64,000 bases of DNA from a virus: the IMG/VR virus record IMGVR_UViG_3300038441_001119, positions 148,353 to 212,352 of that record. One strand, given 5' to 3'. The translations under genes and the position numbers were made by a program. The notes under the pieces are model-generated. The model searched no databases, had not been told where the DNA came from, and saw only the letters and a program-made list of their open reading frames with translations. Within the stretch, counting starts at the first letter, position 1, and every line of letters begins with the position of its first letter. Of the stretch, positions 1-64,000 are shown piece by piece.

Positions 1-76
1 GTCTGGCATTGCGTTCTTTCTTTTGCTGATCCTTGTTATACTTGAACCACTTAGCGTCGTCTCGGTGACTTGCCAT
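1..76 (-). CDS. Partial hypothetical protein (N-terminus only)
   Basis: An ATG on the minus strand at position 76 opens a frame that stays open to the window edge. It reads MASHRDDAKWFKYNKDQQKK and five further residues, is very basic and polar, and overlaps the end of the preceding gene by 26 bases. This continues the overlapping style of the neighbours. There is no clear Shine-Dalgarno sequence and only 25 codons are visible, so neither function nor reality is certain. Confidence 0.45.
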   Translation of the reverse strand, partial: MASHRDDAKWFKYNKDQQKKERNAR

Positions 77-371
77 TGCGTTTCACTTTCATCTTGGGGC
101 GCAGCTTCGACTTCAGACGTATGGTCGAGGCGAGGAACTTGCGTGCCTCTCGATCAATGGTCCGTGATTTCCTTTCGTCGTACTGCAGGGTTGCCTCCTT
201 GATGACCAGTCCATCAATGGAGGTGATGGTCCAAGCATTGTAGAGGTATTTCAGTTCAGGGTCGTTGTCAGGTGTCTCGAAAACAAGAATGGCGCCAAGT
301 TCCGGCTTGTTACCATGCTCGTCCTTGATGTCACTAGTCAGTTCAATCTTTTTTGTCAGGGGTTCCGTCAT
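51..371 (-). CDS. Hypothetical protein, 106 aa, basic C-terminus
   Basis: The family was not recognised. The 106-residue product has a mixed beta-like middle (residues 25-70) and a strongly basic tail ending in SPRRR, which might bind nucleic acid or simply be a tail extension. It lies last in a run of small genes downstream of the terminase promoter region. It overlaps the upstream gene by 29 bases and the next partial gene by 26, which supports it as part of one polycistronic unit. Confidence 0.7.
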   Translation of the reverse strand: MTEPLTKKIELTSDIKDEHGNKPELGAILVFETPDNDPELKYLYNAWTITSIDGLVIKEATLQYDERKSRTIDREARKFLASTIRLKSKLRPKMKVKRNGKSPRRR

Positions 372-900
372 CTTTTACTTTCAGTAGGAGGATGTCAGTC
401 AAACCGGGATGGATAAACACATCGAACATTGCTGTTTCCTGTGGTTTCATCTGTACGATCCCGGTATTGACTACGTGTCGTACAGTATAGATTCTGTGTT
501 CGTTGCCAAGATAAACCCACGCAATGCTGTCACGTCTTTCTTTGAGGGTTACCTTAAGTCGCTTCGGCTTAATGTTGTTCGCACGGAAGATTTTATCAAT
601 CTTTTGCTCCATGGTTGCATTAGCCTCCACTCCCCGTGCACCTTGCCCAAGCACTTCACATGCACGGAAGTACATGCGGTCAATGCCTACGGTGTCCCAG
701 CGTTCAATGAACTCTACGAGGGCTTCAGCTTTCTTGTAAGCCGTCTCCCTTCCTTTGAGTTCATTGTGATAAATCATGTGAGAGTGCATCCGAGCAAGGA
801 TGTCTGTAGTTGTGACATCGAGGGTAGCTTCCGGGTCTACCGTAACACCCAACTGTTCAGCCATTCTCTTGACGAACTCTTCAAACTGATTCTCCGACAT
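343..900 (-). CDS. Hypothetical protein, 185 aa
   Basis: The family was not recognised. The frame is open far upstream, but I place the start at the ATG at 900 (MSENQFEEFVKRMAEQLG), because it is preceded by AGAGGAACAAGGAA, one of the few Shine-Dalgarno-like sequences here. That start leaves a 20-base overlap with the gene ending at 881 instead of complete overlap. The first 100 residues look helical. The C-terminal part (about residues 115-180) is beta-rich and basic, with KPKRLKVTLKERRD. Confidence 0.75.
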   Translation of the reverse strand: MSENQFEEFVKRMAEQLGVTVDPEATLDVTTTDILARMHSHMIYHNELKGRETAYKKAEALVEFIERWDTVGIDRMYFRACEVLGQGARGVEANATMEQKIDKIFRANNIKPKRLKVTLKERRDSIAWVYLGNEHRIYTVRHVVNTGIVQMKPQETAMFDVFIHPGLTDILLLKVKDDGTPDKKD

Positions 901-1159
901 TTCCTTGTTCCTCTGAAGCTGGGTGAAGGCATTTGTACATTCCCTCCGCATCTTCTTTGGTAAGAACGTGTAGATAGAGATTTTCCCTTTCGTCGAGGCG
1001 AAGGGCAACGAAACAGGGGAACTGCCTCGGAACCTCGACTTGCTTTTGTCGGAAGAAGGGGAGTCCGCTACGGTGTTTGACCCACCTTGCAAACGCGGCG
1101 GCGTCTTGCTGGAAACAGAAATCATTTGAGTAGTGATTGTTTATTTTTGTCAGATCCAT
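881..1159 (-). CDS. Hypothetical protein, 92 aa, FPCFV family
   Basis: The product has no recognised family, but its middle (FPCFV, then about ten residues, then YLHVLTKEDAEGMYK) matches the layout of the next upstream gene (YPCFV, a spacer, then YRFTFLEIPYLKKM). The two adjacent small genes therefore look like a diverged tandem duplication. It overlaps the upstream gene by 38 bases and the downstream gene by 20. Confidence 0.7.
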   Translation of the reverse strand: MDLTKINNHYSNDFCFQQDAAAFARWVKHRSGLPFFRQKQVEVPRQFPCFVALRLDERENLYLHVLTKEDAEGMYKCLHPASEEQGNVGESV

Positions 1160-1427
1160 CGAACTTCATGGGAGAGTATGTGATCCCGATGACGGCCTCG
1201 TTCATCTTCTTCAGGTAGGGAATCTCTAGAAAGGTGAACCGGTAGTCCATCAGATCGTCGTCTATACTGTAATCAACAAAGCAGGGGTAGCTTTCCGGAT
1301 AATGCACAGGAGGGGCAGAGAAGCCAGTCTCTCGCAGATACGACTCATAGTGTTCCTTGTTTCGTATCAGGCGGAAGTCTGGGCGTCGTGCTGTCTGTAG
1401 TGGGAATTGATCGTCAAACTGGCTCAT
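1122..1427 (-). CDS. Hypothetical protein, 101 aa, FPCFV family
   Basis: This is a probable tandem paralogue of the gene at 881-1159, from the shared [FY]PCFV segment followed by an acidic spacer and a Y-x-[FH] strand. The N-terminal half carries basic and aromatic residues (RRPDFRLIRNKEHYESYL). Function is unknown. It overlaps the upstream gene by 14 bases, so translational coupling is likely. Confidence 0.7.
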   Translation of the reverse strand: MSQFDDQFPLQTARRPDFRLIRNKEHYESYLRETGFSAPPVHYPESYPCFVDYSIDDDLMDYRFTFLEIPYLKKMNEAVIGITYSPMKFDGSDKNKQSLLK

Positions 1428-1884
1428 CGGGGTGATTTTCTTTGAATAGTGTGTGGTATTTAGCGAACAGGTATCGTTGTCTCTTGGGTACTCTGAGTTT
1501 GACCCGCCATTTATACAGCTCTACCATGTAGGCCAGTTGTTTCGCAGGAATGTACCTATCGAGAATAGATAGGACACTCCTGCGCTCGTCCTCCGTAACA
1601 AAGGGAAGCATCGTAATAATCCACAAGGCGTAGTCCACCCTGTCGTACGCGAGGTTCGGATTTTCGTCGTACGGAAAGCACGACTTCATGTCCATACGCC
1701 TCTCGATGACTTCCATGGTTACGCCCATGGAGCCAAACATATGGGTGAATAACTGCACCCCTTTGGGACATGCACCGAAGTAGAGCAGTACGTCTGGAGA
1801 AATCTTTGTGCTACCCTGAGGTTTGAGAATTTCCTTCTCAAACAGACTCCACTTGATTCGCGTCAGTAGGCTTGGTTTCTTCAT
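1414..1884 (-). CDS. Hypothetical protein, 156 aa
   Basis: The family was not recognised. The ATG at 1884 (MKKPSLLTRIKWSLFEKE) is preferred over an upstream TTG at 1896. The protein looks all-helical, with aromatic-rich helices (VDYALWIITMLPFV and AYMVELYKWRVKLRVPKRQRYL), a basic C-terminal third and no transmembrane segment. It shares 47 bases with the start-side neighbour, a long overlap even for this phage, so its exact start is uncertain. Confidence 0.7.
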   Translation of the reverse strand: MKKPSLLTRIKWSLFEKEILKPQGSTKISPDVLLYFGACPKGVQLFTHMFGSMGVTMEVIERRMDMKSCFPYDENPNLAYDRVDYALWIITMLPFVTEDERRSVLSILDRYIPAKQLAYMVELYKWRVKLRVPKRQRYLFAKYHTLFKENHPDEPV

Positions 1885-2098
1885 GGTTGTTGACAACAGT
1901 TACGGTGATGGATGGAGATTGAGCGGAGTATTTCATACGCTCTCCTTCTTTTTTGATCTCTGCTCTGAGGGCGTCGAGAAAAGTATCAACGCCCTTTGAA
2001 AAACCGTCACGGTAACCTGCATCGCGGTCATCCATAACGATTTGTGAGTCTGCGAATGTCTCCCAGACCTGCATAGCTATTTTGTCGAAGTTGATCAT
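1838..2098 (-). CDS. Hypothetical protein, 86 aa
   Basis: No family was recognised. The first 55 residues look helical (DAGYRDGFSKGVDTFLDALRA and onward) and are followed by a beta-like, polar C-terminus (SITVTVVNNHEET). The ATG overlaps the stop of the upstream gene by four bases (2095-2098), the usual coupled arrangement here. Confidence 0.7.
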   Translation of the reverse strand: MINFDKIAMQVWETFADSQIVMDDRDAGYRDGFSKGVDTFLDALRAEIKKEGERMKYSAQSPSITVTVVNNHEETKPTDANQVESV

Positions 2099-2550
2099 TG
2101 TTCGGTGGCTTTGTCCCAGAGTTCGTAAACAAGGGCGAATTTAAGTGGGAGGATGTGGACGGTCTGTTTGTCTGAAGTGACGACCTCGAAACCTCCGCGT
2201 TTGAAGTCCGCCTTGTGGTGTGCATCGCCCTTGTGGCGGACGAGCTTCACTTTCTCACAGTCTTCTTCATTGATCCTGATGGGAGCGCGGTCCCCAATGA
2301 AGTTGAATGCGATGGTCTCCAGATCGATCATTTCAATTTCAGCAAGGGCGCCGTCAATGAAGACACCTTGGGTGCTGAAAAGTGCATTGCACATATCACG
2401 CCAGTTGGAGAAGGCGACGATGTCGTGATTCTTTGGAGAAGCAACGGCTTCGATATCCTTCTTGGGTTTCGCTGGAGGAGCCGGGACCTTCGGGGTTTGA
2501 TTCGACTTGTCAACGATGGTGATAGTGGGCTTGGTGGTAGTGGTGGACAT
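2095..2550 (-). CDS. Hypothetical protein, 151 aa
   Basis: No family was recognised. A Thr/Pro/Lys-rich N-terminus of about 40 residues, probably disordered, leads into a compact domain with alternating strands (FNFIGDRAPIRINEEDCEKV, then FEVVTSDKQTVHILPLKFAL). It is the first gene after the hairpin terminator at 2569-2596, with an 18-base leader and no Shine-Dalgarno sequence. It therefore depends on read-through or on a promoter I could not identify. Confidence 0.7.
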   Translation of the reverse strand: MSTTTTKPTITIVDKSNQTPKVPAPPAKPKKDIEAVASPKNHDIVAFSNWRDMCNALFSTQGVFIDGALAEIEMIDLETIAFNFIGDRAPIRINEEDCEKVKLVRHKGDAHHKADFKRGGFEVVTSDKQTVHILPLKFALVYELWDKATEQ

Positions 2551-2565
2551 TATGGGTGTATAAAT

Positions 2566-2596
2566 AAAAACCCCGGCTCTTTGCAGAGACGGGGTT
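2566..2596 (-). terminator. Rho-independent terminator after gene 2617-3105
   Basis: The minus-strand transcript can fold AACCCCG(T)CTCT with AGAG(C)CGGGGTT around a four-base loop, followed directly by TTTTTATTT. It lies 20 bases past the stop at 2617 and just ahead of the next gene, so it separates two minus-strand units or attenuates between them. Confidence 0.8.
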
Positions 2597-2616
2597 GGGT
2601 GTCGAGAAATCTGACT

Positions 2617-3105
2617 TTATTTAGTTAGGAACGGATCGTCAGTCAGTACGTTCCTGTCGTCGCTATCCGGGGCGTGACCGATTCGTGGGATCGACTTGTC
2701 ATCAGAGTCAATGGACTTGGACAAGTGAGCTTGGAATGCGGTAAGGAGAGGACGAATAATGACCGTTTGCAGTAGCTGATCGAAACCTTCATGCGCATAC
2801 CCGATCATGCCGGGGTCCAGCGCATTGGGCATAGCGTTTTCACCGAAGATGCGAGCGATTTCACCTTCCTTGGAGACAAGCCGGATGTCACTGATTAGCA
2901 CAACGTCGGAGAGTTTCCTCTGCGCGAGTTTTGCTACGATGACATCCGTTGCGTCTCCGTAACCGGAAGCGGAAATGATTTTCTCAAACGTGGCTTGATT
3001 GGCTGCCAAAAGCAGTGCAGCTTTAGCCAAAAGCTCCGGTACATCCGCCTCAGTCGGTGTTTGGTTTGTACCTGTCTTTTCGTTCTTGTCTTTCGATACG
3101 CTCAT
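2617..3105 (-). CDS. Hypothetical protein, 162 aa
   Basis: Family not recognised. A polar N-terminus of about 20 residues precedes an Ala/Leu-rich helical stretch (LLAKAALLLAANQATFEKII) and a domain with short strands. The last 30 residues are acidic and Asp/Ser-rich. It overlaps the upstream 72-aa gene by 56 bases and ends just before a strong terminator. It belongs to the short leftward unit that starts back-to-back with the terminase gene. Confidence 0.7.
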   Translation of the reverse strand: MSVSKDKNEKTGTNQTPTEADVPELLAKAALLLAANQATFEKIISASGYGDATDVIVAKLAQRKLSDVVLISDIRLVSKEGEIARIFGENAMPNALDPGMIGYAHEGFDQLLQTVIIRPLLTAFQAHLSKSIDSDDKSIPRIGHAPDSDDRNVLTDDPFLTK

Positions 3106-3268
3106 CTTCAGTTCGATCCTGCTCTATTTCCTCCTTGACTGCAAGATCTTTATCGGCTTTTATTTTATCTGTACACGCTTTAATAGCAGCCTCGTACGCA
3201 GAATTGCGTGGGCGACGGGTGTTCCAGTTGTTCCGATTGAGGAACAAAGCAGCAGTACGAGCAATCAT
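3050..3268 (-). CDS. Hypothetical protein, 72 aa, charged helix
   Basis: A small, highly charged protein: residues 25-65 form one likely helix rich in Lys, Glu, Asp and Arg. Its ATG (3266-3268) directly abuts the ATG of the divergent terminase gene (3269-3271), giving CATATG with no intergenic base. No Shine-Dalgarno sequence precedes it at normal spacing. The alternative is that this frame is an antisense shadow and the leftward unit begins at 3105. Confidence 0.5.
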   Translation of the reverse strand: MIARTAALFLNRNNWNTRRPRNSAYEAAIKACTDKIKADKDLAVKEEIEQDRTEDERIERQERKDRYKPNTD

Positions 3269-5149
3269 ATGTATAAGTCTAACAAAGACCTTTATTCGCG
3301 AATTAGTAACGATACTAACTTCCGACTCAATATTAACAAACTATTTGGGAGATTTCAAATAGAAGCAGCGGAAGCAGCAAAAGGTCGTCCCGGCGCTGAG
3401 GAGAAGCGGGACAAGACGATGATGGAACTATTCCAGTATTGTGGTTGGAACGTTGGCATTTTCTTTCCCCTGTTCTTCCCCAAGATGATTGAAGGGGGTC
3501 CTCTGAATGTGATGCGTCGTCCGTTCGGATTCATGATGACCGAGCTGAACGTCTCTGGTTACACCTGTATCAGGGGTAGTCGTCAGATCGCAAAGTCCAC
3601 CAATCTTGTTGGCAGGCAGCTTGTTAAGGGATTCCTGTTTCCTCGGTTCAAGTCGATGTACATCTGTCCTCACAACAACCACAAGAAAACCTATCAGAAC
3701 AGGTTTGCTGAAATGGAGGCGGCATGTCCGTTCATGGACTTCGTGTACAAGAACCCTCGTCTCCGCACCAACCTTTCGTACAAGCAGTATCCTCTGGAAG
3801 GTGAAGTAAACATTGTGAACTGTCTGACCGACTCTTCGCAGGCGCGTTCGAAAACCACTGATGAGCTTCTGTACGACGAGTACCAGCTCTTTGACTGGAC
3901 TCTTGAAGGTGATATTCGTCCCTGCCAATCGGTCTCTAAGATTCCGATGACTGTGTATGCAGGAACCTCCACCACTGTCGACTCCCCTCTGGAGTTCCGG
4001 TACCAAGAGGGAAGCCAACATACGTGGAAGGTCAGAAGTCCGAACGGTAAGGATTGGATTGATTTCGGTGACGAGGAGTTGATGATCAAATGCATACGTC
4101 CTCGCGGTTTGGTGTGTCCTTACACTGAACGTCCCCTGAATGTCGCACAAGGCGAGTACACTCCTACTTACAAGGATAGACATGAATATGGTTACACCAG
4201 TATCCATGTTCCTCAGCTTATTATCAAAGACAAGGTGGAGCACCGTATCGACTGGGCTAAGATCTACGAAGCTTTTGAGGAGTTCGATAGACCGAAGTTC
4301 ATGGAAGAGTTCCTTGGTATCCCCTCGGAACTGGGTGCTCGGGAAATTACTGAGGCAGACCTTAAGGCGATCTGCACTCTTGGGAGCAAAGACGAGGTCT
4401 TTGAAAGGGTCAAACGCGGTGACTACAGTATTATTGTCTCTGGCTTTGACTGGGGTGGTTCTGACCACATTCCACACATCAAAGCTTCCCGCGTTAGTTT
4501 CACTGCCAATGCTGTTCTTGGTCTATCTGCTGATGGATACGTTGATATCCTTCATATGAGGCAGCACCATGGTATGAACTATGACTTCATTACCGGGCAG
4601 ATTGCTGAGGACTACAGGAAGTACCAGTGTAACGCACTAGCTTGTGACGCTGCTGGTGGTCAAGTCTACCTCAACAATCTTGATAAGCTTCTGAATCATA
4701 AGACTAACTTCCGGTTCGGTTACCACGCGCATGTCTTCCAACTGATGGGAGTTCCTTCGCATGGAGCGCCGAACCATTACACGTTGAACAAGCACGAGTC
4801 TATCGCCCAGCTGTTCCAAGCCATCAAGCACAAGAAGATTCGCTGCTACAAGTGGGAGGAGTCCGGGCCGCGTCTTAGCGAGATCCTGAATGTACAACGT
4901 GTTCTTATCGAACCGCAGTCGGGACCTCCGAAGTATCACTATCACATGACACCTCGGAATCCCGACGATACGGTTCATGCTTTGAACTACTCATATATTC
5001 TGATGCGCTTGCTTGCTGGTGAAAACGTTGTTCACGACGAACGCTTGATGCGTACTATTCAACAGGCTGTGCGGGGCGAGAATACTTTCTCCCCATTCCA
5101 GACATTCGGTGGTGTACCGAATCTGTTCGGGGAAATCGTTTCCGGTTAA
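3269..5149 (+). CDS. terL: Terminase large subunit (DNA-packaging ATPase/nuclease)
   Basis: This is the motor that pumps genome DNA into the prohead and cuts the concatemer. I start it at the ATG at 3269 (626 aa); the frame is open upstream but without a plausible start. The ATPase half shows a Walker A-like RGSRQIAKST (102-111, Ala replacing the usual Gly before Lys), Walker B LLYDEYQ with D203/E204, and a coupling-type motif GTSTT near 232-236. The RNase H-like nuclease half shows its acidic residues in FDWGG (D394), ACDAAGG (D460) and PDDTVHAL (D566/D567). It is one of only two plus-strand genes. Its TAA overlaps the stop of the convergent gene in the four bases TTAA, and the RBS is not visible. 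No small terminase subunit was recognised beside it. Confidence 0.95.
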   Translation: MYKSNKDLYSRISNDTNFRLNINKLFGRFQIEAAEAAKGRPGAEEKRDKTMMELFQYCGWNVGIFFPLFFPKMIEGGPLNVMRRPFGFMMTELNVSGYTCIRGSRQIAKSTNLVGRQLVKGFLFPRFKSMYICPHNNHKKTYQNRFAEMEAACPFMDFVYKNPRLRTNLSYKQYPLEGEVNIVNCLTDSSQARSKTTDELLYDEYQLFDWTLEGDIRPCQSVSKIPMTVYAGTSTTVDSPLEFRYQEGSQHTWKVRSPNGKDWIDFGDEELMIKCIRPRGLVCPYTERPLNVAQGEYTPTYKDRHEYGYTSIHVPQLIIKDKVEHRIDWAKIYEAFEEFDRPKFMEEFLGIPSELGAREITEADLKAICTLGSKDEVFERVKRGDYSIIVSGFDWGGSDHIPHIKASRVSFTANAVLGLSADGYVDILHMRQHHGMNYDFITGQIAEDYRKYQCNALACDAAGGQVYLNNLDKLLNHKTNFRFGYHAHVFQLMGVPSHGAPNHYTLNKHESIAQLFQAIKHKKIRCYKWEESGPRLSEILNVQRVLIEPQSGPPKYHYHMTPRNPDDTVHALNYSYILMRLLAGENVVHDERLMRTIQQAVRGENTFSPFQTFGGVPNLFGEIVSG

Positions 5150-5946
5150 ACCCAGACAAATTCCTCGGTCACCTCATCGCGGGTCTCAGCGAACTTGTGT
5201 TCGAGGTACTTGGGTGCGAGTTCGTTCCACTTAGCTTCGGCTAACAGTTTCACCTCCGTACTGTCGGGGTTATGTAGGGCGTACTTTGCCATATTGACCG
5301 CGTGTACGGTTACACCTTGCATCACACGGGGGAATATGTGCAAGTTTTTGGTGAATACGTCTACGTGCCTCGTGGTCTCGCTTCCATAGTTGAATAAGTT
5401 CAACGTACCGATCACCACCTTCTCCGGTGACACTTCATACATCGAATGGACATCGAGCTGAGAGTGCCCAAATAGAGCCGACCTTGTTTGTAGCGATTTA
5501 CCAATCAATACTTCTCCACTAACGAACTGCACTTCTGCTCCAGAAGAAACGTGACCCCTCACGTTGACGCTTTCTCTGAACTCTATCTTGGTACCAGAAG
5601 GACGAGCGTGGATACTATCGAGGGATTCCACGCTTGATCGGAACACAAGATCCCCGTCCGATTCGATACGACCATGCGCGTGAACACTTTCTAGGAAAAT
5701 TGTCGTTCCAGTTCTCCGACGAGTAAAGTCCATGTTCTTGAACATTACTACCGTACCAACTCCCACAGTCAATCCTTCATAAGTATGGCCTGCTGGTAGA
5801 TGTACGATACCAAGTCCGGATTCTAGGACAAGTCTCGACTCTCTTGAAAGAGTGAGCAGCGTTGACTGTAGAGCTGGAAGAAGGATCTTCTCTTTGGAGA
5901 ACCTATGCGCAGTCGTCAGGTCTTCTTTAGATATATGAAAGTCCAT
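5146..5946 (-). CDS. Beta-solenoid-like paralogue 4 of 4, C-terminal EEFVWV
   Basis: Last gene of a tandem quartet. The 266-aa product is beta-rich throughout, with alternating short hydrophobic strands and Gly turns typical of solenoids (for example around 75-190), and no catalytic motif. It shares with its neighbours the segment GLG, about ten residues, then GLTVGVGT (residues 44-64), and the final peptide TEEFVWV. The start ATG overlaps the upstream stop by one base (TAATG). Its stop overlaps the terminase stop. Function is unknown; a fibre, virion surface or bactofilin-like scaffold protein is possible. Confidence 0.85.
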   Translation of the reverse strand: MDFHISKEDLTTAHRFSKEKILLPALQSTLLTLSRESRLVLESGLGIVHLPAGHTYEGLTVGVGTVVMFKNMDFTRRRTGTTIFLESVHAHGRIESDGDLVFRSSVESLDSIHARPSGTKIEFRESVNVRGHVSSGAEVQFVSGEVLIGKSLQTRSALFGHSQLDVHSMYEVSPEKVVIGTLNLFNYGSETTRHVDVFTKNLHIFPRVMQGVTVHAVNMAKYALHNPDSTEVKLLAEAKWNELAPKYLEHKFAETRDEVTEEFVWV

Positions 5947-6746
5947 TATATGAATACGTACTCTTCTTCGAGGACAGAGGTTGGCAGCTGAGGTCCATTG
6001 ATGATGACTTTGGACTCCAGCTGTTTGGCGTAGGTCGGATGTCCCTTGAACAGGAACTCGTCACACCTGACAGGGTACTGCACATCGTTGGAATCGACGT
6101 TGTGGTGCCACAGTCCTTCCACGGTAACTGTGGGTAACGTTTTTTGTGCTGGGATGTCGGCGGGCCAGAGCTGGATCATACCTGTAGTCTCCAGTTTGGG
6201 GCATTTGACATTGCACTGTGCCATATGTATCTTGACAACCTTCACGGGACTATCGAAGACGATATTGGCGAACTTCTCAGAATCGTTCTCAGCCATCGTG
6301 ACAGGAACGACAATGATATAGTCGGCCTCGGCAGGACCCTTGATGTGAATGAACATGTCACTCAATGCTACACCAGATGGACGTAACGACAGATTCAGTA
6401 CAAGATCAGCTCCGGATGACCCTTTGTAGCTACCAGCAACAACAAGTTTATGCTTAACGATAATCTGCCGATTGTGCTCAAGGTTACCTCCTAAGTTTCC
6501 TGTAGTTAAAGTAAATTGGCAGGAATTAATCCTGATATTCGTTCCGCTACCTACTTCGAGATGCCCTACGACACAGGTGGAACTAATATCGTATGCACCG
6601 AGGTCAGGAGCGATGGCAACATTGGGTAGACGGGATGGTTGTCCTTGCCTGCCTTGCTCTCGTCCCCATGCTGTAATAGCTGCGCTAAGGTTCGTAGTAC
6701 GGGAGGTGATATTGATGTCGATTGTTGGTATTTCAGGTGGTTTCAT
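5946..6746 (-). CDS. Beta-solenoid-like paralogue 3 of 4, C-terminal EEEYVFI
   Basis: A 266-aa relative of the other three genes here. The shared core reads DLG, a spacer, then VVGHLEVGSGTNIRIN, followed by further strand-and-turn repeats (LVVAGSYKGSSGADLVLN). It ends EEEYVFI, matching paralogue 1 more than paralogues 2 and 4. It has no signal peptide and no transmembrane segment. It sits four bases downstream of the previous gene and overlaps the next by one base, so the quartet is one translational unit. Confidence 0.85.
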   Translation of the reverse strand: MKPPEIPTIDINITSRTTNLSAAITAWGREQGRQGQPSRLPNVAIAPDLGAYDISSTCVVGHLEVGSGTNIRINSCQFTLTTGNLGGNLEHNRQIIVKHKLVVAGSYKGSSGADLVLNLSLRPSGVALSDMFIHIKGPAEADYIIVVPVTMAENDSEKFANIVFDSPVKVVKIHMAQCNVKCPKLETTGMIQLWPADIPAQKTLPTVTVEGLWHHNVDSNDVQYPVRCDEFLFKGHPTYAKQLESKVIINGPQLPTSVLEEEYVFI

Positions 6747-6749
6747 AAT

Positions 6750-7508
6750 TTAGATCCACACGAATTCTTCTGTGATGGGTTCTGTAATGATGGCGACCTT
6801 TTTGAAGGCTATATTGGTGAACTTAAGTGACCCATGGTTAACCTTAGGTCCAAGTTCCTCCGTGCGCACCGCTACTGACAGGGTGGAATTGGTTGGCGGT
6901 ACGTTGAACTCCGTACAATCTACAACAATATGCTCGGTTGAGCGTCTACTGTTGGTAGCCGCAATACTCAACGCTGTAAGGGTACCATCTACACTCAGAT
7001 GAGAGTACATACCGCGAGCCACTACCATGTGGCTGAGGGTGACATCTCCTTCTACAGTCAGGCTACCTGTTATTAGCAGCTTGTTGGTACCTGATACTTC
7101 TTTGCTGATAGGACCGCATATGGTACCTGACGACTTGGTCATACAATACAAAGTACCGAAAGCGTGGTTGGCGAACGAGGCATTACCTGCTGGTCGACTT
7201 ATCCCATTTTCAAACAGGAACTTTCCGTACAAGTCCATGGAGTACTGGTACCCCATTTTCCCCTGTACATGCACAGTACCATGTATGGAAATTCCAGATT
7301 CGAAATACAGTTCCGTACCTGCGCCGATCCGAAGGTGACGTACCACTGCCCAGAAAGCGATATAGACCACACCTAGTCCTCCGGGAACATCCCAGTCAAT
7401 CGTGCGTCCCCGGTTGTTCATCGTGGACATACTGACCACTCTGTGAGTCATGCGAGGACGAAGCTCACAGTGATCCCACCCGTTTTGTGTTATGGTTGGA
7501 AATTTCAT
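6750..7508 (-). CDS. Beta-solenoid-like paralogue 2 of 4, C-terminal TEEFVWI
   Basis: The frame is open upstream to 7640, but the ATG at 7508 (MKFPTITQNGWDHCE) overlaps the upstream TGA as ATGA and is the natural start, giving 252 aa. The core contains GLG, a spacer, then RHLRIGAGTELYF, and later GSLTVEGDVTLSHMVV and SVDGTLTALSI, repeats like those of bactofilin or polymer-forming beta-helix proteins. It ends PITEEFVWI. Function is unknown. Confidence 0.85.
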   Translation of the reverse strand: MKFPTITQNGWDHCELRPRMTHRVVSMSTMNNRGRTIDWDVPGGLGVVYIAFWAVVRHLRIGAGTELYFESGISIHGTVHVQGKMGYQYSMDLYGKFLFENGISRPAGNASFANHAFGTLYCMTKSSGTICGPISKEVSGTNKLLITGSLTVEGDVTLSHMVVARGMYSHLSVDGTLTALSIAATNSRRSTEHIVVDCTEFNVPPTNSTLSVAVRTEELGPKVNHGSLKFTNIAFKKVAIITEPITEEFVWI

Positions 7509-8269
7509 ACAAATACGTACTCCTCTTCTATTGGACTGGTGACTGGTGCATATCCTTGCTTTGGTACATGCATAGGTTTTTCGCGAACATGGACGCTCTT
7601 GAAGTGTTCCTTGGTAGTACCATCTCCGAGACGGTCGCATATTACGTGGGTAGGCAAGGGACCACCGGCTCTGTCAGAGGACCATCCTGCCTCAAACGTA
7701 CCGGCGTCAATATATGGAGGTGTGTTTCCGACAGGGAAGTCATAATGTTGTACCCAGTCGGCTAAGCTAAATGTACCACTGACAGTTACCTCCGAGCTTC
7801 CAGCAGAACCATCAGTATATTTTCCAGTGCAGGTGAGGTCTCCTTTGACGATAAGCTGGGTTTGCTGCCCGTCCATTCTGATGGAGGTTGTTTCGCAGTT
7901 TCCGTCTACTGTAACAACGTCTTTTACAATGATGCGAACACCATACGACGATTTGACGATAAGATCGCCTTTGACATGGCACGTTTCGTAGAACCCTAGG
8001 TCACCCTTAAGGACAGTGAGGTCGCCTCCGAAAACCGAATCGCGGTAACAGAACGTAATCCCGTCCTGCATGGTTAGGTTAGTTCCATCGCCTACAATCG
8101 CGGTTCCGATAACAAGCGATCCATCATGGTAAATATCTCCCAAGTCTGGATCAATATGCAAGTCCATGTCACCTTTGCTGATGACTCTGTTGCTGTGTAC
8201 CGGGAATGGCCAGACGATCTGACCGTCATGTGAAATGTTGTCTTTTGTGATTACTATTTTTTCTCTCAT
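7505..8269 (-). CDS. Beta-solenoid-like paralogue 1 of 4, C-terminal EEEYVFV
   Basis: First gene of the quartet and the clearest solenoid. Residues 55-160 repeat short units such as GGDLTVLKGDLGFY, HVKGDLIVKSSYG and LIVKGDLTCTG. The shared DLG...VIGTAIVGDGTN segment lies near 45-62, and the protein ends PIEEEYVFV. The repeats resemble bactofilin-type right-handed beta-helices by eye. Start: ATG at 8269, just after the terminator at 8285-8314, without a Shine-Dalgarno sequence. Confidence 0.85.
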   Translation of the reverse strand: MREKIVITKDNISHDGQIVWPFPVHSNRVISKGDMDLHIDPDLGDIYHDGSLVIGTAIVGDGTNLTMQDGITFCYRDSVFGGDLTVLKGDLGFYETCHVKGDLIVKSSYGVRIIVKDVVTVDGNCETTSIRMDGQQTQLIVKGDLTCTGKYTDGSAGSSEVTVSGTFSLADWVQHYDFPVGNTPPYIDAGTFEAGWSSDRAGGPLPTHVICDRLGDGTTKEHFKSVHVREKPMHVPKQGYAPVTSPIEEEYVFV

Positions 8270-8281
8270 TTTGGTTACACG

Positions 8282-8314
8282 AAAAAGCCCCGGAAGATTG
8301 CTCCTCCGGGGCTT
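8282..8314 (-). terminator. Rho-independent terminator
   Basis: On the minus strand a perfect ten-base stem AAGCCCCGGA/TCCGGGGCTT closes a ten-base loop and runs into TTTTTCG. It separates the enzyme genes above (ending at 8348) from the beta-solenoid quartet starting at 8269. Confidence 0.85.
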
Positions 8315-8347
8315 CGGTTTAGTTGAGTTTAGGAATTGTCTTCCATC

Positions 8348-8500
8348 TTATTGGCAGGATTCGCATGTACCATCAAGGTTGCATGCTGGTACGCCTAGTT
8401 CTGGCCAATCTTCATCTTCAACTTGGGACGGACCTTTCTGACCGATAAGTTCGTCTTCCTGTTCCTTACTCAACCGTTGCGTTTCGTTCTCCTTGCTCAT
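8348..8500 (-). CDS. Small acidic Cys-containing protein, 50 aa
   Basis: A short frame that fills the gap before the terminator. It starts at the ATG at 8500, overlapping the end of the AAA+ gene by 35 bases, and ends in TAA at 8348-8350, 34 bases before the terminator stem. It begins MSKENETQRLSKEQEDELIG and ends with a three-cysteine tail, CNLDGTCESCQ, that could bind metal. The acidic composition and its place in the operon support it; no family was recognised. Confidence 0.55.
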   Translation of the reverse strand: MSKENETQRLSKEQEDELIGQKGPSQVEDEDWPELGVPACNLDGTCESCQ

Positions 8501-9851
8501 CTTCTTTTACAGAATCTTTAAGGTGGTGCTGCCAGTACCACTTGAAAGCCGCCTGAATACATTCGTTCTCCCAATTGGCGGCAGGCTGATCCTTCGAACT
8601 TTCGACCATAGCATCAATCTCGGCTTGAGGCAAACCATTCATGATACGATTGGCGAGGGAGGTGCGTCCTTCCTTGCTCAAATAGGGAACTTCCACCTTA
8701 CGATCCACGCGTCCCGGTCTGAGCAGCGCCGGGTCCAGTTTCTCGATGTGATTGGTTGTCATGATGACCATACCCAACAGTGGGTCGACACCTGACAGCA
8801 TGTTCAGCAGCGTTTCGAACGACAGCTTGGGACCATCGTGTTTCACTTGGTTTTCACGTCCAACAAAGATGGCATCAATGTCTTCCAGAAGGATGATCTT
8901 CGGTTCCCCCGCAGTCACCTTCTTATATAGTTTCTCCACGTCCGCATCACAGAAGGTAGCCAAGTGAACCTTCAGGATCGGAATACCGTACTCTTCGGCG
9001 AGCACGCGTACAAGGGCGCTCTTACCGGTACCGGGGGCACCATAGAGCATCAAACCACGTTTGCAGGGGATACCTCGTTCACGCATCCATGTCTTTGCTT
9101 TGATGAAGGTTTCAAATTCATCACGAAGGACCTGCATGCTTGGGTCCAGATAGTACCGGGAGAATGGCTTGATCTTCTTGGAAGTACCGAACTCATCAAC
9201 CACACGGTTATACATTGGGTATACGTCCACAGCCCGTTTACCGGCTCCACGAACAATTCTGAGAACCGAGTCCATGGAACCTGCTCCGGGAGAGTCGTGG
9301 GCCATTTTAGCTCCGCCTCCACCATGGGGAGCTGGGTCGGCATTACCGAACATACTGTCCACCGCATTCTTGTTGTTGGTAGTGATGGAGCCGTAGACGT
9401 TCTCCACGTAGAAGTTATCAGACCTTAGGGAGGCCAGACTCTCATTCTCGTGCCCATACCAGCTTTGTCCTGCCTTTTCGATCAGCTTTTTGCCATTCAC
9501 CCAGCCACGTATGTAAGTGAGCGTACCTTGACTCTCACTTTCCACAGTCCAGATTACCAGCTTGCCTTTCAACCAGAAGATAGCAGGCTTTGTATCCACT
9601 TCGATCATGACCGGGGCTAGGTCATTGATCTCTCGGTGTCGTTCAAAGACGCCTACAAATTGAGTGGGACCAAACTTGATATGCTTCCACTCTTTCCATA
9701 GTTGGCAGTGTAAGTGAGAAGCAGGTCTCCCTGTGATCTTCACCCTTACCACCAGAATTGTACTAAGGCGCAACAAGAAGGACTTGATCTGCCCATACAG
9801 CATGATGATAGGAGCCAGCCATGCCAGTCCTGCGATATTGCTTAAATTCAT
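8466..9851 (-). CDS. BCS1-like AAA+ ATPase with N-terminal membrane segment
   Basis: A 461-aa AAA+ protein. A hydrophobic N-terminus (about residues 5-36) could anchor it in a membrane, and residues 40-220 form a family-specific region. The ATPase follows: Walker A GAPGTGKS (271-278), Walker B KIILLEDID (318-326), sensor-1 TTNH (366-369) and arginines in LRPGRVDRK (377-385). The order resembles BCS1-type AAA proteins, which act on folded proteins at membranes. In phage, its substrate is unknown. It overlaps the metallohydrolase gene by four bases, so they are coupled. Some other AAA+ chaperone class is the alternative. Confidence 0.85.
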   Translation of the reverse strand: MNLSNIAGLAWLAPIIMLYGQIKSFLLRLSTILVVRVKITGRPASHLHCQLWKEWKHIKFGPTQFVGVFERHREINDLAPVMIEVDTKPAIFWLKGKLVIWTVESESQGTLTYIRGWVNGKKLIEKAGQSWYGHENESLASLRSDNFYVENVYGSITTNNKNAVDSMFGNADPAPHGGGGAKMAHDSPGAGSMDSVLRIVRGAGKRAVDVYPMYNRVVDEFGTSKKIKPFSRYYLDPSMQVLRDEFETFIKAKTWMRERGIPCKRGLMLYGAPGTGKSALVRVLAEEYGIPILKVHLATFCDADVEKLYKKVTAGEPKIILLEDIDAIFVGRENQVKHDGPKLSFETLLNMLSGVDPLLGMVIMTTNHIEKLDPALLRPGRVDRKVEVPYLSKEGRTSLANRIMNGLPQAEIDAMVESSKDQPAANWENECIQAAFKWYWQHHLKDSVKEDEQGERNATVE

Positions 9852-10666
9852 ACGATAAGGTTAAGGGTCTTTGCGAAAAACTTGATGTCGACATCTGGGT
9901 CGATTCCTTCAAGCCCAGTTTCAAGGGACCATGGTTTGCCATAGTGCGTTAGGAACAGATCGGTCTTCAACTTCTTATTGCGCCAATGTTTGGTCAGCTC
10001 AGAGAAGTGACAGTGGTTACCTCCCACCACTTTACCGTGATTCTTGGCATCATGTATGACGATGTCAGATTGCTCACACAGGTCATGAGGCTCCATACAG
10101 TCGGACGTGAAAAGAACACGGTTACCGTTGTCACTGACGAACCAGAGACCATAGTTGGACTTGAACTGGTCATCGTACATGCTGCCCGCTTGCTGCTTGA
10201 AGAGAGGCATGTGCCGTGAGAACTGATACTGGAACCGAATACCTTGCCAGACGAATGACTTGTAGTTGGGCATAGCATCGCGATCAAAGTAATCGTCAAC
10301 AGTGATACCCCTTCCATCGTAGAACGCTTCCAGACCATGCATCAGTGCGGTGTCCAGTTCGTCCATAACGTCAGGGTGTCCGAACAACTTGGGACGTATC
10401 CTCTTTCCGTTCTCGTCAGTCTTGGGGATGTAGTACCTCGAATGGGCCAGCATCTCCAGACCTCCCATATGGTCACCGTGAATGTGGGAGATATAGACGG
10501 CATCAATATCCGTGAAGGGAATCTTGAACTCGTCCCTAAGGATGTAGGGAGTCGTGGTACCGCAGTCGAAAAGTAGTTTCTTGTTGTTGTGTTCAATAAG
10601 GAAGGAAGAGTTGCCTTCGTCCATAGTCGCGAAGGCTCCACCGTTTCCGAGGGAAGTGATTTTCAT
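9848..10666 (-). CDS. Metallo-beta-lactamase-fold hydrolase, RNase Z-like
   Basis: The 272-aa product has the MBL zinc-site motifs in order: HIHGDH (61-66), H152, D189 in FTSDC, a His pair near 218-220, and H241 in LTHYG. The N-terminal GNGGAFATMDEGNSS and the IDAVYISHIHGDHMGG layout are closest to RNase Z/phosphodiesterase-type members, which cut RNA or cyclic nucleotides. I use the ATG at 10666 because a hairpin lies between it and the upstream gene; a start at 10756 overlapping the macro gene is the alternative. The substrate cannot be read from sequence. Confidence 0.85.
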   Translation of the reverse strand: MKITSLGNGGAFATMDEGNSSFLIEHNNKKLLFDCGTTTPYILRDEFKIPFTDIDAVYISHIHGDHMGGLEMLAHSRYYIPKTDENGKRIRPKLFGHPDVMDELDTALMHGLEAFYDGRGITVDDYFDRDAMPNYKSFVWQGIRFQYQFSRHMPLFKQQAGSMYDDQFKSNYGLWFVSDNGNRVLFTSDCMEPHDLCEQSDIVIHDAKNHGKVVGGNHCHFSELTKHWRNKKLKTDLFLTHYGKPWSLETGLEGIDPDVDIKFFAKTLNLIV

Positions 10667-10699
10667 GTATTGGGTGCTAGTGGTAGGTAAAAAGAGGGA

Positions 10700-10749
10700 A
10701 CGACGAAATCCTAGCCCACTCGCCTCGTGAAAGGACAGGTGGGCTAGGA
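10700..10749 (-). terminator. Hairpin, possible terminator between macro and MBL genes
   Basis: A perfect 11-base inverted repeat TCCTAGCCCAC/GTGGGCTAGGA at 10709-10719 and 10739-10749. On the minus strand it is followed only by TTTCGTCG and a later CTTTTT, so termination may be weak. The GGGCTAGG stem recurs in the terminator after the major capsid gene (44369-44392). Confidence 0.55.
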
Positions 10750-10752
10750 CGG

Positions 10753-11268
10753 TCATTTAAAGCTCGGATGGCACGCTATCACACGTACATTCCGAGACTT
10801 AAGGCATTCCGCCAAAGTTTCTATGAAGCTGACCATATGATCAAAGTCCGGTGGTGGGCCTAGAGGGTTAGCTAAGCCCTCTTTCCCTGCGCCTACACCC
10901 GGAATGGGTAAGGCAACCGTGTATTCGTTTTTAGCCAGCTCCCAAGGTGGTAGATGTTTCTGCACCAGCCGTGTCGCGTCGATAATGGCGGTTTCACACC
11001 ATTCAGCACACGTCTGCACTGAGTACAGATCCTTAACTATGAGGTCGCCTATTGCGAGGTTATCGAGGGTAAATACAGCAGGATAAATATAGGCGTTCCC
11101 CGCTTCCGGGTACTCTTTCGCTTCTATCTTCCTACGGTATAACTGGAAGTACAACGGGAACCGCTGCTTGAACTCCAGCGCCAATCCTTTACCCATAGCA
11201 CCAGCCCTGTTGGTGGTATTGAATATCAGATTGGCTCCACAATTGAAGAGGTCAGGAGCTTTTTCCAT
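10753..11268 (-). CDS. Macro-domain (ADP-ribose-binding) protein
   Basis: A stand-alone 171-aa macro domain. The diagnostic segment NLIFNTTNRAGAMGKGLALEFK (13-34) matches the ADP-ribose-binding loops of macro domains, with Asn/Gly positions typical of hydrolytically active members such as DarG or TARG1 types. PIPGVGAGKEGLA (near 122-134) is the phosphate loop. Macro domains remove or bind ADP-ribose. In a phage this could undo ADP-ribosylation of DNA or protein by host defence, or process ADP-ribose phosphates; that is inference. It overlaps the neighbouring small gene by 17 bases. Confidence 0.88.
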   Translation of the reverse strand: MEKAPDLFNCGANLIFNTTNRAGAMGKGLALEFKQRFPLYFQLYRRKIEAKEYPEAGNAYIYPAVFTLDNLAIGDLIVKDLYSVQTCAEWCETAIIDATRLVQKHLPPWELAKNEYTVALPIPGVGAGKEGLANPLGPPPDFDHMVSFIETLAECLKSRNVRVIACHPSFK

Positions 11269-11455
11269 CGAAGAATTCTCGTAGTTGTTTGACTACTTTA
11301 AATGCTGCAAATGGTTTGGCGAACCAGAAGGTGAAGGTGTAAGACATCAAGACACAGAACACGAAGTACCTCTGTCTCGCTGCTTCTTCTTTCACTTTTT
11401 CCAGTTCTCCTTTCAGCTGAGTAATCTCGGCTTCAAGTTCCAGCACCGACCTCAA
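11252..11455 (-). CDS. Small membrane protein with coiled coil, 67 aa
   Basis: Residues 4-28 form a short charged coiled-coil helix (LELEAEITQLKGELEKVKEEA). Residues 30-48 are a hydrophobic, aromatic transmembrane segment, followed by a basic C-terminal helix. The start is probably TTG at 11455, seven bases after GGGAGGG, with a GTG nine bases further in as an alternative. Function unknown; the arrangement could fit a lysis-related or membrane-anchoring protein. Confidence 0.65.
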   Translation of the reverse strand: MRSVLELEAEITQLKGELEKVKEEAARQRYFVFCVLMSYTFTFWFAKPFAAFKVVKQLREFFDGKSS

Positions 11456-12740
11456 GGGTGTACCCTCCCGTCTTTTTGCTGAGGTCCCAGTTGCGTTCGA
11501 CGAACTTGATGAGTTTGTCAGGGGCGGTAGTGCGCTTGAAGACTATGTTTGGACCATGTTGCTCCAGCATCACCGCTTTGATGTCATCTTCGAAGGTTTC
11601 AAGACCATCACTCGTGTTTTGCCCACACTGGTGGGAACCGCATTCCACGTTGCGCTGTGACCTGACGGGGATCTTGTCCGGAGCGTCTGGTCTCATTGGT
11701 GAGTGGAAGTGCAGGATACAGTCGTAACCGGGATGATCCCTGAATACCATACGCTGACTTTGACCCCCTACGGACGGTTTGGCGCCGTAGGCAAGTACTG
11801 TATCAGGTCCGTCCGTCCTGACATAAACCATCCCGATCTCAGGCAGTTTATTGAAGTCAGACTTTCGGATTGAAGTGACGAATTCCGTATCGGACATCTT
11901 GAACGCGAAATGTCCTACGGTTGCTCCATTGAACGGCTTGTAGGCGTTACCGGCGATACAGTGCTCGACGGCTGCTTTCAGTGGAGCTGGGATACGTTCA
12001 TCCCAAGGGACCAAGTCGCTTGCGATCACTGTCGACTGGGTGAAGGTCAACTGTGATCTGTAGAACGACATGTCCACCAAGTTGGCAAGTACCTCGTCAC
12101 GGTTAGCCGTTTCGTGATACGCCGCTTCCTCTGGTGTTACAATCATGTTCCAATGCCTTGCAGCATCATTGACCAGCACAAGGTTGCAGGATGCTTCCTT
12201 GCACAGTCTCAGGCCAGCCTCGAACATCTCCTGATTGCTCTTGCCCACAGTGGTCTTGAATCCTACAAGGAAGATGTCTTTACGACCATTCCTGATAGAT
12301 TGAATGACTTTGTTGGCAGGAGCGAAACTGAGGTGAATGTGTGGGTTTTCCCGAGTTTCCAGACGACGGGTGTACTTGCCGAACTCCTTGATCATTTCCT
12401 TCTCCCCAGCGAGTTGCAAGGTGTCTGGAATCCAATCAAGAAGTGCACAAGAGAAGAACACGATCTTTGAATCGGCTCTGCTCTTGATCATGTCTACCCT
12501 TGCCTGAATGTCATTATTGGTTGCCAAGGTTTTGTAACCGCCATCGACCTGATACGTGAGGTGCGGTGCAAGTCCCATGTTTGGGAACTTTGCTTTGCAC
12601 AACTTGTACAATGCTTTGGCGGTAGTACCCTTGGCCTCCGCTTCGACTTTGAAGTGGTGCGCTACATCGAAACGTGTTCCTCCTCCAAAGATGTGGATGT
12701 ATTTTCGGTCAGTTTTTGAAGAGTCCTGTTTTTGGCTCAT
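11433..12740 (-). CDS. CoaB-like synthetase domain fused to class II aldolase-like domain
   Basis: Two recognisable halves in 435 aa. Residues 14-240 resemble the phosphopantothenoylcysteine synthetase (CoaB) fold: GGGT (19-22), CALLDW (98-103), FLVGFKTT (158-164) and NLVLVNDA (186-193). Residues 250-420 resemble class II aldolase/adducin enzymes: a GN segment near 264, the metal histidines in LHFHS (H344, H346) and a later EQHG (H395). CoaB joins cysteine to phosphopantothenate in CoA synthesis; class II aldolases cleave phosphorylated sugars. The pairing is unusual and the joint reaction unknown. Start: ATG at 12740; an upstream GTG at 12794 is possible. Confidence 0.8.
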   Translation of the reverse strand: MSQKQDSSKTDRKYIHIFGGGTRFDVAHHFKVEAEAKGTTAKALYKLCKAKFPNMGLAPHLTYQVDGGYKTLATNNDIQARVDMIKSRADSKIVFFSCALLDWIPDTLQLAGEKEMIKEFGKYTRRLETRENPHIHLSFAPANKVIQSIRNGRKDIFLVGFKTTVGKSNQEMFEAGLRLCKEASCNLVLVNDAARHWNMIVTPEEAAYHETANRDEVLANLVDMSFYRSQLTFTQSTVIASDLVPWDERIPAPLKAAVEHCIAGNAYKPFNGATVGHFAFKMSDTEFVTSIRKSDFNKLPEIGMVYVRTDGPDTVLAYGAKPSVGGQSQRMVFRDHPGYDCILHFHSPMRPDAPDKIPVRSQRNVECGSHQCGQNTSDGLETFEDDIKAVMLEQHGPNIVFKRTTAPDKLIKFVERNWDLSKKTGGYTLEVGAGT

Positions 12741-13056
12741 TTCTTTCTGCGCTGAATGGTTGGAAGTATTTGCCTGTGTCGTACTCCCGGGCACGAGTGT
12801 TGAAGCCTCCCGTTGTAGTGATGACTTCCCAGTAGGTGACTGGAAACAACCTTCGACACATCTCCTGCCGAATCCGCGTCACTTCCTCCGTTGAGAGAAG
12901 TTTTTGCTTCTCTCCAAACACAATATCCATTTCCCGCTGCAGCAGCTGTTGGTCAGCTTCCGTAATGGGTACGTTTCTCCGTTCGTACGTGGTGTACGTT
13001 TTCGAACACGCAGACAGTGCTGCTGCGAGTACGAGCATGAATAGACATCTTTTCAT
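12709..13056 (-). CDS. Lipoprotein, 115 aa
   Basis: A clean lipoprotein signal: MKRCLFMLVLAAALSAC, with lipobox LSAC and modified Cys at residue 17. The mature part is helical and charged (EADQQLLQREMDIVFGEKQK). It overlaps the next upstream small membrane gene by four bases. Paired small exported proteins like these could be outer/inner spanin-like partners or surface-exclusion proteins, but no lysis genes flank them, so the role is open. Confidence 0.75.
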   Translation of the reverse strand: MKRCLFMLVLAAALSACSKTYTTYERRNVPITEADQQLLQREMDIVFGEKQKLLSTEEVTRIRQEMCRRLFPVTYWEVITTTGGFNTRAREYDTGKYFQPFSAERNEPKTGLFKN

Positions 13057-13241
13057 CGGTTGGTTGCGAGGGGTTGGTATTGTATTAACGAGGGGGCGGG
13101 GCCTGCAAATGTCGCTTTGACTTTCACAGGCTGTACCGGACTACACGATACGGACAGCCACATCAATACGGTGATCAATATGGCAAGTCCTAACGTGTTA
13201 ATCAGGCATACGGATTCGGGGTCTGGGTCTTTAAACATCAT
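13053..13241 (-). CDS. Small membrane or lipoprotein, 62 aa
   Basis: A single hydrophobic segment (residues 14-33, INTLGLAILITVLMWLSVSC) is followed by a short Pro-rich tail. The WLSVSC sequence is a poor lipobox, so a simple membrane anchor is as likely as lipidation. It is encoded just upstream of, and overlaps, the 115-aa lipoprotein gene, suggesting the two work together at the envelope. Confidence 0.65.
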   Translation of the reverse strand: MMFKDPDPESVCLINTLGLAILITVLMWLSVSCSPVQPVKVKATFAGPAPSLIQYQPLATNR

Positions 13242-14010
13242 TTCCTACATTGGCATATTCACTATGCCCTGTAGCTGCTTTACGACGCATTTCGTTGAAG
13301 TCGACAATAGCCCGTGCGGCGATAACAGCTTCAGGGATGAATCTGACAATCTTACGATCAGTCGAATTGCTGTCCATGAGGACGTAATCCGCTTTATTCG
13401 TAAGGGTCAGACGGCTAGCTTCGGGGAGGTTCTCCCAGTTGAAGATGATGCGTTGGGTTACGATTTCGAGTGCTCGCTCGTAACGACGATCATACTCGTC
13501 ATGGAAGTGCAGAAGATATGTCAGCAGGTGATAAAAATAAACAGCCTCCTTACCGCCGCAAGCGGTCAGGAATCCAATTGTGGAGAAATCGAGATCACAG
13601 GCACCTTCCCGGATAGTTTCGAGCTTTTCCTGGTCGGGGTATGTGCTCTCGTCGTAACAGATGACAGCTTCAAATACTGCCAGTTCTTCTGCGATTCGCT
13701 CTTCCTCAGACTCTGGCTCATCACGTAATTCCAGCGGTTCACCATCCAGAATCACAGAAGAGCCACCTGTTGCCACAGCGCCATGGACACTTGGAATCCA
13801 ATCATCAGCGCGGACACGTCCAGCTGGAGACTTGGGTTCTTCATGCGATACCGTGATGACAGGTTTTGTTTTGTTAACAAGAGAAACCACCGGCAGCGGA
13901 GCCACCGGTGGTTTACCTGAAACTTGTTCCTGTGACAGCTTTGCAGCTGCAACAGAAGAGGGAGAGGGAGAAGGAATAAATAACGCTTTTTTAGGTAATT
14001 GTTCGGACAT
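13231..14010 (-). CDS. Hypothetical protein, 259 aa
   Basis: Family not recognised. The first 85 residues are Pro/Ser/Val-rich and probably disordered. A helical domain follows (about 95-250) with an acidic entry (EPESEEERIAEELAVFEAVI) and aromatic helices (AVYFYHLLTYLLHFHDEYDRR). It overlaps both neighbours by 11 and 20 bases. No membrane segment or catalytic motif was seen. Confidence 0.75.
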   Translation of the reverse strand: MSEQLPKKALFIPSPSPSSVAAAKLSQEQVSGKPPVAPLPVVSLVNKTKPVITVSHEEPKSPAGRVRADDWIPSVHGAVATGGSSVILDGEPLELRDEPESEEERIAEELAVFEAVICYDESTYPDQEKLETIREGACDLDFSTIGFLTACGGKEAVYFYHLLTYLLHFHDEYDRRYERALEIVTQRIIFNWENLPEASRLTLTNKADYVLMDSNSTDRKIVRFIPEAVIAARAIVDFNEMRRKAATGHSEYANVGNDV

Positions 14011-14932
14011 AGTGTGGCGACTGGTGTTGCAGACAACTGAGGGCGGCCTCGACTGTATCGAAGGTCGCCTGAGTTTTTGATTTGGACAAATGCCTCATAG
14101 ACTTGTGGTGTTTAAGATGAAAACCCTTAATCTGAAGCACGTACTGATCACGCCTGCTTTCCAGTAGAGAAGGTGAAATGACTGCTGACAGCGGCCTGTT
14201 CACCTGCTTTTCCGCCCACATAATGGACGAAATATTTATCACATCCGAAATAAGTATGCTGCCTCCGTGATCGTCTGTCTCGTAGGAAGTATACTTGGAG
14301 TTGCTAATCAGATTACCACGGATGGTTCGTATTGCTACTGACCAGATAGTGGCTCGGAGCGACGTATCGAGGAAGTCTTTGGCTTTCTCGAACGGCACAC
14401 CTACATCGGACATTGAGGCTATCACAGCCGATAGACTACAGTTCCGCCCTATTGGGTATTTACCGTAGTCCCACATGTCGATGGGAATGATGAATTTTTC
14501 ATTCACTTGTTCCGCAATGGATGTCAGGACCTGCCGATCATTAGCACAATCGAGCAAGTCTCGCTCCACACGTTCGTCGGTGAAGTCGAAGGGGATATCT
14601 TTGTTTCTCAGTTGGGTTTTTATTACACGGGAGACAACGGTGTCTCCCATAAAGTCCCACACAAGACCCGCTGAGGCCATGAGTGGACTATCTTCCGAAT
14701 TGTGCATCTTCGAGAACCCTTTTTGGTGGTGATCGAATCTGCGCAAGTTTCTGTTGTACTCTTGACCACAGTCGACCACGTAATCCGCAATACGAATTTG
14801 GTCAAGGTAGTCTGTATCCCTGTAGATTCTGGCACCGGGGTTTTCGATGAGGATGATCGCCACGGCTGTGAGATCATCTGCATGGTACGACCCTGAATGT
14901 GTCACAATCAGTGGACCGAGTTCAGTAGACAT
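13991..14932 (-). CDS. MYG1-family (UPF0160, DHH-like) metal-dependent nuclease
   Basis: A 313-aa protein with the MYG1 family layout: THSGSYHADD (11-20), then IYRDTDYLDQIRIADYVVDCGQEY with the last Asp of the metal site, then RFDHHQKGF (65-73). MYG1 homologues in eukaryotes are 3'-5' RNA exonucleases, and the family resembles DHH phosphoesterases. The length and motif order agree with a full-length enzyme. ATG at 14932 is chosen over a GTG at 14965 because homologous sequence starts there. A role in RNA turnover or repair during infection is inference. Confidence 0.85.
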   Translation of the reverse strand: MSTELGPLIVTHSGSYHADDLTAVAIILIENPGARIYRDTDYLDQIRIADYVVDCGQEYNRNLRRFDHHQKGFSKMHNSEDSPLMASAGLVWDFMGDTVVSRVIKTQLRNKDIPFDFTDERVERDLLDCANDRQVLTSIAEQVNEKFIIPIDMWDYGKYPIGRNCSLSAVIASMSDVGVPFEKAKDFLDTSLRATIWSVAIRTIRGNLISNSKYTSYETDDHGGSILISDVINISSIMWAEKQVNRPLSAVISPSLLESRRDQYVLQIKGFHLKHHKSMRHLSKSKTQATFDTVEAALSCLQHQSPHYVRTIT

Positions 14933-14992
14933 GTTATGGCTGGTTGTACACGGATGGTTAGACACCGTGTTGGTTTATGTCAGAACCTCACT

Positions 14993-15023
14993 AAAAAATG
15001 AAGACTGACTGCCTAATGTCAGT
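14993..15023 (-). terminator. Weak terminator after gene 15073-15663
   Basis: The minus-strand stem ACTGAC/GTCAGT with an eight-base loop is followed five bases later by TTTTTT. The rest of this 140-base gap (14933-15072) holds an AT-rich TGCTATATACATG patch that might serve as a -10 for the MYG1 gene, but no convincing -35. Confidence 0.45.
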
Positions 15024-15072
15024 GACATAGGCGTTCACATGTATATAGCACTAGGGGGTCCCTTTTTGCCCC

Positions 15073-15663
15073 TTAAGCAAGCAACTGTTCTGCCTGTGCA
15101 ATGAACTCATCTGGTACGCCGACAGCCTTCAACTCAGCGAACAGTTCGGCTTTGATTCTAGCCTCGTCATCGTTGAGTTCAGGGTCTTCCAGAGTGTCAA
15201 TGGACTCCTTGTTCAGGATGTCCTTAATGAATTCCTCCATGGTAGGAGTGAATTCGGTTTCAGCATCATGGTTAAGCTGGACTTCCATGATGCCAAGAAG
15301 CATTTCGGGCACTGTAGGCTCGTCGAAAGCTCCGTTTACAATGTCTCCAAGGTCTCCGGAGGCGATTGCTATACAAATAGACGAGAACGCCATTGGATTC
15401 TCGAAAAATACCTCCGTAGCGGTCGCAAGGAGGATAGCGTTGAGCTTGTTTTCGACTTCCAGAGGGATTTTGACCGAAAAGTCCTCCTCTAGGTTCGCAA
15501 AAAGCTCCAACGGGTCCATTGGCTCATCGTCGTTAAGAGGATCGCCGTAAATAGCCTCTATTCCGTACTGTTTGAGTACGATAGCATGTAAAGTGGAGGC
15601 GAAGGACTCGGTGTTACCCAGTACTTCCCTCGCCGCGTCCTTATTAAGCTCCCAGTTATTCAT
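15073..15663 (-). CDS. Hypothetical acidic protein, 196 aa
   Basis: Family not recognised. The product is strongly acidic (DDEPMDPLELFANLEEDF near 45-62) and largely helical, without membrane segments. It overlaps the 360-aa gene by eight bases and is probably its partner. It ends before a short hairpin. Confidence 0.75.
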   Translation of the reverse strand: MNNWELNKDAAREVLGNTESFASTLHAIVLKQYGIEAIYGDPLNDDEPMDPLELFANLEEDFSVKIPLEVENKLNAILLATATEVFFENPMAFSSICIAIASGDLGDIVNGAFDEPTVPEMLLGIMEVQLNHDAETEFTPTMEEFIKDILNKESIDTLEDPELNDDEARIKAELFAELKAVGVPDEFIAQAEQLLA

Positions 15664-16738
15664 TTGCAGCCAGCGTTACCCGTACAATATCCTTACGAAT
15701 GTCTGCGTCAAGGCCATTTACGAGTGCGGTGGCTTCAAAAGCGTCGTTTTTGGTCGCTTCAAAGAATTCTTGGACTTTCCCAGAGTTAGGACCAGCAAAA
15801 ACATGGTCAATGGTCTTGGAAGCCACTTTTGTGAAGGCTTCTGCAGGGATAAGGACGTTCTCTTCGTGGAAATAGACCTGCGTGGAGGCATATTTCTCAA
15901 TGACTTCGTCTTCAGCACCTGCGTGGAGGCAGTCATAGGCCGATTGCAGTCTGTGTTCGATTGCAAAGGCATCTTTCACAAGGAAAGTCTCGTCCAGTTC
16001 TTCCCACATAGAGGTAAGTTCAAAGAGATACTCTTCATCAGCACCTGCAGCACTCTTAACGATGTCGTTGTAGAGTTCCAGAGTGTCAGCTTCGACGAAG
16101 TTGGAGCGAAGGCGTACCTGACGTTCAGCATTGCCTGCTTCGAAGATACGTGGAGTACCCATGGTAATCACATCTTGATGGATGTAGTTAAGGTTACCAT
16201 ACTCCTTGGCGGACTTGACGATCTCACGAGCGACGGAGATCGCGATGTCTGCTGGCATACTGTCTTTCTGAGAGAGGAATGCCTTGGCGGACTCTTCGAC
16301 TTGGAAATCGTTGTTCAGTGGAAAGTAACCAAGGGTGTTGCCGTTTTCGTCTTCCATTGAGAAGGCGTACTTAACAAGAGGCTTCTCTTGTGCAGCAGCC
16401 TGTTTAACAACTGCTTCGGCAAAGATATCCTCGACCTTCGTGTAGAAGTCAGACATACCGAAGTTGGCACATGCCTTCTTGATGCGCTGACCAACAACGA
16501 CGTCTCCTTCAGCTTTGCCAAGGAAGTCCATCGCGGAGTAAGCGGTCGTAGTCTGGTCGTAAACAGGATACTGACGATTCAGAGGATCAGCGAAACCTGT
16601 ATTCGAAATGGATGCCAGTTTGGTGATATCAGGCAGATTAGCCTCAGCGACATATGCTGGAAGCTCGCCCTTATCGGTCAGCGTGTCAATCACGTGGAAG
16701 ACAGCGGTAGGGTTATTGGAGTGCAAATAATCTGCCAT
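15656..16738 (-). CDS. Hypothetical, possibly virion-associated protein, 360 aa
   Basis: Near the N-terminus (residues 33-72) it has LPDITKLASISNTGFADPLN, then RQYPVYDQ and a helix. This arrangement (short hydrophobic entry, ADPxNRxYP, then an Ala-rich helix) resembles an uncharacterised segment in head-region proteins of other large phages, as far as I recall. The rest is helical, with IVKSAKEYG and IVKSAAGAD, the KSA motif frequent in the head-module proteins here. It is the first gene of the leftward unit and diverges from the primase-like gene. Confidence 0.75.
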   Translation of the reverse strand: MADYLHSNNPTAVFHVIDTLTDKGELPAYVAEANLPDITKLASISNTGFADPLNRQYPVYDQTTTAYSAMDFLGKAEGDVVVGQRIKKACANFGMSDFYTKVEDIFAEAVVKQAAAQEKPLVKYAFSMEDENGNTLGYFPLNNDFQVEESAKAFLSQKDSMPADIAISVAREIVKSAKEYGNLNYIHQDVITMGTPRIFEAGNAERQVRLRSNFVEADTLELYNDIVKSAAGADEEYLFELTSMWEELDETFLVKDAFAIEHRLQSAYDCLHAGAEDEVIEKYASTQVYFHEENVLIPAEAFTKVASKTIDHVFAGPNSGKVQEFFEATKNDAFEATALVNGLDADIRKDIVRVTLAANE

Positions 16739-16809
16739 GACTTTCGCTTAGCTTACCATGCAAAGACCGTCAACTCAATAGTTTCTTTTGTTGTGTAGGA
16801 CAAAGTGTT

Positions 16810-16838
16810 ATTATACATTTCCTTGATAAACAAGTAAT
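16810..16838 (-). promoter_or_regulatory. Candidate leftward promoter in the divergent region
   Basis: The minus strand carries a perfect TATAAT at 16815-16810 in the context AATGTATAATAAC. A poor -35 lies 16 bases upstream (TTACTT). It could drive the genes from 16738 leftward. The same bases read as TTATTATACATTTC on the plus strand and may also serve the rightward gene at 16841. The whole 102-base gap (16739-16840) looks regulatory. Confidence 0.45.
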
Positions 16839-16840
16839 TC

Positions 16841-19279
16841 ATGGGTCCCTATAGCAATCAGTTCCTGTCGACTGTCTCCCCCTTCTCGATCATCTCCGAG
16901 ACTGGAGTTGATACCGAGTTCACATCTCGTGGAGAAGTCAAAACGACCTGCCCGTGCTGCGGTTCCGATATGTATGTTCTTAAGAATGACTTCTTGTGTA
17001 CCAACAAGTCATGCTCTTTGAAAGCAGGTAACATTGTAGACTACGTTGCAGCCAGCGAAGGTCACTACAGTTACAAGAAAGCTATTGAGTCCATTAACCT
17101 GATTGTTAATGCGGAGAAACAGATCGGCGACCTCAGACAGGTTGAAGAAGATTTGAAGTTGGGTAGGCAGGTGTTTTCGTTCTTCAGAAACACTGCCCAA
17201 CTCTACGCAAAGAACCGCACACAGCAACGCGTGTTGTCTGAGGCTTGGCTGCGTAAACTAGGACACAACGTTGAGGATGTCGCCAACACAGCTGTTCTGT
17301 GGACGTCTAAGGAGATTGCGGAGTTCAATAAGATCCTGCTTAAGATGCAGATCACCCCTATCACTCCTCCCTCCGCTGGCTACCTGCTCGCCATTCCTTA
17401 TTTCAGTTCGTACAGTATGATTGGAGCGGTTCTGATCGTTAAGCCCAATACGAACAATCCGCAGCTGATACGCTTCAGCGGTGAGAAATTCCTTTGGTCC
17501 GGTCTGATGGATGCTGTCAGACCCGTCTACGATTATCGGGTTACTCAGAATTTTGCATTGAACATGCGCATTCTCGGTCACTCAAAGTTTAACACTCCGG
17601 GATTTCCGGTACTTGGTTTGTTATACAATGGCAAAGGTTCTTCGAGTGGTTTTGTTCCTCCTCATCCTGTTTACCTTCATTATCCTGACTTGGAGCCTAA
17701 CATGGCTGCTGTCTCTGCTCTTGCAGATGCTGCCAAGGAAATGGTGATCCAACCATACTTGAAGCCTATTGCACAGGAGCATCAGAAGACGTGGAGCAGT
17801 TACATTGTCGACTTCTTGGCGGATCGTATAAGTCCCGGGACTTTGAGCGAGCAGATGCTCCATTTCATCGACTCCTGCAGGCTTACTCTGACTCAGCGGC
17901 ACAGCCTTGTACGTAAGATTCAGTACACCGGCAAGTTCGTCACTGGAGAGCAGCTCAAGAAGCACTTCGATACGCACATCATTCTGGTCAATGACAAGCA
18001 TCAGATTAGAAGCTCGCCGGAAGGTTACTTTGCACAGGAAATTAAGAACGGACTGCGCACTGACATCGCCAATTTCACTCTTGAGGTCAAAAGGAACGTA
18101 ATTTTCCCCTCCAAGAAGGAAATTTTGACCGAATGTATCGCTACGTTCGGTTCTACGAGTGCAAAAGTGTCAATTCCGACCAATTCCCTCGATAATAACG
18201 GAAAAGTGGAGGATGCAGTGCGTATGGCGTGGATTTCCACCGCTGGAGAGTCAGAAACGGCCCTTCCTATCATCAAAGACAAGAATTTGTTCAGAAAGTA
18301 CATTTCGCCGCACCTCAAGGAAGAAGCAAGCCGTGTACCGTCTCTGGAGGGTATCTCGATGCTCGGCTGGAGCCATGATAAGTCCAAATTCCAAGGTCCG
18401 GGCTGGATTTTCACTAAAGATGGCTATAAAGCCACAAATTCCACCTTACACAGTGAAATTCCCTTCCTTGAGTGCTTCAGCGTACGAAATATGCTGTCTT
18501 CCATCCTCGTTAAGGAGCTTCCTATCGAGGTACGGGATTGTATTGCCATTTTGGTAGCCAATATGGTCCGTGGCTCTCTTTCTCTGAAGAACCACACTGT
18601 TGCATACGATTCTACGCCTGAGTCTAGGAGCCTTCTCTCTGCCGTTTTCTCTGCTTTGGGACAGGAAACCCCTTTCCAGCTCCCACAGAGCAAGATCGCA
18701 GACATCGAGGGGTGTCGGGACTTCCCCTTCTACGCCGGTGAGTCTCGTTTCAGCACTTCTAGGCTGTTCATGCCTATGTTCTACCTTGATAAGGATGGAC
18801 GTGAGGAAGGTATCTATCTGGATGACAAGGAAGTCGCTGCTATCCGCAATACGGTAAGCTACATCGTTCATCAGGTGCTCGATTGGATCTTCTCTGAAGA
18901 ACACAAGAGCTTTGAGCCTATTCACAGTCTGTATACTGGAAATTCCCTTAAACTAGAGGGAGCCAACATCATTAAGCAGGCTTGTGGCTTTAATTGGGAG
19001 GTTTCCGAGGGCCGGTGGCAGGAAATGGACAAATTCCTCGCTTCAATCGACAAGGATAACCTTGGGAAGGTGTTCGCTCTCGATATTTCCACCCAGAATG
19101 TCGTTATCAACAGAAATGCCGCTAAAATCAGTGATGCAGCTATCACGGAGCTTAGCGGCTTGGTAACTGTTGACGAGGTTAATGACCGATGCTTGAAAGT
19201 AAGCATGGTGGGGATGGCAGACGTACTGCAGACCTACTATCAGGTAGGTACGATCAACTATGGTCGTTGGACCGATTAA
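16841..19279 (+). CDS. Zinc-ribbon primase/helicase-like protein, DUF927-like region
   Basis: An 812-aa plus-strand gene. Residues 37-70 form a primase-type zinc ribbon (C37, C40, C53, C58, then KAGNIVDYVA). A central part (about 485-520, GISMLGWSHDKSKFQGPGWIF) resembles DUF927 proteins of the replication primase/helicase class. Where such proteins have a P-loop, this one reads AYDSTPESRSLLSAVFSALG (near 585-604) without GK[ST], so ATPase activity is doubtful. No Toprim motif was seen. It likely acts in replication. Its TAA overlaps the convergent stop in TTAA, as for the terminase, and no Shine-Dalgarno sequence is visible. Confidence 0.7.
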   Translation: MGPYSNQFLSTVSPFSIISETGVDTEFTSRGEVKTTCPCCGSDMYVLKNDFLCTNKSCSLKAGNIVDYVAASEGHYSYKKAIESINLIVNAEKQIGDLRQVEEDLKLGRQVFSFFRNTAQLYAKNRTQQRVLSEAWLRKLGHNVEDVANTAVLWTSKEIAEFNKILLKMQITPITPPSAGYLLAIPYFSSYSMIGAVLIVKPNTNNPQLIRFSGEKFLWSGLMDAVRPVYDYRVTQNFALNMRILGHSKFNTPGFPVLGLLYNGKGSSSGFVPPHPVYLHYPDLEPNMAAVSALADAAKEMVIQPYLKPIAQEHQKTWSSYIVDFLADRISPGTLSEQMLHFIDSCRLTLTQRHSLVRKIQYTGKFVTGEQLKKHFDTHIILVNDKHQIRSSPEGYFAQEIKNGLRTDIANFTLEVKRNVIFPSKKEILTECIATFGSTSAKVSIPTNSLDNNGKVEDAVRMAWISTAGESETALPIIKDKNLFRKYISPHLKEEASRVPSLEGISMLGWSHDKSKFQGPGWIFTKDGYKATNSTLHSEIPFLECFSVRNMLSSILVKELPIEVRDCIAILVANMVRGSLSLKNHTVAYDSTPESRSLLSAVFSALGQETPFQLPQSKIADIEGCRDFPFYAGESRFSTSRLFMPMFYLDKDGREEGIYLDDKEVAAIRNTVSYIVHQVLDWIFSEEHKSFEPIHSLYTGNSLKLEGANIIKQACGFNWEVSEGRWQEMDKFLASIDKDNLGKVFALDISTQNVVINRNAAKISDAAITELSGLVTVDEVNDRCLKVSMVGMADVLQTYYQVGTINYGRWTD

Positions 19280-19977
19280 GGATCGTAATGGTAAGGACCA
19301 ACTTCAGGATCAACCCCCAGAATAACAAGCGGGGTTGACTTGGTCCAAACTACCCACTCCAGACGGTAAGTACCTTCCTCTGGAACAGCCGGGTCAAAGT
19401 CCACATGGAACGAAACGTCCGTGACCTGTTTGACGATAGTGCTGATTGGCTGTGAAAGGCCCTCTTTGGTGACATTGACCAGAACAAGACCGGGCGTAGT
19501 GGAGAACTGCCGTGGGAATTGTACCATCGTTGTCTCTACTCCTGCGTCAAGAGTGACATTACCACGAATAACGAACACGTAGTTGTTCGCCAGTGGAAGC
19601 CTGAAGGACGAGTTTGCTCCCTTATTGAAGGGGTTGTCCTTATGTTGGATGTAAAACGTCTTCAGCACGCCGTTACCGAGCACGTCAAGCCTGCTGGTAC
19701 CTACTGGAAGGAACTCGTCTTCACTATCCAGAACAAAGTAATACGAGGTCTTGCCGTCTTCTCCTTCTTCGGGAAATATATAGGCGCCTCCATTGTCCAT
19801 AAGAAGGACCTTGTTGTCAGGAGTGGTTACCGAAGCTTGGAAAAGGATTTCTTCTTCCGAGTCAGCCTCCCATACCTTCACAACAACAGACCCGTCCGGG
19901 TTTGCGAAGATTTGCGCTTCAGAAAGCGGGGACTTCGTGGGGAAAAGCCCGGGGATGGAGAAGGGAGCAACGTTCAT
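19276..19977 (-). CDS. Probable baseplate or tail-tip structural protein, 233 aa
   Basis: Last gene of the long tail operon. The product is almost entirely beta (for example IFANPDGSVVVKVWEADSEE and YRLEWVVWTKSTPLVILGV), with no helix or membrane segment, which fits a sandwich-like structural protein. It overlaps the next upstream gene by one base and the convergent primase-like gene by four. The role is inferred from place and composition. Confidence 0.7.
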   Translation of the reverse strand: MNVAPFSIPGLFPTKSPLSEAQIFANPDGSVVVKVWEADSEEEILFQASVTTPDNKVLLMDNGGAYIFPEEGEDGKTSYYFVLDSEDEFLPVGTSRLDVLGNGVLKTFYIQHKDNPFNKGANSSFRLPLANNYVFVIRGNVTLDAGVETTMVQFPRQFSTTPGLVLVNVTKEGLSQPISTIVKQVTDVSFHVDFDPAVPEEGTYRLEWVVWTKSTPLVILGVDPEVGPYHYDP

Positions 19978-20384
19978 TACGGATCAATGTTGACGGTTAA
20001 AGAATCTTCCAATTCCGCCGCCAAACGATGAGACCGTACGAGAGCCGTAGTGTCTTGCACAATGATGTTCCAAGCGTCTTCCAATTCTTCAGGATTTGTA
20101 AAGAATGCTTCAAACACCGCTAGGCGGTAGAAGGGGTTTAAATCCTCAGGATCATCAGATGGCTCATCTTCTGGTATATCCTGCATTTGTTTGATCGACG
20201 CGACGCAGGTGAAGATATCTCCCGGATATGAACCGGAGAAATCATCCGAGTATGCGTGATATACAAAGATCTTCGAGGTCAGCCCTTCTTCCGAAGATTC
20301 GGCAGTAACTTTCAGGTACCAGACGTGATCAGGATTGATCTCTTCTGGGTCGAGTGCTTCTCTGGTTAGTGCAATACCTGCCAT
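19977..20384 (-). CDS. Probable baseplate-associated protein, 135 aa
   Basis: Family not recognised. It is a small acidic mixed alpha/beta protein (strands near 25-50, EDEPSDDPEDLNPF loop near 73-88, helices after). One-base overlaps on both sides place it inside the baseplate gene set between the 233-aa and 453-aa genes. Confidence 0.7.
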   Translation of the reverse strand: MAGIALTREALDPEEINPDHVWYLKVTAESSEEGLTSKIFVYHAYSDDFSGSYPGDIFTCVASIKQMQDIPEDEPSDDPEDLNPFYRLAVFEAFFTNPEELEDAWNIIVQDTTALVRSHRLAAELEDSLTVNIDP

Positions 20385-21745
20385 TAGTTAATAATGGTTA
20401 CTACGTTTATCGGGCGGTTGTTCTCTATGAAATTGAGAATGGATGCGTAGCTGTCAGGGTACAACGCATCTTGGTTGATTGTAACAACTAGTCCGTTCCA
20501 TTTAAAGAAGTTTTCCATGAAGAAGTCCAAGCCATTCACATAGATGGAATCGCCGGGAGAAAGTGAGTGCTCGTCGATGAGGGTCTGCGACAAGTTATAG
20601 TCCGCTTGGTTCTCATAATACCATCTGACTTCGTTCCAAGCATCGACCTGCTCCTTCGTACCGGACAGGTAGAAGTATAGCTGGTCAGTTTCATTGGCCT
20701 GCAGTCGAATAGTGGCGTTTGGTACTTCTACTTCAAGGAAGCCGAACATACCTTTCAGGGCTGCTCCGGGCTTCCACTGAACTCCCTGCCACCATCTGTC
20801 CCCATGGGTGGACCAAGATCTACATTCAATTGCCTTACCGGGGATGAAACCTTTGGGATATGTCTTACCCACTTCCAACCGCTGGTGGAACTGGGGAACA
20901 ACCATACGACCAAGATCATCGTTATAGAGGGTGAAGTCCTGATACAGGTCATAACCTGAAATAGGACTGAAGTCTCTGTCGAACACCGTCAGCCCGCCAA
21001 GCTCATTGAGAGCAGCTTCAAAGACAGGGAGAGATTGTTTACCACGGATGTATCTGGAAGTCCACAAGCCTGTACCCGGAGTGGGGTCTACAGACTGAAC
21101 GTAGGAACTAGGATTGAGGTTAACAACGTCAGCCCGAAGAATCCTCATGTATCCCGAGGGGAACAGTATGTTTGGGTCTTCTTTGAAGAAGAGAAGGTTG
21201 CCTGCGTTGTGGAAATCAATACCACTGACAAGAGGTCCATCATCAGAAAGGATCGCTGAAGGGTTTATCTCAGTAGTAACCAGATCAACGTAGAATACCG
21301 GTTCGCGAGGTATAAACTCATACCAAGCAGTGTGTCCAAACCCCTCCGAAATAGGGAAGAGAAGGAACCTGTTGTCTTCATATAGGATGTTAAGTTGTCC
21401 ATCCTCGATATAGGTGACTCTGGAGGTCTGTGAGAGAGGATCAACGATATGCTTCGGAAGGATACCCACCCGTGAACCGTTCTCCAAACCATGCGCGTCC
21501 CAGTCAACTTCAAGCGAACCGATCTGACCTGCTATATCCAAGGTAAAGTTCGTCCTTACCCGCATGAAATCCTTGTTACCGTAGATTGCCTGTGGATAGT
21601 CAGGAAAATTCCAAGCAGGAGTCATGTCCGTCAGCCTTGCGATGCCACGGATTAGATTAAGGTCCTTCTTTTCTCTTAACTGAGACGACCAGAAGGAGCC
21701 AGCCTTTGACAGCTGGTCTACCTTTGTTTCGGTAATAGGGTTCAC
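20384..21745 (-). CDS. Probable baseplate wedge or fibre-attachment protein, 453 aa
   Basis: It lies directly downstream of the gpJ/gp6-like gene, where wedge partners or fibre-network proteins are usual. The sequence is beta-rich with many aromatic residues, no signal peptide and no enzymatic motif; residues 90-200 look like a beta-sandwich. Family not recognised, so the structural call rests on position and composition. The four-base overlap with the upstream gene implies coupling. Confidence 0.7.
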   Translation of the reverse strand: MNPITETKVDQLSKAGSFWSSQLREKKDLNLIRGIARLTDMTPAWNFPDYPQAIYGNKDFMRVRTNFTLDIAGQIGSLEVDWDAHGLENGSRVGILPKHIVDPLSQTSRVTYIEDGQLNILYEDNRFLLFPISEGFGHTAWYEFIPREPVFYVDLVTTEINPSAILSDDGPLVSGIDFHNAGNLLFFKEDPNILFPSGYMRILRADVVNLNPSSYVQSVDPTPGTGLWTSRYIRGKQSLPVFEAALNELGGLTVFDRDFSPISGYDLYQDFTLYNDDLGRMVVPQFHQRLEVGKTYPKGFIPGKAIECRSWSTHGDRWWQGVQWKPGAALKGMFGFLEVEVPNATIRLQANETDQLYFYLSGTKEQVDAWNEVRWYYENQADYNLSQTLIDEHSLSPGDSIYVNGLDFFMENFFKWNGLVVTINQDALYPDSYASILNFIENNRPINVVTIIN

Positions 21746-23445
21746 TGTTCGCTGAACTTGATGTTAGCAGGGTCGAGGATGAAAGCTGCGTTGCGAGGCC
21801 CGTAGGCGTATCTAAGGTTCTCCTCGAAGTCAGGATTGTTGTCCTTGAATGGGCTGAGGAAGTAGGTTGACGATGCGATGAACGGAGCATCGACCAGAAC
21901 ACTCAGGTCATCCAGATCATCAGGCTCTCCAATGGAACCTTCAAGAACATAATAGTCTGCAGGCGCCACGCAGGCATTGGCACTAGACTGAATGGAAGTC
22001 ACGGTAGTCGCGCCAGAGTAGAACATGGAATCGATCACCTTGGAGTCGCTATAGGACTCTGTAGGAGAGAACCTAGCAAACAATTCACCAATCTCAGTCA
22101 CAGCCTTGGACTTGTTGAAGATAGTTCCTTTCTTACGGGTGTACCCAATCAGGAGCTGGGTGAAAATAAGCGGATCTGGGAGTCTCACATTGATGGAAAC
22201 ACCCATTGGACGGTTATCATCCGACATGATGAAGTCTTTGACGCCTTCATACACAGGATCGCTCATGTAGGACACCTCAAAGTACTGATAGCCTTCCCCG
22301 TCATCGGTGAAAGCAGGTGGGACGAGCGGATTGTTGGTCAGAGCATCCCGTGGCATCGGCACCTTGATCCAGTACTCCATATTGTCACTGAACGCGGCAG
22401 ACAGCATCGGGAACTCCGTGCTGGTGGAGCGGCAGTATGACGAGAAGGTGAGAGGGGAATCAGGGTTACCTGTGTATTCCACCTGAGTGAACTTCAGAGG
22501 AACGTGCGCAGGACTGAACGCAGCCATGTAAACGTCATCAGCTTCGAAGTAAACCAAACGAACAACCTCTTTGAAGACCGACCCGTACAGCGAAGAGCGG
22601 ACGTAGATGTCAGCTGTCGGAGGATTGATACCGAAGATGTTCTCAACCCCGCGCATCATTTCGTAGTCACCTGCGAGAACAGGACTGACATATTCAACAT
22701 CGGGGAACTCACGACTGACAGCCCGAACAACTCCTGCCCGAGTGTTGAGGGAGATGGCATGGAAAGCAGTCGTTGCCTTCTTTGCTTTGTTCACCAAACC
22801 AACCGAAGAAGGCGGCAGATAAAAGTCAGCAATAGCAGTAACGGACACAAGGTTGGGCACATCGTCCGACGTAGCGAACGTAGATCCTTTCGGAACTGCG
22901 ATGACCGCAGAACCGTAAACAGGGATATCCACAAAGTACCGTGTGATGGAGGTCTGTCTGAGAATGAAGCTGTTCGTGTTGGGTTCAGCAACGTTGTTAA
23001 CAGGAAGAATCTTGATCGGACCGGTATTATAGACACGAACAGCGAACTCTTCGTCACTTGGAGAAATAAACGTCATACCCTTGTCGAGTTCGATGTCTAC
23101 CTCAGCATCGAACACCAGTCGGAGGTACCCGGATGCTACGTTTGCTTCGACGTCGTCTGGTACAAAGTTACGGAGGTACTGTGCGACGAACGGGCAGTTG
23201 TATATGGTTCCAGCTGCGACGTTCTCCAGAGCAAAGTCCGACAGTACATTCTCCAGTCCTTGTTCAATGGAAGCCAGCATAGCTGCACTAGGCTGGACCA
23301 TGAGGTCGCCGAAGACAGAGCCGGGACGTGTATCCAGTGTTGGATCTTGTTTGGCAAGCCATGCCGCCACGCGTGCACGCATCGAAACCAGACGGTCAAG
23401 TTGCACGTCCGATGGTTCCGGGAAGTAGGTGTCAATAATATCCAT
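21742..23445 (-). CDS. Baseplate wedge protein, gpJ/T4 gp6-like
   Basis: The N-terminus carries the baseplate-J hallmark: a disordered lead, then DTRPGSVFGDLMVQPSAAML (38-57) and helices, then a beta domain that opens with GMTFISPSDEEF (122-133). T4 gp6/P2 gpJ family proteins form the inner ring of the wedge around the hub. At 567 aa it is larger than P2 gpJ and close to T4 gp6. It sits right after the gp25-like gene, the typical gene pair. Confidence 0.85.
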   Translation of the reverse strand: MDIIDTYFPEPSDVQLDRLVSMRARVAAWLAKQDPTLDTRPGSVFGDLMVQPSAAMLASIEQGLENVLSDFALENVAAGTIYNCPFVAQYLRNFVPDDVEANVASGYLRLVFDAEVDIELDKGMTFISPSDEEFAVRVYNTGPIKILPVNNVAEPNTNSFILRQTSITRYFVDIPVYGSAVIAVPKGSTFATSDDVPNLVSVTAIADFYLPPSSVGLVNKAKKATTAFHAISLNTRAGVVRAVSREFPDVEYVSPVLAGDYEMMRGVENIFGINPPTADIYVRSSLYGSVFKEVVRLVYFEADDVYMAAFSPAHVPLKFTQVEYTGNPDSPLTFSSYCRSTSTEFPMLSAAFSDNMEYWIKVPMPRDALTNNPLVPPAFTDDGEGYQYFEVSYMSDPVYEGVKDFIMSDDNRPMGVSINVRLPDPLIFTQLLIGYTRKKGTIFNKSKAVTEIGELFARFSPTESYSDSKVIDSMFYSGATTVTSIQSSANACVAPADYYVLEGSIGEPDDLDDLSVLVDAPFIASSTYFLSPFKDNNPDFEENLRYAYGPRNAAFILDPANIKFSEQ

Positions 23446-23843
23446 TACACTACAATTTCAGTGAGAATCTCGTCGCTATTACCAAAGCCAAGAGTGACAC
23501 CCATTCTAAGGGAGTCAATACTTACAGGTGTTACCTTAAAAGACACTGTGTTCAAAGCAGTATCTTCCGTTGATTTCACCCTATTATAATGGGTTTTGAT
23601 ATCCAATGCAGCAAAGTTAGCTTTATGTTGAGCCGCATTAACAGAAACAAACCCGGATTGCGCGAAGAACTTGAGCAGGTTAGTACCTCTGATAGCGTCG
23701 AACTCATCAGTCCCTTGTTGGGTTCCAATGTTAACCCCAATGTTCTGCACAGTACATTTGTCTCCAAGTGTACTTGTATTTGGACTCAGCGTAGGCCCTG
23801 TGTCCTTTGAGAAGTCAATTGCTAGTCCACGCCAGTTACTCAT
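23445..23843 (-). CDS. Baseplate wedge protein, GPW/gp25-like
   Basis: A 132-aa protein with the gp25 layout: N-terminal WRGLAIDFSKD, the central GTQQGTDEFDAIRGTNLLKFF (near 40-60), and C-terminal strands VSFKVTPVSIDSLRMGVTL. The gp25 family links wedge to tail tube and sheath initiation. It overlaps the gpJ/gp6-like gene by one base, matching the conserved gp25-gp6 order. Confidence 0.85.
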   Translation of the reverse strand: MSNWRGLAIDFSKDTGPTLSPNTSTLGDKCTVQNIGVNIGTQQGTDEFDAIRGTNLLKFFAQSGFVSVNAAQHKANFAALDIKTHYNRVKSTEDTALNTVSFKVTPVSIDSLRMGVTLGFGNSDEILTEIVV

Positions 23844-24190
23844 AGTCCAACGTCTGCTGCCAGTTTACCGCCTCCGTAGTTCTCTTGGTACAGATTGTCC
23901 AAGCCGACCTGTTCAACCCATCCACGACCTCTGTAGGCGTACTGGGCATCGCGAAAGAGGGATGCCATGAAGAGCCACTTCTGACGCTTGCGCAAGTCCT
24001 TTGGACTGGCTTTGAATGCCTCAGCTGCCGACTCAAGCTCACCTTTGATCTCCTCGAAGTCTAGGCTCTCGAACAGCTCGCTGAAAGACAGCACAGAAGT
24101 GCCTTTGATGTAGTCATCAATAGCCTTGGCGCCTTCCCCTGTGCGGGTCTTGGTGTCGAAGTGTTGTCTGAATTTAGCTGCGTTAGGCAC
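23840..24190 (-). CDS. Hypothetical protein between sigma-like and gp25-like genes, 116 aa
   Basis: Family not recognised. It is helical and charged (FEEIKGELESAAEAFKASPK, then DLRKRQKWLFMASLFRDAQY) with a Gly-rich end. Overlaps of four and eight bases place it in the baseplate operon; a small wedge or assembly factor is the simplest guess. Confidence 0.7.
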   Translation of the reverse strand: MPNAAKFRQHFDTKTRTGEGAKAIDDYIKGTSVLSFSELFESLDFEEIKGELESAAEAFKASPKDLRKRQKWLFMASLFRDAQYAYRGRGWVEQVGLDNLYQENYGGGKLAADVGL

Positions 24191-24959
24191 CGTGAGATTG
24201 GTTTAGAAGTGAGTGAACACGCTCAAGCTGCGTACCGAGACGTTTACTGCGTTTGCTGATAACGTCAGGACGGGTGTTCAGTTTTGCGGCGAGTTCCGAT
24301 GTGGAAAGGATAGGAGAACCGCCGTAACCGGTACGATGTTCTAGGATCTTCTTGTTGATGTAGTCCGAGTCGTCGTAGATGTAGGCGACTGCTTCGTGCA
24401 TGAAATCCACTTCGCTGTTGGAAGTAGCGTCATCTGAAATAGCACCGGAACCGGGAACCTTGAAGAACTGCTCGCGGACCTTAGCGATACGTTTGACAGG
24501 CATCTTCGCTTTGTCAGCCAGTTCGTGTACGTCAGGGTCACGTCCGTACTCCTCAACGAAGTCCTTGGTAACTTTGTCCAGATGATATGCGTCGATCTGG
24601 ATACGCTCCGGAACTTTGATAGGAGAGTTCGAGGTACGGCGGGCACGGCGAAGCTGCATCAGCTGATTGGTCACCCACGTATGAATCTGGGCACCGTGCG
24701 ATGGGTCAAACTTCTTAACTGCCTTAGCTGCATAGAGTCGTGCCTGATTTCTGAGAAGCGGATTATCGGCTTCACCGATGCCAACCAGAGTCTTGTTAAT
24801 GACAGGCTCAAGACTTTTAACCACCATGCCAAGATTGTCAGGCGTGGGGTCATTGCTATATGCATTAAAGTAGTCCAAGGGTCCCATCTTCGGCTTCAAT
24901 GCCGGGGTAGACGGGGCTTGGACTACTTCTTCTTGATGATCTTCAGCAGGCAGCTCCAC
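24183..24959 (-). CDS. Sigma-70-family-like transcription factor
   Basis: The 258-aa product follows sigma layout: residues 45-110 match region 2 style (NPLLRNQARLYAAKAVKKFD, then QIHTWVTNQLMQLRRARR), IKVPERIQ (114-121) leads into region 3 (DFVEEYGRDPDVHELADKAK and MPVKRIAKVRE), and residues 218-248 resemble a region 4 helix-turn-helix (LSTSELAAKLNTRPDVISKR). Sigma factors direct host RNA polymerase to promoters. In this phage it may switch on late structural genes. The start is GTG at 24959; an internal ATG at 24887 is possible. It sits inside the tail operon, 35 bases after a small gene. Confidence 0.8.
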   Translation of the reverse strand: MELPAEDHQEEVVQAPSTPALKPKMGPLDYFNAYSNDPTPDNLGMVVKSLEPVINKTLVGIGEADNPLLRNQARLYAAKAVKKFDPSHGAQIHTWVTNQLMQLRRARRTSNSPIKVPERIQIDAYHLDKVTKDFVEEYGRDPDVHELADKAKMPVKRIAKVREQFFKVPGSGAISDDATSNSEVDFMHEAVAYIYDDSDYINKKILEHRTGYGGSPILSTSELAAKLNTRPDVISKRSKRLGTQLERVHSLLNQSHGA

Positions 24960-24994
24960 GACTTGTATTGTATCGTTTTACTACCCTATTACAA

Positions 24995-25171
24995 CTACTT
25001 TGATCTGAAGGATGCGTCTCTCTTACGAGCAATATCCAGATACTTTTCGATGATCGCTCCCTCGTTGCAACTTTTCTTACAAGTACGGGAGTTGGCTGTA
25101 CGTATGATCTCTATCCTCGCTCTCATTACAAGATCGGGATATTTGGCAAGCACTGGAGGGAAATGCGGCAT
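24995..25171 (-). CDS. Small Cys-containing protein, 58 aa
   Basis: A short frame fills most of an otherwise empty 216-base gap. It starts at an ATG four bases after the stop of the membrane-protein gene and ends 35 bases before the sigma-like gene. It begins MPHFPPVLAKYPDLVMRARI and has a C-terminal TCKKSCNEGAIIEKYLDIARK helix. That resembles the C-terminal CTQCELNAIRTKYYDQVK of the upstream gene product: a Cys pair, then I-x(2,4)-K-Y and a helix. Confidence 0.6.
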   Translation of the reverse strand: MPHFPPVLAKYPDLVMRARIEIIRTANSRTCKKSCNEGAIIEKYLDIARKRDASFRSK

Positions 25172-25175
25172 GGGG

Positions 25176-26054
25176 TTAAATGTAGAGAGCCTTAACTTGA
25201 TCGTAGTATTTAGTACGAATAGCGTTCAGCTCACACTGTGTACATTGTCGCTTATTCTTACTCTTTGTAGCAGCTAATTCTTCGTTGTACTGTTCTTTTA
25301 CACGCTTTTCCTCTGGGTTAGTGGGAACGTATGTATCGGAGAAGAAGGCGAACACTTTCTTCCTATATTTATCACTTTTCAGAAGTCGCATTGGACGGTG
25401 GTCGGCAACTTCCCAGATACCTCCATTACGCTCCTTGGTACGAAATCCCGGAAGATCGGCGTACTTAGGTTCACTGACCAATTCGTAACCATCGTCATCC
25501 ACAATAGGTTTGAATGGATCCTTGTACTCTCCCACCAAATCAATGTACTCACCATGTGGATCTGGTGATTGGTTTTCCGGAGATATCATCCCTACCACAT
25601 CGTGTATAACCTTCTGATGTGCTCTATTGATACGCTCCAGTTCTTCTTCTGAAACTTTATATTCATCCTCTACAGTTGCTTCTATAGCGACAGGTGGTGC
25701 GGCTTGTTTGTATCTGATCAGCTCCGTGATCCCCAAGGCGGAAAACCATATAGGGAAGAGCAAGGAAAAGTTACCTGTAGTAGTACTGAGAGCAACACTG
25801 GAGATTGCACCTGTCCAAAAAGACACGCAGAGAGGACATTGGAACAGCTTGTATAGCATGTACGGAAAGTTATCCGATGCGTAGAAGTCCCAGTCTTCTT
25901 TGGTGTATAGTTTGTTTGTCCCTTTCAGCTTCTTGAAAAAGGTTGTCCAAGTGGCCAGAGCAGGAGTGTTAAACAGTACGTTCTCCATGTAATGAATAAA
26001 CATCACAGAAGAGAAAGTACAAACAACGTAGGCGAGTAGGTGGTGTAGTGTCAT
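25176..26054 (-). CDS. Membrane protein with CPLC motif and C-terminal Cys pair, 292 aa
   Basis: Hydrophobic segments at about residues 5-24 and 78-108 flank a motif LFQCPLCVSFWTG (72-84), like the CPxC signature of small membrane proteins grouped as DUF1360. Residues 125-265 are polar and presumably cytoplasmic. The end carries CTQCELNAIRTKYY (271-284). It starts five bases downstream of the Cys-rich repeat gene. Location in the tail operon suggests a late membrane function, but none is known. Confidence 0.7.
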   Translation of the reverse strand: MTLHHLLAYVVCTFSSVMFIHYMENVLFNTPALATWTTFFKKLKGTNKLYTKEDWDFYASDNFPYMLYKLFQCPLCVSFWTGAISSVALSTTTGNFSLLFPIWFSALGITELIRYKQAAPPVAIEATVEDEYKVSEEELERINRAHQKVIHDVVGMISPENQSPDPHGEYIDLVGEYKDPFKPIVDDDGYELVSEPKYADLPGFRTKERNGGIWEVADHRPMRLLKSDKYRKKVFAFFSDTYVPTNPEEKRVKEQYNEELAATKSKNKRQCTQCELNAIRTKYYDQVKALYI

Positions 26055-26059
26055 AATTA

Positions 26060-27829
26060 TTAGTCCTCCGTGGAAACACAGTAAAACTGCGTGCCCCCTC
26101 CGCCGCCTTCATATGTGGTGAAAGCGCCATCCTCAAATCCGATTGAAACGGTCGAGGTGGAAAGCGTACAGTTATCAGATCCCCAGATATTGATCATCAA
26201 CTCCGGCGATCTGTAATTTGGAATAGGTTTTTGTACTTCGTAGTACCCTTCCGGGTAAATTTCACAACGAAGATTGATATCGACTCCGTTGCCTCCTTCA
26301 CCGGGTTGATCTGGGTTCAAGCCATCAGGAATTGCTTCCAGCGAAAATGCAACTGGTTGCGACACGATACCAATGACGCCAGCTCTTACTTCTTCGAATC
26401 CGTGGATGTGCGCCGCGCATGTTCCCCCTGCTCCGACATCTGGTGGTGGAGGTTCTGGTGGATCAGGATCTCCATCTCCCCCATCTCCGATATCACCGCA
26501 TCGCGTACGGTCCATCGCCATTTCCATAGCGATCTGGTTGGCATCGGCTTTACTGTCACAACTGATGACTTCGCGTGCAGCAGCTACGCCGGGTTCAGCT
26601 ACATAGCCGCTCGGGCAAGTGCCGTCAACCTGTCTGTCATTGAAGAAACAGCATTTAAGATTCTCTTGGCAAAGCTCGTTGGCTTGTTGCTGCGCGTCTT
26701 CCTGAGACTCTCCCGTCACACTTCCTGATGGGATGGTGACACTCCAAGAATCCGATGCGTCGGGATGCGACCCTGCTACGTCTTGGCAATCGCACACGAC
26801 CTCAATGTTAGGCCAGATACAAAGTGGCTCCAGATTGATAAGTTCGTCTAGGAATGCTCTGATGGACTCGTAGTCAGGGAAACACCGAGACAGCGGAGGG
26901 ATAACAATAGGATTACCCACCGCACCGGGAGGACACTCAATACGGATCTCGTTCTCGTTGCAGAAGCTACAAGGAGGAGAAAAGCTCTTATAAAGCTCTA
27001 TAGCGTCAGCGAGTTCTTCCGGGGTACTACGGCAGAGGAATCCTGCCGGATAAGTCTTACCGCCAGTTACGACGATACCCGTCATGTCAGCTCCCTCTGG
27101 AATTACGCAGGGAACAGAAAATGGCTCATTACAGTAAACGCATCGGATCTCCCGGTCTGCGTCACGCTGGGCTTTGCGGTCTGCGTCCTCCTGTGAAACG
27201 TAGGAAATCGCATAACCTTCTTCCTTGGTTACTGAGTCTCCAAGTGCTCCTTCAGGACAGGAAACAGTATATGGTGCGCTTTTCCAGTAACAGGTTAGGA
27301 GACTAAGCGCATACTGATTGGCAGACTCGTCCAGAATGGCTTGCGTACTGGATATTGCTTCTGCTAGCTGTGCTGCTTGGTTCAGAGTAAGCAGAAGGGC
27401 ACCGGCGATCTCACTGATCGTCATAGTACCGGACGCAAGCAGTGCGCGAAGATCGTCCGTCAGAACCCGTCCAATGTACATCTCCTGAGATGTAGTCAGG
27501 TTATTGATGTTATAAAAGGAGATTTCCGCCGTCTCATAACCTGCTGTCACGGTAACGCTGTCTCCATGAGGAGCCGGGTGGTCAGTACCGCAAACCTTTG
27601 TAATCTCTGCGCTAAGCAAGCGCAGTGGGTTAATATTGGGGATCTCAGGTGGGGGAGAAGGATTACCTTCCTCCGGGACATACGTCCGCTTCGGTACAGT
27701 ACCTTCCTGAGGATCACATGGCGGAGTTGGCTTCTTCTTAAGAGGCAGCCAACTGAATATAGACGGGGCAGAAACGTTCTCGCAAGAAGGTTGATCCCGC
27801 CTGCGATTTCTTTCTTCGTCGCTAGGCAT
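26060..27829 (-). CDS. Cys-rich repeat protein, DUF5977-like, likely tail-tip adhesin
   Basis: Start at the ATG at 27829, overlapping the hub-gene stop as TAATG (589 aa). Residues 180-420 hold five repeats of about 50 residues. Each opens with Cys plus an aromatic-containing strand and a second Cys (CYWKSAPYTVSC, CVYCNEPFSVPC, CSFCNENEIRIEC, CIWPNIEVVC, CCFFNDRQVDGTC). Four of these are followed by a turn with Pro or Gly, and each by an acidic helix ending at the next Cys. This resembles DUF5977-type repeats of extracellular proteins. The Pro-rich link (about 450-465) precedes a C-terminal beta domain. A tail tip or host-contact role is inferred from the location after the hub. Confidence 0.75.
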   Translation of the reverse strand: MPSDEERNRRRDQPSCENVSAPSIFSWLPLKKKPTPPCDPQEGTVPKRTYVPEEGNPSPPPEIPNINPLRLLSAEITKVCGTDHPAPHGDSVTVTAGYETAEISFYNINNLTTSQEMYIGRVLTDDLRALLASGTMTISEIAGALLLTLNQAAQLAEAISSTQAILDESANQYALSLLTCYWKSAPYTVSCPEGALGDSVTKEEGYAISYVSQEDADRKAQRDADREIRCVYCNEPFSVPCVIPEGADMTGIVVTGGKTYPAGFLCRSTPEELADAIELYKSFSPPCSFCNENEIRIECPPGAVGNPIVIPPLSRCFPDYESIRAFLDELINLEPLCIWPNIEVVCDCQDVAGSHPDASDSWSVTIPSGSVTGESQEDAQQQANELCQENLKCCFFNDRQVDGTCPSGYVAEPGVAAAREVISCDSKADANQIAMEMAMDRTRCGDIGDGGDGDPDPPEPPPPDVGAGGTCAAHIHGFEEVRAGVIGIVSQPVAFSLEAIPDGLNPDQPGEGGNGVDINLRCEIYPEGYYEVQKPIPNYRSPELMINIWGSDNCTLSTSTVSIGFEDGAFTTYEGGGGGTQFYCVSTED

Positions 27830-29352
27830 TATGTTAATCTGACGTGAGTAAACGAAAGCATGGTACTGCATTCCCCTGCTTGCTTGTCGACTTTAACAGT
27901 GTGCACCACTCTGTCAAGGAAACCTTTGAAAGTAGTAGCTTCTGTGTCCTCACGCTCGATCTTGATCTCGTACTGATACCCAGCCTTCCAAGAAAAGTCC
28001 AAAAGGGTCTTGGCGACCATAGAGTACGGCGAGTACTGCGCGTCAGCCAGTACGTTCTCGGAATATTCCTCAAGGATCTTGTGGAAGTTATCCGTATAGG
28101 TTCTGGTGACCTTGCTGACGATCTCGCTTTTCTTGGCTTTGTACTGGCTGATATCCACCACGTTCTCACTGGTATCCTCTTCTCCCGTGATCACATGAAT
28201 CAGGCTGCTGAAAGGAATCCATTGGGGAAGAGGAATGTTGACCATGTTGCCTGCGTCGACTCCATTGGTAACAGCGAAATACGTAGGATAATTGATGAGA
28301 GGAAGAATGGTAGCCTCTGCCTTGTTATCAAGATCGCTCACCTCTGGAGTCACAGGAGCACCGGAGATGACCACACCGGTCGTTACATCCAGTTTCATCT
28401 CCGAGCAGGACATACCAACATAGGATGGAGACAGAGTGGCTTGTTCCGACTCTGCTTCATCCGATGCCATTTGCTTGAATGGACGCATGAACCCAGCTGT
28501 TGACCCATCGTCGTTCCTATTGGAAACAGAAGGAGGAACATAGAACATCTGCGAACCATTGGCAAACGTCATAATATTCGAGAAGAAGTCATCTTTCGAA
28601 CCAGACACGAACTCCCCGATGTAGGCGTTGATACGTCGATTGAAGGCTGTGGCGATAGCTTGTTCACCCAGAGCACCTGAAAGGGATTCATAGGTGTCTT
28701 CAGTGGAGTCATCACACAGAGCTTCAAGTAACGCAAAGTGGTTCTTGTTCCTAGTGTGCACTGTAGCGATCTGTGACAACGTAGAGCCGTCGATCCACTG
28801 GTTGGTACGCTCACTATCAAAATTATCCATCCGTGCCTTCACGACAGCCTTGAGGCGTTCCATGAAGTTACCAGTGGAAGGAATGTCAGCATTGTCTGCT
28901 TGAACCTGCTCTTGATAAGGATCATCGAGGTCCGCATTGGGAACACCCGGAACGACTGCATAGATGTAAGGCTGAAAGGTATTCAGAGTTGCACAGGGGT
29001 GCAGCAACCTAATTGAGTTGGCATAGTAAGAAGTACTGCACTGTATCTCCGGACCGAGAGGATATCCTTGGAAAACAGCAGTCTGTGCGTCGTCACCTTC
29101 CAAATTGATTGTAACAGTGATCTTGTTTCCCTGCTGTCCGCTTACACGTGTCTGCTGTAGCAGACCATAGGCATCCATGGTCTTCTGATCCATAGGAGGC
29201 TTCACTGAAATATCCTCAGCCTCGTGCAAGCTGATAGTTGCCGTGGGAATCTGATTAATCTGCTCCGTAATAGTAACCGAGTCAACTGAATTACCCAGTC
29301 CGCCCAGACCCTCTACAGTTACCTTCGGAAAAATGACTTTCGTCTTACTCAT
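27829..29352 (-). CDS. Baseplate hub protein, gpD/gp27-like
   Basis: The 507-aa product opens with beta strands (FPKVTVEGLGGLGNSVDSVT, then ITEQINQIPTATISLHEAED) as in late-control D/gp27 hub proteins. It continues with a strand-rich repeat around QTAVFQGYPLGPEIQCSTSY (about 90-112) and a C-terminal domain that includes YQYEIKIERED and KGFLDRVVHTV. Hubs form the trimeric base on which the spike and tube sit. It is in tail-operon order after the tape measure and two small genes. Alternative: another baseplate core protein. Confidence 0.7.
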   Translation of the reverse strand: MSKTKVIFPKVTVEGLGGLGNSVDSVTITEQINQIPTATISLHEAEDISVKPPMDQKTMDAYGLLQQTRVSGQQGNKITVTINLEGDDAQTAVFQGYPLGPEIQCSTSYYANSIRLLHPCATLNTFQPYIYAVVPGVPNADLDDPYQEQVQADNADIPSTGNFMERLKAVVKARMDNFDSERTNQWIDGSTLSQIATVHTRNKNHFALLEALCDDSTEDTYESLSGALGEQAIATAFNRRINAYIGEFVSGSKDDFFSNIMTFANGSQMFYVPPSVSNRNDDGSTAGFMRPFKQMASDEAESEQATLSPSYVGMSCSEMKLDVTTGVVISGAPVTPEVSDLDNKAEATILPLINYPTYFAVTNGVDAGNMVNIPLPQWIPFSSLIHVITGEEDTSENVVDISQYKAKKSEIVSKVTRTYTDNFHKILEEYSENVLADAQYSPYSMVAKTLLDFSWKAGYQYEIKIEREDTEATTFKGFLDRVVHTVKVDKQAGECSTMLSFTHVRLT

Positions 29353-30080
29353 TTACGCAGTTTTATATCAGAAAGAACAATAGCACAAGCAACGACTGCC
29401 ACTTTGTAGAATGGATCAGGGGAAGCATGGAAAGAGTCCAGAAGCCCATGGGAGTTGATCAAGGACATCGTGGGAGCATGCGACAGCAGACGGTCCGCTA
29501 CAGCCTTGTATGGGTATCTAGATGGGTGTATATTCAGCCGTATGATCGTACCTTCTTCCCACATGGTAGGAATGATACCGAAGTTGCAACCTGCCAGCAC
29601 ATCTTGGAAACCCTTACCGAAGAACATAGCCCTGTCATCGAACCATTGGATAGGGACGATCTTACTGGTAAACGAGGTTGATATGGCGGCTGCGTTGTCT
29701 GCTACATACTGGAAAGTCACCTGAATGCTATCCGGTAGATCCTGCGGTTTCCAGCAGAGGGAAAGCTTGTCGTTTGTAGTCGTAAAGACCCCGCCTTCCA
29801 GTGTTGCGCTGTTCATCTTCACCATGGAAGGGTAGAACCAATCCACACCTTGGTCTGGGATCATATTTACTAGCTCAGGGTATGAGTATAGTGCTTGGAG
29901 GGGTCCAACAGTGTAAAAATCGCTGTCTTTACTATTTAGTCGAAGAGCTTCCCGGGTTTTAACCAAGGCGTCATCCCTTGTACGGTACGAGGGAAGGTTT
30001 ACGCTATTGTTCCATGGCGCAAAGGAAAAGCCTCCACGCTCTGGAGACAGATGGTGAACAATGGCGTTATTAATTTTCAT
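29349..30080 (-). CDS. Probable baseplate or tail-tube-initiation protein, 243 aa
   Basis: Family not recognised. The mixed alpha/beta sequence shows strands around IQVTFQYVADNAAAISTSF and SKIVPIQWFDD (about 118-150). In myovirus operons this slot, between the tape measure and hub, often holds gp48/gp54-like or LysM-type baseplate proteins, so a tail-tube-initiator role is plausible. Overlaps of four bases (hub) and one base (upstream) show coupling. Confidence 0.65.
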   Translation of the reverse strand: MKINNAIVHHLSPERGGFSFAPWNNSVNLPSYRTRDDALVKTREALRLNSKDSDFYTVGPLQALYSYPELVNMIPDQGVDWFYPSMVKMNSATLEGGVFTTTNDKLSLCWKPQDLPDSIQVTFQYVADNAAAISTSFTSKIVPIQWFDDRAMFFGKGFQDVLAGCNFGIIPTMWEEGTIIRLNIHPSRYPYKAVADRLLSHAPTMSLINSHGLLDSFHASPDPFYKVAVVACAIVLSDIKLRK

Positions 30081-30553
30081 TAGGCAGCAGTAGAGTCAGC
30101 AATGATAGCACCGAATGCAAAGTCGTGCATATTAAGTTCAGCGTCAGCTTGGGAAATGACGATGGACTTAAGGTAAATACTGTAAGAAACATTACCGGGA
30201 ATTGAGAACTTCACAGGTGCGGTCGACTCTCCTCGTGCTACAGCCTTCTTATTGAAGTAACTAACGACAGGTCCTAGTCCCGAAGTACTCTCTCCTGCTG
30301 GACCAAGGAACACTGACCCTGAAATCTGGATGGAACCAAAGTCCTCGCCGAATACGTAGAGCACCTTCTTCTTGTCCAAAGTAGATACAGGAAGAACAAT
30401 ATCTTCATCGTTAAGTGAAATGTTACGCAGTATGATGGGATGCTCTTTATCAGAGAAATCGAAACCCTCCAGCTCAAATCCTGCGTTGTTTCCTCCGCCT
30501 TTGGAGTGCTTGACCACACACCCACGCGGGCTATTGTAAAAGTCCGTTGCCAT
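30080..30553 (-). CDS. Structural protein, possibly tube-like, 157 aa
   Basis: Start at the ATG at 30553 (MATDFYNSPRGCVVKHSKGG), one base after the upstream stop, rather than the TTA-rich extension to 30592. It is a compact beta protein with SIQISGSVFLGPAGEST and PVKFSIPGNVSYSIYLKSIV, similar in size and feel to tail tube-like or baseplate tube proteins. No clear family assignment. Confidence 0.7.
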   Translation of the reverse strand: MATDFYNSPRGCVVKHSKGGGNNAGFELEGFDFSDKEHPIILRNISLNDEDIVLPVSTLDKKKVLYVFGEDFGSIQISGSVFLGPAGESTSGLGPVVSYFNKKAVARGESTAPVKFSIPGNVSYSIYLKSIVISQADAELNMHDFAFGAIIADSTAA

Positions 30554-30554
30554 A

Positions 30555-33416
30555 TTATTTACGTGCGTCGTGAACCACTTCCAGACGATCAACTTTCATG
30601 GTCCCCACAGAGGTGATACCTCCTGCTTTTTCTTTCGCTTCTTCTTCTTTGGTTTTCTTATCCAGCCACTGACGAATCGCATCAATACCTCCTTTATCGG
30701 CTCCCTTGATCATGTCGTCAGTAATCTTGATGCCAGTTTCTTTCTCCAGCATCGTCTTGTTGTCCTTCATGAAGTTCTGCTCCCAATGCCATCTGGCGTC
30801 CGAGTTCATCTGGACACCTTCTTCACCTCGGTAAGCACGACGGAGGGCGAGCTTGGCAGACTCGTCACCACGTACGGCAAGTCTACCGAGCTTGGACATC
30901 ATTCTGTCGCCGCCTTCTTCGTTGTAGCCGAACGTAGTTTTACCGCCGAACTTCCACATCTGTTTGGTACGCACCAGCATCTCCTCACGCAGCTTAGCCG
31001 ACTTCTCCGGGTCACCGAAAGCTAGGGTGTTACGTTCGGAGTCCGTAAGGTTCTTGCCAGTGATGTAGGAATAGTAGTCACCAAGAGATTGTTTACGGAG
31101 ATCCCCCTCGTACTGCTCGTACTGTGACTCTGACATTAGTGTCATACGGTTGGTGTCGCCTTCCAGCATTTTAGTCCTGAAGCCCGCAGCTCCAAGTGCC
31201 TTCATGATCTCGGTAGCATTACCGGTTCCATTAAGGATACCATTCAGACCTTTCATGTCCCCTACAGAGAGACCGAGAGCGCCCATGAATTTAGCATCTT
31301 TGCCGAACAGATCTCTTTGGTTGTCGGAGAATCTCAGGCTACCTACTTTCTCATCAAGAGCAATACCACCCATAGCCGCACCTTTGGCTGCCGCATACCG
31401 GAAGACTTCGTTCTCCGACAGAGAAGCCGTGCCTCCCGATACGAGGTTATCGAAGATTGTCTGCTGAATACTGGCTTTGCCTGCGGCTGCATCGCCGCCG
31501 ATCTTAGCTCTCTGAATGGAATTGAAGGCGGCATCCTTCTGTCCCTGCAGTAGTGCCTCTTGCGTAATAAAATTCTCTCCATTACCATGCGCAGCCCATT
31601 GGGCTTCACCCATGGTAAGAGCAGAAGACAGTTTACCCAGACCTCCCATATCACCGGCGACAAGGGCAATCTGACCCATCACGTCGTCAATGGATGAACC
31701 ACTTCGGGCAAGAACTTCAGCGCCGTCACCTGTAGCTAGGATCTCACGGACACGAGCCATATCACCTGCAGCAATGGCACCACGGATGGTATCCATCTTC
31801 TCTCCGCCGAAAGAGCCGAGGAGTGTTTCCAATAACCTGCCACCGTTTTTCTGGAAGCCTGCGAGAGTCTTGTCGCCTGCTACGTTTTTGGCAAGATGCT
31901 GGAAGCTGAGACCTTTCTGGAAGCGCGTCTGCTTGATGATACCTTTGGCGTAGGCTTCTCCGTGGACACTGTTGGAGATACCTGCGATAAGTTTCTCCGA
32001 TGAAATGTCCAAGCGACCATGTGGTGCCATTAGACGTGAGGCATTGGCAAACGCCTGCGCACGCTCACGTGGATTCTTGGCGTTCTCCATAGCTTCCACA
32101 GCTTGCCTCATTTCAGGCGTATCGAAGCGACCGGGATCCTCAGTCATTCTCCATCGCATTTCCAGACCAAGTCGAGTCTCCTTCTGCATAGCGATTTGAC
32201 CACCTTCCTCAGCCGACCGTTGAGTGAAAGTTTCTGGAGTTACGGTAGGGCGATATAGACCCTGCCTTGTAGCATTACCCGCCCAGCCTAAAGTAGACTT
32301 GTTCTGAATAGTCGCCAAGATGGCAGTCTGCATCGCAAAATGACTGCTACCGACACCAAACCCTGCTTGCTGATAAGCTACCTGCGCTCCAGCAGCTCTT
32401 TCGAACATTACCTGAGAGTCAACCCCAGACGCAGCAGCGTGGTCCTTCAGCGCCTGTACTTTGGCGGTCATAGCTCGAATACTGCCTGCAGAGCTGCCTC
32501 CAGTGATACGACGGCTGATATCCAGAGTCTCGAACTCGGAGATCTTGCCATACACATCAGCCAGTGCATCTGTGAGTTTGAAGAAGTCAGTGATCTTCTC
32601 GCCTGTCTTCTCAATATTGTCCTTGATGGCTGTGAACCCCATGTTGGTGTTCTTAACGTTGTCCAAGGACTTCACAAGACCACTAAGACCAGCTTTACCA
32701 GCTCGGTTACTCAGCGAGTCAATACCAGCTGATAGTTCCGCGTCAGACCCACCTCTGCGAAGGAGGTCGTTGACCATGTTGGACTCAGAGATACGGTTAT
32801 TGTGTCTGAGATCCGAAGATGCATCCGAAAGGCGGTCTCTGAGCGACTTGGAACCAAAGGTGAACATTCGCTCACCGGCAAAGGCTCCATCAGCCGAGAG
32901 AGCCTGCATTGCGCGGGAAATCTGTGTAGGGTCGCGACCTTGGGTTCGAGTCGAAATACCGAAGCCATTCTGGTTGTAGAAATGGTCCGTCATCCGGTCG
33001 TAGAACATCTTAGCCATGGCGTCATTGGCGGCACCACCTCCGGAGATCATCCGAGTAGTGTTACCCATGCCCATGTACATACCTGCATTCGGCAAGGATT
33101 GCTGAACGCCATATGCAAGGTCCACAAATGAACCTGATCCCATCATGCCCTGCAAAAGGGAGGAACCAAACCTGACATTAGCTCCACCAGAGGAGTAATG
33201 CAAATAGTCATACATCCGGTTGGCATTTTTAGCGCCAATACGGGCTAGTGCGGCCTGTCTCTCCATAGCTCGTACACGCGGATTGTTCATCTGCGCGTAC
33301 TCCATCAGGTTCATCGACGAGTTCTTGCGAACATCCGCTTCCCATTGCCCGAAGGGATCGGGATTGAACCCACCCCCGGCATACCCACCTGAGCCACTGG
33401 CGTTATATTCGAACAC
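30555..33416 (-). CDS. Tape measure protein
   Basis: The longest gene in the window (953 aa), predominantly helical, Gly/Ala/Met-rich, placed directly after the two assembly-chaperone genes, the standard position. Tape measure proteins fill the tube lumen and set tail length. At about 0.15 nm per residue this would predict a tail near 140 nm. It has weak hydrophobic stretches but no long classical membrane helices, and no lytic enzyme motif was seen. The internal-virion style (Gly-rich N-terminus) makes an ejected baseplate protein the alternative. Confidence 0.7.
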   Translation of the reverse strand: MFEYNASGSGGYAGGGFNPDPFGQWEADVRKNSSMNLMEYAQMNNPRVRAMERQAALARIGAKNANRMYDYLHYSSGGANVRFGSSLLQGMMGSGSFVDLAYGVQQSLPNAGMYMGMGNTTRMISGGGAANDAMAKMFYDRMTDHFYNQNGFGISTRTQGRDPTQISRAMQALSADGAFAGERMFTFGSKSLRDRLSDASSDLRHNNRISESNMVNDLLRRGGSDAELSAGIDSLSNRAGKAGLSGLVKSLDNVKNTNMGFTAIKDNIEKTGEKITDFFKLTDALADVYGKISEFETLDISRRITGGSSAGSIRAMTAKVQALKDHAAASGVDSQVMFERAAGAQVAYQQAGFGVGSSHFAMQTAILATIQNKSTLGWAGNATRQGLYRPTVTPETFTQRSAEEGGQIAMQKETRLGLEMRWRMTEDPGRFDTPEMRQAVEAMENAKNPRERAQAFANASRLMAPHGRLDISSEKLIAGISNSVHGEAYAKGIIKQTRFQKGLSFQHLAKNVAGDKTLAGFQKNGGRLLETLLGSFGGEKMDTIRGAIAAGDMARVREILATGDGAEVLARSGSSIDDVMGQIALVAGDMGGLGKLSSALTMGEAQWAAHGNGENFITQEALLQGQKDAAFNSIQRAKIGGDAAAGKASIQQTIFDNLVSGGTASLSENEVFRYAAAKGAAMGGIALDEKVGSLRFSDNQRDLFGKDAKFMGALGLSVGDMKGLNGILNGTGNATEIMKALGAAGFRTKMLEGDTNRMTLMSESQYEQYEGDLRKQSLGDYYSYITGKNLTDSERNTLAFGDPEKSAKLREEMLVRTKQMWKFGGKTTFGYNEEGGDRMMSKLGRLAVRGDESAKLALRRAYRGEEGVQMNSDARWHWEQNFMKDNKTMLEKETGIKITDDMIKGADKGGIDAIRQWLDKKTKEEEAKEKAGGITSVGTMKVDRLEVVHDARK

Positions 33417-33422
33417 GGTCTA

Positions 33423-33878
33423 TTAACTGGTCACGGATTTCTTGGCATCCTCTTTGGCTTTGGCTTCCTCGGCTTTAGCTTCTTTGAGATCTTGCATGAT
33501 ACTACGAATATCGTCTTCAGTAAAGGATTCGGAGTCGTCGCCCACAATGTTGTGTTTCGAGAGAACCTTGTGCAGGTTAATCATCTTACCACTACGAGAC
33601 ATTGGGTTGAGGGCCTCCAGACCTTTGAAGTTAAATGCCTTGGCTGCAGAGATGTAGGAAGCCGCCTCCACAACTTGATGCATCAATTCAGCGCGACCCT
33701 GCGCATCATTGGAAGCAGAGACTAGACGCGACGTTAGGTCGAACCGTAACTGATGGGTCCGTGCAACATCTTCAGCAGCCATTACGCCAAGAACTAGTTC
33801 CTGACGTACGATGGACCGAAAACCTTGAGGGTAGTCTGGAGGTATTAGTGAGTTATCCCGCAGATAGGCTGCCAGCAT
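33423..33878 (-). CDS. Tail assembly chaperone, downstream frame (T part)
   Basis: The helical, charged 151-aa frame starts at an ATG overlapping the upstream stop (TGATG). The frame is open further back and reads KFLADRRYQLMLAAYLRD, a natural helix, through the overlap to the slippery site at 33902-33908. It is therefore probably made mainly as a -1 frameshift extension of the upstream gene, like lambda G/GT. The fusion would be about 393 aa. Such chaperones coat the tape measure until the tube polymerises. Confidence 0.8.
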   Translation of the reverse strand: MLAAYLRDNSLIPPDYPQGFRSIVRQELVLGVMAAEDVARTHQLRFDLTSRLVSASNDAQGRAELMHQVVEAASYISAAKAFNFKGLEALNPMSRSGKMINLHKVLSKHNIVGDDSESFTEDDIRSIMQDLKEAKAEEAKAKEDAKKSVTS

Positions 33879-33908
33879 CAACTGATACCTGCGGTCGGCC
33901 AGAAATTT
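33858..33908 (-). promoter_or_regulatory. Programmed -1 ribosomal frameshift signal
   Basis: On the minus strand the heptamer A AAT TTC (33908-33902) fits X XXY YYZ in the zero frame of the upstream gene. Seven bases later comes CCGCAG (33894-33889), which pairs perfectly with CTGCGG (33863-33858) across a 25-base loop. The downstream frame is exactly -1, is open across the site, and encodes helix-like sequence. The zero frame stops after seven more sense codons. Confidence 0.75.
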
Positions 33909-34603
33909 TGCTTTCGCAGGTTGTCGTTACAGATCTTCTCTTTGGCATCAAACATACGGACAGCCATGGTGATAGCATTCCACTTAACACGGTGAACGTT
34001 ACCGTAGGTGTCATCCACATGCTTCTTGAGTGCCTTGTGCTGTGCCGTGAAGTTACCTGTTGGACGTTGGAACAGCATTGAGGTATTGCCGAACTTCTCG
34101 ACTTGGAAAGAGGCGATGTAGTATTGCAGGCGGGTGTAGTACCCCTCGATACCTATGATCTCTCCTTTCTCACGCTCTGTTTTCAAACATTGATAGATGA
34201 AGTCCTCTTCTCCCATGGTACGAGAGCGAACTGTAATCTTCACCGTGTCAAAAGGTTCAACCGTGAGCCGGAAGGTCGTGTCATTCAGGAGCGCCTTGAT
34301 ATACAAATCCTTCTCCAGATCCGTAACGTCAATAGTTCCCAGATCAGGGAGCTTCTCCTCGAAAGTGATATGGTTACTTACCGTGGGAACATCCTTATCA
34401 AAATCATGATGTGTAGGGGACTCGATAAACTCGGCTTCTTTGGCTGCCTCTGGGGACGAGGTGATTGCCTCCAAGTCCTCTTTATCCAGTTGACTGTTAT
34501 CGATAAGAACCTCGTTATCCGAAAAGAAGCCTCCTTTTTTAGCTGAACCGCGCACGAAATTAACAACGTCGTCGCTGGTTACGTCTTGTAATTCTTCACT
34601 CAT
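33878..34603 (-). CDS. Tail assembly chaperone, upstream frame (G part)
   Basis: The 241-aa product has an acidic N-terminus and a domain at about 90-235 with TDLEKDLYIKALLNDTTFRL, strands, and a helix-rich end (GYYTRLQYYIASFQVEKFG). This resembles tail assembly chaperone proteins, in the usual slot before the tape measure. It overlaps the spike gene by one base. The frameshift site lies eight codons before its stop. Confidence 0.7.
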   Translation of the reverse strand: MSEELQDVTSDDVVNFVRGSAKKGGFFSDNEVLIDNSQLDKEDLEAITSSPEAAKEAEFIESPTHHDFDKDVPTVSNHITFEEKLPDLGTIDVTDLEKDLYIKALLNDTTFRLTVEPFDTVKITVRSRTMGEEDFIYQCLKTEREKGEIIGIEGYYTRLQYYIASFQVEKFGNTSMLFQRPTGNFTAQHKALKKHVDDTYGNVHRVKWNAITMAVRMFDAKEKICNDNLRKQNFWPTAGIS

Positions 34604-36978
34604 TAAGGTCTCACTTTCCGCTTTGTAGGTCTAGATGTCAAGTCAGTTTGATTCCAAGTATCTTCTGTCGATGGTTTATCCAGAACCTCACCTGCGTCGA
34701 ACGGATGTATCTTCTCTTCGGTGTTGTTCTTACCGGGCCACGGAAGGGAGCTGGCATCAGTTCTGATCTGATTCTGAAGGTGGTCGTCCGAGAATTCCCA
34801 TTCTTCATACTCACTATAGTCACTATCCTCATCCGAGTGCGTCTCGATATAGTCTTGGGCGTGTGGAAGATGCAAGGCATCCTCGGAGTCCTGCTCATAC
34901 TGATGGTGGGCATCATCGTTGTACTTCCACTCGTAACCAGCCGCAACCTCCTGAACTGTCTGCTTGAGACGTTCATTGATGTCATTCTGGATGTTCTCAG
35001 AGTTGCCGTCTCCGTTGATGGAGATGTTACCCGGTCCCCCGACACGGATGTGGTTAGTGTGAGCCGGGTCACCTTTCGAGATAGCAGGTCCGAAGATGTT
35101 ACCGCCAACACGCAGGGTGTCTGCGACAGCCACCTTCTTAGCAAATGAAGCGTTACCGGAACTATTGATCTTGAACTTGTCACTTACGATGAAGTCACCT
35201 GATGGACGGAAGAAGGCGTCATTACCGTTGAACTGGAAGTCTCTGGTGGCGACACAGGTAATGTTACGCTTACTGTCCAATTTGATCAGTTTCTTACCAT
35301 CCAAGATGATCTTCTCTCTGGTAGCCGTCAGACCAATGTCACCCTTCTCGGATTCCGCCAAGATGTCCTTGTTAGCGAGTATGGTGAGGCTGTGTTTAGG
35401 GACGTCAATGAAGACACCTGTCTTGACACTGTTCTCGCCTCCTTCTCCAGACTCACTGGTAGACTCAGTGTCTTCCTCAGCGTCGGACTTGATATACACA
35501 GTTCCCTCTTCCGAGAGTATGTTCATACCTTTCCGGGCTTTCAGGAACATATCCTCTTCTACAGAGGTGATCTCAACGGTCTTACGGGCTTTCTGGAAGA
35601 TGTTATTGGCTACAACCACGAAGTCGCCGCCACAGTCAACGTGGACATCCCTAGGAGCCGAAATCTGCACGAACCCGCGTCCCATGTAGACGGAAGAGCC
35701 GTATCCATCCATCAGAACAATAGAACCGTCACGGAAGATACGGATAGTGCTGTAGGTCTCAATGTACACCAGACCTGAATTGGTCTTGCGTTTGTCCTCT
35801 TCCCAGTTGTTTGGATCTGGTGCCGGGGTATCCTCTTCTGTAGCAATCTCGAAGTCTTTCTTGAGCTGACGGAAACGCTCCAGTGATTTGAAGTTCGACA
35901 GGTAACGTGCATACTCCCTCATCTGGTAAGCCATGTCCTGCGGAGTATCTCCTTCTTTCCAAGTGCGGATAGGTTCAGTGTCCAAATCTTCAAAGTCTTC
36001 CGCCTTGTCACCCTCTGGGTCGTAGTGGCGCTTGAGTCGTTTGGGTACGAGCTGACGACAGACGCGTTCGAGGACGATCTCCCCGGTAGTGCGCTGCAGG
36101 AAGGAGCCGTCGGCATTTACGTGGTGACTACCTTTGCCCGTCAATATAGCTGATGCCGAGCGTGCTGGCTCTTTGATGAACTCATGGATGAAGTCGCCAA
36201 GCCATCCTTCATACTGCCTGTAACGATCTTGGAAGTTATCCACGATGTCTTTCTCGTGGTTGTACTTCACCTGATTCTTTTTGGTAGCAGCTTTTGGCGT
36301 CTTTGCGGACAAACGGTTACCGGTCTCGTGTTCGTAGCTATTAAGTGAACGCTCCACATTAACCCTACCGTCATTATAGATGTCCTCTGAACCAGCAGAG
36401 TGGAAGTGCTCAAAGTTCTCGCTGATGACGCGCACCATGTCGCGCAGCAGATGCGTCTCAATCTTGGCCTTGTCGCCAGATTTCATCATCATTAGGTTAT
36501 TCAGGAATAGAAGACCCACGCCGAATGCGTTGGATAGGTCGAACTCACCTTCCAAAATGTCACCAGTAGTCAGAGCATGGAAAGTACCTGCGGTTTTACC
36601 ATAAACTTTACTCTCTTTACGGGTGTAAGAGCCGGTAGAGGTCTTAGCACCCCCTGCGACCATATCGCCGGGTTCAGTGGGGAGAGCCTGAATGACAAAC
36701 GACGTATTACCATATAGCACAGCCACACGCCCGCCCACTGGTGGAACTGTTTTAATCTTGAAGCCGAGTAGGGGCGCCATGATAGCTCCTGCGGCCCAGT
36801 AAACGTTCTCCAGCGTTGCAGCAGGGTTGTCTGTACGAATAACGCAGTGACCTGACGCAGCATTAACGCTAACAACGGTTCCTGTGTATATTTTACCCAC
36901 ATCAAAGAGGGCATTGCCGGAAGCATTCATTACTCCAGCCTGTTTGACCGCTGCTACACCTACAAAGTCGTCTGACAT
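34603..36978 (-). CDS. Baseplate central spike, gp5/gpV-like
   Basis: A 791-aa protein with an OB-fold-like N-terminus (about 25-105: VGKIYTGTVVSVNAASGHCV, PVGGRVAVLYGNTSFVIQAL), a charged helical middle (180-390) and a long run of short strands with regular spacing (420-650, RIFRDGSIVLMDGYGSSVYM, VEITSVEEDMFLKARKGM), typical of the spike's triple-stranded beta-helix. Spikes puncture the outer membrane when the sheath contracts. No lysozyme motif was recognised, and the acidic C-terminus (690-740) is unusual. It has its own promoter just upstream. Confidence 0.75.
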   Translation of the reverse strand: MSDDFVGVAAVKQAGVMNASGNALFDVGKIYTGTVVSVNAASGHCVIRTDNPAATLENVYWAAGAIMAPLLGFKIKTVPPVGGRVAVLYGNTSFVIQALPTEPGDMVAGGAKTSTGSYTRKESKVYGKTAGTFHALTTGDILEGEFDLSNAFGVGLLFLNNLMMMKSGDKAKIETHLLRDMVRVISENFEHFHSAGSEDIYNDGRVNVERSLNSYEHETGNRLSAKTPKAATKKNQVKYNHEKDIVDNFQDRYRQYEGWLGDFIHEFIKEPARSASAILTGKGSHHVNADGSFLQRTTGEIVLERVCRQLVPKRLKRHYDPEGDKAEDFEDLDTEPIRTWKEGDTPQDMAYQMREYARYLSNFKSLERFRQLKKDFEIATEEDTPAPDPNNWEEDKRKTNSGLVYIETYSTIRIFRDGSIVLMDGYGSSVYMGRGFVQISAPRDVHVDCGGDFVVVANNIFQKARKTVEITSVEEDMFLKARKGMNILSEEGTVYIKSDAEEDTESTSESGEGGENSVKTGVFIDVPKHSLTILANKDILAESEKGDIGLTATREKIILDGKKLIKLDSKRNITCVATRDFQFNGNDAFFRPSGDFIVSDKFKINSSGNASFAKKVAVADTLRVGGNIFGPAISKGDPAHTNHIRVGGPGNISINGDGNSENIQNDINERLKQTVQEVAAGYEWKYNDDAHHQYEQDSEDALHLPHAQDYIETHSDEDSDYSEYEEWEFSDDHLQNQIRTDASSLPWPGKNNTEEKIHPFDAGEVLDKPSTEDTWNQTDLTSRPTKRKVRP

Positions 36979-36984
36979 ACAGCG

Positions 36985-37012
36985 ACAATACAGAAAATAC
37001 CCCTAAAGTCAA
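36985..37012 (-). promoter_or_regulatory. Sigma-70-like promoter for the spike gene
   Basis: TTGACT (37012-37007), 16 bases, then TATTGT (36990-36985) on the minus strand. Only six bases separate the -10 from the ATG at 36978, so transcription would start at or within a base or two of the start codon, giving a leaderless or nearly leaderless mRNA. It directly follows the terminator of the tube gene. Confidence 0.6.
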
Positions 37013-37022
37013 TAAATAGCAA

Positions 37023-37047
37023 ACCCCATCCCTTGTGGGGATGGGGT
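37023..37047 (-). terminator. Terminator after the tail tube gene
   Basis: The perfect ten-base stem ACCCCATCCC/GGGATGGGGT has a five-base loop, is 26 bases past the tube stop at 37073, and is followed by TTGCTATTTATT. It would bound the abundant sheath/tube transcript and insulate the spike promoter. Confidence 0.8.
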
Positions 37048-37072
37048 CGCACTCCTGTTATGGAGGGGTTAA

Positions 37073-37510
37073 TTATTTGGCTGCCATATCGGCAACCTTA
37101 AGATTGATTGTTTCTTGGATGGTGGTTTCACCAGCGGCGATATTGAAACCGACCGAAGTGATAGCAGCACCAGTAAAGACCAGACCACCGCTACCGCAGA
37201 CGCACTCATTTCCCTCTTTGAGGTCGATGGAGATCGTCTTGATGATTCCACACTTGGAGCCTTTCCAACCCGAGAAGAAACCATTACATCCGACATAACG
37301 TCCGATGTTTAGCGTTCCTTCCGCGTTACCGAAGCCCCAATACACACTGGCATCGCCAACCACCGCAATCGAGTCGATCCGACGACCGTACTCACCACGG
37401 ATGGATTGTACAAGTTTACCGCCATCACCTTGGGTGGTGAGGATCGCATACTCGGGAGCGGCGAATTGGGCGTCCGCCTTAACTTCCCTGTTGATACCGA
37501 AGAATCCCAT
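37073..37510 (-). CDS. Tail tube protein
   Basis: A 145-aa beta-rich protein directly downstream of the sheath gene, the conserved sheath-tube pair. Strands such as DSIAVVGDASVYWGFGNAEG, FTGAAITSVGFNIAAGETTI and TIQETINLKV fit the tube fold, a hexameric ring that lines the tail. The size is typical. It is preceded by a promoter 8 bases from its ATG and followed by a strong terminator, so it can be made as a separate, abundant mRNA. Confidence 0.85.
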   Translation of the reverse strand: MGFFGINREVKADAQFAAPEYAILTTQGDGGKLVQSIRGEYGRRIDSIAVVGDASVYWGFGNAEGTLNIGRYVGCNGFFSGWKGSKCGIIKTISIDLKEGNECVCGSGGLVFTGAAITSVGFNIAAGETTIQETINLKVADMAAK

Positions 37511-37518
37511 ATACGTGA

Positions 37519-37547
37519 ATTATAGATTAGAGAGTGAGACCTGTCAC
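37519..37547 (-). promoter_or_regulatory. Sigma-70-like promoter for the tail tube gene
   Basis: GTGACA (37547-37542), 17 bases, then a perfect TATAAT (37524-37519), inside the last codons of the sheath gene. The ATG at 37510 follows after 8 bases. The same spacing is seen at 60593-60621, so these two genes may share one promoter class that yields leaderless messages. Confidence 0.65.
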
Positions 37548-40382
37548 GGCTTCAAGTTCCACAGCCGTCACATTGTTCGGCACAGGGACTTCAAGTTTTG
37601 CTTTAACGAGAATCCGATCTTTGAACTTCGGATGAACTTTGACGGTGACCGCTTCAAGTTCGCTGTTCTCGTCTGCGAAGGCGATCAGCTGAGGACCAAC
37701 TTCCGAGGTAGCGTCTGCCATCGTTGCGCTCTTAAGGATTTCGAATGCCTTATTGCGAACCCATGCCAGCGTAGTTGCATTGACGTTCCGGCGTCCGATA
37801 ACGGGGTCGATTTCGTCTTTGAACTGGAAGGAGATACTGTCGACGTTGGTTCCAACCGAATCTTCGTAGTAGAGGATACCGTCGGAAACATCCGTGGTCA
37901 GCTGGTGACGGATGAACACTTCACCACCTTCGAGTTCTTGGGTGATGATGAACACACCGTTTGCAGCAGCGCGGTCAAGGTCAGCAGTCTCGTACTTGGA
38001 GTACATGAGAGGTGCTTCGACCACCGAGGTGATTTCCGTCTTCGAGAGACCGATCCAAGGCACTTGAGCGCAACGGAGGCCAGCCACTTCACAAGCAAGG
38101 TACTTGTTTGGAATAGTGACGTATTCACCGTAGACATCGTAACCTAGACCGTTGTCGCACCAGACGTTAACTGCGCGGCGGTTGTTGACGAACTTCGAGC
38201 GATTGATGATGTAGTCGATTTCGTTGTCGACGTTATCTTCTTTCGTGATCACGACTGCGACTGGTTCAGCGATAGCAACCGCTGGACCGGTCGTCAGAAT
38301 GATTTCCGTGTTCGAAACCACCGAACTGACTTTGTAAGTTCCACCGTCGATTGTGAGGCTGTCCCCATTAGCAACCAGAGTCGAGAGATTCTGAATTGCA
38401 GCGGTGAAGGTCACGAGGCGGTTACTACCTGCGTAGTCGGTAACGGTTGCGAGGTATGGGTTACCAGCGGAATCTTCGTCGATGATGTTGTAGGCTCCCG
38501 GATTGTCAGTACCGAAGTAGCAACGGCGGAAGTTCTTATGAGTCTCATCGGACATCACCGAGCAGTGGTCGGCAACCGCTTTGATTGCACCAATGTCAGA
38601 GGTGAGGATTGCCAGAGCGTAGACGAGGTCATTGCGCTCAATCTTCTTGAGGGCTGCGACGTAGTCTGCGCGAGAGTAACCGTTCGTGCGAAGAGCGTAG
38701 ACTCGGGTGTTCTGGGAACCTTTACGAGCACTGTAGACACCGTAGGCGAGGTCGTTCTGGATGTCGATACGTCCAAGCTTATCTTCGAAATCGCTTTCGT
38801 CGATGATGACTGCTTTGTCGCTCACCGAAACCGGAACCACTGCACGCCAGCTGGCTTTCAGTTCACCAATTCCATCAAGGAGGGTGATGTACTTGTATCC
38901 AGTGCTGCGGGCGGCTTGGTAGAGAGTGAGACCAGCTGCGTATTCCAGAGTGGAGGTTTCAGAGTCAAAGGTGAACGGGTTACCGTAGGCGAGGTTCGTT
39001 GCGAGATACTCACCAGTGAAGACCCGACGGATCTGAACTTCAAACTCAGCGTCTGTTTCACCAACCGCGAACTTGACTGGACCATCGAGGATCAGACCGT
39101 TGAATTCCGTCGCGGACTTGGCAGCTGCCTTGACTTTGATATAGAACACATCGTTACCGCGAAGACCGGAGGCTGCGAGGGTGTTGAGGCTGTCGAACCT
39201 AACCGAGATACCCGAGGAACCGAGCGGGATGACTGTAACACCCGTGGAGGCGACGTTGTGGTCAGCAGCAGGAACCGCACCGAGTTGGTCGTAGATGGTG
39301 ACCACCGCAGGACTTGCAGTGCCTTTACCAGTCTTGACCTTGATGTAGAGAGTATTGTCAACTTCACCGACGTAAGCCGAACCACTGTTTGCAGTGATCT
39401 GGGTCGAGAAGTTAGCTGCGCCGTAGACAAGGTTCACTTTGACTACGAACTGTTCACCAACCGTAGGATCAACCGCACCGTTGGTCATGTCATAGACGAG
39501 GACTGCAACGTCTGGGAGAGTGATCGTGATGATATAAGCGCCGCCACCAGAATCGGTGATTGCGTAAGTACCAGAGCCAGTCACTTGACCGTTCGAGGAA
39601 GTGAAAGTAACCGTACCAGTGTCAGAGCCGGAATCAACCGTTGCCACCGTCACAGTAAACTTCTCACCGAAGTGGGCTTCACCTGCTTCGGTATATTGGT
39701 CACCGCGAACCAGAGCGAGGTCGGCGTAGTCTGCATCAATCGTCGCACTATCGTACGTGTAGTTGGCGGGGTCAGAGACTGCAGCCACCGTAGCAGAACC
39801 TGCAACTGCTGGGTTTGCGCTAGAAGCTCCAAAGAGACCGTTAGCACCATCAGTACCAAAGTCAGAGTCAGTCGTAACTGGTTCGAAGCCAACCACAGTA
39901 CGGGAGATCACATTGGAAGCCCCATCAGTGATAACCACTTTGTCACCAACTTGGACATTGCGGCCGCGAAGACCAGTGAGAGAGGGAGAACCTGCCAGAT
40001 TACGAACCGTGGCGGTTGGGTGAATCAAAAGATGAGGAGCAGCACGAGTACCGTCGAACGCTTCGCCTGCAGCATCCGACCAAGTGCTTTCGTCAAGCAG
40101 ATGGGCTTCCACGCTGTCAGCATAGAGTTTGATGGAGTCTTCGTCTACGATGAGACTTTGCTCAGTGACATTATAGGCGACACCATCAGGTTGTTCAAAT
40201 GCCAGAGGAAGCTCACCACCGGCATCCGAAAAAGAAACAGTTTCGATTGTGTCAGTGGATGGATCTGCTACGGCATACTGTGGTCCGATTACCAAGGCAT
40301 TCATCCGCTCCACGGAGGCTCCAGCAACCGTTTGGAGAGTTTGCTTGATAAGAAGCTGCGGCGTGATGTAATCCGAAATCAT
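37527..40382 (-). CDS. Tail sheath protein with large inserted domains
   Basis: A 951-aa sheath, longer than T4 gp18 (659 aa). The N-terminus (MISDYITPQLLIKQ, RMNALVIGPQYAVADP) and C-terminal core (about 740-950, AEVAGLRCAQVPWIGLSKTE, VNATTLAWVRNKAFEI, VPNNVTAVELEAV) carry the sheath layout. Roughly 150-430 is beta-rich, Gly/Thr/Val-rich and Ig-like, likely domains exposed on the tail surface. The sheath contracts to drive the tube into the host. Directly followed by the tube gene. Confidence 0.9.
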   Translation of the reverse strand: MISDYITPQLLIKQTLQTVAGASVERMNALVIGPQYAVADPSTDTIETVSFSDAGGELPLAFEQPDGVAYNVTEQSLIVDEDSIKLYADSVEAHLLDESTWSDAAGEAFDGTRAAPHLLIHPTATVRNLAGSPSLTGLRGRNVQVGDKVVITDGASNVISRTVVGFEPVTTDSDFGTDGANGLFGASSANPAVAGSATVAAVSDPANYTYDSATIDADYADLALVRGDQYTEAGEAHFGEKFTVTVATVDSGSDTGTVTFTSSNGQVTGSGTYAITDSGGGAYIITITLPDVAVLVYDMTNGAVDPTVGEQFVVKVNLVYGAANFSTQITANSGSAYVGEVDNTLYIKVKTGKGTASPAVVTIYDQLGAVPAADHNVASTGVTVIPLGSSGISVRFDSLNTLAASGLRGNDVFYIKVKAAAKSATEFNGLILDGPVKFAVGETDAEFEVQIRRVFTGEYLATNLAYGNPFTFDSETSTLEYAAGLTLYQAARSTGYKYITLLDGIGELKASWRAVVPVSVSDKAVIIDESDFEDKLGRIDIQNDLAYGVYSARKGSQNTRVYALRTNGYSRADYVAALKKIERNDLVYALAILTSDIGAIKAVADHCSVMSDETHKNFRRCYFGTDNPGAYNIIDEDSAGNPYLATVTDYAGSNRLVTFTAAIQNLSTLVANGDSLTIDGGTYKVSSVVSNTEIILTTGPAVAIAEPVAVVITKEDNVDNEIDYIINRSKFVNNRRAVNVWCDNGLGYDVYGEYVTIPNKYLACEVAGLRCAQVPWIGLSKTEITSVVEAPLMYSKYETADLDRAAANGVFIITQELEGGEVFIRHQLTTDVSDGILYYEDSVGTNVDSISFQFKDEIDPVIGRRNVNATTLAWVRNKAFEILKSATMADATSEVGPQLIAFADENSELEAVTVKVHPKFKDRILVKAKLEVPVPNNVTAVELEAVTGLTL

Positions 40383-40390
40383 CTTTTGTA

Positions 40391-41062
40391 TTATTCTGCA
40401 GTTAGATCAGAGGCAAACGTCTTCACTATATGTGATTCTGACGCGACTGACATAGTGAAGTTATACTGTAAATCAAGCCCAACGTCAACTTGATAATATC
40501 CCGTAACCCCTTGTTCAGGCTTCTTGGGAGTGGACATACCTTTTGGTTCACACAGTGACAGTCCCATAGTTTTCATGATGTCATCTTGGAATCCGGCAAG
40601 GAATTCTAGGGTAGATTGGGCTGCAATAAGGGCGTCTTCTCCGTTATCCCAACGATGTGAGAAGATCATGGGACACGAAGCCATCCATCCTTTGATCTGA
40701 GTCTTACTGGGAAGTTTGTTGTCAGTCTTAGGGTCTGCCCTGAAGTCCGCCAAGTTACCAATGACTTGTTTCTGAATAGACGTGTTACCTGCCACGATAA
40801 TGATCGATGGAACCGGGTTGGGGTTCTGCGGATCATCCTCATAGTTCATCTTAATCGTAAGGTCGCCTTTTGGATTCTCTTTGGTACGAATCTTATAACA
40901 ACCAAGCTGCCCTTGATAACGACCATGGTTAGCGCCGTTCTCCCAATGCATCTCGATAAGGTTCTTGAAGAAACCCCGCAATAGATACGCATCGGTAGGA
41001 AGGTTCTTGCACTCCTGAACCCTACAGTGAAACTCCCTGATCTTCTCTTGTAACTCAGTCAT
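40391..41062 (-). CDS. Probable tail terminator/completion protein, 223 aa
   Basis: It precedes the sheath gene, where tail terminators lie in myovirus clusters. The second half (DNGEDALIAAQSTLEFLAGF, then EQGVTGYYQVDVGLDLQYNF) shows the helix plus terminal strands typical of tail completion proteins that cap the tube. Residues 50-110 are strand-rich. No single diagnostic motif, so this rests on place and layout. Confidence 0.65.
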   Translation of the reverse strand: MTELQEKIREFHCRVQECKNLPTDAYLLRGFFKNLIEMHWENGANHGRYQGQLGCYKIRTKENPKGDLTIKMNYEDDPQNPNPVPSIIIVAGNTSIQKQVIGNLADFRADPKTDNKLPSKTQIKGWMASCPMIFSHRWDNGEDALIAAQSTLEFLAGFQDDIMKTMGLSLCEPKGMSTPKKPEQGVTGYYQVDVGLDLQYNFTMSVASESHIVKTFASDLTAE

Positions 41063-41918
41063 CTGACGTATGTACTATAGGATCGCTTGCGTGGAAAGGA
41101 TAATTGTGGTCCCTCTGTGGAGGAGGAAGAGGAATAGCGTACCTGTCGTCGTCTTTGCGTAGTTGTTCTGCTTCCACGTCATAGGCAACAGGAAGGAAGC
41201 CCCTGAACTCATAGGGTTGCACATTACCTGTGATAATCAGACGCAGATCAGAGTATGGTAGAACGATAAGATGTCCTTGCTCTGGCTTGGGGAATCCAAG
41301 GAGACGCAACTTGAAAGATTGCTCTTCCTTGTTGGACATACCCTCTGGATCATCTTTAATGTCCATTGGACCAATCTGAGCCAGTTCAGCTCTGGTTTGG
41401 ACGATGGCTTGGAAACCATTTGCAAACCAAGTACCGAAAGAGTCTGGCGCCAAACAAGACGAGCCTGCCAGCTGACTTGTGGTAGGATTAAGGGCTGCAG
41501 ATGGTTCTCCACTGGTGGAAGGAATACAGTGAAACACTGGTACACCATTATGACGCATTCTGAGGAACTCCATACGTCGCATCTTATAGAGTACGCCGTA
41601 CTGTGACCTAGTCAGGAGTTCCGAGTAGGTCCCAACAATAGGAGAATCATAATCCCCGCTAGAGTGCTCCAGCAGGAGTCTATAATAATAACTGCGGAAC
41701 TTACTGCGATCAGTAAGAGTATCGTCCTCATAGAAGTCTACACCTACAACAGGATTATCGGGATTGAGCAGTTCCCAGTCTCCAGACTTATCTATACCTG
41801 TAGGGGACCTATAGACATAGATCGCCCCAGTCTCATACCCCGGAGTAAGTTTCCATGTAAGGATACAGGAACTCGTTCCATATGAGGGTTGGGTGTAGAA
41901 AGATTGAAAAGGGTTCAT
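41055..41918 (-). CDS. Probable neck protein with Fn3-like N-terminus, 287 aa
   Basis: Residues 15-95 look like a fibronectin III-type domain (SCILTWKLTPGYETGAIYVY, then YYYRLLLE). The C-terminal half is mixed, with a proline-rich tail. Overlapping the tail-terminator gene by eight bases, it is placed among head-tail connector genes; gp13/gp14-like neck proteins occupy such positions. The function is inferred. Confidence 0.65.
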   Translation of the reverse strand: MNPFQSFYTQPSYGTSSCILTWKLTPGYETGAIYVYRSPTGIDKSGDWELLNPDNPVVGVDFYEDDTLTDRSKFRSYYYRLLLEHSSGDYDSPIVGTYSELLTRSQYGVLYKMRRMEFLRMRHNGVPVFHCIPSTSGEPSAALNPTTSQLAGSSCLAPDSFGTWFANGFQAIVQTRAELAQIGPMDIKDDPEGMSNKEEQSFKLRLLGFPKPEQGHLIVLPYSDLRLIITGNVQPYEFRGFLPVAYDVEAEQLRKDDDRYAIPLPPPQRDHNYPFHASDPIVHTSDD

Positions 41919-42682
41919 TACAGTGTGCCTGCTTTCATCTGCTTATTGAGATTCTTCATCTCCAGATCTTGACCAGCTGCAAAGTTATCGGTCGTACCAG
42001 ACCAGCCTTGGCTAATACCATCAGCAGGGTTTCTGTTCAATAGAGCATAGACATGAGAGGCGGGGTCATTTTCAAAGCCCCTCCCGGTCGACATATCAAT
42101 GCCTTCTTCCTCCATACCCCTGTTATATCCGCTGAACTTGTCTTGCAAGTATTCGATACCACGGTCAGCGTACTCAACGCCGGTTCCAATAGCTCCACCG
42201 ATAGCGGCACCCGGAATAGCTCCTACGCCACCTGCAAAGGCTCCAATACCTGCTCCAATACCTGCTCCGACCAGACCGTAGGAGTTACGTGCGGTTTCAC
42301 GGAGATCCCGTCGGCCTGCACGCGTGCTGAGATGGTTTTTCATACCGCCAACAGTCTTGCTGTTCTGATACATGTTGTATCCAGCTAGACCAGTTGTTCC
42401 TACGCCTACAGCTGCACCAATGAGAGGCATAGCCTTACCGCCAAGCTTCCCTGCGCTTACTGCAGCTGTTCTAGCAGCACTATTACCTGCTGTAGCAACA
42501 TTGTAGCCCTTACGGAGGGTGTTACCGGTATGAGCTAGATCAAGTCCTGTCATACCGCCTTGTAGAGCACCAGTCATAGCACTACCACCCGGTTTAGCAT
42601 AGCTGCCCGGAGGAGGTGTCTGCATGAATGACTTTTTGATCATCCCAAGCAGTTCTGTCTGCTTTCTATTGAGTGAATCCAT
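41918..42682 (-). CDS. Gly/Ala-rich putative virion protein with glycine zippers, 254 aa
   Basis: Start at the ATG at 42682 (MDSLNRKQTELLGMIKKSF), overlapping the upstream TAA as TAATG. Residues 85-115 and 140-180 contain Gly/Ala-rich hydrophobic stretches (AVGVGTTGLAGYNMYQ, GLVGAGIGAGIGAFAGGVGA) of the glycine-zipper type that can insert in membranes. Such composition matches the internal proteins of the 49145-64000 block, so it may be ejected with DNA. Function unknown. Confidence 0.7.
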   Translation of the reverse strand: MDSLNRKQTELLGMIKKSFMQTPPPGSYAKPGGSAMTGALQGGMTGLDLAHTGNTLRKGYNVATAGNSAARTAAVSAGKLGGKAMPLIGAAVGVGTTGLAGYNMYQNSKTVGGMKNHLSTRAGRRDLRETARNSYGLVGAGIGAGIGAFAGGVGAIPGAAIGGAIGTGVEYADRGIEYLQDKFSGYNRGMEEEGIDMSTGRGFENDPASHVYALLNRNPADGISQGWSGTTDNFAAGQDLEMKNLNKQMKAGTL

Positions 42683-43110
42683 TATCCAAGTTGTCCCCAA
42701 GCGTTCATCGTATTGATGGTACACTTGATAGCTTTAGCAGCAGTGATGAACTCGGCTTTGTGGTATTTAGCCATTTCACCGAGATGTTTGATCTGTTTCT
42801 CGACAATGTTGACACCTACGTTACCAGCAGTGTAATCCACGTCATTACGCATGAGTTTGGACATACGGCTGATGTAAAGCTGAGCAACAACACCGTCTAG
42901 GAACACGTTGGTATCAGATGACAGACAATCTGCATCTACAAAGGACACCATCGGAGTAATGGAGTTGTAGCTACGCGCACAACGTCTCATGGCATCCGCA
43001 ATTTCCTCGGAACTGAACGTAAGGTCCATTTCGAGTTCATTGTCTTCGATGGTACGGTCTAGTACATAGTTCCGCACATCTTCCTCAGTGATCTTGTGGT
43101 TATTGCTCAT
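42682..43110 (-). CDS. Probable head-tail adaptor, 142 aa
   Basis: A small mostly helical protein (TFSSEEIADAMRRCARSYNS, then VAQLYISRMSKLMRN) lying between the Gly-rich genes of the neck region. The helical layout and size fit a head-completion or adaptor protein, though no motif proves it. One-base overlaps join it to both neighbours. Confidence 0.6.
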   Translation of the reverse strand: MSNNHKITEEDVRNYVLDRTIEDNELEMDLTFSSEEIADAMRRCARSYNSITPMVSFVDADCLSSDTNVFLDGVVAQLYISRMSKLMRNDVDYTAGNVGVNIVEKQIKHLGEMAKYHKAEFITAAKAIKCTINTMNAWGQLG

Positions 43111-44312
43111 TAGTTAGGGTCACCGAAGGCGTGATAGTAGTTAGGGTTTGAGCGATGCTGTTGGCTCTGAAGATCACGTGCATGTTCCGTCAGACGACCA
43201 GCGGCTTGGACACGCTCAGGGTTATATCCTTGAACACGATTAACAAACTTCTGACCAAGTCTGACAGGGGCGTTATACCAAGTACCACTCTGGTCTGCTT
43301 TGCGTTCGTCGAGGAGCCTACGAGAGCCTTCACGGACATACGGCTGGAAGCGGCTCTTGACATCATTGATCTGGCGAGACATAGCAAGATTACGACCGTC
43401 CAGTCCTTCCTGCTTGTCGATATAGCGATCCCTCATAGATTCGAGGTTGCCAGCGAGGGTCGACTTTTCAGCGCGGAGGTTCTGGAGTTGCATGTCCAGA
43501 TCTTGCAGCTGAGTCAGAGCACGAGGGTCTGCCCCAGCGCGGTTTTCTGCCATGGAGATCTGATTACGGAGATTAGCTTCCTTACGGGCGAGACTGTCCA
43601 TTTGAGAACGAACGCCTGCGGACTCCGTGTTGAAAACAGAACCATTCTGGGCGAAGTTCGATCCAGTGGCAGCTCCACCCCCTTGAAGGCTATTAGCCAT
43701 CGAGCTAGAGGCACTGGAGGAATCAGCAGAAGGGCTACCGTAGAAAGAGTCAAATGGACTGTAGTTTGGCACTGCGGTGCTGTTTGCACTCATACCAAAG
43801 CTATTACTACCTCCACCGGAAGAACCGTAGTTATTACCCGTACTACCGGAGTCGCCCCATTCATCGAGAGGAGCGCCCATATTAGGAAGATCGCCGTGCC
43901 GGTCGTTGTACATACCTTTCAGACCTTCATAGCCTTTGTATCCCCCATAGAGAGCGCCTGCACCGAGGACACGCTTGGCAGTTAGGTTGACACCACCGAT
44001 GTTACCGAAAGGTTTGTTCAGCGCCTTGCCAGCGAACTGACGAAAGGCCGAAGGTGGTTTAGGTACGTGTGGAACCTTTGGAAGAGGAGGTGCACCATGC
44101 GGCATACCCTTCGAAGGCATCTGGAAAGGGAATTTAGCACCACCCCGGAACATTTTCATAGGATTCCAGCTGATGGCCGACTTGACGTGACCTTCCTCCA
44201 TCATCGAAGCAGCTTTAACCAAAAGGCTTGCTGTCTGTTCTTCAGTCAAACCCGATTTGGCACATTCGGCTACGAATCCTGCCGCAAAATCCTTGAATTC
44301 AGTTTTATCCAT
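43110..44312 (-). CDS. Putative internal virion protein, 400 aa
   Basis: First gene after the capsid terminator. Residues 1-45 form a helical domain (FKDFAAGFVAECAKSGLTEE, then VKSAISWNP). A Pro/Gly-rich section (55-130) and a Ser/Asn/Gly low-complexity section (150-225) precede a coiled coil (about 235-310, LARKEANLRNQISMAENRAG). The N-terminal GLTEEQT and KSA motif recur in head-module proteins. Probably a minor head or connector protein with processed ends; no family was recognised. Confidence 0.7.
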   Translation of the reverse strand: MDKTEFKDFAAGFVAECAKSGLTEEQTASLLVKAASMMEEGHVKSAISWNPMKMFRGGAKFPFQMPSKGMPHGAPPLPKVPHVPKPPSAFRQFAGKALNKPFGNIGGVNLTAKRVLGAGALYGGYKGYEGLKGMYNDRHGDLPNMGAPLDEWGDSGSTGNNYGSSGGGSNSFGMSANSTAVPNYSPFDSFYGSPSADSSSASSSMANSLQGGGAATGSNFAQNGSVFNTESAGVRSQMDSLARKEANLRNQISMAENRAGADPRALTQLQDLDMQLQNLRAEKSTLAGNLESMRDRYIDKQEGLDGRNLAMSRQINDVKSRFQPYVREGSRRLLDERKADQSGTWYNAPVRLGQKFVNRVQGYNPERVQAAGRLTEHARDLQSQQHRSNPNYYHAFGDPN

Positions 44313-44333
44313 ACTGCTTCGAAATAATGATCA

Positions 44334-44362
44334 CTATATCAAACTCAACAAACGACTGCAAA
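44334..44362 (-). promoter_or_regulatory. Candidate promoter for gene 43110-44312
   Basis: TTTGCA (44362-44357), 17 bases, then TATAGT (44339-44334) on the minus strand, 21 bases before the ATG at 44312. It lies directly after the capsid terminator, consistent with a new transcript for neck and tail genes. Confidence 0.45.
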
Positions 44363-44368
44363 TAGAAA

Positions 44369-44392
44369 CGGGCTAGGTTTTACCCTAGCCCG
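44369..44392 (-). terminator. Terminator after the major capsid gene
   Basis: The perfect nine-base stem CGGGCTAGG/CCTAGCCCG with a six-base loop is followed on the minus strand by TTTCTATTT. It begins 36 bases after the capsid stop at 44428. Confidence 0.85.
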
Positions 44393-44427
44393 CTCTTTAT
44401 GCTTTTATACGCTACCCAACAGAGGGA

Positions 44428-45420
44428 TTAGACTTCGAAGGCAACTTTGTTGACGCCTGCGACGTTCGCGATGGTCAGACCGATGATCTCTTCAGCAGAG
44501 ATGCGGAGAAGGTCCTTCTTACGCTCAACGTACATGGTGACGTCTTTCAGCGAGTACGCCTTACCGAGGAAGTCTGGCTCAACGAACTGGTAGACTTCGC
44601 CGTCAGCGATCAGATCGCGCTTCATCGTCGCGATGTGAGGGATGCCGAAGAATTTCAGTTCTGGGAGAGCCGAGAGACCTTCAAGGAAGAGGTCTTGCGA
44701 CTTGGTACCACCGACTTCGTCGTGATCGAAACCGAGGAATTCCTTAACCGTCTTGCGGTTGACAAGGAAGACGCCGTTGTTCAGTTCACGGTCTTCGAGG
44801 TGGGACAGAGTGTACTTGCGATAGTTGTCACGAGTGATGGTGACGCCGTTCGTTCCAACAGGCTCGTCCGCACCGCCATCGGTGTAGTCGAAGTTTTGTT
44901 GATAGCCAGCCGCGCCGTTTGCACCGCCCGGAGCACCCACGATGGTGTCAACCCAACCGATGAAGCGATTATCTTCATGGGTTTGGATGTCCTTGAGGGA
45001 GTTATCAACAATAACCTTTTGGAGGTCGATCTTCTTGTAAACCTTCAGCTCGTGAATGTTTTTGGTCCATTCAGGAGTTGCGATTTTGAAGAAGGTCGTG
45101 ACGAAACCTTGGCCACGGAAGTAGTGCGTCCGGTGAGTATCATTCAGCGGAAGCGAGACAGCGCCGGGTTGGTCAGGCTCCATTTCGTCGACAACGTAGA
45201 GGTTGTCTTCGAAGTCTGGGTGACGTCCGAGGTCGTTCGGTCCAACTGGTTTCATCGGGAGAATCCGGCGCATGAAACCGTTTTCACGGAGACGGCGACG
45301 AATTGCGCTACCAGCTGCATCAGATGCCGACTTGTTGAATCCTTCTGGAGCGTCCATGAGGGCGTCAAGAAGGTCCTTGTTGAAGGCTTCAGGATCTTGA
45401 ATAACAATTTTAGGGTCCAT
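44428..45420 (-). CDS. Major capsid protein (HK97 fold)
   Basis: A 330-aa protein in the capsid slot, downstream of protease, scaffold and decoration-like genes. Residues 1-45 (DLLDALMDAPEGFNKSASDA and a basic helix AIRRRLRENGFMRRILP) look like a removable N-terminal arm. Residues 85-330 carry an HK97-like E-loop and core (FKIATPEWTKNIHELKVYKK, FLVNRKTVKEFLGFDHDEVG, and a beta-rich end). A prohead protease cut is possible after DAPE or at NKSAS. Its own terminator follows. Confidence 0.85.
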   Translation of the reverse strand: MDPKIVIQDPEAFNKDLLDALMDAPEGFNKSASDAAGSAIRRRLRENGFMRRILPMKPVGPNDLGRHPDFEDNLYVVDEMEPDQPGAVSLPLNDTHRTHYFRGQGFVTTFFKIATPEWTKNIHELKVYKKIDLQKVIVDNSLKDIQTHEDNRFIGWVDTIVGAPGGANGAAGYQQNFDYTDGGADEPVGTNGVTITRDNYRKYTLSHLEDRELNNGVFLVNRKTVKEFLGFDHDEVGGTKSQDLFLEGLSALPELKFFGIPHIATMKRDLIADGEVYQFVEPDFLGKAYSLKDVTMYVERKKDLLRISAEEIIGLTIANVAGVNKVAFEV

Positions 45421-45429
45421 ATATCTGAA

Positions 45430-45996
45430 TTAGCTAACAGTGACGGTTTGAAGAGCGCCAGTTTGGAAGATGATCACCGCCGAGTTCGCTGCCGAAGTCG
45501 AGGAGTCGTCTTTAACACCATTAGCTGGGTCTTGAAGGAGTTTACCACCAGTGCCACGAATACGGGTGACTTTACCAACGACGGGATAGGTACCTGCTCC
45601 AGCTGGGACTGCACAAAGCTGTCCGTCAGTGGTGGAGATAGTCAGTTGAGTATCCACGTTGTAAGTGTCGCCAGCATCGAACCATGCCGTTTGAACTTCG
45701 TAATCCCCGGTCGTAGAGACGCCACGGATTCCTGAATCACTGATGCCATAGTCGGTCGACTCTTGTTCTGCGACGTAAACGGTTTGTTTACCTGCAAGAA
45801 CAGTAGCACGATCGGCCAGAACCCACTCATAACGGCTGTTGTCAGAAACCCATTCAAGGGTAATGACTTGGCCGGACTTGATGGTGACACCGGATTTCAC
45901 GGGAGCGGTTTGCGAGAGTCCGGTCGGATTCATCGGATCATATCCCCGAAGGAACTGAACCCGTGGTTTCGAGCGGAGCGTAATGCCGTAACCCAT
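45430..45996 (-). CDS. Probable head decoration/cement protein, 188 aa
   Basis: Encoded nine bases upstream of the capsid gene. All-beta sequence (KSGQVITLEWVSDNSRYEWV, DYEVQTAWFDAGDTYNVDTQ, GTYPVVGKVTRIRGTG), without helices, as in capsid-decorating proteins. Start ATG with no Shine-Dalgarno and an AT-only leader (AATAAATAAATAAT). The role is inferred from order and fold type. Confidence 0.7.
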   Translation of the reverse strand: MGYGITLRSKPRVQFLRGYDPMNPTGLSQTAPVKSGVTIKSGQVITLEWVSDNSRYEWVLADRATVLAGKQTVYVAEQESTDYGISDSGIRGVSTTGDYEVQTAWFDAGDTYNVDTQLTISTTDGQLCAVPAGAGTYPVVGKVTRIRGTGGKLLQDPANGVKDDSSTSAANSAVIIFQTGALQTVTVS

Positions 45997-46034
45997 ATTA
46001 TTTATTTATTGTGTGTTTGGTTTGGTAAGACTTA

Positions 46035-46508
46035 TCAGCGTTTACGGATGACTGCAGACCAATTGTCCTCGTCGTATACCGTTTGACCGGGTTTGTCTTG
46101 GTTTATTCCTTCAGACGCGCTTTTGGAAAGCGTACCTTCAGAGAAATTGTCGTCTTCGATGAAAGAAGTAGCAATGCTGTCGAGGAGTCGTACTGCTGCC
46201 ATAGGATCTTTCGCAAGATCGCTGCAAGCTGCGGTGGCTGCTCCAGCTTTCACAAAACCTGCTTCTTCGAGGCGCTTCACGATGGGAGCGAGTACGAGTG
46301 GGCTGATTCCGTGAGATGCTACTTTTTCGAGGTAGACCGTTTCCTTGCTGGTAGCCTGTTTGCGCAACTGTACGTTTTCTGCTTCGATTCGCTCCTTTTC
46401 CGCAGCAACCTTATTGAGTTCCTCAAGGGTATCAATGTTGGTTGCTGCGAGATCAGTAACGATGTCGCGCAGCTGCTCGTAAGTCAGATGCTCGGTATTA
46501 GGTTCCAT
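46035..46508 (-). CDS. Head-module protein with coiled coil, 157 aa
   Basis: An N-terminal coiled coil (AATNIDTLEELNKVAAEKERIE) leads to a helical domain (LAPIVKRLEEAGFVKAGAAT) and a tail with GTLSKSASEGINQDK, a KSA motif near its end. This may be a minor scaffold or head core component cut by the prohead protease. Placed between the scaffold-like gene and the decoration-like gene. Confidence 0.7.
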   Translation of the reverse strand: MEPNTEHLTYEQLRDIVTDLAATNIDTLEELNKVAAEKERIEAENVQLRKQATSKETVYLEKVASHGISPLVLAPIVKRLEEAGFVKAGAATAACSDLAKDPMAAVRLLDSIATSFIEDDNFSEGTLSKSASEGINQDKPGQTVYDEDNWSAVIRKR

Positions 46509-46526
46509 TAAGGAATCAGTCGGAAA

Positions 46527-47633
46527 TTACTTGTTCTTTTTGCTGATCTTTTCGAAGAGGCTCTTCGAACCAGAGATCAGGGTCTGGACAGAAGCCATCT
46601 TCACAGCTTCTTCTGGGGCTGGTGCGCCTTCGCCACCTTCTGGAGCAGGAGCGCCACCAGCGGCTGGATCACCACCTGCGCCACCTTCGGAGGCGAGGAG
46701 TTCCTGAGCGATTTGCGAAGCGGTGGCTTCGTCGAGTTCGCCAGAGGAAACAGCGGCTTCAAGGAGAGCGAGAATTTGCTCAAGGGACGGCTCTTCTGCG
46801 CCTTCGATGGTAGGCTCGCCACCCTCTTCTTCAGCACCCATCATGGCACCAGCGTCAGCAACGCCTTGGTCATATGCGCACTTTTCAAAGTAGGTAAGAC
46901 CATCACAGTTTGCTTCGTGGGCGAGGGCGACCTTAACAAGGTGCTCGCCTTCTGCAGGAGTGTCTGCCGAGTTATAAAGGTTTTCGAAATACTGTTCACG
47001 AGCAGCAGCATACTTGCGCATTTCTTCGTGTTCACGAGCAGCAGCAGCTTGCTTTTCGAGCATCTCGTTGTAGTCAGCCGAGGCTTGTTTGACGAGTTGA
47101 GCGGCCATTTCGCGACCGAGTTGCTTACGAACAAGCGGAAGGACCATGTCGATACCTTCTTCGGTTTCAAAGATAGCGGAAGCTAGCTTCATCATAGCGT
47201 CACCATCGAGGGTAAGCGCAGGCTCAGAAGGAGCAGCGGACTTGGTGGTAACAGGAGCAGCGGCGGGAGCAGGCTCGGTAACAGCAGGGGAAGCAGACTT
47301 GGTGCGAAGGTTCTTCACACGAGCAAGAATGTCACTCGCGGACTTCTTGACATTAGTTTGCTTGTCTTGTGCATCACCGTCAGCAGCCGAAGGAACGTCC
47401 TTACCAGTACGAGCTGGGTTGGTGTCCTTGTCAGTGAGGTCCTTACCTTCGCGGGAAGCGTTGGTAGGATCAGCTGGAAGGTTTTGCTTGTCTTTAGATG
47501 CGTCCGGATCGGTTGGGATACCAGCGGTGCCCTTTTCAGTCGGGTCACTTGCAGTAGCCGCAGCAGCCTTTTTGCTTTGAAGGCGAGCCGAGATACGGTT
47601 CTTGATGTCTGATTGGGTGACGGTATTAGCCAT
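46527..47633 (-). CDS. Scaffold or prohead-core-like protein, 368 aa
   Basis: The gene directly before the decoration and capsid genes and after the protease. The N-terminal half (1-140) is Ala/Thr/Ser/Lys/Asp-rich and disordered, with KKSASDILARV, RTKSASPAV and TTKSAAPS. The middle (145-265) is an Ala/Glu-rich helix region, and the end is Gly/Ala/Pro/Glu low complexity. The composition and place suit a scaffold or core protein removed by the protease. It has its own good promoter upstream. Confidence 0.7.
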   Translation of the reverse strand: MANTVTQSDIKNRISARLQSKKAAAATASDPTEKGTAGIPTDPDASKDKQNLPADPTNASREGKDLTDKDTNPARTGKDVPSAADGDAQDKQTNVKKSASDILARVKNLRTKSASPAVTEPAPAAAPVTTKSAAPSEPALTLDGDAMMKLASAIFETEEGIDMVLPLVRKQLGREMAAQLVKQASADYNEMLEKQAAAAREHEEMRKYAAAREQYFENLYNSADTPAEGEHLVKVALAHEANCDGLTYFEKCAYDQGVADAGAMMGAEEEGGEPTIEGAEEPSLEQILALLEAAVSSGELDEATASQIAQELLASEGGAGGDPAAGGAPAPEGGEGAPAPEEAVKMASVQTLISGSKSLFEKISKKNK

Positions 47634-47655
47634 GCGCTTTCTATGAATTAGTAAT

Positions 47656-47684
47656 ATATTAGTTTGTTATGAGAGTTAGGTCAA
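47656..47684 (-). promoter_or_regulatory. Strong sigma-70-like promoter for the head genes
   Basis: TTGACC (47684-47679), 17 bases, then TAATAT (47661-47656) on the minus strand, with the ATG of the scaffold-like gene 22 bases downstream. The -35 matches consensus in five of six bases. It sits in the short gap after the protease gene and could drive scaffold, decoration and capsid to the terminator at 44369. Confidence 0.7.
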
Positions 47685-47691
47685 CACAGTT

Positions 47692-49143
47692 TTAACTGTT
47701 ACGATAAAAGTTCATCGCAACAAAGGTCTTAGCCAAAAGATCTTGGTCTTCAAACCCACGCTTAACCATGTCTTCAAAAGCAGCTACCTGATATGCAGCG
47801 TACGATTGTTCGAAGATGTCCAGAGAACGTGTCTTGTCATACTCAGCAAAGCCAGTATTAGCAGAACCGCTCTTGATTATGATAGTGATGGTCTTTTGTT
47901 GAGTAGGCTCCATCTTGCAGGAGAACTTCTGTGCCATCTCTTCCATGATACCATCGACTTCATCGCTGTCTTCTGGATCACAATCGGAAGCCTTCTTACC
48001 AAAGCCACTGAACAGAGGAGTCAATTCATCAAGCGTAGCATCGCACTGCTCGTCTTTGAGCATAGAGTTGTGGATGTTGGCCAGCTTGACAACTTCACCA
48101 TCGTAACCAGCATACTCGAACAACTCTTTCGCGGGAAGTAGTGCTGCGGTTTCAGCAAGCTTACCGAAGAGTGTACCGGGACGGAGGCTGGCAACTTTCT
48201 TGAAGTCACCATTGAGAGTGTTGTCTTGGCATGCAGTCTTCAACACGGAGAAGAAGTAGTGCCACTCAGGGTCGTTGCGCTTCTGTTTGAGATTATCAGC
48301 AAACCAAGTCTCTGCAGCAGCAAGCTTAACAAGGGTGTCCTTGAAATCAGAAATGGTACGAGTACGCACTCCCTCAAGTTCCGCAGCTAGATAGCCGGGA
48401 ATGATGATAGAACTGGTATCAGCAGAGGCCGCCTTCTTCATTTCCTCGTCCTCGGAGAACTTGTAAGCAATATAGTGCGCAATACGATCAGCAGGGCGTC
48501 CTACACGACTGATATCGAAGAACCGTGGCTCGTCGTTGATCGCAAAGGCGTACTTCTTGAAGGTAGGGATGTATTGTCCCATGTGTTTCTTCAAGTGGTC
48601 ACAATATGCAGCAGCACTCTTAGCCATGTTGCCGCAGCAGGAGCAACGGTCATGCTTGAGACGGGCGGACATACTGTAGGCAAGTTCTTTGCCTTGTTTA
48701 GCAAGTTCGTACTCTTCAGCAGCCTTCTTCTTGTGACCGTGCACCAGAAGTTCAACACGATCCAGCGGCTTGTTATAGGCAGACTTTACAATCGTACCAA
48801 TAGCAAGAGACGGATCTTCGTGGCGATGTTCCCGATAGAAGTGGCCGTGTTTAACAAAGGTGTCGTGGTACTTCTCCAGAGACGCACTGGGGAATGCGTC
48901 TTGGTTACGGTTAGGAGGGTACGTAGGCCACCCACCCAGCGCAATAACGTGCTGCATGAAGTGGTCTTTGTCAGGCTTATGCGCCTCGTAGTCCTCCTCA
49001 GTGAAGATGCTGTGGTAATCCGCAGAGGCGCTCTTCATCATACCCTTATTCTCAATGAGGGTATTGAAATGACCGCCAATCGCAGCAAGAAGGGATTCCT
49101 GCGCGTCCTGATAGATTACCTTAGTGAGTCCGTAATGATCCAT
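47692..49143 (-). CDS. Prohead protease (serine protease) with extended C-terminus
   Basis: Residues 40-165 match the herpes-assemblin/gp21-like prohead protease layout: NRNQDAF (78-84), HGHFYREHRHED (99-110) with the candidate catalytic His, GTIVKSAYN and RVELLVHG strands, and KELAYSMSARL (152-162) with the candidate Ser. A zinc-like CSCCGN and a long helical C-terminal part (about 170-483) follow. The protease cuts scaffold and capsid arms during head maturation. Being 483 aa, it may be a protease-core fusion, with many KSA/KKA motifs as possible self-cleavage sites. Confidence 0.85.
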   Translation of the reverse strand: MDHYGLTKVIYQDAQESLLAAIGGHFNTLIENKGMMKSASADYHSIFTEEDYEAHKPDKDHFMQHVIALGGWPTYPPNRNQDAFPSASLEKYHDTFVKHGHFYREHRHEDPSLAIGTIVKSAYNKPLDRVELLVHGHKKKAAEEYELAKQGKELAYSMSARLKHDRCSCCGNMAKSAAAYCDHLKKHMGQYIPTFKKYAFAINDEPRFFDISRVGRPADRIAHYIAYKFSEDEEMKKAASADTSSIIIPGYLAAELEGVRTRTISDFKDTLVKLAAAETWFADNLKQKRNDPEWHYFFSVLKTACQDNTLNGDFKKVASLRPGTLFGKLAETAALLPAKELFEYAGYDGEVVKLANIHNSMLKDEQCDATLDELTPLFSGFGKKASDCDPEDSDEVDGIMEEMAQKFSCKMEPTQQKTITIIIKSGSANTGFAEYDKTRSLDIFEQSYAAYQVAAFEDMVKRGFEDQDLLAKTFVAMNFYRNS

Positions 49144-49144
49144 A

Positions 49145-50179
49145 TTACTCGTAGTCGGCTGGAGTGCCTTCTTTATTCAGCTTATTGGAGAGGGAGCTTG
49201 CGACGTGTGGGGCAAGTCCGAGTGCAGCAAGTTCAGCCACAGCGCCAAGTTGTTTTGGAACAGTACGTCCGAAAGCACGACCGCCATGTCTGTGAACGGC
49301 ATCACCAATACCACGGAAAGCTTTGTCGGCTTTCTCGGCAGCACCGATCAACTTAGGACGTGTACTAGTTGGTGTACCATGCAGAACAGGGGATGGAGGT
49401 TCCATACCTGCAGGACCTTGTTTCCATTTACCTTGAGGAGTCTCGTAACGCTTCTTGAGCCACTTGGTCATCGTACTGTCCTCATATGGGTCAGGGCGTA
49501 GACCGGAGTTACGCAGATCTGCATCAAGACCTCCCGCACTTGGGGGAGCCGATGGTTTGGAAGGCTTGGCACCCTCTTTACCTTTGACATCGCCTTTTGG
49601 TTCAGCTGGAGCTTTGGTAGAGCGGTCCATCAGATCTTTCTTGTAAGCTTCATCTGGATGCATGCCTTTGAACTTACTCTCTTCAGCACCTGCATTGCCC
49701 ATGTTCTGTTTGAACTTGGCATAGTCGATGTGTCCGGAGTCGGTCTTCATGTTAGGACGAGCACCGGCAACAGTAGCACTGAGGTTCTTGTTGTCCGCTT
49801 TGGCTCCTTGCACGTACCGATGAATCAGACGCGAACCCGGAAGGGCGGCAGACCAGAAATTCTTGTCACCCAGTACATCAGCAGCAGCCTCAGGAGCGGA
49901 AACGTCGCCTTTAGGCAATGCTTCGTTGAAAGACTTTGCAGCATGCCCTAGAGCAGCCGTACCAGCGCCAGCACCCAGACCAAGGAGACCTGCATTACGT
50001 AGAATGCGTCCAAGGCGAGCCATACGGGTTTCACCTTCCTTGCCCTTCTGCATTGCAGTCAGGCCGCCGCCTGCAAGGGCACCGGCACCTGCTGCAAGCA
50101 GATACGAAGGGATCTTACCACCGAGAAGGTCGTCCTTAACGGCAGCAGCAAATTTTTCCATTTCGAGTTTCTCAGACAT
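49145..50179 (-). CDS. Putative internal virion protein, 344 aa, Gly-zipper N-terminus
   Basis: The N-terminal helix MSEKLEMEKFAAAVKDDLLG is followed by Gly/Ala-rich hydrophobic stretches (YLLAAGAGALAGGGLTAMQK, GLLGLGAGAGTAALG), then a Pro/Lys-rich low-complexity section (190-225). Another hydrophobic helix lies near the end. It resembles other genes in this head-side block; ejection into the host or head-core packing are both plausible. Gene starts two bases from the protease gene. Confidence 0.65.
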   Translation of the reverse strand: MSEKLEMEKFAAAVKDDLLGGKIPSYLLAAGAGALAGGGLTAMQKGKEGETRMARLGRILRNAGLLGLGAGAGTAALGHAAKSFNEALPKGDVSAPEAAADVLGDKNFWSAALPGSRLIHRYVQGAKADNKNLSATVAGARPNMKTDSGHIDYAKFKQNMGNAGAEESKFKGMHPDEAYKKDLMDRSTKAPAEPKGDVKGKEGAKPSKPSAPPSAGGLDADLRNSGLRPDPYEDSTMTKWLKKRYETPQGKWKQGPAGMEPPSPVLHGTPTSTRPKLIGAAEKADKAFRGIGDAVHRHGGRAFGRTVPKQLGAVAELAALGLAPHVASSLSNKLNKEGTPADYE

Positions 50180-50182
50180 GAA

Positions 50183-51751
50183 TTAACCGATTTTGTATTT
50201 CTTCTCGTCGAGCTTCTGTTGCTCCACTTCCGACTGGGTTTGCTTCTTGTTGATGTCCACCAACTGATCGTAGGTGTGAGGAGCAACGCCGTCATATTGG
50301 ATAGCTTCACGAAGAGTGTAGCTCATGAGGTTAGGATCAGCCATCAGCGCAGGGTTCGCGCTTGCAAGGCTGTTGTAGATACTGACGACCCGGTCAGGAT
50401 CTGCTTCCGAGAGGATTGGGTCAGTGAGGATAGCCTTCTGTAGGAGAAGAGCTTTCTGAAGATCACTGCGGGTACCGTCAATAGCCATACGACGTTTGTC
50501 CATACCGCCAGCTGGGGTAGACATACGACGCTTCAGCCACTCGTAAGCAGGAGTGGTTTTGGAATCAAGCCATTCAACACCTTTGTCGAGCTTCTTGAGA
50601 GCAGGATCGAAGTCAGTCTTAGGAGCAGGAGTAGCCCGTCGCTCATGTTGCGCATCAGTATCCGTAAACCTTACATTGGAAGGTGCCGGACCTACGCCCG
50701 ACTGAGGATTGACTTCATCGGGGATAGGAGGACCTTGACGTGGCTCCGGTGTAGCGCCTAATGCTGACCTCCAGTCTTTTTTCTCCGGAGCAGGTTCACC
50801 CTTAGCTGGCTCTTTGGACTTGGTAATCTTTGGATTGCTCTTAGGAGGTCCATAGTGTACGTAGCCCTTAGGATCGAAATCTTGTGACTCTGCTCCGAGG
50901 GTAGCCCGTGCAATGTCTTCGTCAGTGAATGGCTCACCGTCGTCTTCTTCTTCCTCATCAGCAGCTTCCTTGAGCATGGACTCACACTCAAGATACTCAG
51001 TGATCTTGCTTTCAAGTTCCGTGATCAGATCAAGCTTACCAGTCGTGTCACGGGTGATCTTGACCGATGCCTTCTTCTCCATAGGGAAGCGATCATACTG
51101 AACCATCGAATATTCCTTACCAAGCTGCCATGCAATATGTGCCAGAGCTTGTTCATTGGCGTTCTCACAGGAAAGCGAATCACGCTCCCAAGCAGAATAC
51201 AGGGAAGGATTGAGATACACTTCGTGAGCCAGTTTCTTCATGGACTCTGAGATCTCGTCACGGACATTACCCATGTAGTCTTCCACACCTTGGATGAAGA
51301 GTTTGTCATTTTTCTCTGCTTCAAGACGTGCGGATCTCTCGGCAATCTCACGCAGAGACGTGGTAAACTCATCGCCTACAAAGGCAGAGGCACTCTTAAC
51401 GGAACCGTCCTCGTCATTGAACATGGCCTTAAGATTAGGCACACGGTAGACGTCGTGGTTCACTGAAACGTGCGATGCTTTCTTGACCGTCGCTCCCGGT
51501 GCTTGGTAAGAAGTATACTTTTCGATTACTTCGTCCACTGGGATCAGCGAGAAGGTACCGCCACGAGAAGCCGACTTCTTCATGTACGATACCGTTTTGG
51601 CCGTATTGAAAACCTGACACAGACGCTCCAATTGCGCGGGAGCAAGTTGGTTGTCCTGTGCGTACTTAATAAGAACATCACCGGGATCACCGGATTTGTT
51701 GAAAGTCGACACAAGGGACTCAATGATAGAGGCTGCCTTGGAGTGGGTCAT
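50183..51751 (-). CDS. Putative internal virion protein, 522 aa
   Basis: Family not recognised. The first 260 residues are helical and charged, with KKSASRGGTF, VKSASAFVG and MEKKASVKI motifs. An acidic patch (ADEEEEDDGEPFTDED), a Pro/Lys-rich linker (290-370) and a C-terminal helical domain follow. Start at 51751 after an AAGGG Shine-Dalgarno-like sequence ten bases upstream. The size resembles a portal but the sequence does not. Confidence 0.65.
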   Translation of the reverse strand: MTHSKAASIIESLVSTFNKSGDPGDVLIKYAQDNQLAPAQLERLCQVFNTAKTVSYMKKSASRGGTFSLIPVDEVIEKYTSYQAPGATVKKASHVSVNHDVYRVPNLKAMFNDEDGSVKSASAFVGDEFTTSLREIAERSARLEAEKNDKLFIQGVEDYMGNVRDEISESMKKLAHEVYLNPSLYSAWERDSLSCENANEQALAHIAWQLGKEYSMVQYDRFPMEKKASVKITRDTTGKLDLITELESKITEYLECESMLKEAADEEEEDDGEPFTDEDIARATLGAESQDFDPKGYVHYGPPKSNPKITKSKEPAKGEPAPEKKDWRSALGATPEPRQGPPIPDEVNPQSGVGPAPSNVRFTDTDAQHERRATPAPKTDFDPALKKLDKGVEWLDSKTTPAYEWLKRRMSTPAGGMDKRRMAIDGTRSDLQKALLLQKAILTDPILSEADPDRVVSIYNSLASANPALMADPNLMSYTLREAIQYDGVAPHTYDQLVDINKKQTQSEVEQQKLDEKKYKIG

Positions 51752-51801
51752 ACTAGTAGCCCTTAGTTTACGTTATTAGCCATGTAGAGTCCAGTCTTCT
51801 C

Positions 51802-52755
51802 TTAGATCTCTACGACAGTCCCGGCTTGTTGGTCCTTATAACGGGTAGCCTGCTTGACATCATCCATGTACTCGGCTTTCGCGATACCTTCGTCACGGAA
51901 AGTGGTGTAAAGGGCTTCTGCAATGGAGGACATAGGGAGAGAGTCTCCAGAAGTGTCCTGACCGCCCTGCTTTGCTGCCGACATAACGGTACGAGCGTGG
52001 TAGATGGCAGTAGTATTGGCAGTCTGGTTGACGAAGCCCAGTTTGGTGAGCATGTAACCTTGGGTCATGAACGAAGCCTCAAGACGTCCTGCAGCACTTG
52101 GACCAGACATGTCGGAAGCGTCGATACCCGGCAGACCTGCCAGATACAGGAGTTCACCGGAAGAGTGATTATATCCGTACCGTTTCATTAGCATGCCGAA
52201 GTCCTCGTTAGCGGCATATCCATCGAACATCTCCACCAGACGGGAATCAGGGTAAACGATATTGCGGATGTACATGAGGTCCTTCTTGCGGTCCAGTACA
52301 TTGAAGAACAGTTTCTCGTAAGCAGAAATGGTTCGTTTGTCGATGCCAGTGGCTTTGGAGATCTTTTCAGGAGAATCGTGATCGGAAGTAAGGAGCAGCG
52401 ACTCAATGACATCCCTGACATTCTTCATTTCAGGGTGTGCGATGATGATAGCCTCCATTACGTTCTTGTCGCTATACCGTTCAGGGTTACGACAATACAG
52501 GTATGCTTTGAACACCCAGTGGTCCTCTCCAGTGAGTGCTACAGGGTAGTCTTTACCTGAGGCTGCGAAGATAGCGGCAGAATGCCAGCCAATGGCTGCA
52601 TTCTTGTATATGTGAATGAAAGATCCTAGCTGCTTGTCTACAGGGAATGAAATACGCTTGTTCCCCGGAAGAACTACGGATGGTGGCGCATAGGAAGAAC
52701 CTCCCAGTTCAGACGGGAGGTTCTCTGCGATTTGCTTAATCTTGTCAGCGGTCAC
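51802..52755 (-). CDS. Hypothetical head-region protein, 317 aa, possible HTH
   Basis: A well-behaved globular protein without KSA motifs. Residues 100-160 include SPEKISKATGIDKRTISAYEK, a helix-turn-helix-like stretch, followed by more helices. GTG start at 52755 overlaps the upstream TGA as GTGA. A DNA-binding or regulatory role, or a small terminase-like role suggested by the HTH, cannot be separated by eye. Confidence 0.65.
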   Translation of the reverse strand: MTADKIKQIAENLPSELGGSSYAPPSVVLPGNKRISFPVDKQLGSFIHIYKNAAIGWHSAAIFAASGKDYPVALTGEDHWVFKAYLYCRNPERYSDKNVMEAIIIAHPEMKNVRDVIESLLLTSDHDSPEKISKATGIDKRTISAYEKLFFNVLDRKKDLMYIRNIVYPDSRLVEMFDGYAANEDFGMLMKRYGYNHSSGELLYLAGLPGIDASDMSGPSAAGRLEASFMTQGYMLTKLGFVNQTANTTAIYHARTVMSAAKQGGQDTSGDSLPMSSIAEALYTTFRDEGIAKAEYMDDVKQATRYKDQQAGTVVEI

Positions 52756-53012
52756 TTGAAGGGCAAGTATCCTCTAAATACACAATGTCCGCAACAACAA
52801 GTATCCCATTCTGCATCAGGAGGCGGGGTGCGGAATTTGCGCAGCTGTCTGAACTTGTTGTTACCGACTCGTTCGTAGTCTTCCTTACAATGCGGACATA
52901 CGCTTGGGTGACAAAACTGATGTCCAGACTTTGGTCTGATTACAGGTTTGTCTCGGTGATAGTGCGAAATCTCCGCATTGTTGGTAGGTGTGGAAGATTT
53001 ATTACCAGCCAT
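52752..53012 (-). CDS. Zinc-finger-like small protein, 86 aa
   Basis: Start at the ATG at 53012 (MAGNKSSTPTNNAEISHYHR). Ligand-rich sequence: HQFCHPSVCPHCKEDYER (near 32-48) and CCCGHC (72-77), giving several Cys/His pairs in a two-knuckle layout. It probably binds one or two zinc ions. Overlaps both neighbours (11 and 4 bases). Its partner is unknown. Confidence 0.7.
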   Translation of the reverse strand: MAGNKSSTPTNNAEISHYHRDKPVIRPKSGHQFCHPSVCPHCKEDYERVGNNKFRQLRKFRTPPPDAEWDTCCCGHCVFRGYLPFK

Positions 53013-53340
53013 CTTTATTGGCGTCGTAAGGGACCGGCTTGTACTGTTCCACCTTCTTGAATTCCTTGATAGGCATGGCAATCAATGGAGCGACATTATC
53101 GTTGAGCCAAGTAAGACCATGACGGTCAAGCAGCTGCGGCGTTCCTTCTCCTACACACAAGCGGTGACCATTGCGAGTAAGGTAAACGACAATCTTGCTG
53201 GAGTCTTCCATAGAGATCATCGACGAAAGTACAGTGTCTTGTCCTTTCAAACGTACTCCGGTGATTGACGAGTCGCGGGCAGAAATAACGAGGTGCCCTG
53301 CGTTGTACTGTCCGGTTTCGATTTCTTTCTTATTCTTCAT
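53002..53340 (-). CDS. Hypothetical protein, 112 aa
   Basis: A small beta-rich protein (AGHLVISARDSSITGVRLKG, KIVVYLTRNGHRLCVGEGTP). No family recognised. It overlaps its neighbours by 11 bases each in a run of four short genes between the large 755-aa and 317-aa genes. Confidence 0.7.
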   Translation of the reverse strand: MKNKKEIETGQYNAGHLVISARDSSITGVRLKGQDTVLSSMISMEDSSKIVVYLTRNGHRLCVGEGTPQLLDRHGLTWLNDNVAPLIAMPIKEFKKVEQYKPVPYDANKDGW

Positions 53341-53818
53341 TAACTTTTCCTACAGTAATGTGTGCTTGTTCGTCGAACATTCGGGTGTACTGCGTATGAG
53401 GTAAATCAAACAGCGTCACCACTTCTGATGCCCTACTTTCTGGGAACTCCTCTTCATTAGGAGACAACGGACCCTCGTATCCGGGCGCATTAAGCCAGAA
53501 AGACCCTCTAGTATTGTTCGGGGTAGCGGAGTCTCCGATACAAACAACAATACCTTCCCTATCTGTGCGACCGAAGTATGCCATCGCTGCAGATAGTAGG
53601 GTATCGTAAGTAGGGAGGCGATTAGGCACAAAATCAGACAGGTCTTTGTAGTCGTACTTGCGCTCTACCAGAACTTCGTCAGTGAGACCCATGACAGTGA
53701 GAGTAAAAATGTCGCCATCCTTTTCTCGCTCCAAACGCATTCTTACATCTTTTCTGGAAATACCATGTGTGTCCATGGCTTCCTGAATTGACTCCTTGGT
53801 TATACTTTCTCTTGTCAT
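53330..53818 (-). CDS. Hypothetical protein, 162 aa
   Basis: Family not recognised. A helical start (TKESIQEAMDTHGISRKDVR) precedes strands (GDIFTLTVMGLTDEVLVERK) and a domain with GIVVCIGDSATPNNTRGSFW. The GDSATPN stretch is not in a protease context. It starts one base from the stop of the upstream gene. Confidence 0.7.
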   Translation of the reverse strand: MTRESITKESIQEAMDTHGISRKDVRMRLEREKDGDIFTLTVMGLTDEVLVERKYDYKDLSDFVPNRLPTYDTLLSAAMAYFGRTDREGIVVCIGDSATPNNTRGSFWLNAPGYEGPLSPNEEEFPESRASEVVTLFDLPHTQYTRMFDEQAHITVGKVNEE

Positions 53819-53819
53819 A

Positions 53820-54026
53820 TTAGTCCCACGTCAGTTCGATCATTTCTTCTTTGGAAAGGTGCATCACCAAAGTACTCTCTCCATTCGGTAATGAGGCGTA
53901 AATGTCAAAGACGAAGCCGTCTTTCTTACTGAATGTAGAGGTAAGCTTCACCATATCATGCTGGGAAGTCTGCAGTTTTTCTGCTCCCTTTATAGTGCAG
54001 ATCTTTAATAGTTCCGTTCTGGTCAT
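53820..54026 (-). CDS. Hypothetical protein, 68 aa
   Basis: The frame is open up to 54122, but the terminator at 54043-54073 lies within that extension. The ATG at 54026 (MTRTELLKICTIKGAEK) is therefore the better start. A small alpha/beta protein, beta-rich after residue 25 (KLTSTFSKKDGFVFDIYASL). Its leader of about 10 bases to the terminator T-run is very short. Confidence 0.6.
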   Translation of the reverse strand: MTRTELLKICTIKGAEKLQTSQHDMVKLTSTFSKKDGFVFDIYASLPNGESTLVMHLSKEEMIELTWD

Positions 54027-54035
54027 TTGATAGGT

Positions 54036-54073
54036 AAAAAAAATAAGTCCCTGCTTCATCAGCAAGGACTTAT
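54036..54073 (-). terminator. Terminator after gene 54100-56367
   Basis: The stem ATAAGTCCTTGC/GCAGGGACTTAT (one G-T pair) is followed by TTTTTTT on the minus strand, 27 bases past the stop at 54100. It is one of the clearest terminators in the window. Confidence 0.9.
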
Positions 54074-54099
54074 CGCTAAGCTTTTCTTTGAGGTTGCCC

Positions 54100-56367
54100 T
54101 TAAAGTGGTGCTGATCCCTCAATGTCGCTATTCCGCTTGATTAGTTCAAGCAAAATATCACCGAAAGATTTAAATTGTGAAACGAGGTTGTTCTCGATGT
54201 TCGTCATGTCATCCGAACCGTAGAGCTTCTCGAAGTCCGAAGGTTTCCAGTAGAACAAGAAGATAAGCCGCCCGAAATGGTCCAGCCCTTCCTCAAGCTT
54301 TGGAATGTACTTGGCGATCATCGAGGCACTGTCGTACGTCGAAATGAGTAGACCAGTGACACCCGGATCAATCAGATTGGCGACCCCACCTTGTTGTGCC
54401 ATCTGTGCAAGCTCTTCAGGAGACGATCCCAGAAGCATGTCGTCGGTGAATCCAGCCTTCTTACCATCCTTGGACACAAACCGTGACTCAGGTCCTTGAT
54501 CCTTTGGATTTGGATCATAGAAGTCACCAAGACGGCGGTTAGGTGGAACAGGTTGATCAGTTTCCGACTGCAGGGCGAACTGCTGTGGATTCTCCATAGG
54601 AACATTCAGATCCTGATCGTAATCAGTCTGCCATTCAGGAGTATTCACAATACGGATGTTCGTTGCACGCTTGACCAGTTCAACACGATCAACGAGGAAC
54701 TCAACAGAACCTTTCTCGCTGAGAAGGTCCATCATTGCGGTCACTTCTGCACCGGGAATGAGGAAAGAGTGGGCCACTTTGACAGCAGCGGTTTCCACAT
54801 CGTCCACTTCATCCCAATCCTTGTCGTTGAGCTTGATCTTAACGGCTTTGTTACCGGTTTCGTCCTTACCTTTCAGGGATACCTTGTCGATACCCTGATC
54901 GTAGAAGAACTGCCACAGTTGCTCTTGACCGCCCAGCTTATGCGGGCATTCCTTGGCATCATGTCGCTCACTGTCGTACTTACATACTTCAGTAGCCACA
55001 GGAAGGAACTTCACATCACCATTGAATACATTGGACTCACTCTTGCTGAGATAGCGGTCGTAGGAGATCACCGGAGAGTTCTCATTGCGGTAAGCAACGG
55101 CTCCATTGGTAAGATTGATCACAAGAACCCCATCAGAACGCTTCTTGGTGGATGCGACATGGAAGGGAGCTGATACAGAACCATTGCGGGTGTTGACCGC
55201 GACGTTACCACCATTGGAAGGTTTGTCTTTCAGTTCCTCATCGAACGCCCACTGTTGCTTCTTGTCCTCAAGCGGAGAGCCAAGGATACGGGTGACATAG
55301 TCTTTGTAGTAGTTACCATCCTTGAAGATGACAACTTTGGAGAGACCTTGCGAAGACTGGGTGTAGCCAGAACGTGGTGCACAGTCCAGAGAGCAGCAAC
55401 CATCACGTTCCATCTGGAATCCAACAAAGGCTTTTCGTTCCTTACCATCAGAGCAGATCACATTGTAGAAGCCCGGCTCAGACACTTCTGCAGCACAGTC
55501 TTCCACATTGGCGATCACTGGTTTGAGGTCCAGCTCCTTACGTGCATCAACAAGCATCCATCCACGCTTATAACCAAGATGTTTGTCTTCGCTGGAAGCA
55601 TCTTTAATCAGTTCAAACTCACCTGTGTAGAGAGTGAGGTCTGCATCAGGGAGAATGGTTTCGGAAGCCTTCTTGATCGTGTAAGCCTCTTCTGCGGTAG
55701 GAGTAGGTGCCCATACTTCTTCGTCAAGGGACACAACAGCCTCTGCGAATGGGAAACTGATTTCAATGGCATGAGCAAGCTTCTCCATGGCGTCGTCTTC
55801 ATACAGAAGGAAGTCGCGAAGCATTGGTGCTGGAGCAGCTGACTTGGTGCCAGATGCATTCTTCTCCATCTCAGAGAAGACATCTTCCCAAGCAACCTTG
55901 ATGTCCTCCGCCGCACTCTTGTTCATCCAAGGATTGGCAAGTCGCTCAAGGCGCATACCGGGGCGCATCTTGGAGGTCATATCTTCCGATTGACCCTGAC
56001 CTGCAACCTCCGTCGAATAACGGGAAACAAGGTGTTGCGTCCACTCTGCGGTAAGCGGTTTGAAGAGCTTCTTGTTATGCTCGTACAGAAGCTCGGTACC
56101 CTTGACGTCTCCAGTGATGAAGAAGCAGGGAACAGAGAAAAGATTCTTTGCAATACGGAAGGCGAAGATACCTGCCATCTTCGTATTGTCATCATTCGAG
56201 TAAACCACTTCGAATCCCAGACGGTGCGGATCATCCAGAAGAGGACCTGCCTTTTGGGAGATGTAGTTGTAAGCGAGGTCCATGAAAGCACGCTCGACGT
56301 CCTCGGCATATCCGCCTGCGGCCATCTGTGCTGCTGCTTTCTTCCAGTCGTAGTCAAGGATGCTCAT
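54100..56367 (-). CDS. Large putative internal virion protein, 755 aa
   Basis: Family not recognised. The N-terminus (1-130) is a compact alpha/beta domain (YISQKAGPLLDDPHRLGFEV, FAFRIAKNLFSVPCFFITGD). A stretch with WMNKSAAEDIKVA, GTKSAAPAP and TIKKASETI (145-240) looks like linkers rich in KSA motifs. Beta-rich domains with Cys (CCSLDC, CAAEVSEP) follow to about 560, and the end is helical. It may be a packaged multi-domain protein. Followed by a strong terminator. Confidence 0.65.
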   Translation of the reverse strand: MSILDYDWKKAAAQMAAGGYAEDVERAFMDLAYNYISQKAGPLLDDPHRLGFEVVYSNDDNTKMAGIFAFRIAKNLFSVPCFFITGDVKGTELLYEHNKKLFKPLTAEWTQHLVSRYSTEVAGQGQSEDMTSKMRPGMRLERLANPWMNKSAAEDIKVAWEDVFSEMEKNASGTKSAAPAPMLRDFLLYEDDAMEKLAHAIEISFPFAEAVVSLDEEVWAPTPTAEEAYTIKKASETILPDADLTLYTGEFELIKDASSEDKHLGYKRGWMLVDARKELDLKPVIANVEDCAAEVSEPGFYNVICSDGKERKAFVGFQMERDGCCSLDCAPRSGYTQSSQGLSKVVIFKDGNYYKDYVTRILGSPLEDKKQQWAFDEELKDKPSNGGNVAVNTRNGSVSAPFHVASTKKRSDGVLVINLTNGAVAYRNENSPVISYDRYLSKSESNVFNGDVKFLPVATEVCKYDSERHDAKECPHKLGGQEQLWQFFYDQGIDKVSLKGKDETGNKAVKIKLNDKDWDEVDDVETAAVKVAHSFLIPGAEVTAMMDLLSEKGSVEFLVDRVELVKRATNIRIVNTPEWQTDYDQDLNVPMENPQQFALQSETDQPVPPNRRLGDFYDPNPKDQGPESRFVSKDGKKAGFTDDMLLGSSPEELAQMAQQGGVANLIDPGVTGLLISTYDSASMIAKYIPKLEEGLDHFGRLIFLFYWKPSDFEKLYGSDDMTNIENNLVSQFKSFGDILLELIKRNSDIEGSAPL

Positions 56368-56624
56368 ATACGATAAATAGCCTTAGATAGTGATTGCTCG
56401 ATACATTGTACGACAAGAGCTTCTGTTTTTAAAGAAGAAAGCTTGTCCTTGCTGATACGTACCACAGTTCTACGCTGTGTAGTCTCGTTCCTGACTCCAA
56501 TCTCGTAATCAGTATCATTCTCAACCAGAGTCCAGAACTGGTAGTACATAAACTCATTCCGCAGTAGGGAACGAATGTACTTCTCTAAAATCTCCAGCCT
56601 AGTGTCGTAATTGTTCGCGTCCAT
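56364..56624 (-). CDS. Hypothetical protein, 86 aa
   Basis: Small mixed protein (helix 1-30, strands around DYEIGVRNETTQRRTVVRIS, helix at end). No family recognised. Four-base overlap with the large downstream gene suggests coupled translation. Confidence 0.7.
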   Translation of the reverse strand: MDANNYDTRLEILEKYIRSLLRNEFMYYQFWTLVENDTDYEIGVRNETTQRRTVVRISKDKLSSLKTEALVVQCIEQSLSKAIYRI

Positions 56625-56639
56625 AATGATGACAACGCA

Positions 56640-57800
56640 TCAGTAGGAAGCAGTCCCGTCAGGTCGGAAATACATGGCTCCAACGCGTTGTTGAGGAGTA
56701 GTAGCTCCAAAACGATATGGTGTCGAGGTGTTATTTGCGCCTTGCCCGAATTGGCTGCGCATTTGCTGATACTGACTCCAACCTTGGTTAGCTGCGTACT
56801 GCGGTGCAATCAACGCACCTGCACGCTCAATGAATCCAAGATTGTTGAACTTGTTCTGCATTCCTTCCAGAGCAAGGTCGTTACCAGCCATTTGACCACC
56901 CATATAAGCAGCATCACGGCTACCGCCATAGCCAGCCATCACACCCATACCTGCAAACGCCGCAGGGACACCCCAACTATTCACATTATGGATCTGCCTG
57001 CGTACTCCAGTGGGGAGAGCTTTGTACTTGTTGCCAACAGCCTTGAAAGCACCAGCAACAGGTTTAAATATCGAACCACTCTTGATCCGACCATAAGCAC
57101 GGTCTCGGAAGAACTCTGGAGAGAACTGCCCATCCATGAACTGTCGGGCAGTTGAAGGGTTGCTTGCCTGCGAACCATAACCATAACGACTCAGACCATT
57201 GATTCCACCATTGTAGAGGAAGTTGTATCGGTCTTTCATCCCAGACTGCGAATAGGCGCCGAGAACATTGCTTACAGCAGTGTCTGCTCCTTGCAAAGCA
57301 CCTCTGCGTACGTCTCCTTCCGCTCTACCTGAAAGACCATAACCAATTTGACCAATACGGCTGTACGGGTCAACATTGACGTCTTCACCAGTAAGACCCT
57401 TAATCGCCAGAGGAAGCCCTGTGTAGGTCGCAACAGCACCTGTGATACCTCCTGCTGCCCTAGGGTCAAACAAGAGGGTTCTAGGGGCATTGTAGAGCGT
57501 TCCAGTGACAGCACCTGCAGCCCTGAGACCACCGCGTGCCAAAGGATTCTGGAAACTGTTTACATAGTTGTTCCAATTCTGATTGTAACCACGGAACTTC
57601 TGTCCTGCAGCTACAGCATCACCTTTGGCTGCATTGAACTTGTTCGCATAGGTGGAACCCGGAACATGTGTAGTTCCCATAGCGGGTTTCCAGCTCTTTG
57701 CATTGGCATGAGCAAACTCTCGCTCACCACGGGCAAGGGTTTGCATACCCCTACCATGGAAAGCATTGATGAATCTGGAGAAACCACCGGGGGCTGGCAT
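56640..57800 (-). CDS. Putative internal virion protein, 386 aa, Gly/Ala/Tyr-rich
   Basis: Low-complexity style: Gly, Ala, Asn, Tyr and Arg dominate, with hydrophobic stretches (GLRAAGAVTGTLYNAPRTLL, GGITGAVATYTGLPLAIKGL, WGVPAAFAGMGVMAGYGGS). The N-terminus is basic and aromatic. It resembles the other proteins between 56640 and 64000 and may be ejected with DNA. No enzymatic motif recognised. Confidence 0.65.
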   Translation of the reverse strand: MPAPGGFSRFINAFHGRGMQTLARGEREFAHANAKSWKPAMGTTHVPGSTYANKFNAAKGDAVAAGQKFRGYNQNWNNYVNSFQNPLARGGLRAAGAVTGTLYNAPRTLLFDPRAAGGITGAVATYTGLPLAIKGLTGEDVNVDPYSRIGQIGYGLSGRAEGDVRRGALQGADTAVSNVLGAYSQSGMKDRYNFLYNGGINGLSRYGYGSQASNPSTARQFMDGQFSPEFFRDRAYGRIKSGSIFKPVAGAFKAVGNKYKALPTGVRRQIHNVNSWGVPAAFAGMGVMAGYGGSRDAAYMGGQMAGNDLALEGMQNKFNNLGFIERAGALIAPQYAANQGWSQYQQMRSQFGQGANNTSTPYRFGATTPQQRVGAMYFRPDGTASY

Positions 57801-57803
57801 ATA

Positions 57804-59411
57804 TTAAACGAATGGAAGACCTGCGTAGCGACCAACGATACCGTGGCGACCTTGTTGACGGATGCTAGGGTCTTGGAGACCTTGACCCATTATGCCTCGA
57901 AGCTGCGAAGGATCAAACTCATAGTTACCCATCAGACGTCCAATGAAACCGGTGTTCTGTGCTTGATTCTGCGCAAGACCATAGCCTTGTCCAAGACCTT
58001 GGTCCAGACCAGTCGCATAACCGGCTTGGTTGCCTTTCTCATACCCAGTTCCACGACCAAGTGCCCACAGACCTGCTCCACCTGCTCCAATAGCAGTGTT
58101 CTTCATCCATGGAGTCTGGTTGAAGGTACGTCCAGCTCTGCGAAGACCTGCGTAACCTTTACCAATCATGGAAGTGGGACGAAGACCTCTGGAACCAGCT
58201 CCAAGGAGACCAGCGACATTGGCGGATTTAATGAAAGAGGACTTGGTCATCGGATTGTTCTTTAACTCTGCAACTCTAGCACGGATGTCGTCAGGAGACA
58301 ATTGGCGAATTGCGGAAATGACGGGATCGGTAAGGTTGTTCTTCAGACCAGAGTTTCCAATGGAGTCTTCAGCGAATCTGAGACCACGTGCAGTGTTCTC
58401 TCTAAGCGCAATGTCCTGCAGCTTGGCTTTGTCGCGATTCATATACGGACCGAGGCTCTCGAATGCTGGCATCTTTATATCCTTGAGGAAATCAGCATTC
58501 AGATTACCCTGAGTCCGAAGGCGTTCGCTCAGAGAAGGTCCTTCTGACTTGCGAACAAGCATCTGTGCAATAGGCGACATCTGCGAAACCTTATCGGTCA
58601 TCGCCGTATGTGCGCCTGTTGTAGCCTTGTTCAGCTTATCGGAGATGTCGTTCTTAGCGTCATTGCTTCTGCGATACGCAAAGCCACCACCAAGACCAGC
58701 ACCCAATGCACCTCCTCCAAGAGCACCCATAAGGAGCATCTTGAGACGCTTGCCTTTGTACTTCTCGTCAGTGAGGGAAGTGAGACCACCACCAATAGCT
58801 CCAAGACCTGCACCTGCAATACCACCAGCAAGACCTCCTTTGAAAGCCATGTCAGCTGGGTTGAAAGGATGCACGTTTACGTCAGCTTGTTTTTTCATAG
58901 CGTCATGTTGATTGTTACGATATGCGTTAATGGCGCTGGAACCGATCCCGCCAGCAAACATACCACCAAGACCGGATAGCTCACCGACACTACGGCTCAT
59001 GGCTTTCATCATCAATGCCTGTCTTCGCTTACCTAAACGGCCCCTGCCCATTTGCATCCATCCTTGTGGATTCTTTTGAATAGTTCGGTGCACAACGGAT
59101 GGTCCGAGGTATTTACCAAGGAGTTTACCAATAGCATGACCACCACCTACGCCAAGGCCAGCAATCATCCCGTTACCAACAGGAGACTTGTTCTCATCAG
59201 AGCGTAGCTGGTTGATCCCTTCCATAGCCCCACCTGCTCCAGCGCCCCATAGAGCACTGTTACCAACTTGAATACTAGGATCACCGACAAGATCCTTCAG
59301 ACCCTTGAACGGGTTGCGGAGTGGTGTCTTTGGTTTAGTAGCAGCGCGAGAAGCGAAGTCCTCTATACGAGCCAGTGTACCTGCTGATTTAATCAACTTA
59401 GAAGTTTTCAT
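57804..59411 (-). CDS. Putative internal virion protein, 535 aa, glycine zippers
   Basis: The N-terminus MKTSKLIKSAGTLARIEDFA carries a KSA motif. Several Gly-rich hydrophobic segments follow (ALWGAGAGGAMEGINQL, GGLAGGIAGAGLGAIGGGLT, MGALGGGALGAGLGGGFAY), then helical parts with FIKSANVAGLLG near 395. Repeated glycine zippers suggest it can insert in or cross membranes, as ejected proteins do. No known family. Confidence 0.65.
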   Translation of the reverse strand: MKTSKLIKSAGTLARIEDFASRAATKPKTPLRNPFKGLKDLVGDPSIQVGNSALWGAGAGGAMEGINQLRSDENKSPVGNGMIAGLGVGGGHAIGKLLGKYLGPSVVHRTIQKNPQGWMQMGRGRLGKRRQALMMKAMSRSVGELSGLGGMFAGGIGSSAINAYRNNQHDAMKKQADVNVHPFNPADMAFKGGLAGGIAGAGLGAIGGGLTSLTDEKYKGKRLKMLLMGALGGGALGAGLGGGFAYRRSNDAKNDISDKLNKATTGAHTAMTDKVSQMSPIAQMLVRKSEGPSLSERLRTQGNLNADFLKDIKMPAFESLGPYMNRDKAKLQDIALRENTARGLRFAEDSIGNSGLKNNLTDPVISAIRQLSPDDIRARVAELKNNPMTKSSFIKSANVAGLLGAGSRGLRPTSMIGKGYAGLRRAGRTFNQTPWMKNTAIGAGGAGLWALGRGTGYEKGNQAGYATGLDQGLGQGYGLAQNQAQNTGFIGRLMGNYEFDPSQLRGIMGQGLQDPSIRQQGRHGIVGRYAGLPFV

Positions 59412-60163
59412 TGTTTGTCAAAGCCACCCATGCGCTCTTTGATGGAGTGAAGTAGTTGTGGAGCAGCCATACTCAGAGCATAAGTAGGAATACCAACAAA
59501 GGAACGAAGGGAAGAGGTACGATTGTGACCGTGATTGCGCATCATACGGTAACCTCTGCGTGAAGCATCAAGTTCTGAGAGCATGGTAACTCCCAGACCT
59601 GCGGTACCAATATTAGCTCCATTTTGGCTACCTTCATTGGTAGCAGCAAAGCCAGTTATACCTGCACCAAGACCGCCGACATATTTACCAATGGCATTCG
59701 CCCATCCAAGAGCTTTACCTCCATGAGCGTGTCCCATTTCATGCGCAAGGACAGCAGGATCGGCGTGTCTACCAAATGGTTTCTTTGGTCCCATAAACAT
59801 GGACATGAACGGGTCATCGCTACCGTAGTAGCCACTATGGCCTTTGGTGTAAGGCATATTTACAGAGCCGTCACCGGGATTGTAATGAGGCGGCTTACTG
59901 CCAAAGTTAACAGGTGTCCCCTCTTTCTTTGCCCGTCCTACCAGACTATCAAACGTAGACTGCGCCTGCGCCCCTCTATCGACGTCCTTGATGATATGCC
60001 GTCCGTAGATGTGATTGGGTATACTGATCAACTTCTCAGCTATAGGAGTACCCGCAAGTCCCCAACGCCAATCCAATCCTTCATTGTCCCCACGCAGAAG
60101 ATCACCTACAAAACCACCACGTGGGGCTTCATTTGCTCTCTTGATGAACTCAGATTTTGTCAT
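59408..60163 (-). CDS. Putative virion metallopeptidase (HExxH), 251 aa
   Basis: The N-terminus MTKSEFIKRANEAPRGG resembles the start tags of neighbouring genes. The centre carries AVLAHEMGHAHGG (138-150), a zincin HExxH motif with a Gly-His spacer, and strands around it (GSVNMPYTKGHSGYYGSDDP). A third zinc ligand is not certain. This could be a true protease delivered with the genome or acting on virion proteins. It overlaps the downstream gene by four bases. Confidence 0.65.
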   Translation of the reverse strand: MTKSEFIKRANEAPRGGFVGDLLRGDNEGLDWRWGLAGTPIAEKLISIPNHIYGRHIIKDVDRGAQAQSTFDSLVGRAKKEGTPVNFGSKPPHYNPGDGSVNMPYTKGHSGYYGSDDPFMSMFMGPKKPFGRHADPAVLAHEMGHAHGGKALGWANAIGKYVGGLGAGITGFAATNEGSQNGANIGTAGLGVTMLSELDASRRGYRMMRNHGHNRTSSLRSFVGIPTYALSMAAPQLLHSIKERMGGFDKQ

Positions 60164-60170
60164 AGCTAAA

Positions 60171-60214
60171 AAATAACGCCCCAGTGGTGACCCACCAAAG
60201 TCACACCGGGGCGT
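60171..60214 (-). terminator. Terminator after gene 60246-60584
   Basis: The outer stem ACGCCCC/GGGGCGT with an inner GTGAC/GTCAC is followed by TATTTTTT on the minus strand. It lies 32 bases past the stop at 60246 and ends just before the ATG of the HExxH gene. Confidence 0.8.
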
Positions 60215-60245
60215 CAGTTATACACCACCTACCAACGCCCTGAAA

Positions 60246-60584
60246 TTAGCTCAGGACAAGGAAAGTAACTTTTGTAGCAGCAGTGGCGTTCGCGTTACCG
60301 GTAATGGTAAAGGAGCCATCAGCAGGAACCACGGATTTGAGATACAGGAGAGTACCATCGGTGGAGTTCAGAGTAGCTAGAATACGGGAACTGGAGGTAA
60401 CAAGGCTATTGGTCACGACCACAGAGGCAGCGCCGATAGCGATTTGAACCTGACCAGAGTATTCGTTGATTGTTTGGGCACCAGTCGTATCCGCATTGGT
60501 ACCAGTGTAGAGACGTTCGTTGATCAGATTGGCAAGAGCCGTGATGATCCGAGACTTAGTGCGAGGAAGGACAGGAAATGCCAT
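60246..60584 (-). CDS. Small beta-rich protein, possible head decoration, 112 aa
   Basis: A helical lead (RSRIITALANLINERLYTGT) is followed by strands (GQVQIAIGAASVVVTNSLVT and GSFTITGNANATAATKVTFL). It is a compact single-gene transcription unit with its own strong promoter and terminator, which suggests high expression. The size and beta content fit a decoration or cement protein, but a family was not recognised. Confidence 0.7.
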   Translation of the reverse strand: MAFPVLPRTKSRIITALANLINERLYTGTNADTTGAQTINEYSGQVQIAIGAASVVVTNSLVTSSSRILATLNSTDGTLLYLKSVVPADGSFTITGNANATAATKVTFLVLS

Positions 60585-60592
60585 ATCACAAA

Positions 60593-60621
60593 ATTATACA
60601 GAAGGATCTGCAATTTGTCCA
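60593..60621 (-). promoter_or_regulatory. Sigma-70-like promoter, nearly leaderless
   Basis: TGGACA (60621-60616), 17 bases, then a perfect TATAAT (60598-60593), with the ATG at 60584 after 8 bases. The best match to consensus in the window. The predicted start point falls at the ATG or within two bases of it. Confidence 0.7.
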
Positions 60622-61218
60622 TTAAAGTCGCATATCCCTTTCAATGCGGCGGTAATTGGGACCGTAGGCAGGGGCTTTCTCTTTTGGTTTCCCTATGACT
60701 CCACCTCTGCTGTTATGGGAGACAACGCGGAACTCACCGTCTTCCCAGAGAACCCATGGAAGTCCACTATCACCTGCTCGGACTCCTTCACCGCTCTTAT
60801 GGAAATCACTGACATATTCGGAGCTGTTCCTGTTCTCAAGACGAGCGAGAATGAACTCACCATCTTGTGTAGCGATTGCAATAGGTTGTCTGTTCTTAGG
60901 AGAGAGTGCAATGTTCTTGCGAACCTTTACTGGGAAGTCAGGCTCCACAAAACACCAACTGGTATCATTACCGAGATCCTTCACAAGCATGATGGTGTGC
61001 TCAGTGACAGTACCATCGTTCTGCACAGTGTTCACAGTCTGCCCGACACTTGGGTGCAGATGAGTGGCAGTAACCATCTCATTGGAAGAGCGAACCCATC
61101 CCTTGAGGTGCGGGTACGCGTTGGAGCGGACAATGAAGTCCTTCTTGAGGTTCTTCCATTTGACCTTTGGTTCACGCAGGGAGTAGAACCAATTCAGTAG
61201 TTTCTTTTTAAGACTCAC
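60622..61218 (-). CDS. Trypsin/chymotrypsin-fold serine protease candidate
   Basis: The 198-aa product has catalytic-triad candidates in order: VTATHLHPSVG (49-59, His at 53 or 55), a Asp at 81 or 85 in VKDLGNDTSW, and GVRAGDSGLPWV (145-156, Ser151) followed by EFRVVSHNSRGG (162-173), like the strands and S1 pocket after GDSG in chymotrypsin-fold proteases. The N-terminus is basic with an amphipathic start. GTG start overlaps the upstream TGA as GTGA. It may be ejected with DNA or process virion proteins; the prohead protease is a separate gene. Confidence 0.65.
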   Translation of the reverse strand: MSLKKKLLNWFYSLREPKVKWKNLKKDFIVRSNAYPHLKGWVRSSNEMVTATHLHPSVGQTVNTVQNDGTVTEHTIMLVKDLGNDTSWCFVEPDFPVKVRKNIALSPKNRQPIAIATQDGEFILARLENRNSSEYVSDFHKSGEGVRAGDSGLPWVLWEDGEFRVVSHNSRGGVIGKPKEKAPAYGPNYRRIERDMRL

Positions 61219-63236
61219 AGGGCAGAGAGTGCCAGAGCAGACGGATGAGTCAACATTATAAATGCGCTCTTTGTCTGTTCCTTCTTCTCGATGCTCTTCT
61301 GAATGGCGTACTCCTGTTTGTAGGCATCTTGTGGTTTCTTGTGCTTGCCGAGAATACGTTTACCATCCTTGGTGTACAGAACCCACTGGTTGCTTCCCAC
61401 TTGTTTAACCACAGCGGACTTCACTACATTGTCTTTGTAGAAGTTATCCATCTTGGAGAGATCAATACCGAACTTTGGTGCATAAGCGTATGGCTTGCTG
61501 TTGCTCCACGTCCTTGGATTCCACCATTTCCTTGTAGGATGTGCTGTCACAGGATAACCGGCATTTGGTAAGGCTTTGGTCCACACTTTGGCTGCGTCGT
61601 CACTTGTAGCGCCTCCTCTGTCAGAGTAGAACCACTTCCCTGCATTCCCTGCCTTGTAATCCCTGTATGCGTCCCGAATAGCGGCTCCGTACATCTTCTT
61701 ACCATAGCCCATGCCTCTCAACTTACCACTAAGACGCGACGATGAGATGTAAGTGTTGTTGTCTGCTTTATTGGTGAACGAAGCTAGGTGTCCTTTATGG
61801 ATGTCACCTACTGAAAGCTCATTGGTACGCCAGTTGGTGAGCCTGTTGGGATTAACAGGAGCTTCTGAGACCATTCTACGAATAAGACCAGCTCTTGCAG
61901 CTGCTTTCACCATTGATGCATTCAGATCGTCGTCAGTAGCTCTTACAGCAGGGATCTTCTTCCTGCCTTCGTCATTCGCCCGGTGGTATCTGTGTCTGCC
62001 ATCCACAAGGCTACCGTCTGGTCCAATAATGACAGGCTTTTTCGTATCCACTTTGTCATAACGTTTCTTGGAGTAACCAGTACGTTTGGAACGGTCTGGC
62101 CTTGGAATGTCTGAAAGCTTTGTGTGTACAGACTTCTGTTTCTTGAGCCTGTCATTCAATGCAAGGATGTCAATGTTGCGACCATCCTTCATCACTTTGG
62201 TATGCGTGGTGGTTGTCTTGACGTCAGCTGACTTTAACCGATCATACCCTTCGTAACCGGCGTACCCTGTTCCTGCCAAGCCTGCTGCACCAATAGGAGC
62301 ATCTCTATACCAGAATTTGTTCCTTGCCTTACGCAAAGCATCCATACCACTGATACCAGCTTTGGCAGCAGCTCTATATTCTTCTGAGCCTACTTGTCCT
62401 TTGATACCAGATCTACTGGCAACACGATCCATGATGCGGTCTCGTTCTGCCCTAACTTTTGCCCCATTTGCCGCTCTAGTACTACTGTACATCGCATTCA
62501 TGATTTCCTCACTAGCTCTGTATCGTTCCTCGCCCGGCAGCCATCCATCTAAACGGCGATCATTTGGAGGTTTTTGGAAATATCTAGGGGTGTGTTTTCT
62601 TTTACCGAACCCTTCAAATGGTGCATCAAAAGCGATACTGTCTCGACGACCGCCCGTATGGTGTTTTGATGGTCCATTTAATCGAGTAAAGTTCATCACA
62701 GGAACTCCCCAATCAGACTGTAAAGAACGTTGATCGGTTGTCCAAGAGTTGTCTGCATGAATAGTGGAGGAGTGTCTTGGATCCCCCATCTCAGTGCGCA
62801 TCTTACCTTTACGATCAAACTTGGAAGCCTGATCAAGTTGCTTACTGATGTCCTTAGACTGAGAGCCGAACAACTTAACCTTATCCAACTTCTTGTCCAC
62901 ATTATTGCGCCCAATAATGTCAGCAATAGATGGTTTCAATTTAGAACGAATTCCTTCTGCCTCCTTCAATGCGGGAGACAGTCTGGTAAGCAATTCTCGG
63001 AATCCAGCTTGCTTATTCATCAACACACCAATAGGAATGTCCCTGCGATTGGTATGTATCTTGAACTTGGTAGGAGTATGGGTCAATCCCATGTATTTAC
63101 CTTTAGGATCATCCACAAGCCAGTCCTTCGGAGATGCCTGCATTTGTTTACGCAGGATATCCGCCTTGGCTCCGTACTGCTTCTGATCAGACAACTGTTT
63201 GGCTCTCAGCAGCGCATATAGAACTGCTGGTTCCAT
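61215..63236 (-). CDS. Large multi-domain virion protein with ParB-like and GNAT-like segments
   Basis: A 673-aa protein with a basic, low-complexity first half (140-300). Residues 398-433 read VDTKKPVIIGPDGSLVDGRH, then RYHRA and KKIPAVRA, matching the ParB/sulfiredoxin-like nuclease core. Residues 495-562 hold YISSSRLSGKLRGMGYGKKM, then YSDRGGATSDDAAKVWTKAL, the layout of GNAT acetyltransferases (RGxGYG acetyl-CoA loop). KSA motifs occur at 335, 568 region and near the end. Multi-domain proteins of this kind (polyvalent proteins) are known to be injected with phage and plasmid DNA. Overlaps both neighbours. Confidence 0.7.
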   Translation of the reverse strand: MEPAVLYALLRAKQLSDQKQYGAKADILRKQMQASPKDWLVDDPKGKYMGLTHTPTKFKIHTNRRDIPIGVLMNKQAGFRELLTRLSPALKEAEGIRSKLKPSIADIIGRNNVDKKLDKVKLFGSQSKDISKQLDQASKFDRKGKMRTEMGDPRHSSTIHADNSWTTDQRSLQSDWGVPVMNFTRLNGPSKHHTGGRRDSIAFDAPFEGFGKRKHTPRYFQKPPNDRRLDGWLPGEERYRASEEIMNAMYSSTRAANGAKVRAERDRIMDRVASRSGIKGQVGSEEYRAAAKAGISGMDALRKARNKFWYRDAPIGAAGLAGTGYAGYEGYDRLKSADVKTTTTHTKVMKDGRNIDILALNDRLKKQKSVHTKLSDIPRPDRSKRTGYSKKRYDKVDTKKPVIIGPDGSLVDGRHRYHRANDEGRKKIPAVRATDDDLNASMVKAAARAGLIRRMVSEAPVNPNRLTNWRTNELSVGDIHKGHLASFTNKADNNTYISSSRLSGKLRGMGYGKKMYGAAIRDAYRDYKAGNAGKWFYSDRGGATSDDAAKVWTKALPNAGYPVTAHPTRKWWNPRTWSNSKPYAYAPKFGIDLSKMDNFYKDNVVKSAVVKQVGSNQWVLYTKDGKRILGKHKKPQDAYKQEYAIQKSIEKKEQTKSAFIMLTHPSALALSAL

Positions 63237-64000
63237 TATGACATTCTCTGCATATAGTTCATGACCATATGAGGATTAGCGTTCTTGCCGTAGTTGAACA
63301 TAATGTCATTCACAACCGTAGGACTACTATATGAAGTAGAACCAGCACCTGCGTTCATCAAACCAATGTTCTTACGTGCTATTGCCTGATCCTTGAAATG
63401 ATAAGGACGCTGATGCAGATATGACTGCTTGGCTGCTTGAGAAAATTGTCCCATTTTACGCGTATCCCAAAGATGCTGCACATTGTCATTACGTAATGGT
63501 CCAGTAAGCTTACCCAGACCTTTATGCATTAACGTTCCGCCAAGTTCCGGATTAACATTTCGACCGAAGCTACTCAACACACCCCACCTATTGGCACTCT
63601 TGGTCAACCCAACAGACTGCATGATCTGCTTACCGGGAGAAATAGGTTTCTTCACTGGAGGCACTGTACCAAACGGAGAGTTACCTGTAACGCCTTGGTA
63701 AGCAGCCAAACCAACAGGAGCAGCAACAGCGGTACCCAGTCCAACATGCCCCAAGTTAATGTTTTGATGCCAAGGAGCCTTCGCAGGTGCGGCATTAACG
63801 TACATACTGTCCGGAAGAGTTTTGTTCTGGATAGCCCTCAGCATTGGGCTATTCTGCGGGTACAGTTGCGTCACACCGGGAGTGCTGGCAGGAGGTTGCC
63901 ATGCAGGAGTCCTAGGAAGTGGTGGCCTGTGCAGGACACCTGAGGGAGCCTTTGGAGGACGGACTCTTGAGAGCCACTTGCCGCGATTCACTTTACCAAT
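63236..64000 (-). CDS. Partial putative internal virion protein (N-terminus beyond window)
   Basis: The frame is open to the window edge; the first internal start (GTG at 63991) is probably not the true one, since the upstream codons ATT GGT AAA continue it. It is Pro/Gly/Asn-rich, with a Gly/Ala hydrophobic stretch (VGLGTAVAAPVGLAAYQGVT) and GLTKSANRWGVLSSFG, a KSA motif. Same style as the neighbouring block. Overlaps the next gene by one base. Confidence 0.6.
   Translation of the reverse strand: MGKVNRGKWLSRVRPPKAPSGVLHRPPLPRTPAWQPPASTPGVTQLYPQNSPMLRAIQNKTLPDSMYVNAAPAKAPWHQNINLGHVGLGTAVAAPVGLAAYQGVTGNSPFGTVPPVKKPISPGKQIMQSVGLTKSANRWGVLSSFGRNVNPELGGTLMHKGLGKLTGPLRNDNVQHLWDTRKMGQFSQAAKQSYLHQRPYHFKDQAIARKNIGLMNAGAGSTSYSSPTVVNDIMFNYGKNANPHMVMNYMQRMS

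Follow-up and report, generated by a model that had tools for sequence, protein, structure and literature searches.

The window analysed here is the final 64 kb of a 212,352-bp IMG/VR virus record, named G000, which is a large tailed phage. Coordinates above 64,000 are given in the numbering of G000, and a G000 position was converted to a window position by subtracting 148,352. Four tandem genes encoding proteins of 252-266 aa were located on the minus strand, in agreement with the original prediction, and a BCS1-like AAA+ ATPase gene adjoins this quartet. The features of the window are as follows.

8282..8313, minus strand: perfect 9-bp hairpin (AGCCCCGGA/TCCGGGGCT), then TTTTT, like an intrinsic terminator (read in the sequence)
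8269-7505, minus strand: solenoid gene 1, 254 aa, ending APVTSPIEEEYVFV (PIEEEYVFV)
7508..7543, minus strand: tag codons of gene 1 (final 12 residues)
7508-6750, minus strand: solenoid gene 2, 252 aa from a coupled ATG at 7508, ending TEPITEEFVWI
6753..6788, minus strand: tag codons of gene 2
6746-5946, minus strand: solenoid gene 3, 266 aa, ending TSVLEEEYVFI
5949..5984, minus strand: tag codons of gene 3
5946-5146, minus strand: solenoid gene 4, 266 aa, ending RDEVTEEFVWV
5149..5184, minus strand: tag codons of gene 4 (uncoupled copy)
2999..5149, plus strand: terminase large subunit (phrog_675), convergent with solenoid gene 4
44428..45420, minus strand: major capsid protein, conserved in the related phage G001, without the tag
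47692..49143, minus strand: probable prohead (head maturation) protease, conserved in G001

The stop codon of gene 1 overlaps the start codon of gene 2 (ATGA), and that of gene 3 overlaps the start codon of gene 4 (TAATG). Genes 2 and 3 are not coupled, and the stop codon of gene 4 overlaps that of the convergent terminase. The hairpin is located between the AAA+ gene and gene 1, and the upstream operon is thereby separated from the quartet. G000 also encodes what we take, from our own reading of the sequence, to be an RNA polymerase beta-prime subunit, and this gene is conserved in G001. The closest cultured relatives, Salmonella phage Arash and Vibrio phages D69, D148 and D181, are remote, with terminase and portal about 20% identical.

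The diverged bodies of the quartet were compared by Smith-Waterman alignment after the last 12 residues had been cut. Five of the six pairs were related (z 3.6-4.6, the score being reached by 0-1 of 300 shuffles), and the sixth pair gave a z of 1.1, as compared with -1.7 to 1.8 for unrelated control pairs. The core motif that had been read in the four proteins, LG-x(n)-[GR/E]-x-[LA]-x-[VI]-G-x-G-T, matched the quartet alone among eight phage proteomes. The bactofilin-like repeats of the original prediction are suggestive only, since the bactofilin profile (PF04519) matched solenoid genes 1 and 2 below threshold, with Pfam E values of 0.07-0.14 and a best score of 14.9 bits under the curated cut-off of 27.9 bits. 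What the solenoids have in common with bactofilins and other beta-helix proteins is a regular short-strand pattern, whereas bactofilins are without this tail.

Structure prediction, which had been proposed as a check, was done by using AlphaFold2 on genes 1 and 4, with no more than four sequences aligned, and gave mean pLDDT values of 49.5 and 47.7, respectively, and pTM values of 0.47-0.52. In both of these low-confidence models a regular ladder of short beta strands is predicted at about residues 35-172, and the last 60-80 residues, including the tag, are unstructured and outside the predicted solenoid core. Foldseek searches with the models returned no significant match (E of 0.25 or worse), nearly all of the hits being beta-helices. 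No close relatives of the solenoids were found in INPHARED, in IMG/VR by peptide scan or in ten related contigs.

The shared C-terminal tail in G000

The predicted alternation of the quartet C-termini, EEEYVF[VI] in genes 1 and 3 versus TEEFVW[IV] in genes 2 and 4, is real. Unbiased clustering of all G000 C-terminal 8-mers gave one cluster of 10 ORFs with 34 links, whereas random internal 8-mers gave 1.9-2.0 links on average and never more than 5, so that the shared quartet C-terminus is far above chance. The count is 11 with 124145-124564, which is masked by an overlapping ORF, and 12 with the weak member 75450-76220. The tail had been regarded as a property of the quartet; it is instead phage-wide. 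At four loci of G000 it ends 11-12 proteins, which fall by sequence into at least seven distinct families, and at least six non-solenoid families bear it. The tagged set consists of the four solenoids and 7-8 others with mostly unrelated bodies, and its pattern is approximately [TV]-T-[ES]-P-[IV]-[TE]-E-E-[YFWM]-V-[FW]-[VI]-COOH. The tagged genes beyond the quartet are as follows, in G000 numbering.

75450-76220: weaker tag member, neighbour of the next gene, ending EEDVTDWEFV
76220-76855: tagged gene, ending EPVTEEYIFI
123726-126533: run of five tagged genes, ending SVIDEDWVFV, EPITEEYIFV, EPVTEEYVFV, EPITEEYVFV and EPIDEEMTFI
141541-143640: gene of a tagged 699-aa protein, ending SEFEEEMVFI

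After trimming of the tag, no homology among the bodies was detectable by BLAST, except between the small proteins 124145 and 124561 and, marginally, among the solenoids. Some of the small bodies counted as unrelated could share homology too remote for BLAST. Whole-protein homology, as in ordinary tandem paralogues, was considered as the source of the tail and rejected except within the families named above, because the bodies are not homologous among all bearers; true paralogue arrays, found for contrast in contigs G002 and G004, are small and have visibly similar bodies.

The tag motif was never found inside any called protein other than at the tagged ends, and as an exact DNA pattern it was not found in IMG/VR beyond G000. 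There was no such C-terminal cluster in Arash, D69, G005 or G006, and with G002 and G004 included nothing comparable was seen in any of six more distant phages. Pfam, PHROGs and NCBIfam profiles assigned no significant family to the tagged proteins, and no obvious common promoter was seen upstream of the tagged cassettes. Three tagged cassettes begin directly after a terminator-like hairpin, and tagged cassettes lie close to the terminase and also amid the replication genes.

A different tail in the related phage G001

By using the terminase as the query, one relative was found, G001 (IMGVR_UViG_3300046779_002349, 150,179 bp), with a terminase 50% identical to that of G000 and 63 reciprocal-best orthologues. 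Alignments of terminase, major capsid protein and RNA polymerase in IMG/VR gave G001 alone as a further lineage member, a portal search of GTDB genome contigs and plasmids gave none, and terminase and portal compared with cultured phages matched only the remote Arash and Vibrio phages. The generality of the findings rests on two genomes, because only two phages of the lineage were found.

Solenoid genes were not detectable in G001, and the G000 tail is absent from it. One C-terminal cluster there comprised 32 of the 242 ORFs, or 34 (14% of ORFs) with two more of the same ending. The endings (VNHTKVQLTI, VNLQKTTITL, LNLSKTTITL and similar) occur in tandem cassettes, on proteins of as many as 11 sequence families, and conform to a basic pattern of 12 residues, K-x-[VL]-N-[LH]-x-K-[VI]-x-I-T-[LI]. 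One cassette (G001 positions 28959-30791) lies where G000 has its tagged 699-aa gene, and the same two conserved genes flank both. The pI of the tag is 4.1 in G000 versus mostly 8.5-12 in G001, and hydrophobic residues at -1 and -3 are common to both tags.

None of the tagged genes is homologous to a gene of the other phage (0/12 in G000 and 0/34 in G001), as compared with 66/283 and 68/208 of the untagged genes, respectively (Fisher p of 0.07 and 6e-6); in this comparison of the two gene sets, tagged genes are exclusively lineage-specific. The bodies of the largest tagged family of G001, with 13 members and YYENSxGYWxKxEYD repeats, have homologues in Verrucomicrobia phage P8625 (54% identity), another podovirus and several bacterial MAG contigs. 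Where the C-terminus of these homologues was readable, the endings differed and the tag was absent; the L108 homologue was excluded from this reading because its frame runs past the end of the stretch that was read. As far as sequence comparison reaches, the tag proved to be a modular add-on to the bodies.

In G000 and G001 alike, column information was above random at most of the positions from -1 to -12 and fell abruptly to background at -13, and every tag ends at a stop codon. The tag codons vary synonymously among copies. These comparisons show a strictly terminal, 12-residue tail, constrained at the protein level, on unrelated accessory proteins.

Coupling, docking and other readings of the tail

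The tail could be a by-product of translational coupling, in which GAGGA (Glu-Glu) would act as a Shine-Dalgarno site for the gene that follows, and the last residue (Val/Ile) would stem from the overlapping ATGA/TAATG, the peptide not being selected as protein. Tags overlapping the next start codon (6/12 in G000 and 28/34 in G001) are consistent with this, and all six coupled G000 tags, with the stop/start overlap sequences GTATGA and ATATAATG, read Y-[VI]-F. However, Shine-Dalgarno sites are unused in the two phages, being found at 7% of ATG starts, equal to shuffled sequences (71% in Arash and 78% in D69), and no Shine-Dalgarno-like sequence lies within the G001 tag. The tag is also found on only 6 of the 71 coupled genes of G000, and five scored G000 tags are uncoupled. 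Among the latter is that of gene 4, with no gene downstream of it (the terminase being convergent), so that the tag sequence there is not needed as a ribosome-binding site. The uncoupled copies keep the order acidic-acidic-aromatic/Met-x-aromatic-Val/Ile with other residues (F-V-W, M-T-F, M-V-F, W-V-F and W-E-F). Coupling shapes the choice of variant and accounts for the alternation between genes 1/3 and 2/4, not for the tag itself. An artefact of coupling or ribosome binding is largely excluded by the lack of Shine-Dalgarno use together with a tail that does not track coupling, and is extremely improbable.

The reading preferred here, with a probability of about 0.6, is that the tail is a lineage-specific C-terminal docking or sorting tag recognised by a single partner. 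Such a peptide had already been suggested for the quartet, and the suggestion is strengthened by the presence of the tail on unrelated bodies, its protein-level constraint and its exactly terminal position. Accessory proteins of unrelated fold would carry the tail, which the low-confidence models leave unstructured. One phage-encoded receptor would capture it, with beta-strand addition as one possible mode and a groove reading the free C-terminus, with its hydrophobic residues at -1 and -3, as another, and any protein bearing the tail would be delivered to the same place. We infer such a receptor, a destination and an effector role of the tagged proteins. The different tags of the related phages imply that tag and receptor co-diverge; a search for the receptor by charge flip between orthologues of G000 and G001 gave no convincing candidate.

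Other functions of a protein-level tail were weighed against the docking tag. Assembly of the four solenoids into a hetero-oligomer or mixed filament via the conserved tail, as put forward in the original prediction, would draw on the relatedness of the four tandem bodies and on their bactofilin-like repeats, but the same tail on at least six non-solenoid G000 families means that the tail cannot be a specific signal for assembling solenoids, and G001, which is without solenoids, tags other cargo; the proposal is left unsupported and is very improbable. A degron, that is, a short C-terminal signal for fast removal by a host or phage AAA+ protease, would suit a tail that is short, C-terminal and on small accessory proteins, with the BCS1-like AAA+ ATPase gene beside the quartet. 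That gene, however, has no counterpart in G001, which nevertheless has tags, and opposite-charge tags in two related phages are hard to square with a host protease; moreover, known hydrophobic C-terminal degrons are shorter and less specific than the 12-residue pattern. A degron is regarded as unlikely. The same common-receptor evidence applies if the tail docks accessory proteins on another phage structure, such as the capsid surface, a nucleus-like replication compartment or a membrane/scaffold hub. Capsid decoration would suit the repeat-rich bodies (beta-solenoids and YYENSxGYWxKxEYD repeats), and the placing of tagged cassettes both among replication genes and near the terminase is in keeping with this wider set of structures, but no one site is directly favoured, and docking of this kind is given a modest chance.

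Known systems and the possible destination of tagged proteins

The cargo-loading peptide of encapsulins is short and C-terminal, and docks unrelated cargo on an HK97-fold shell. Encapsulins are described in PMC8346489. They are compartments of cells, each shell taking few cargoes, whereas the tag of G000 and G001 is viral and present on many proteins, with a putative receptor. In T4, a capsid-targeting sequence (CTS) that is about 10 residues long is enough to send any fusion into the prohead, and the cargo varies among relatives (PMC9026906). The tags of G000 and G001 are like the CTS of T4 (IPI, IPII, IPIII and the Alt propeptides) in that a short terminal peptide is found on otherwise unrelated, fast-varying accessory proteins; the CTS is N-terminal, whereas these tags are C-terminal. 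Here up to 34 genes are tagged, and the tag differs between related phages. The T4 CTS is removed by the protease gp21 after [LI]xE. A gp21-like [VIL]-x-E site is present in most G000 tags and missing from the G001 tag consensus, so that cleavage at such a site would not be a feature common to the two tags. By analogy, the tail may work as the CTS or the encapsulin peptide does.

The heads of giant phages hold large variable sets of paralogues, one SPN3US family having 20 members (PMC5694885). SPN3US families A and B and the phiKZ inner body are similar to the tagged sets as large variable protein sets in jumbo-phage heads, but these ejection sets are defined by homologous bodies, whereas in G000 and G001 the bodies are unrelated and the tail alone is shared. 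A literature search of limited open-access scope, and thus weak as evidence of absence, found no report of a C-terminal tail shared by unrelated phage proteins.

If the docking tag serves packaging, the accessory proteins would be packaged in the prohead and possibly ejected into the next host. The prohead is tentatively named as the most likely destination, at somewhat less than even odds, because its logic matches that of the T4 internal proteins and because giant-phage heads are known to hold large, plastic sets of proteins. A fuller reading, also held tentatively and a little short of even, is an undescribed sorting system, in which a C-terminal 'zip code' particular to the lineage and a phage receptor evolving along with it would load dozens of interchangeable unrelated accessory proteins into one destination, and opposite-charge codes would bar cargo sharing between related phages. 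In such a system the cargo would probably be host-takeover or anti-defence proteins.

As an address label, the tail would mark a whole class of uncharacterised proteins acting in one place (12 in G000 and 34 in G001), and would give a programmable handle by which proteins could be loaded into a structure of the phage. The opposite charge of the tags in two related phages raises a testable question of tag-receptor co-evolution, and over-represented C-termini on unrelated proteins offer a simple computational screen for such systems elsewhere. With respect to the prohead, the presence in G000 of genes for a prohead protease and a major capsid protein was counted in favour, and the size of the solenoids and of the 699-aa protein, which exceeds that of typical ejected internal proteins, was counted against.

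Junction of the quartet with the terminase gene and the adjoining island

The terminase gene and solenoid gene 4 are convergent, and their stop codons overlap (window 5146-5149). The position downstream of the terminase that is held by the solenoids in G000 was occupied by two tRNA genes in its close relative G001, together with a protein resembling, we presume, a TROVE/Ro60-type RNA-binding protein. An island without a G001 counterpart lies beside the quartet, and its genes were regarded as candidate anti-defence genes.

G001 L020:13939-15585, 3' of terminase: putative TROVE/Ro60-like protein, two tRNA genes
Within window 8466-11268 (island): BCS1-like AAA+ ATPase
Within the same island: metallo-beta-lactamase-fold protein (anti-Pycsar Apyc1 match, PF23023, above cut-off)
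Within the same island: macro-domain-like protein (match below cut-off)

Hairpins before tagged cassettes and arrays in distant phages

Three tagged cassettes start a short way 3' of an intrinsic-terminator-like hairpin.

Window 8282-8313: hairpin before the quartet
G001, upstream of 145637 and of 148801 (L059): hairpins

Tandem arrays of small paralogues were found in two more distant phage contigs, G002 (57355-60049, L063-L064) and G004 (137405-140224, L077-L078), one of which adjoins a major capsid gene; the C-termini of their members are alike, but so are the entire bodies.

RNA polymerase and translation initiation

The RNA polymerase beta-prime gene of G000 (4721-8197, L002) is split by two intein-like insertions with the borders CLAEGT...HN/SN, and the G001 homologue is free of them. 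Shine-Dalgarno sites were present at 7% of starts over the whole genomes of both G000 and G001, which is the shuffled level; they are used by neither phage, which suggests a host group with SD-independent initiation, e.g. Bacteroidota.
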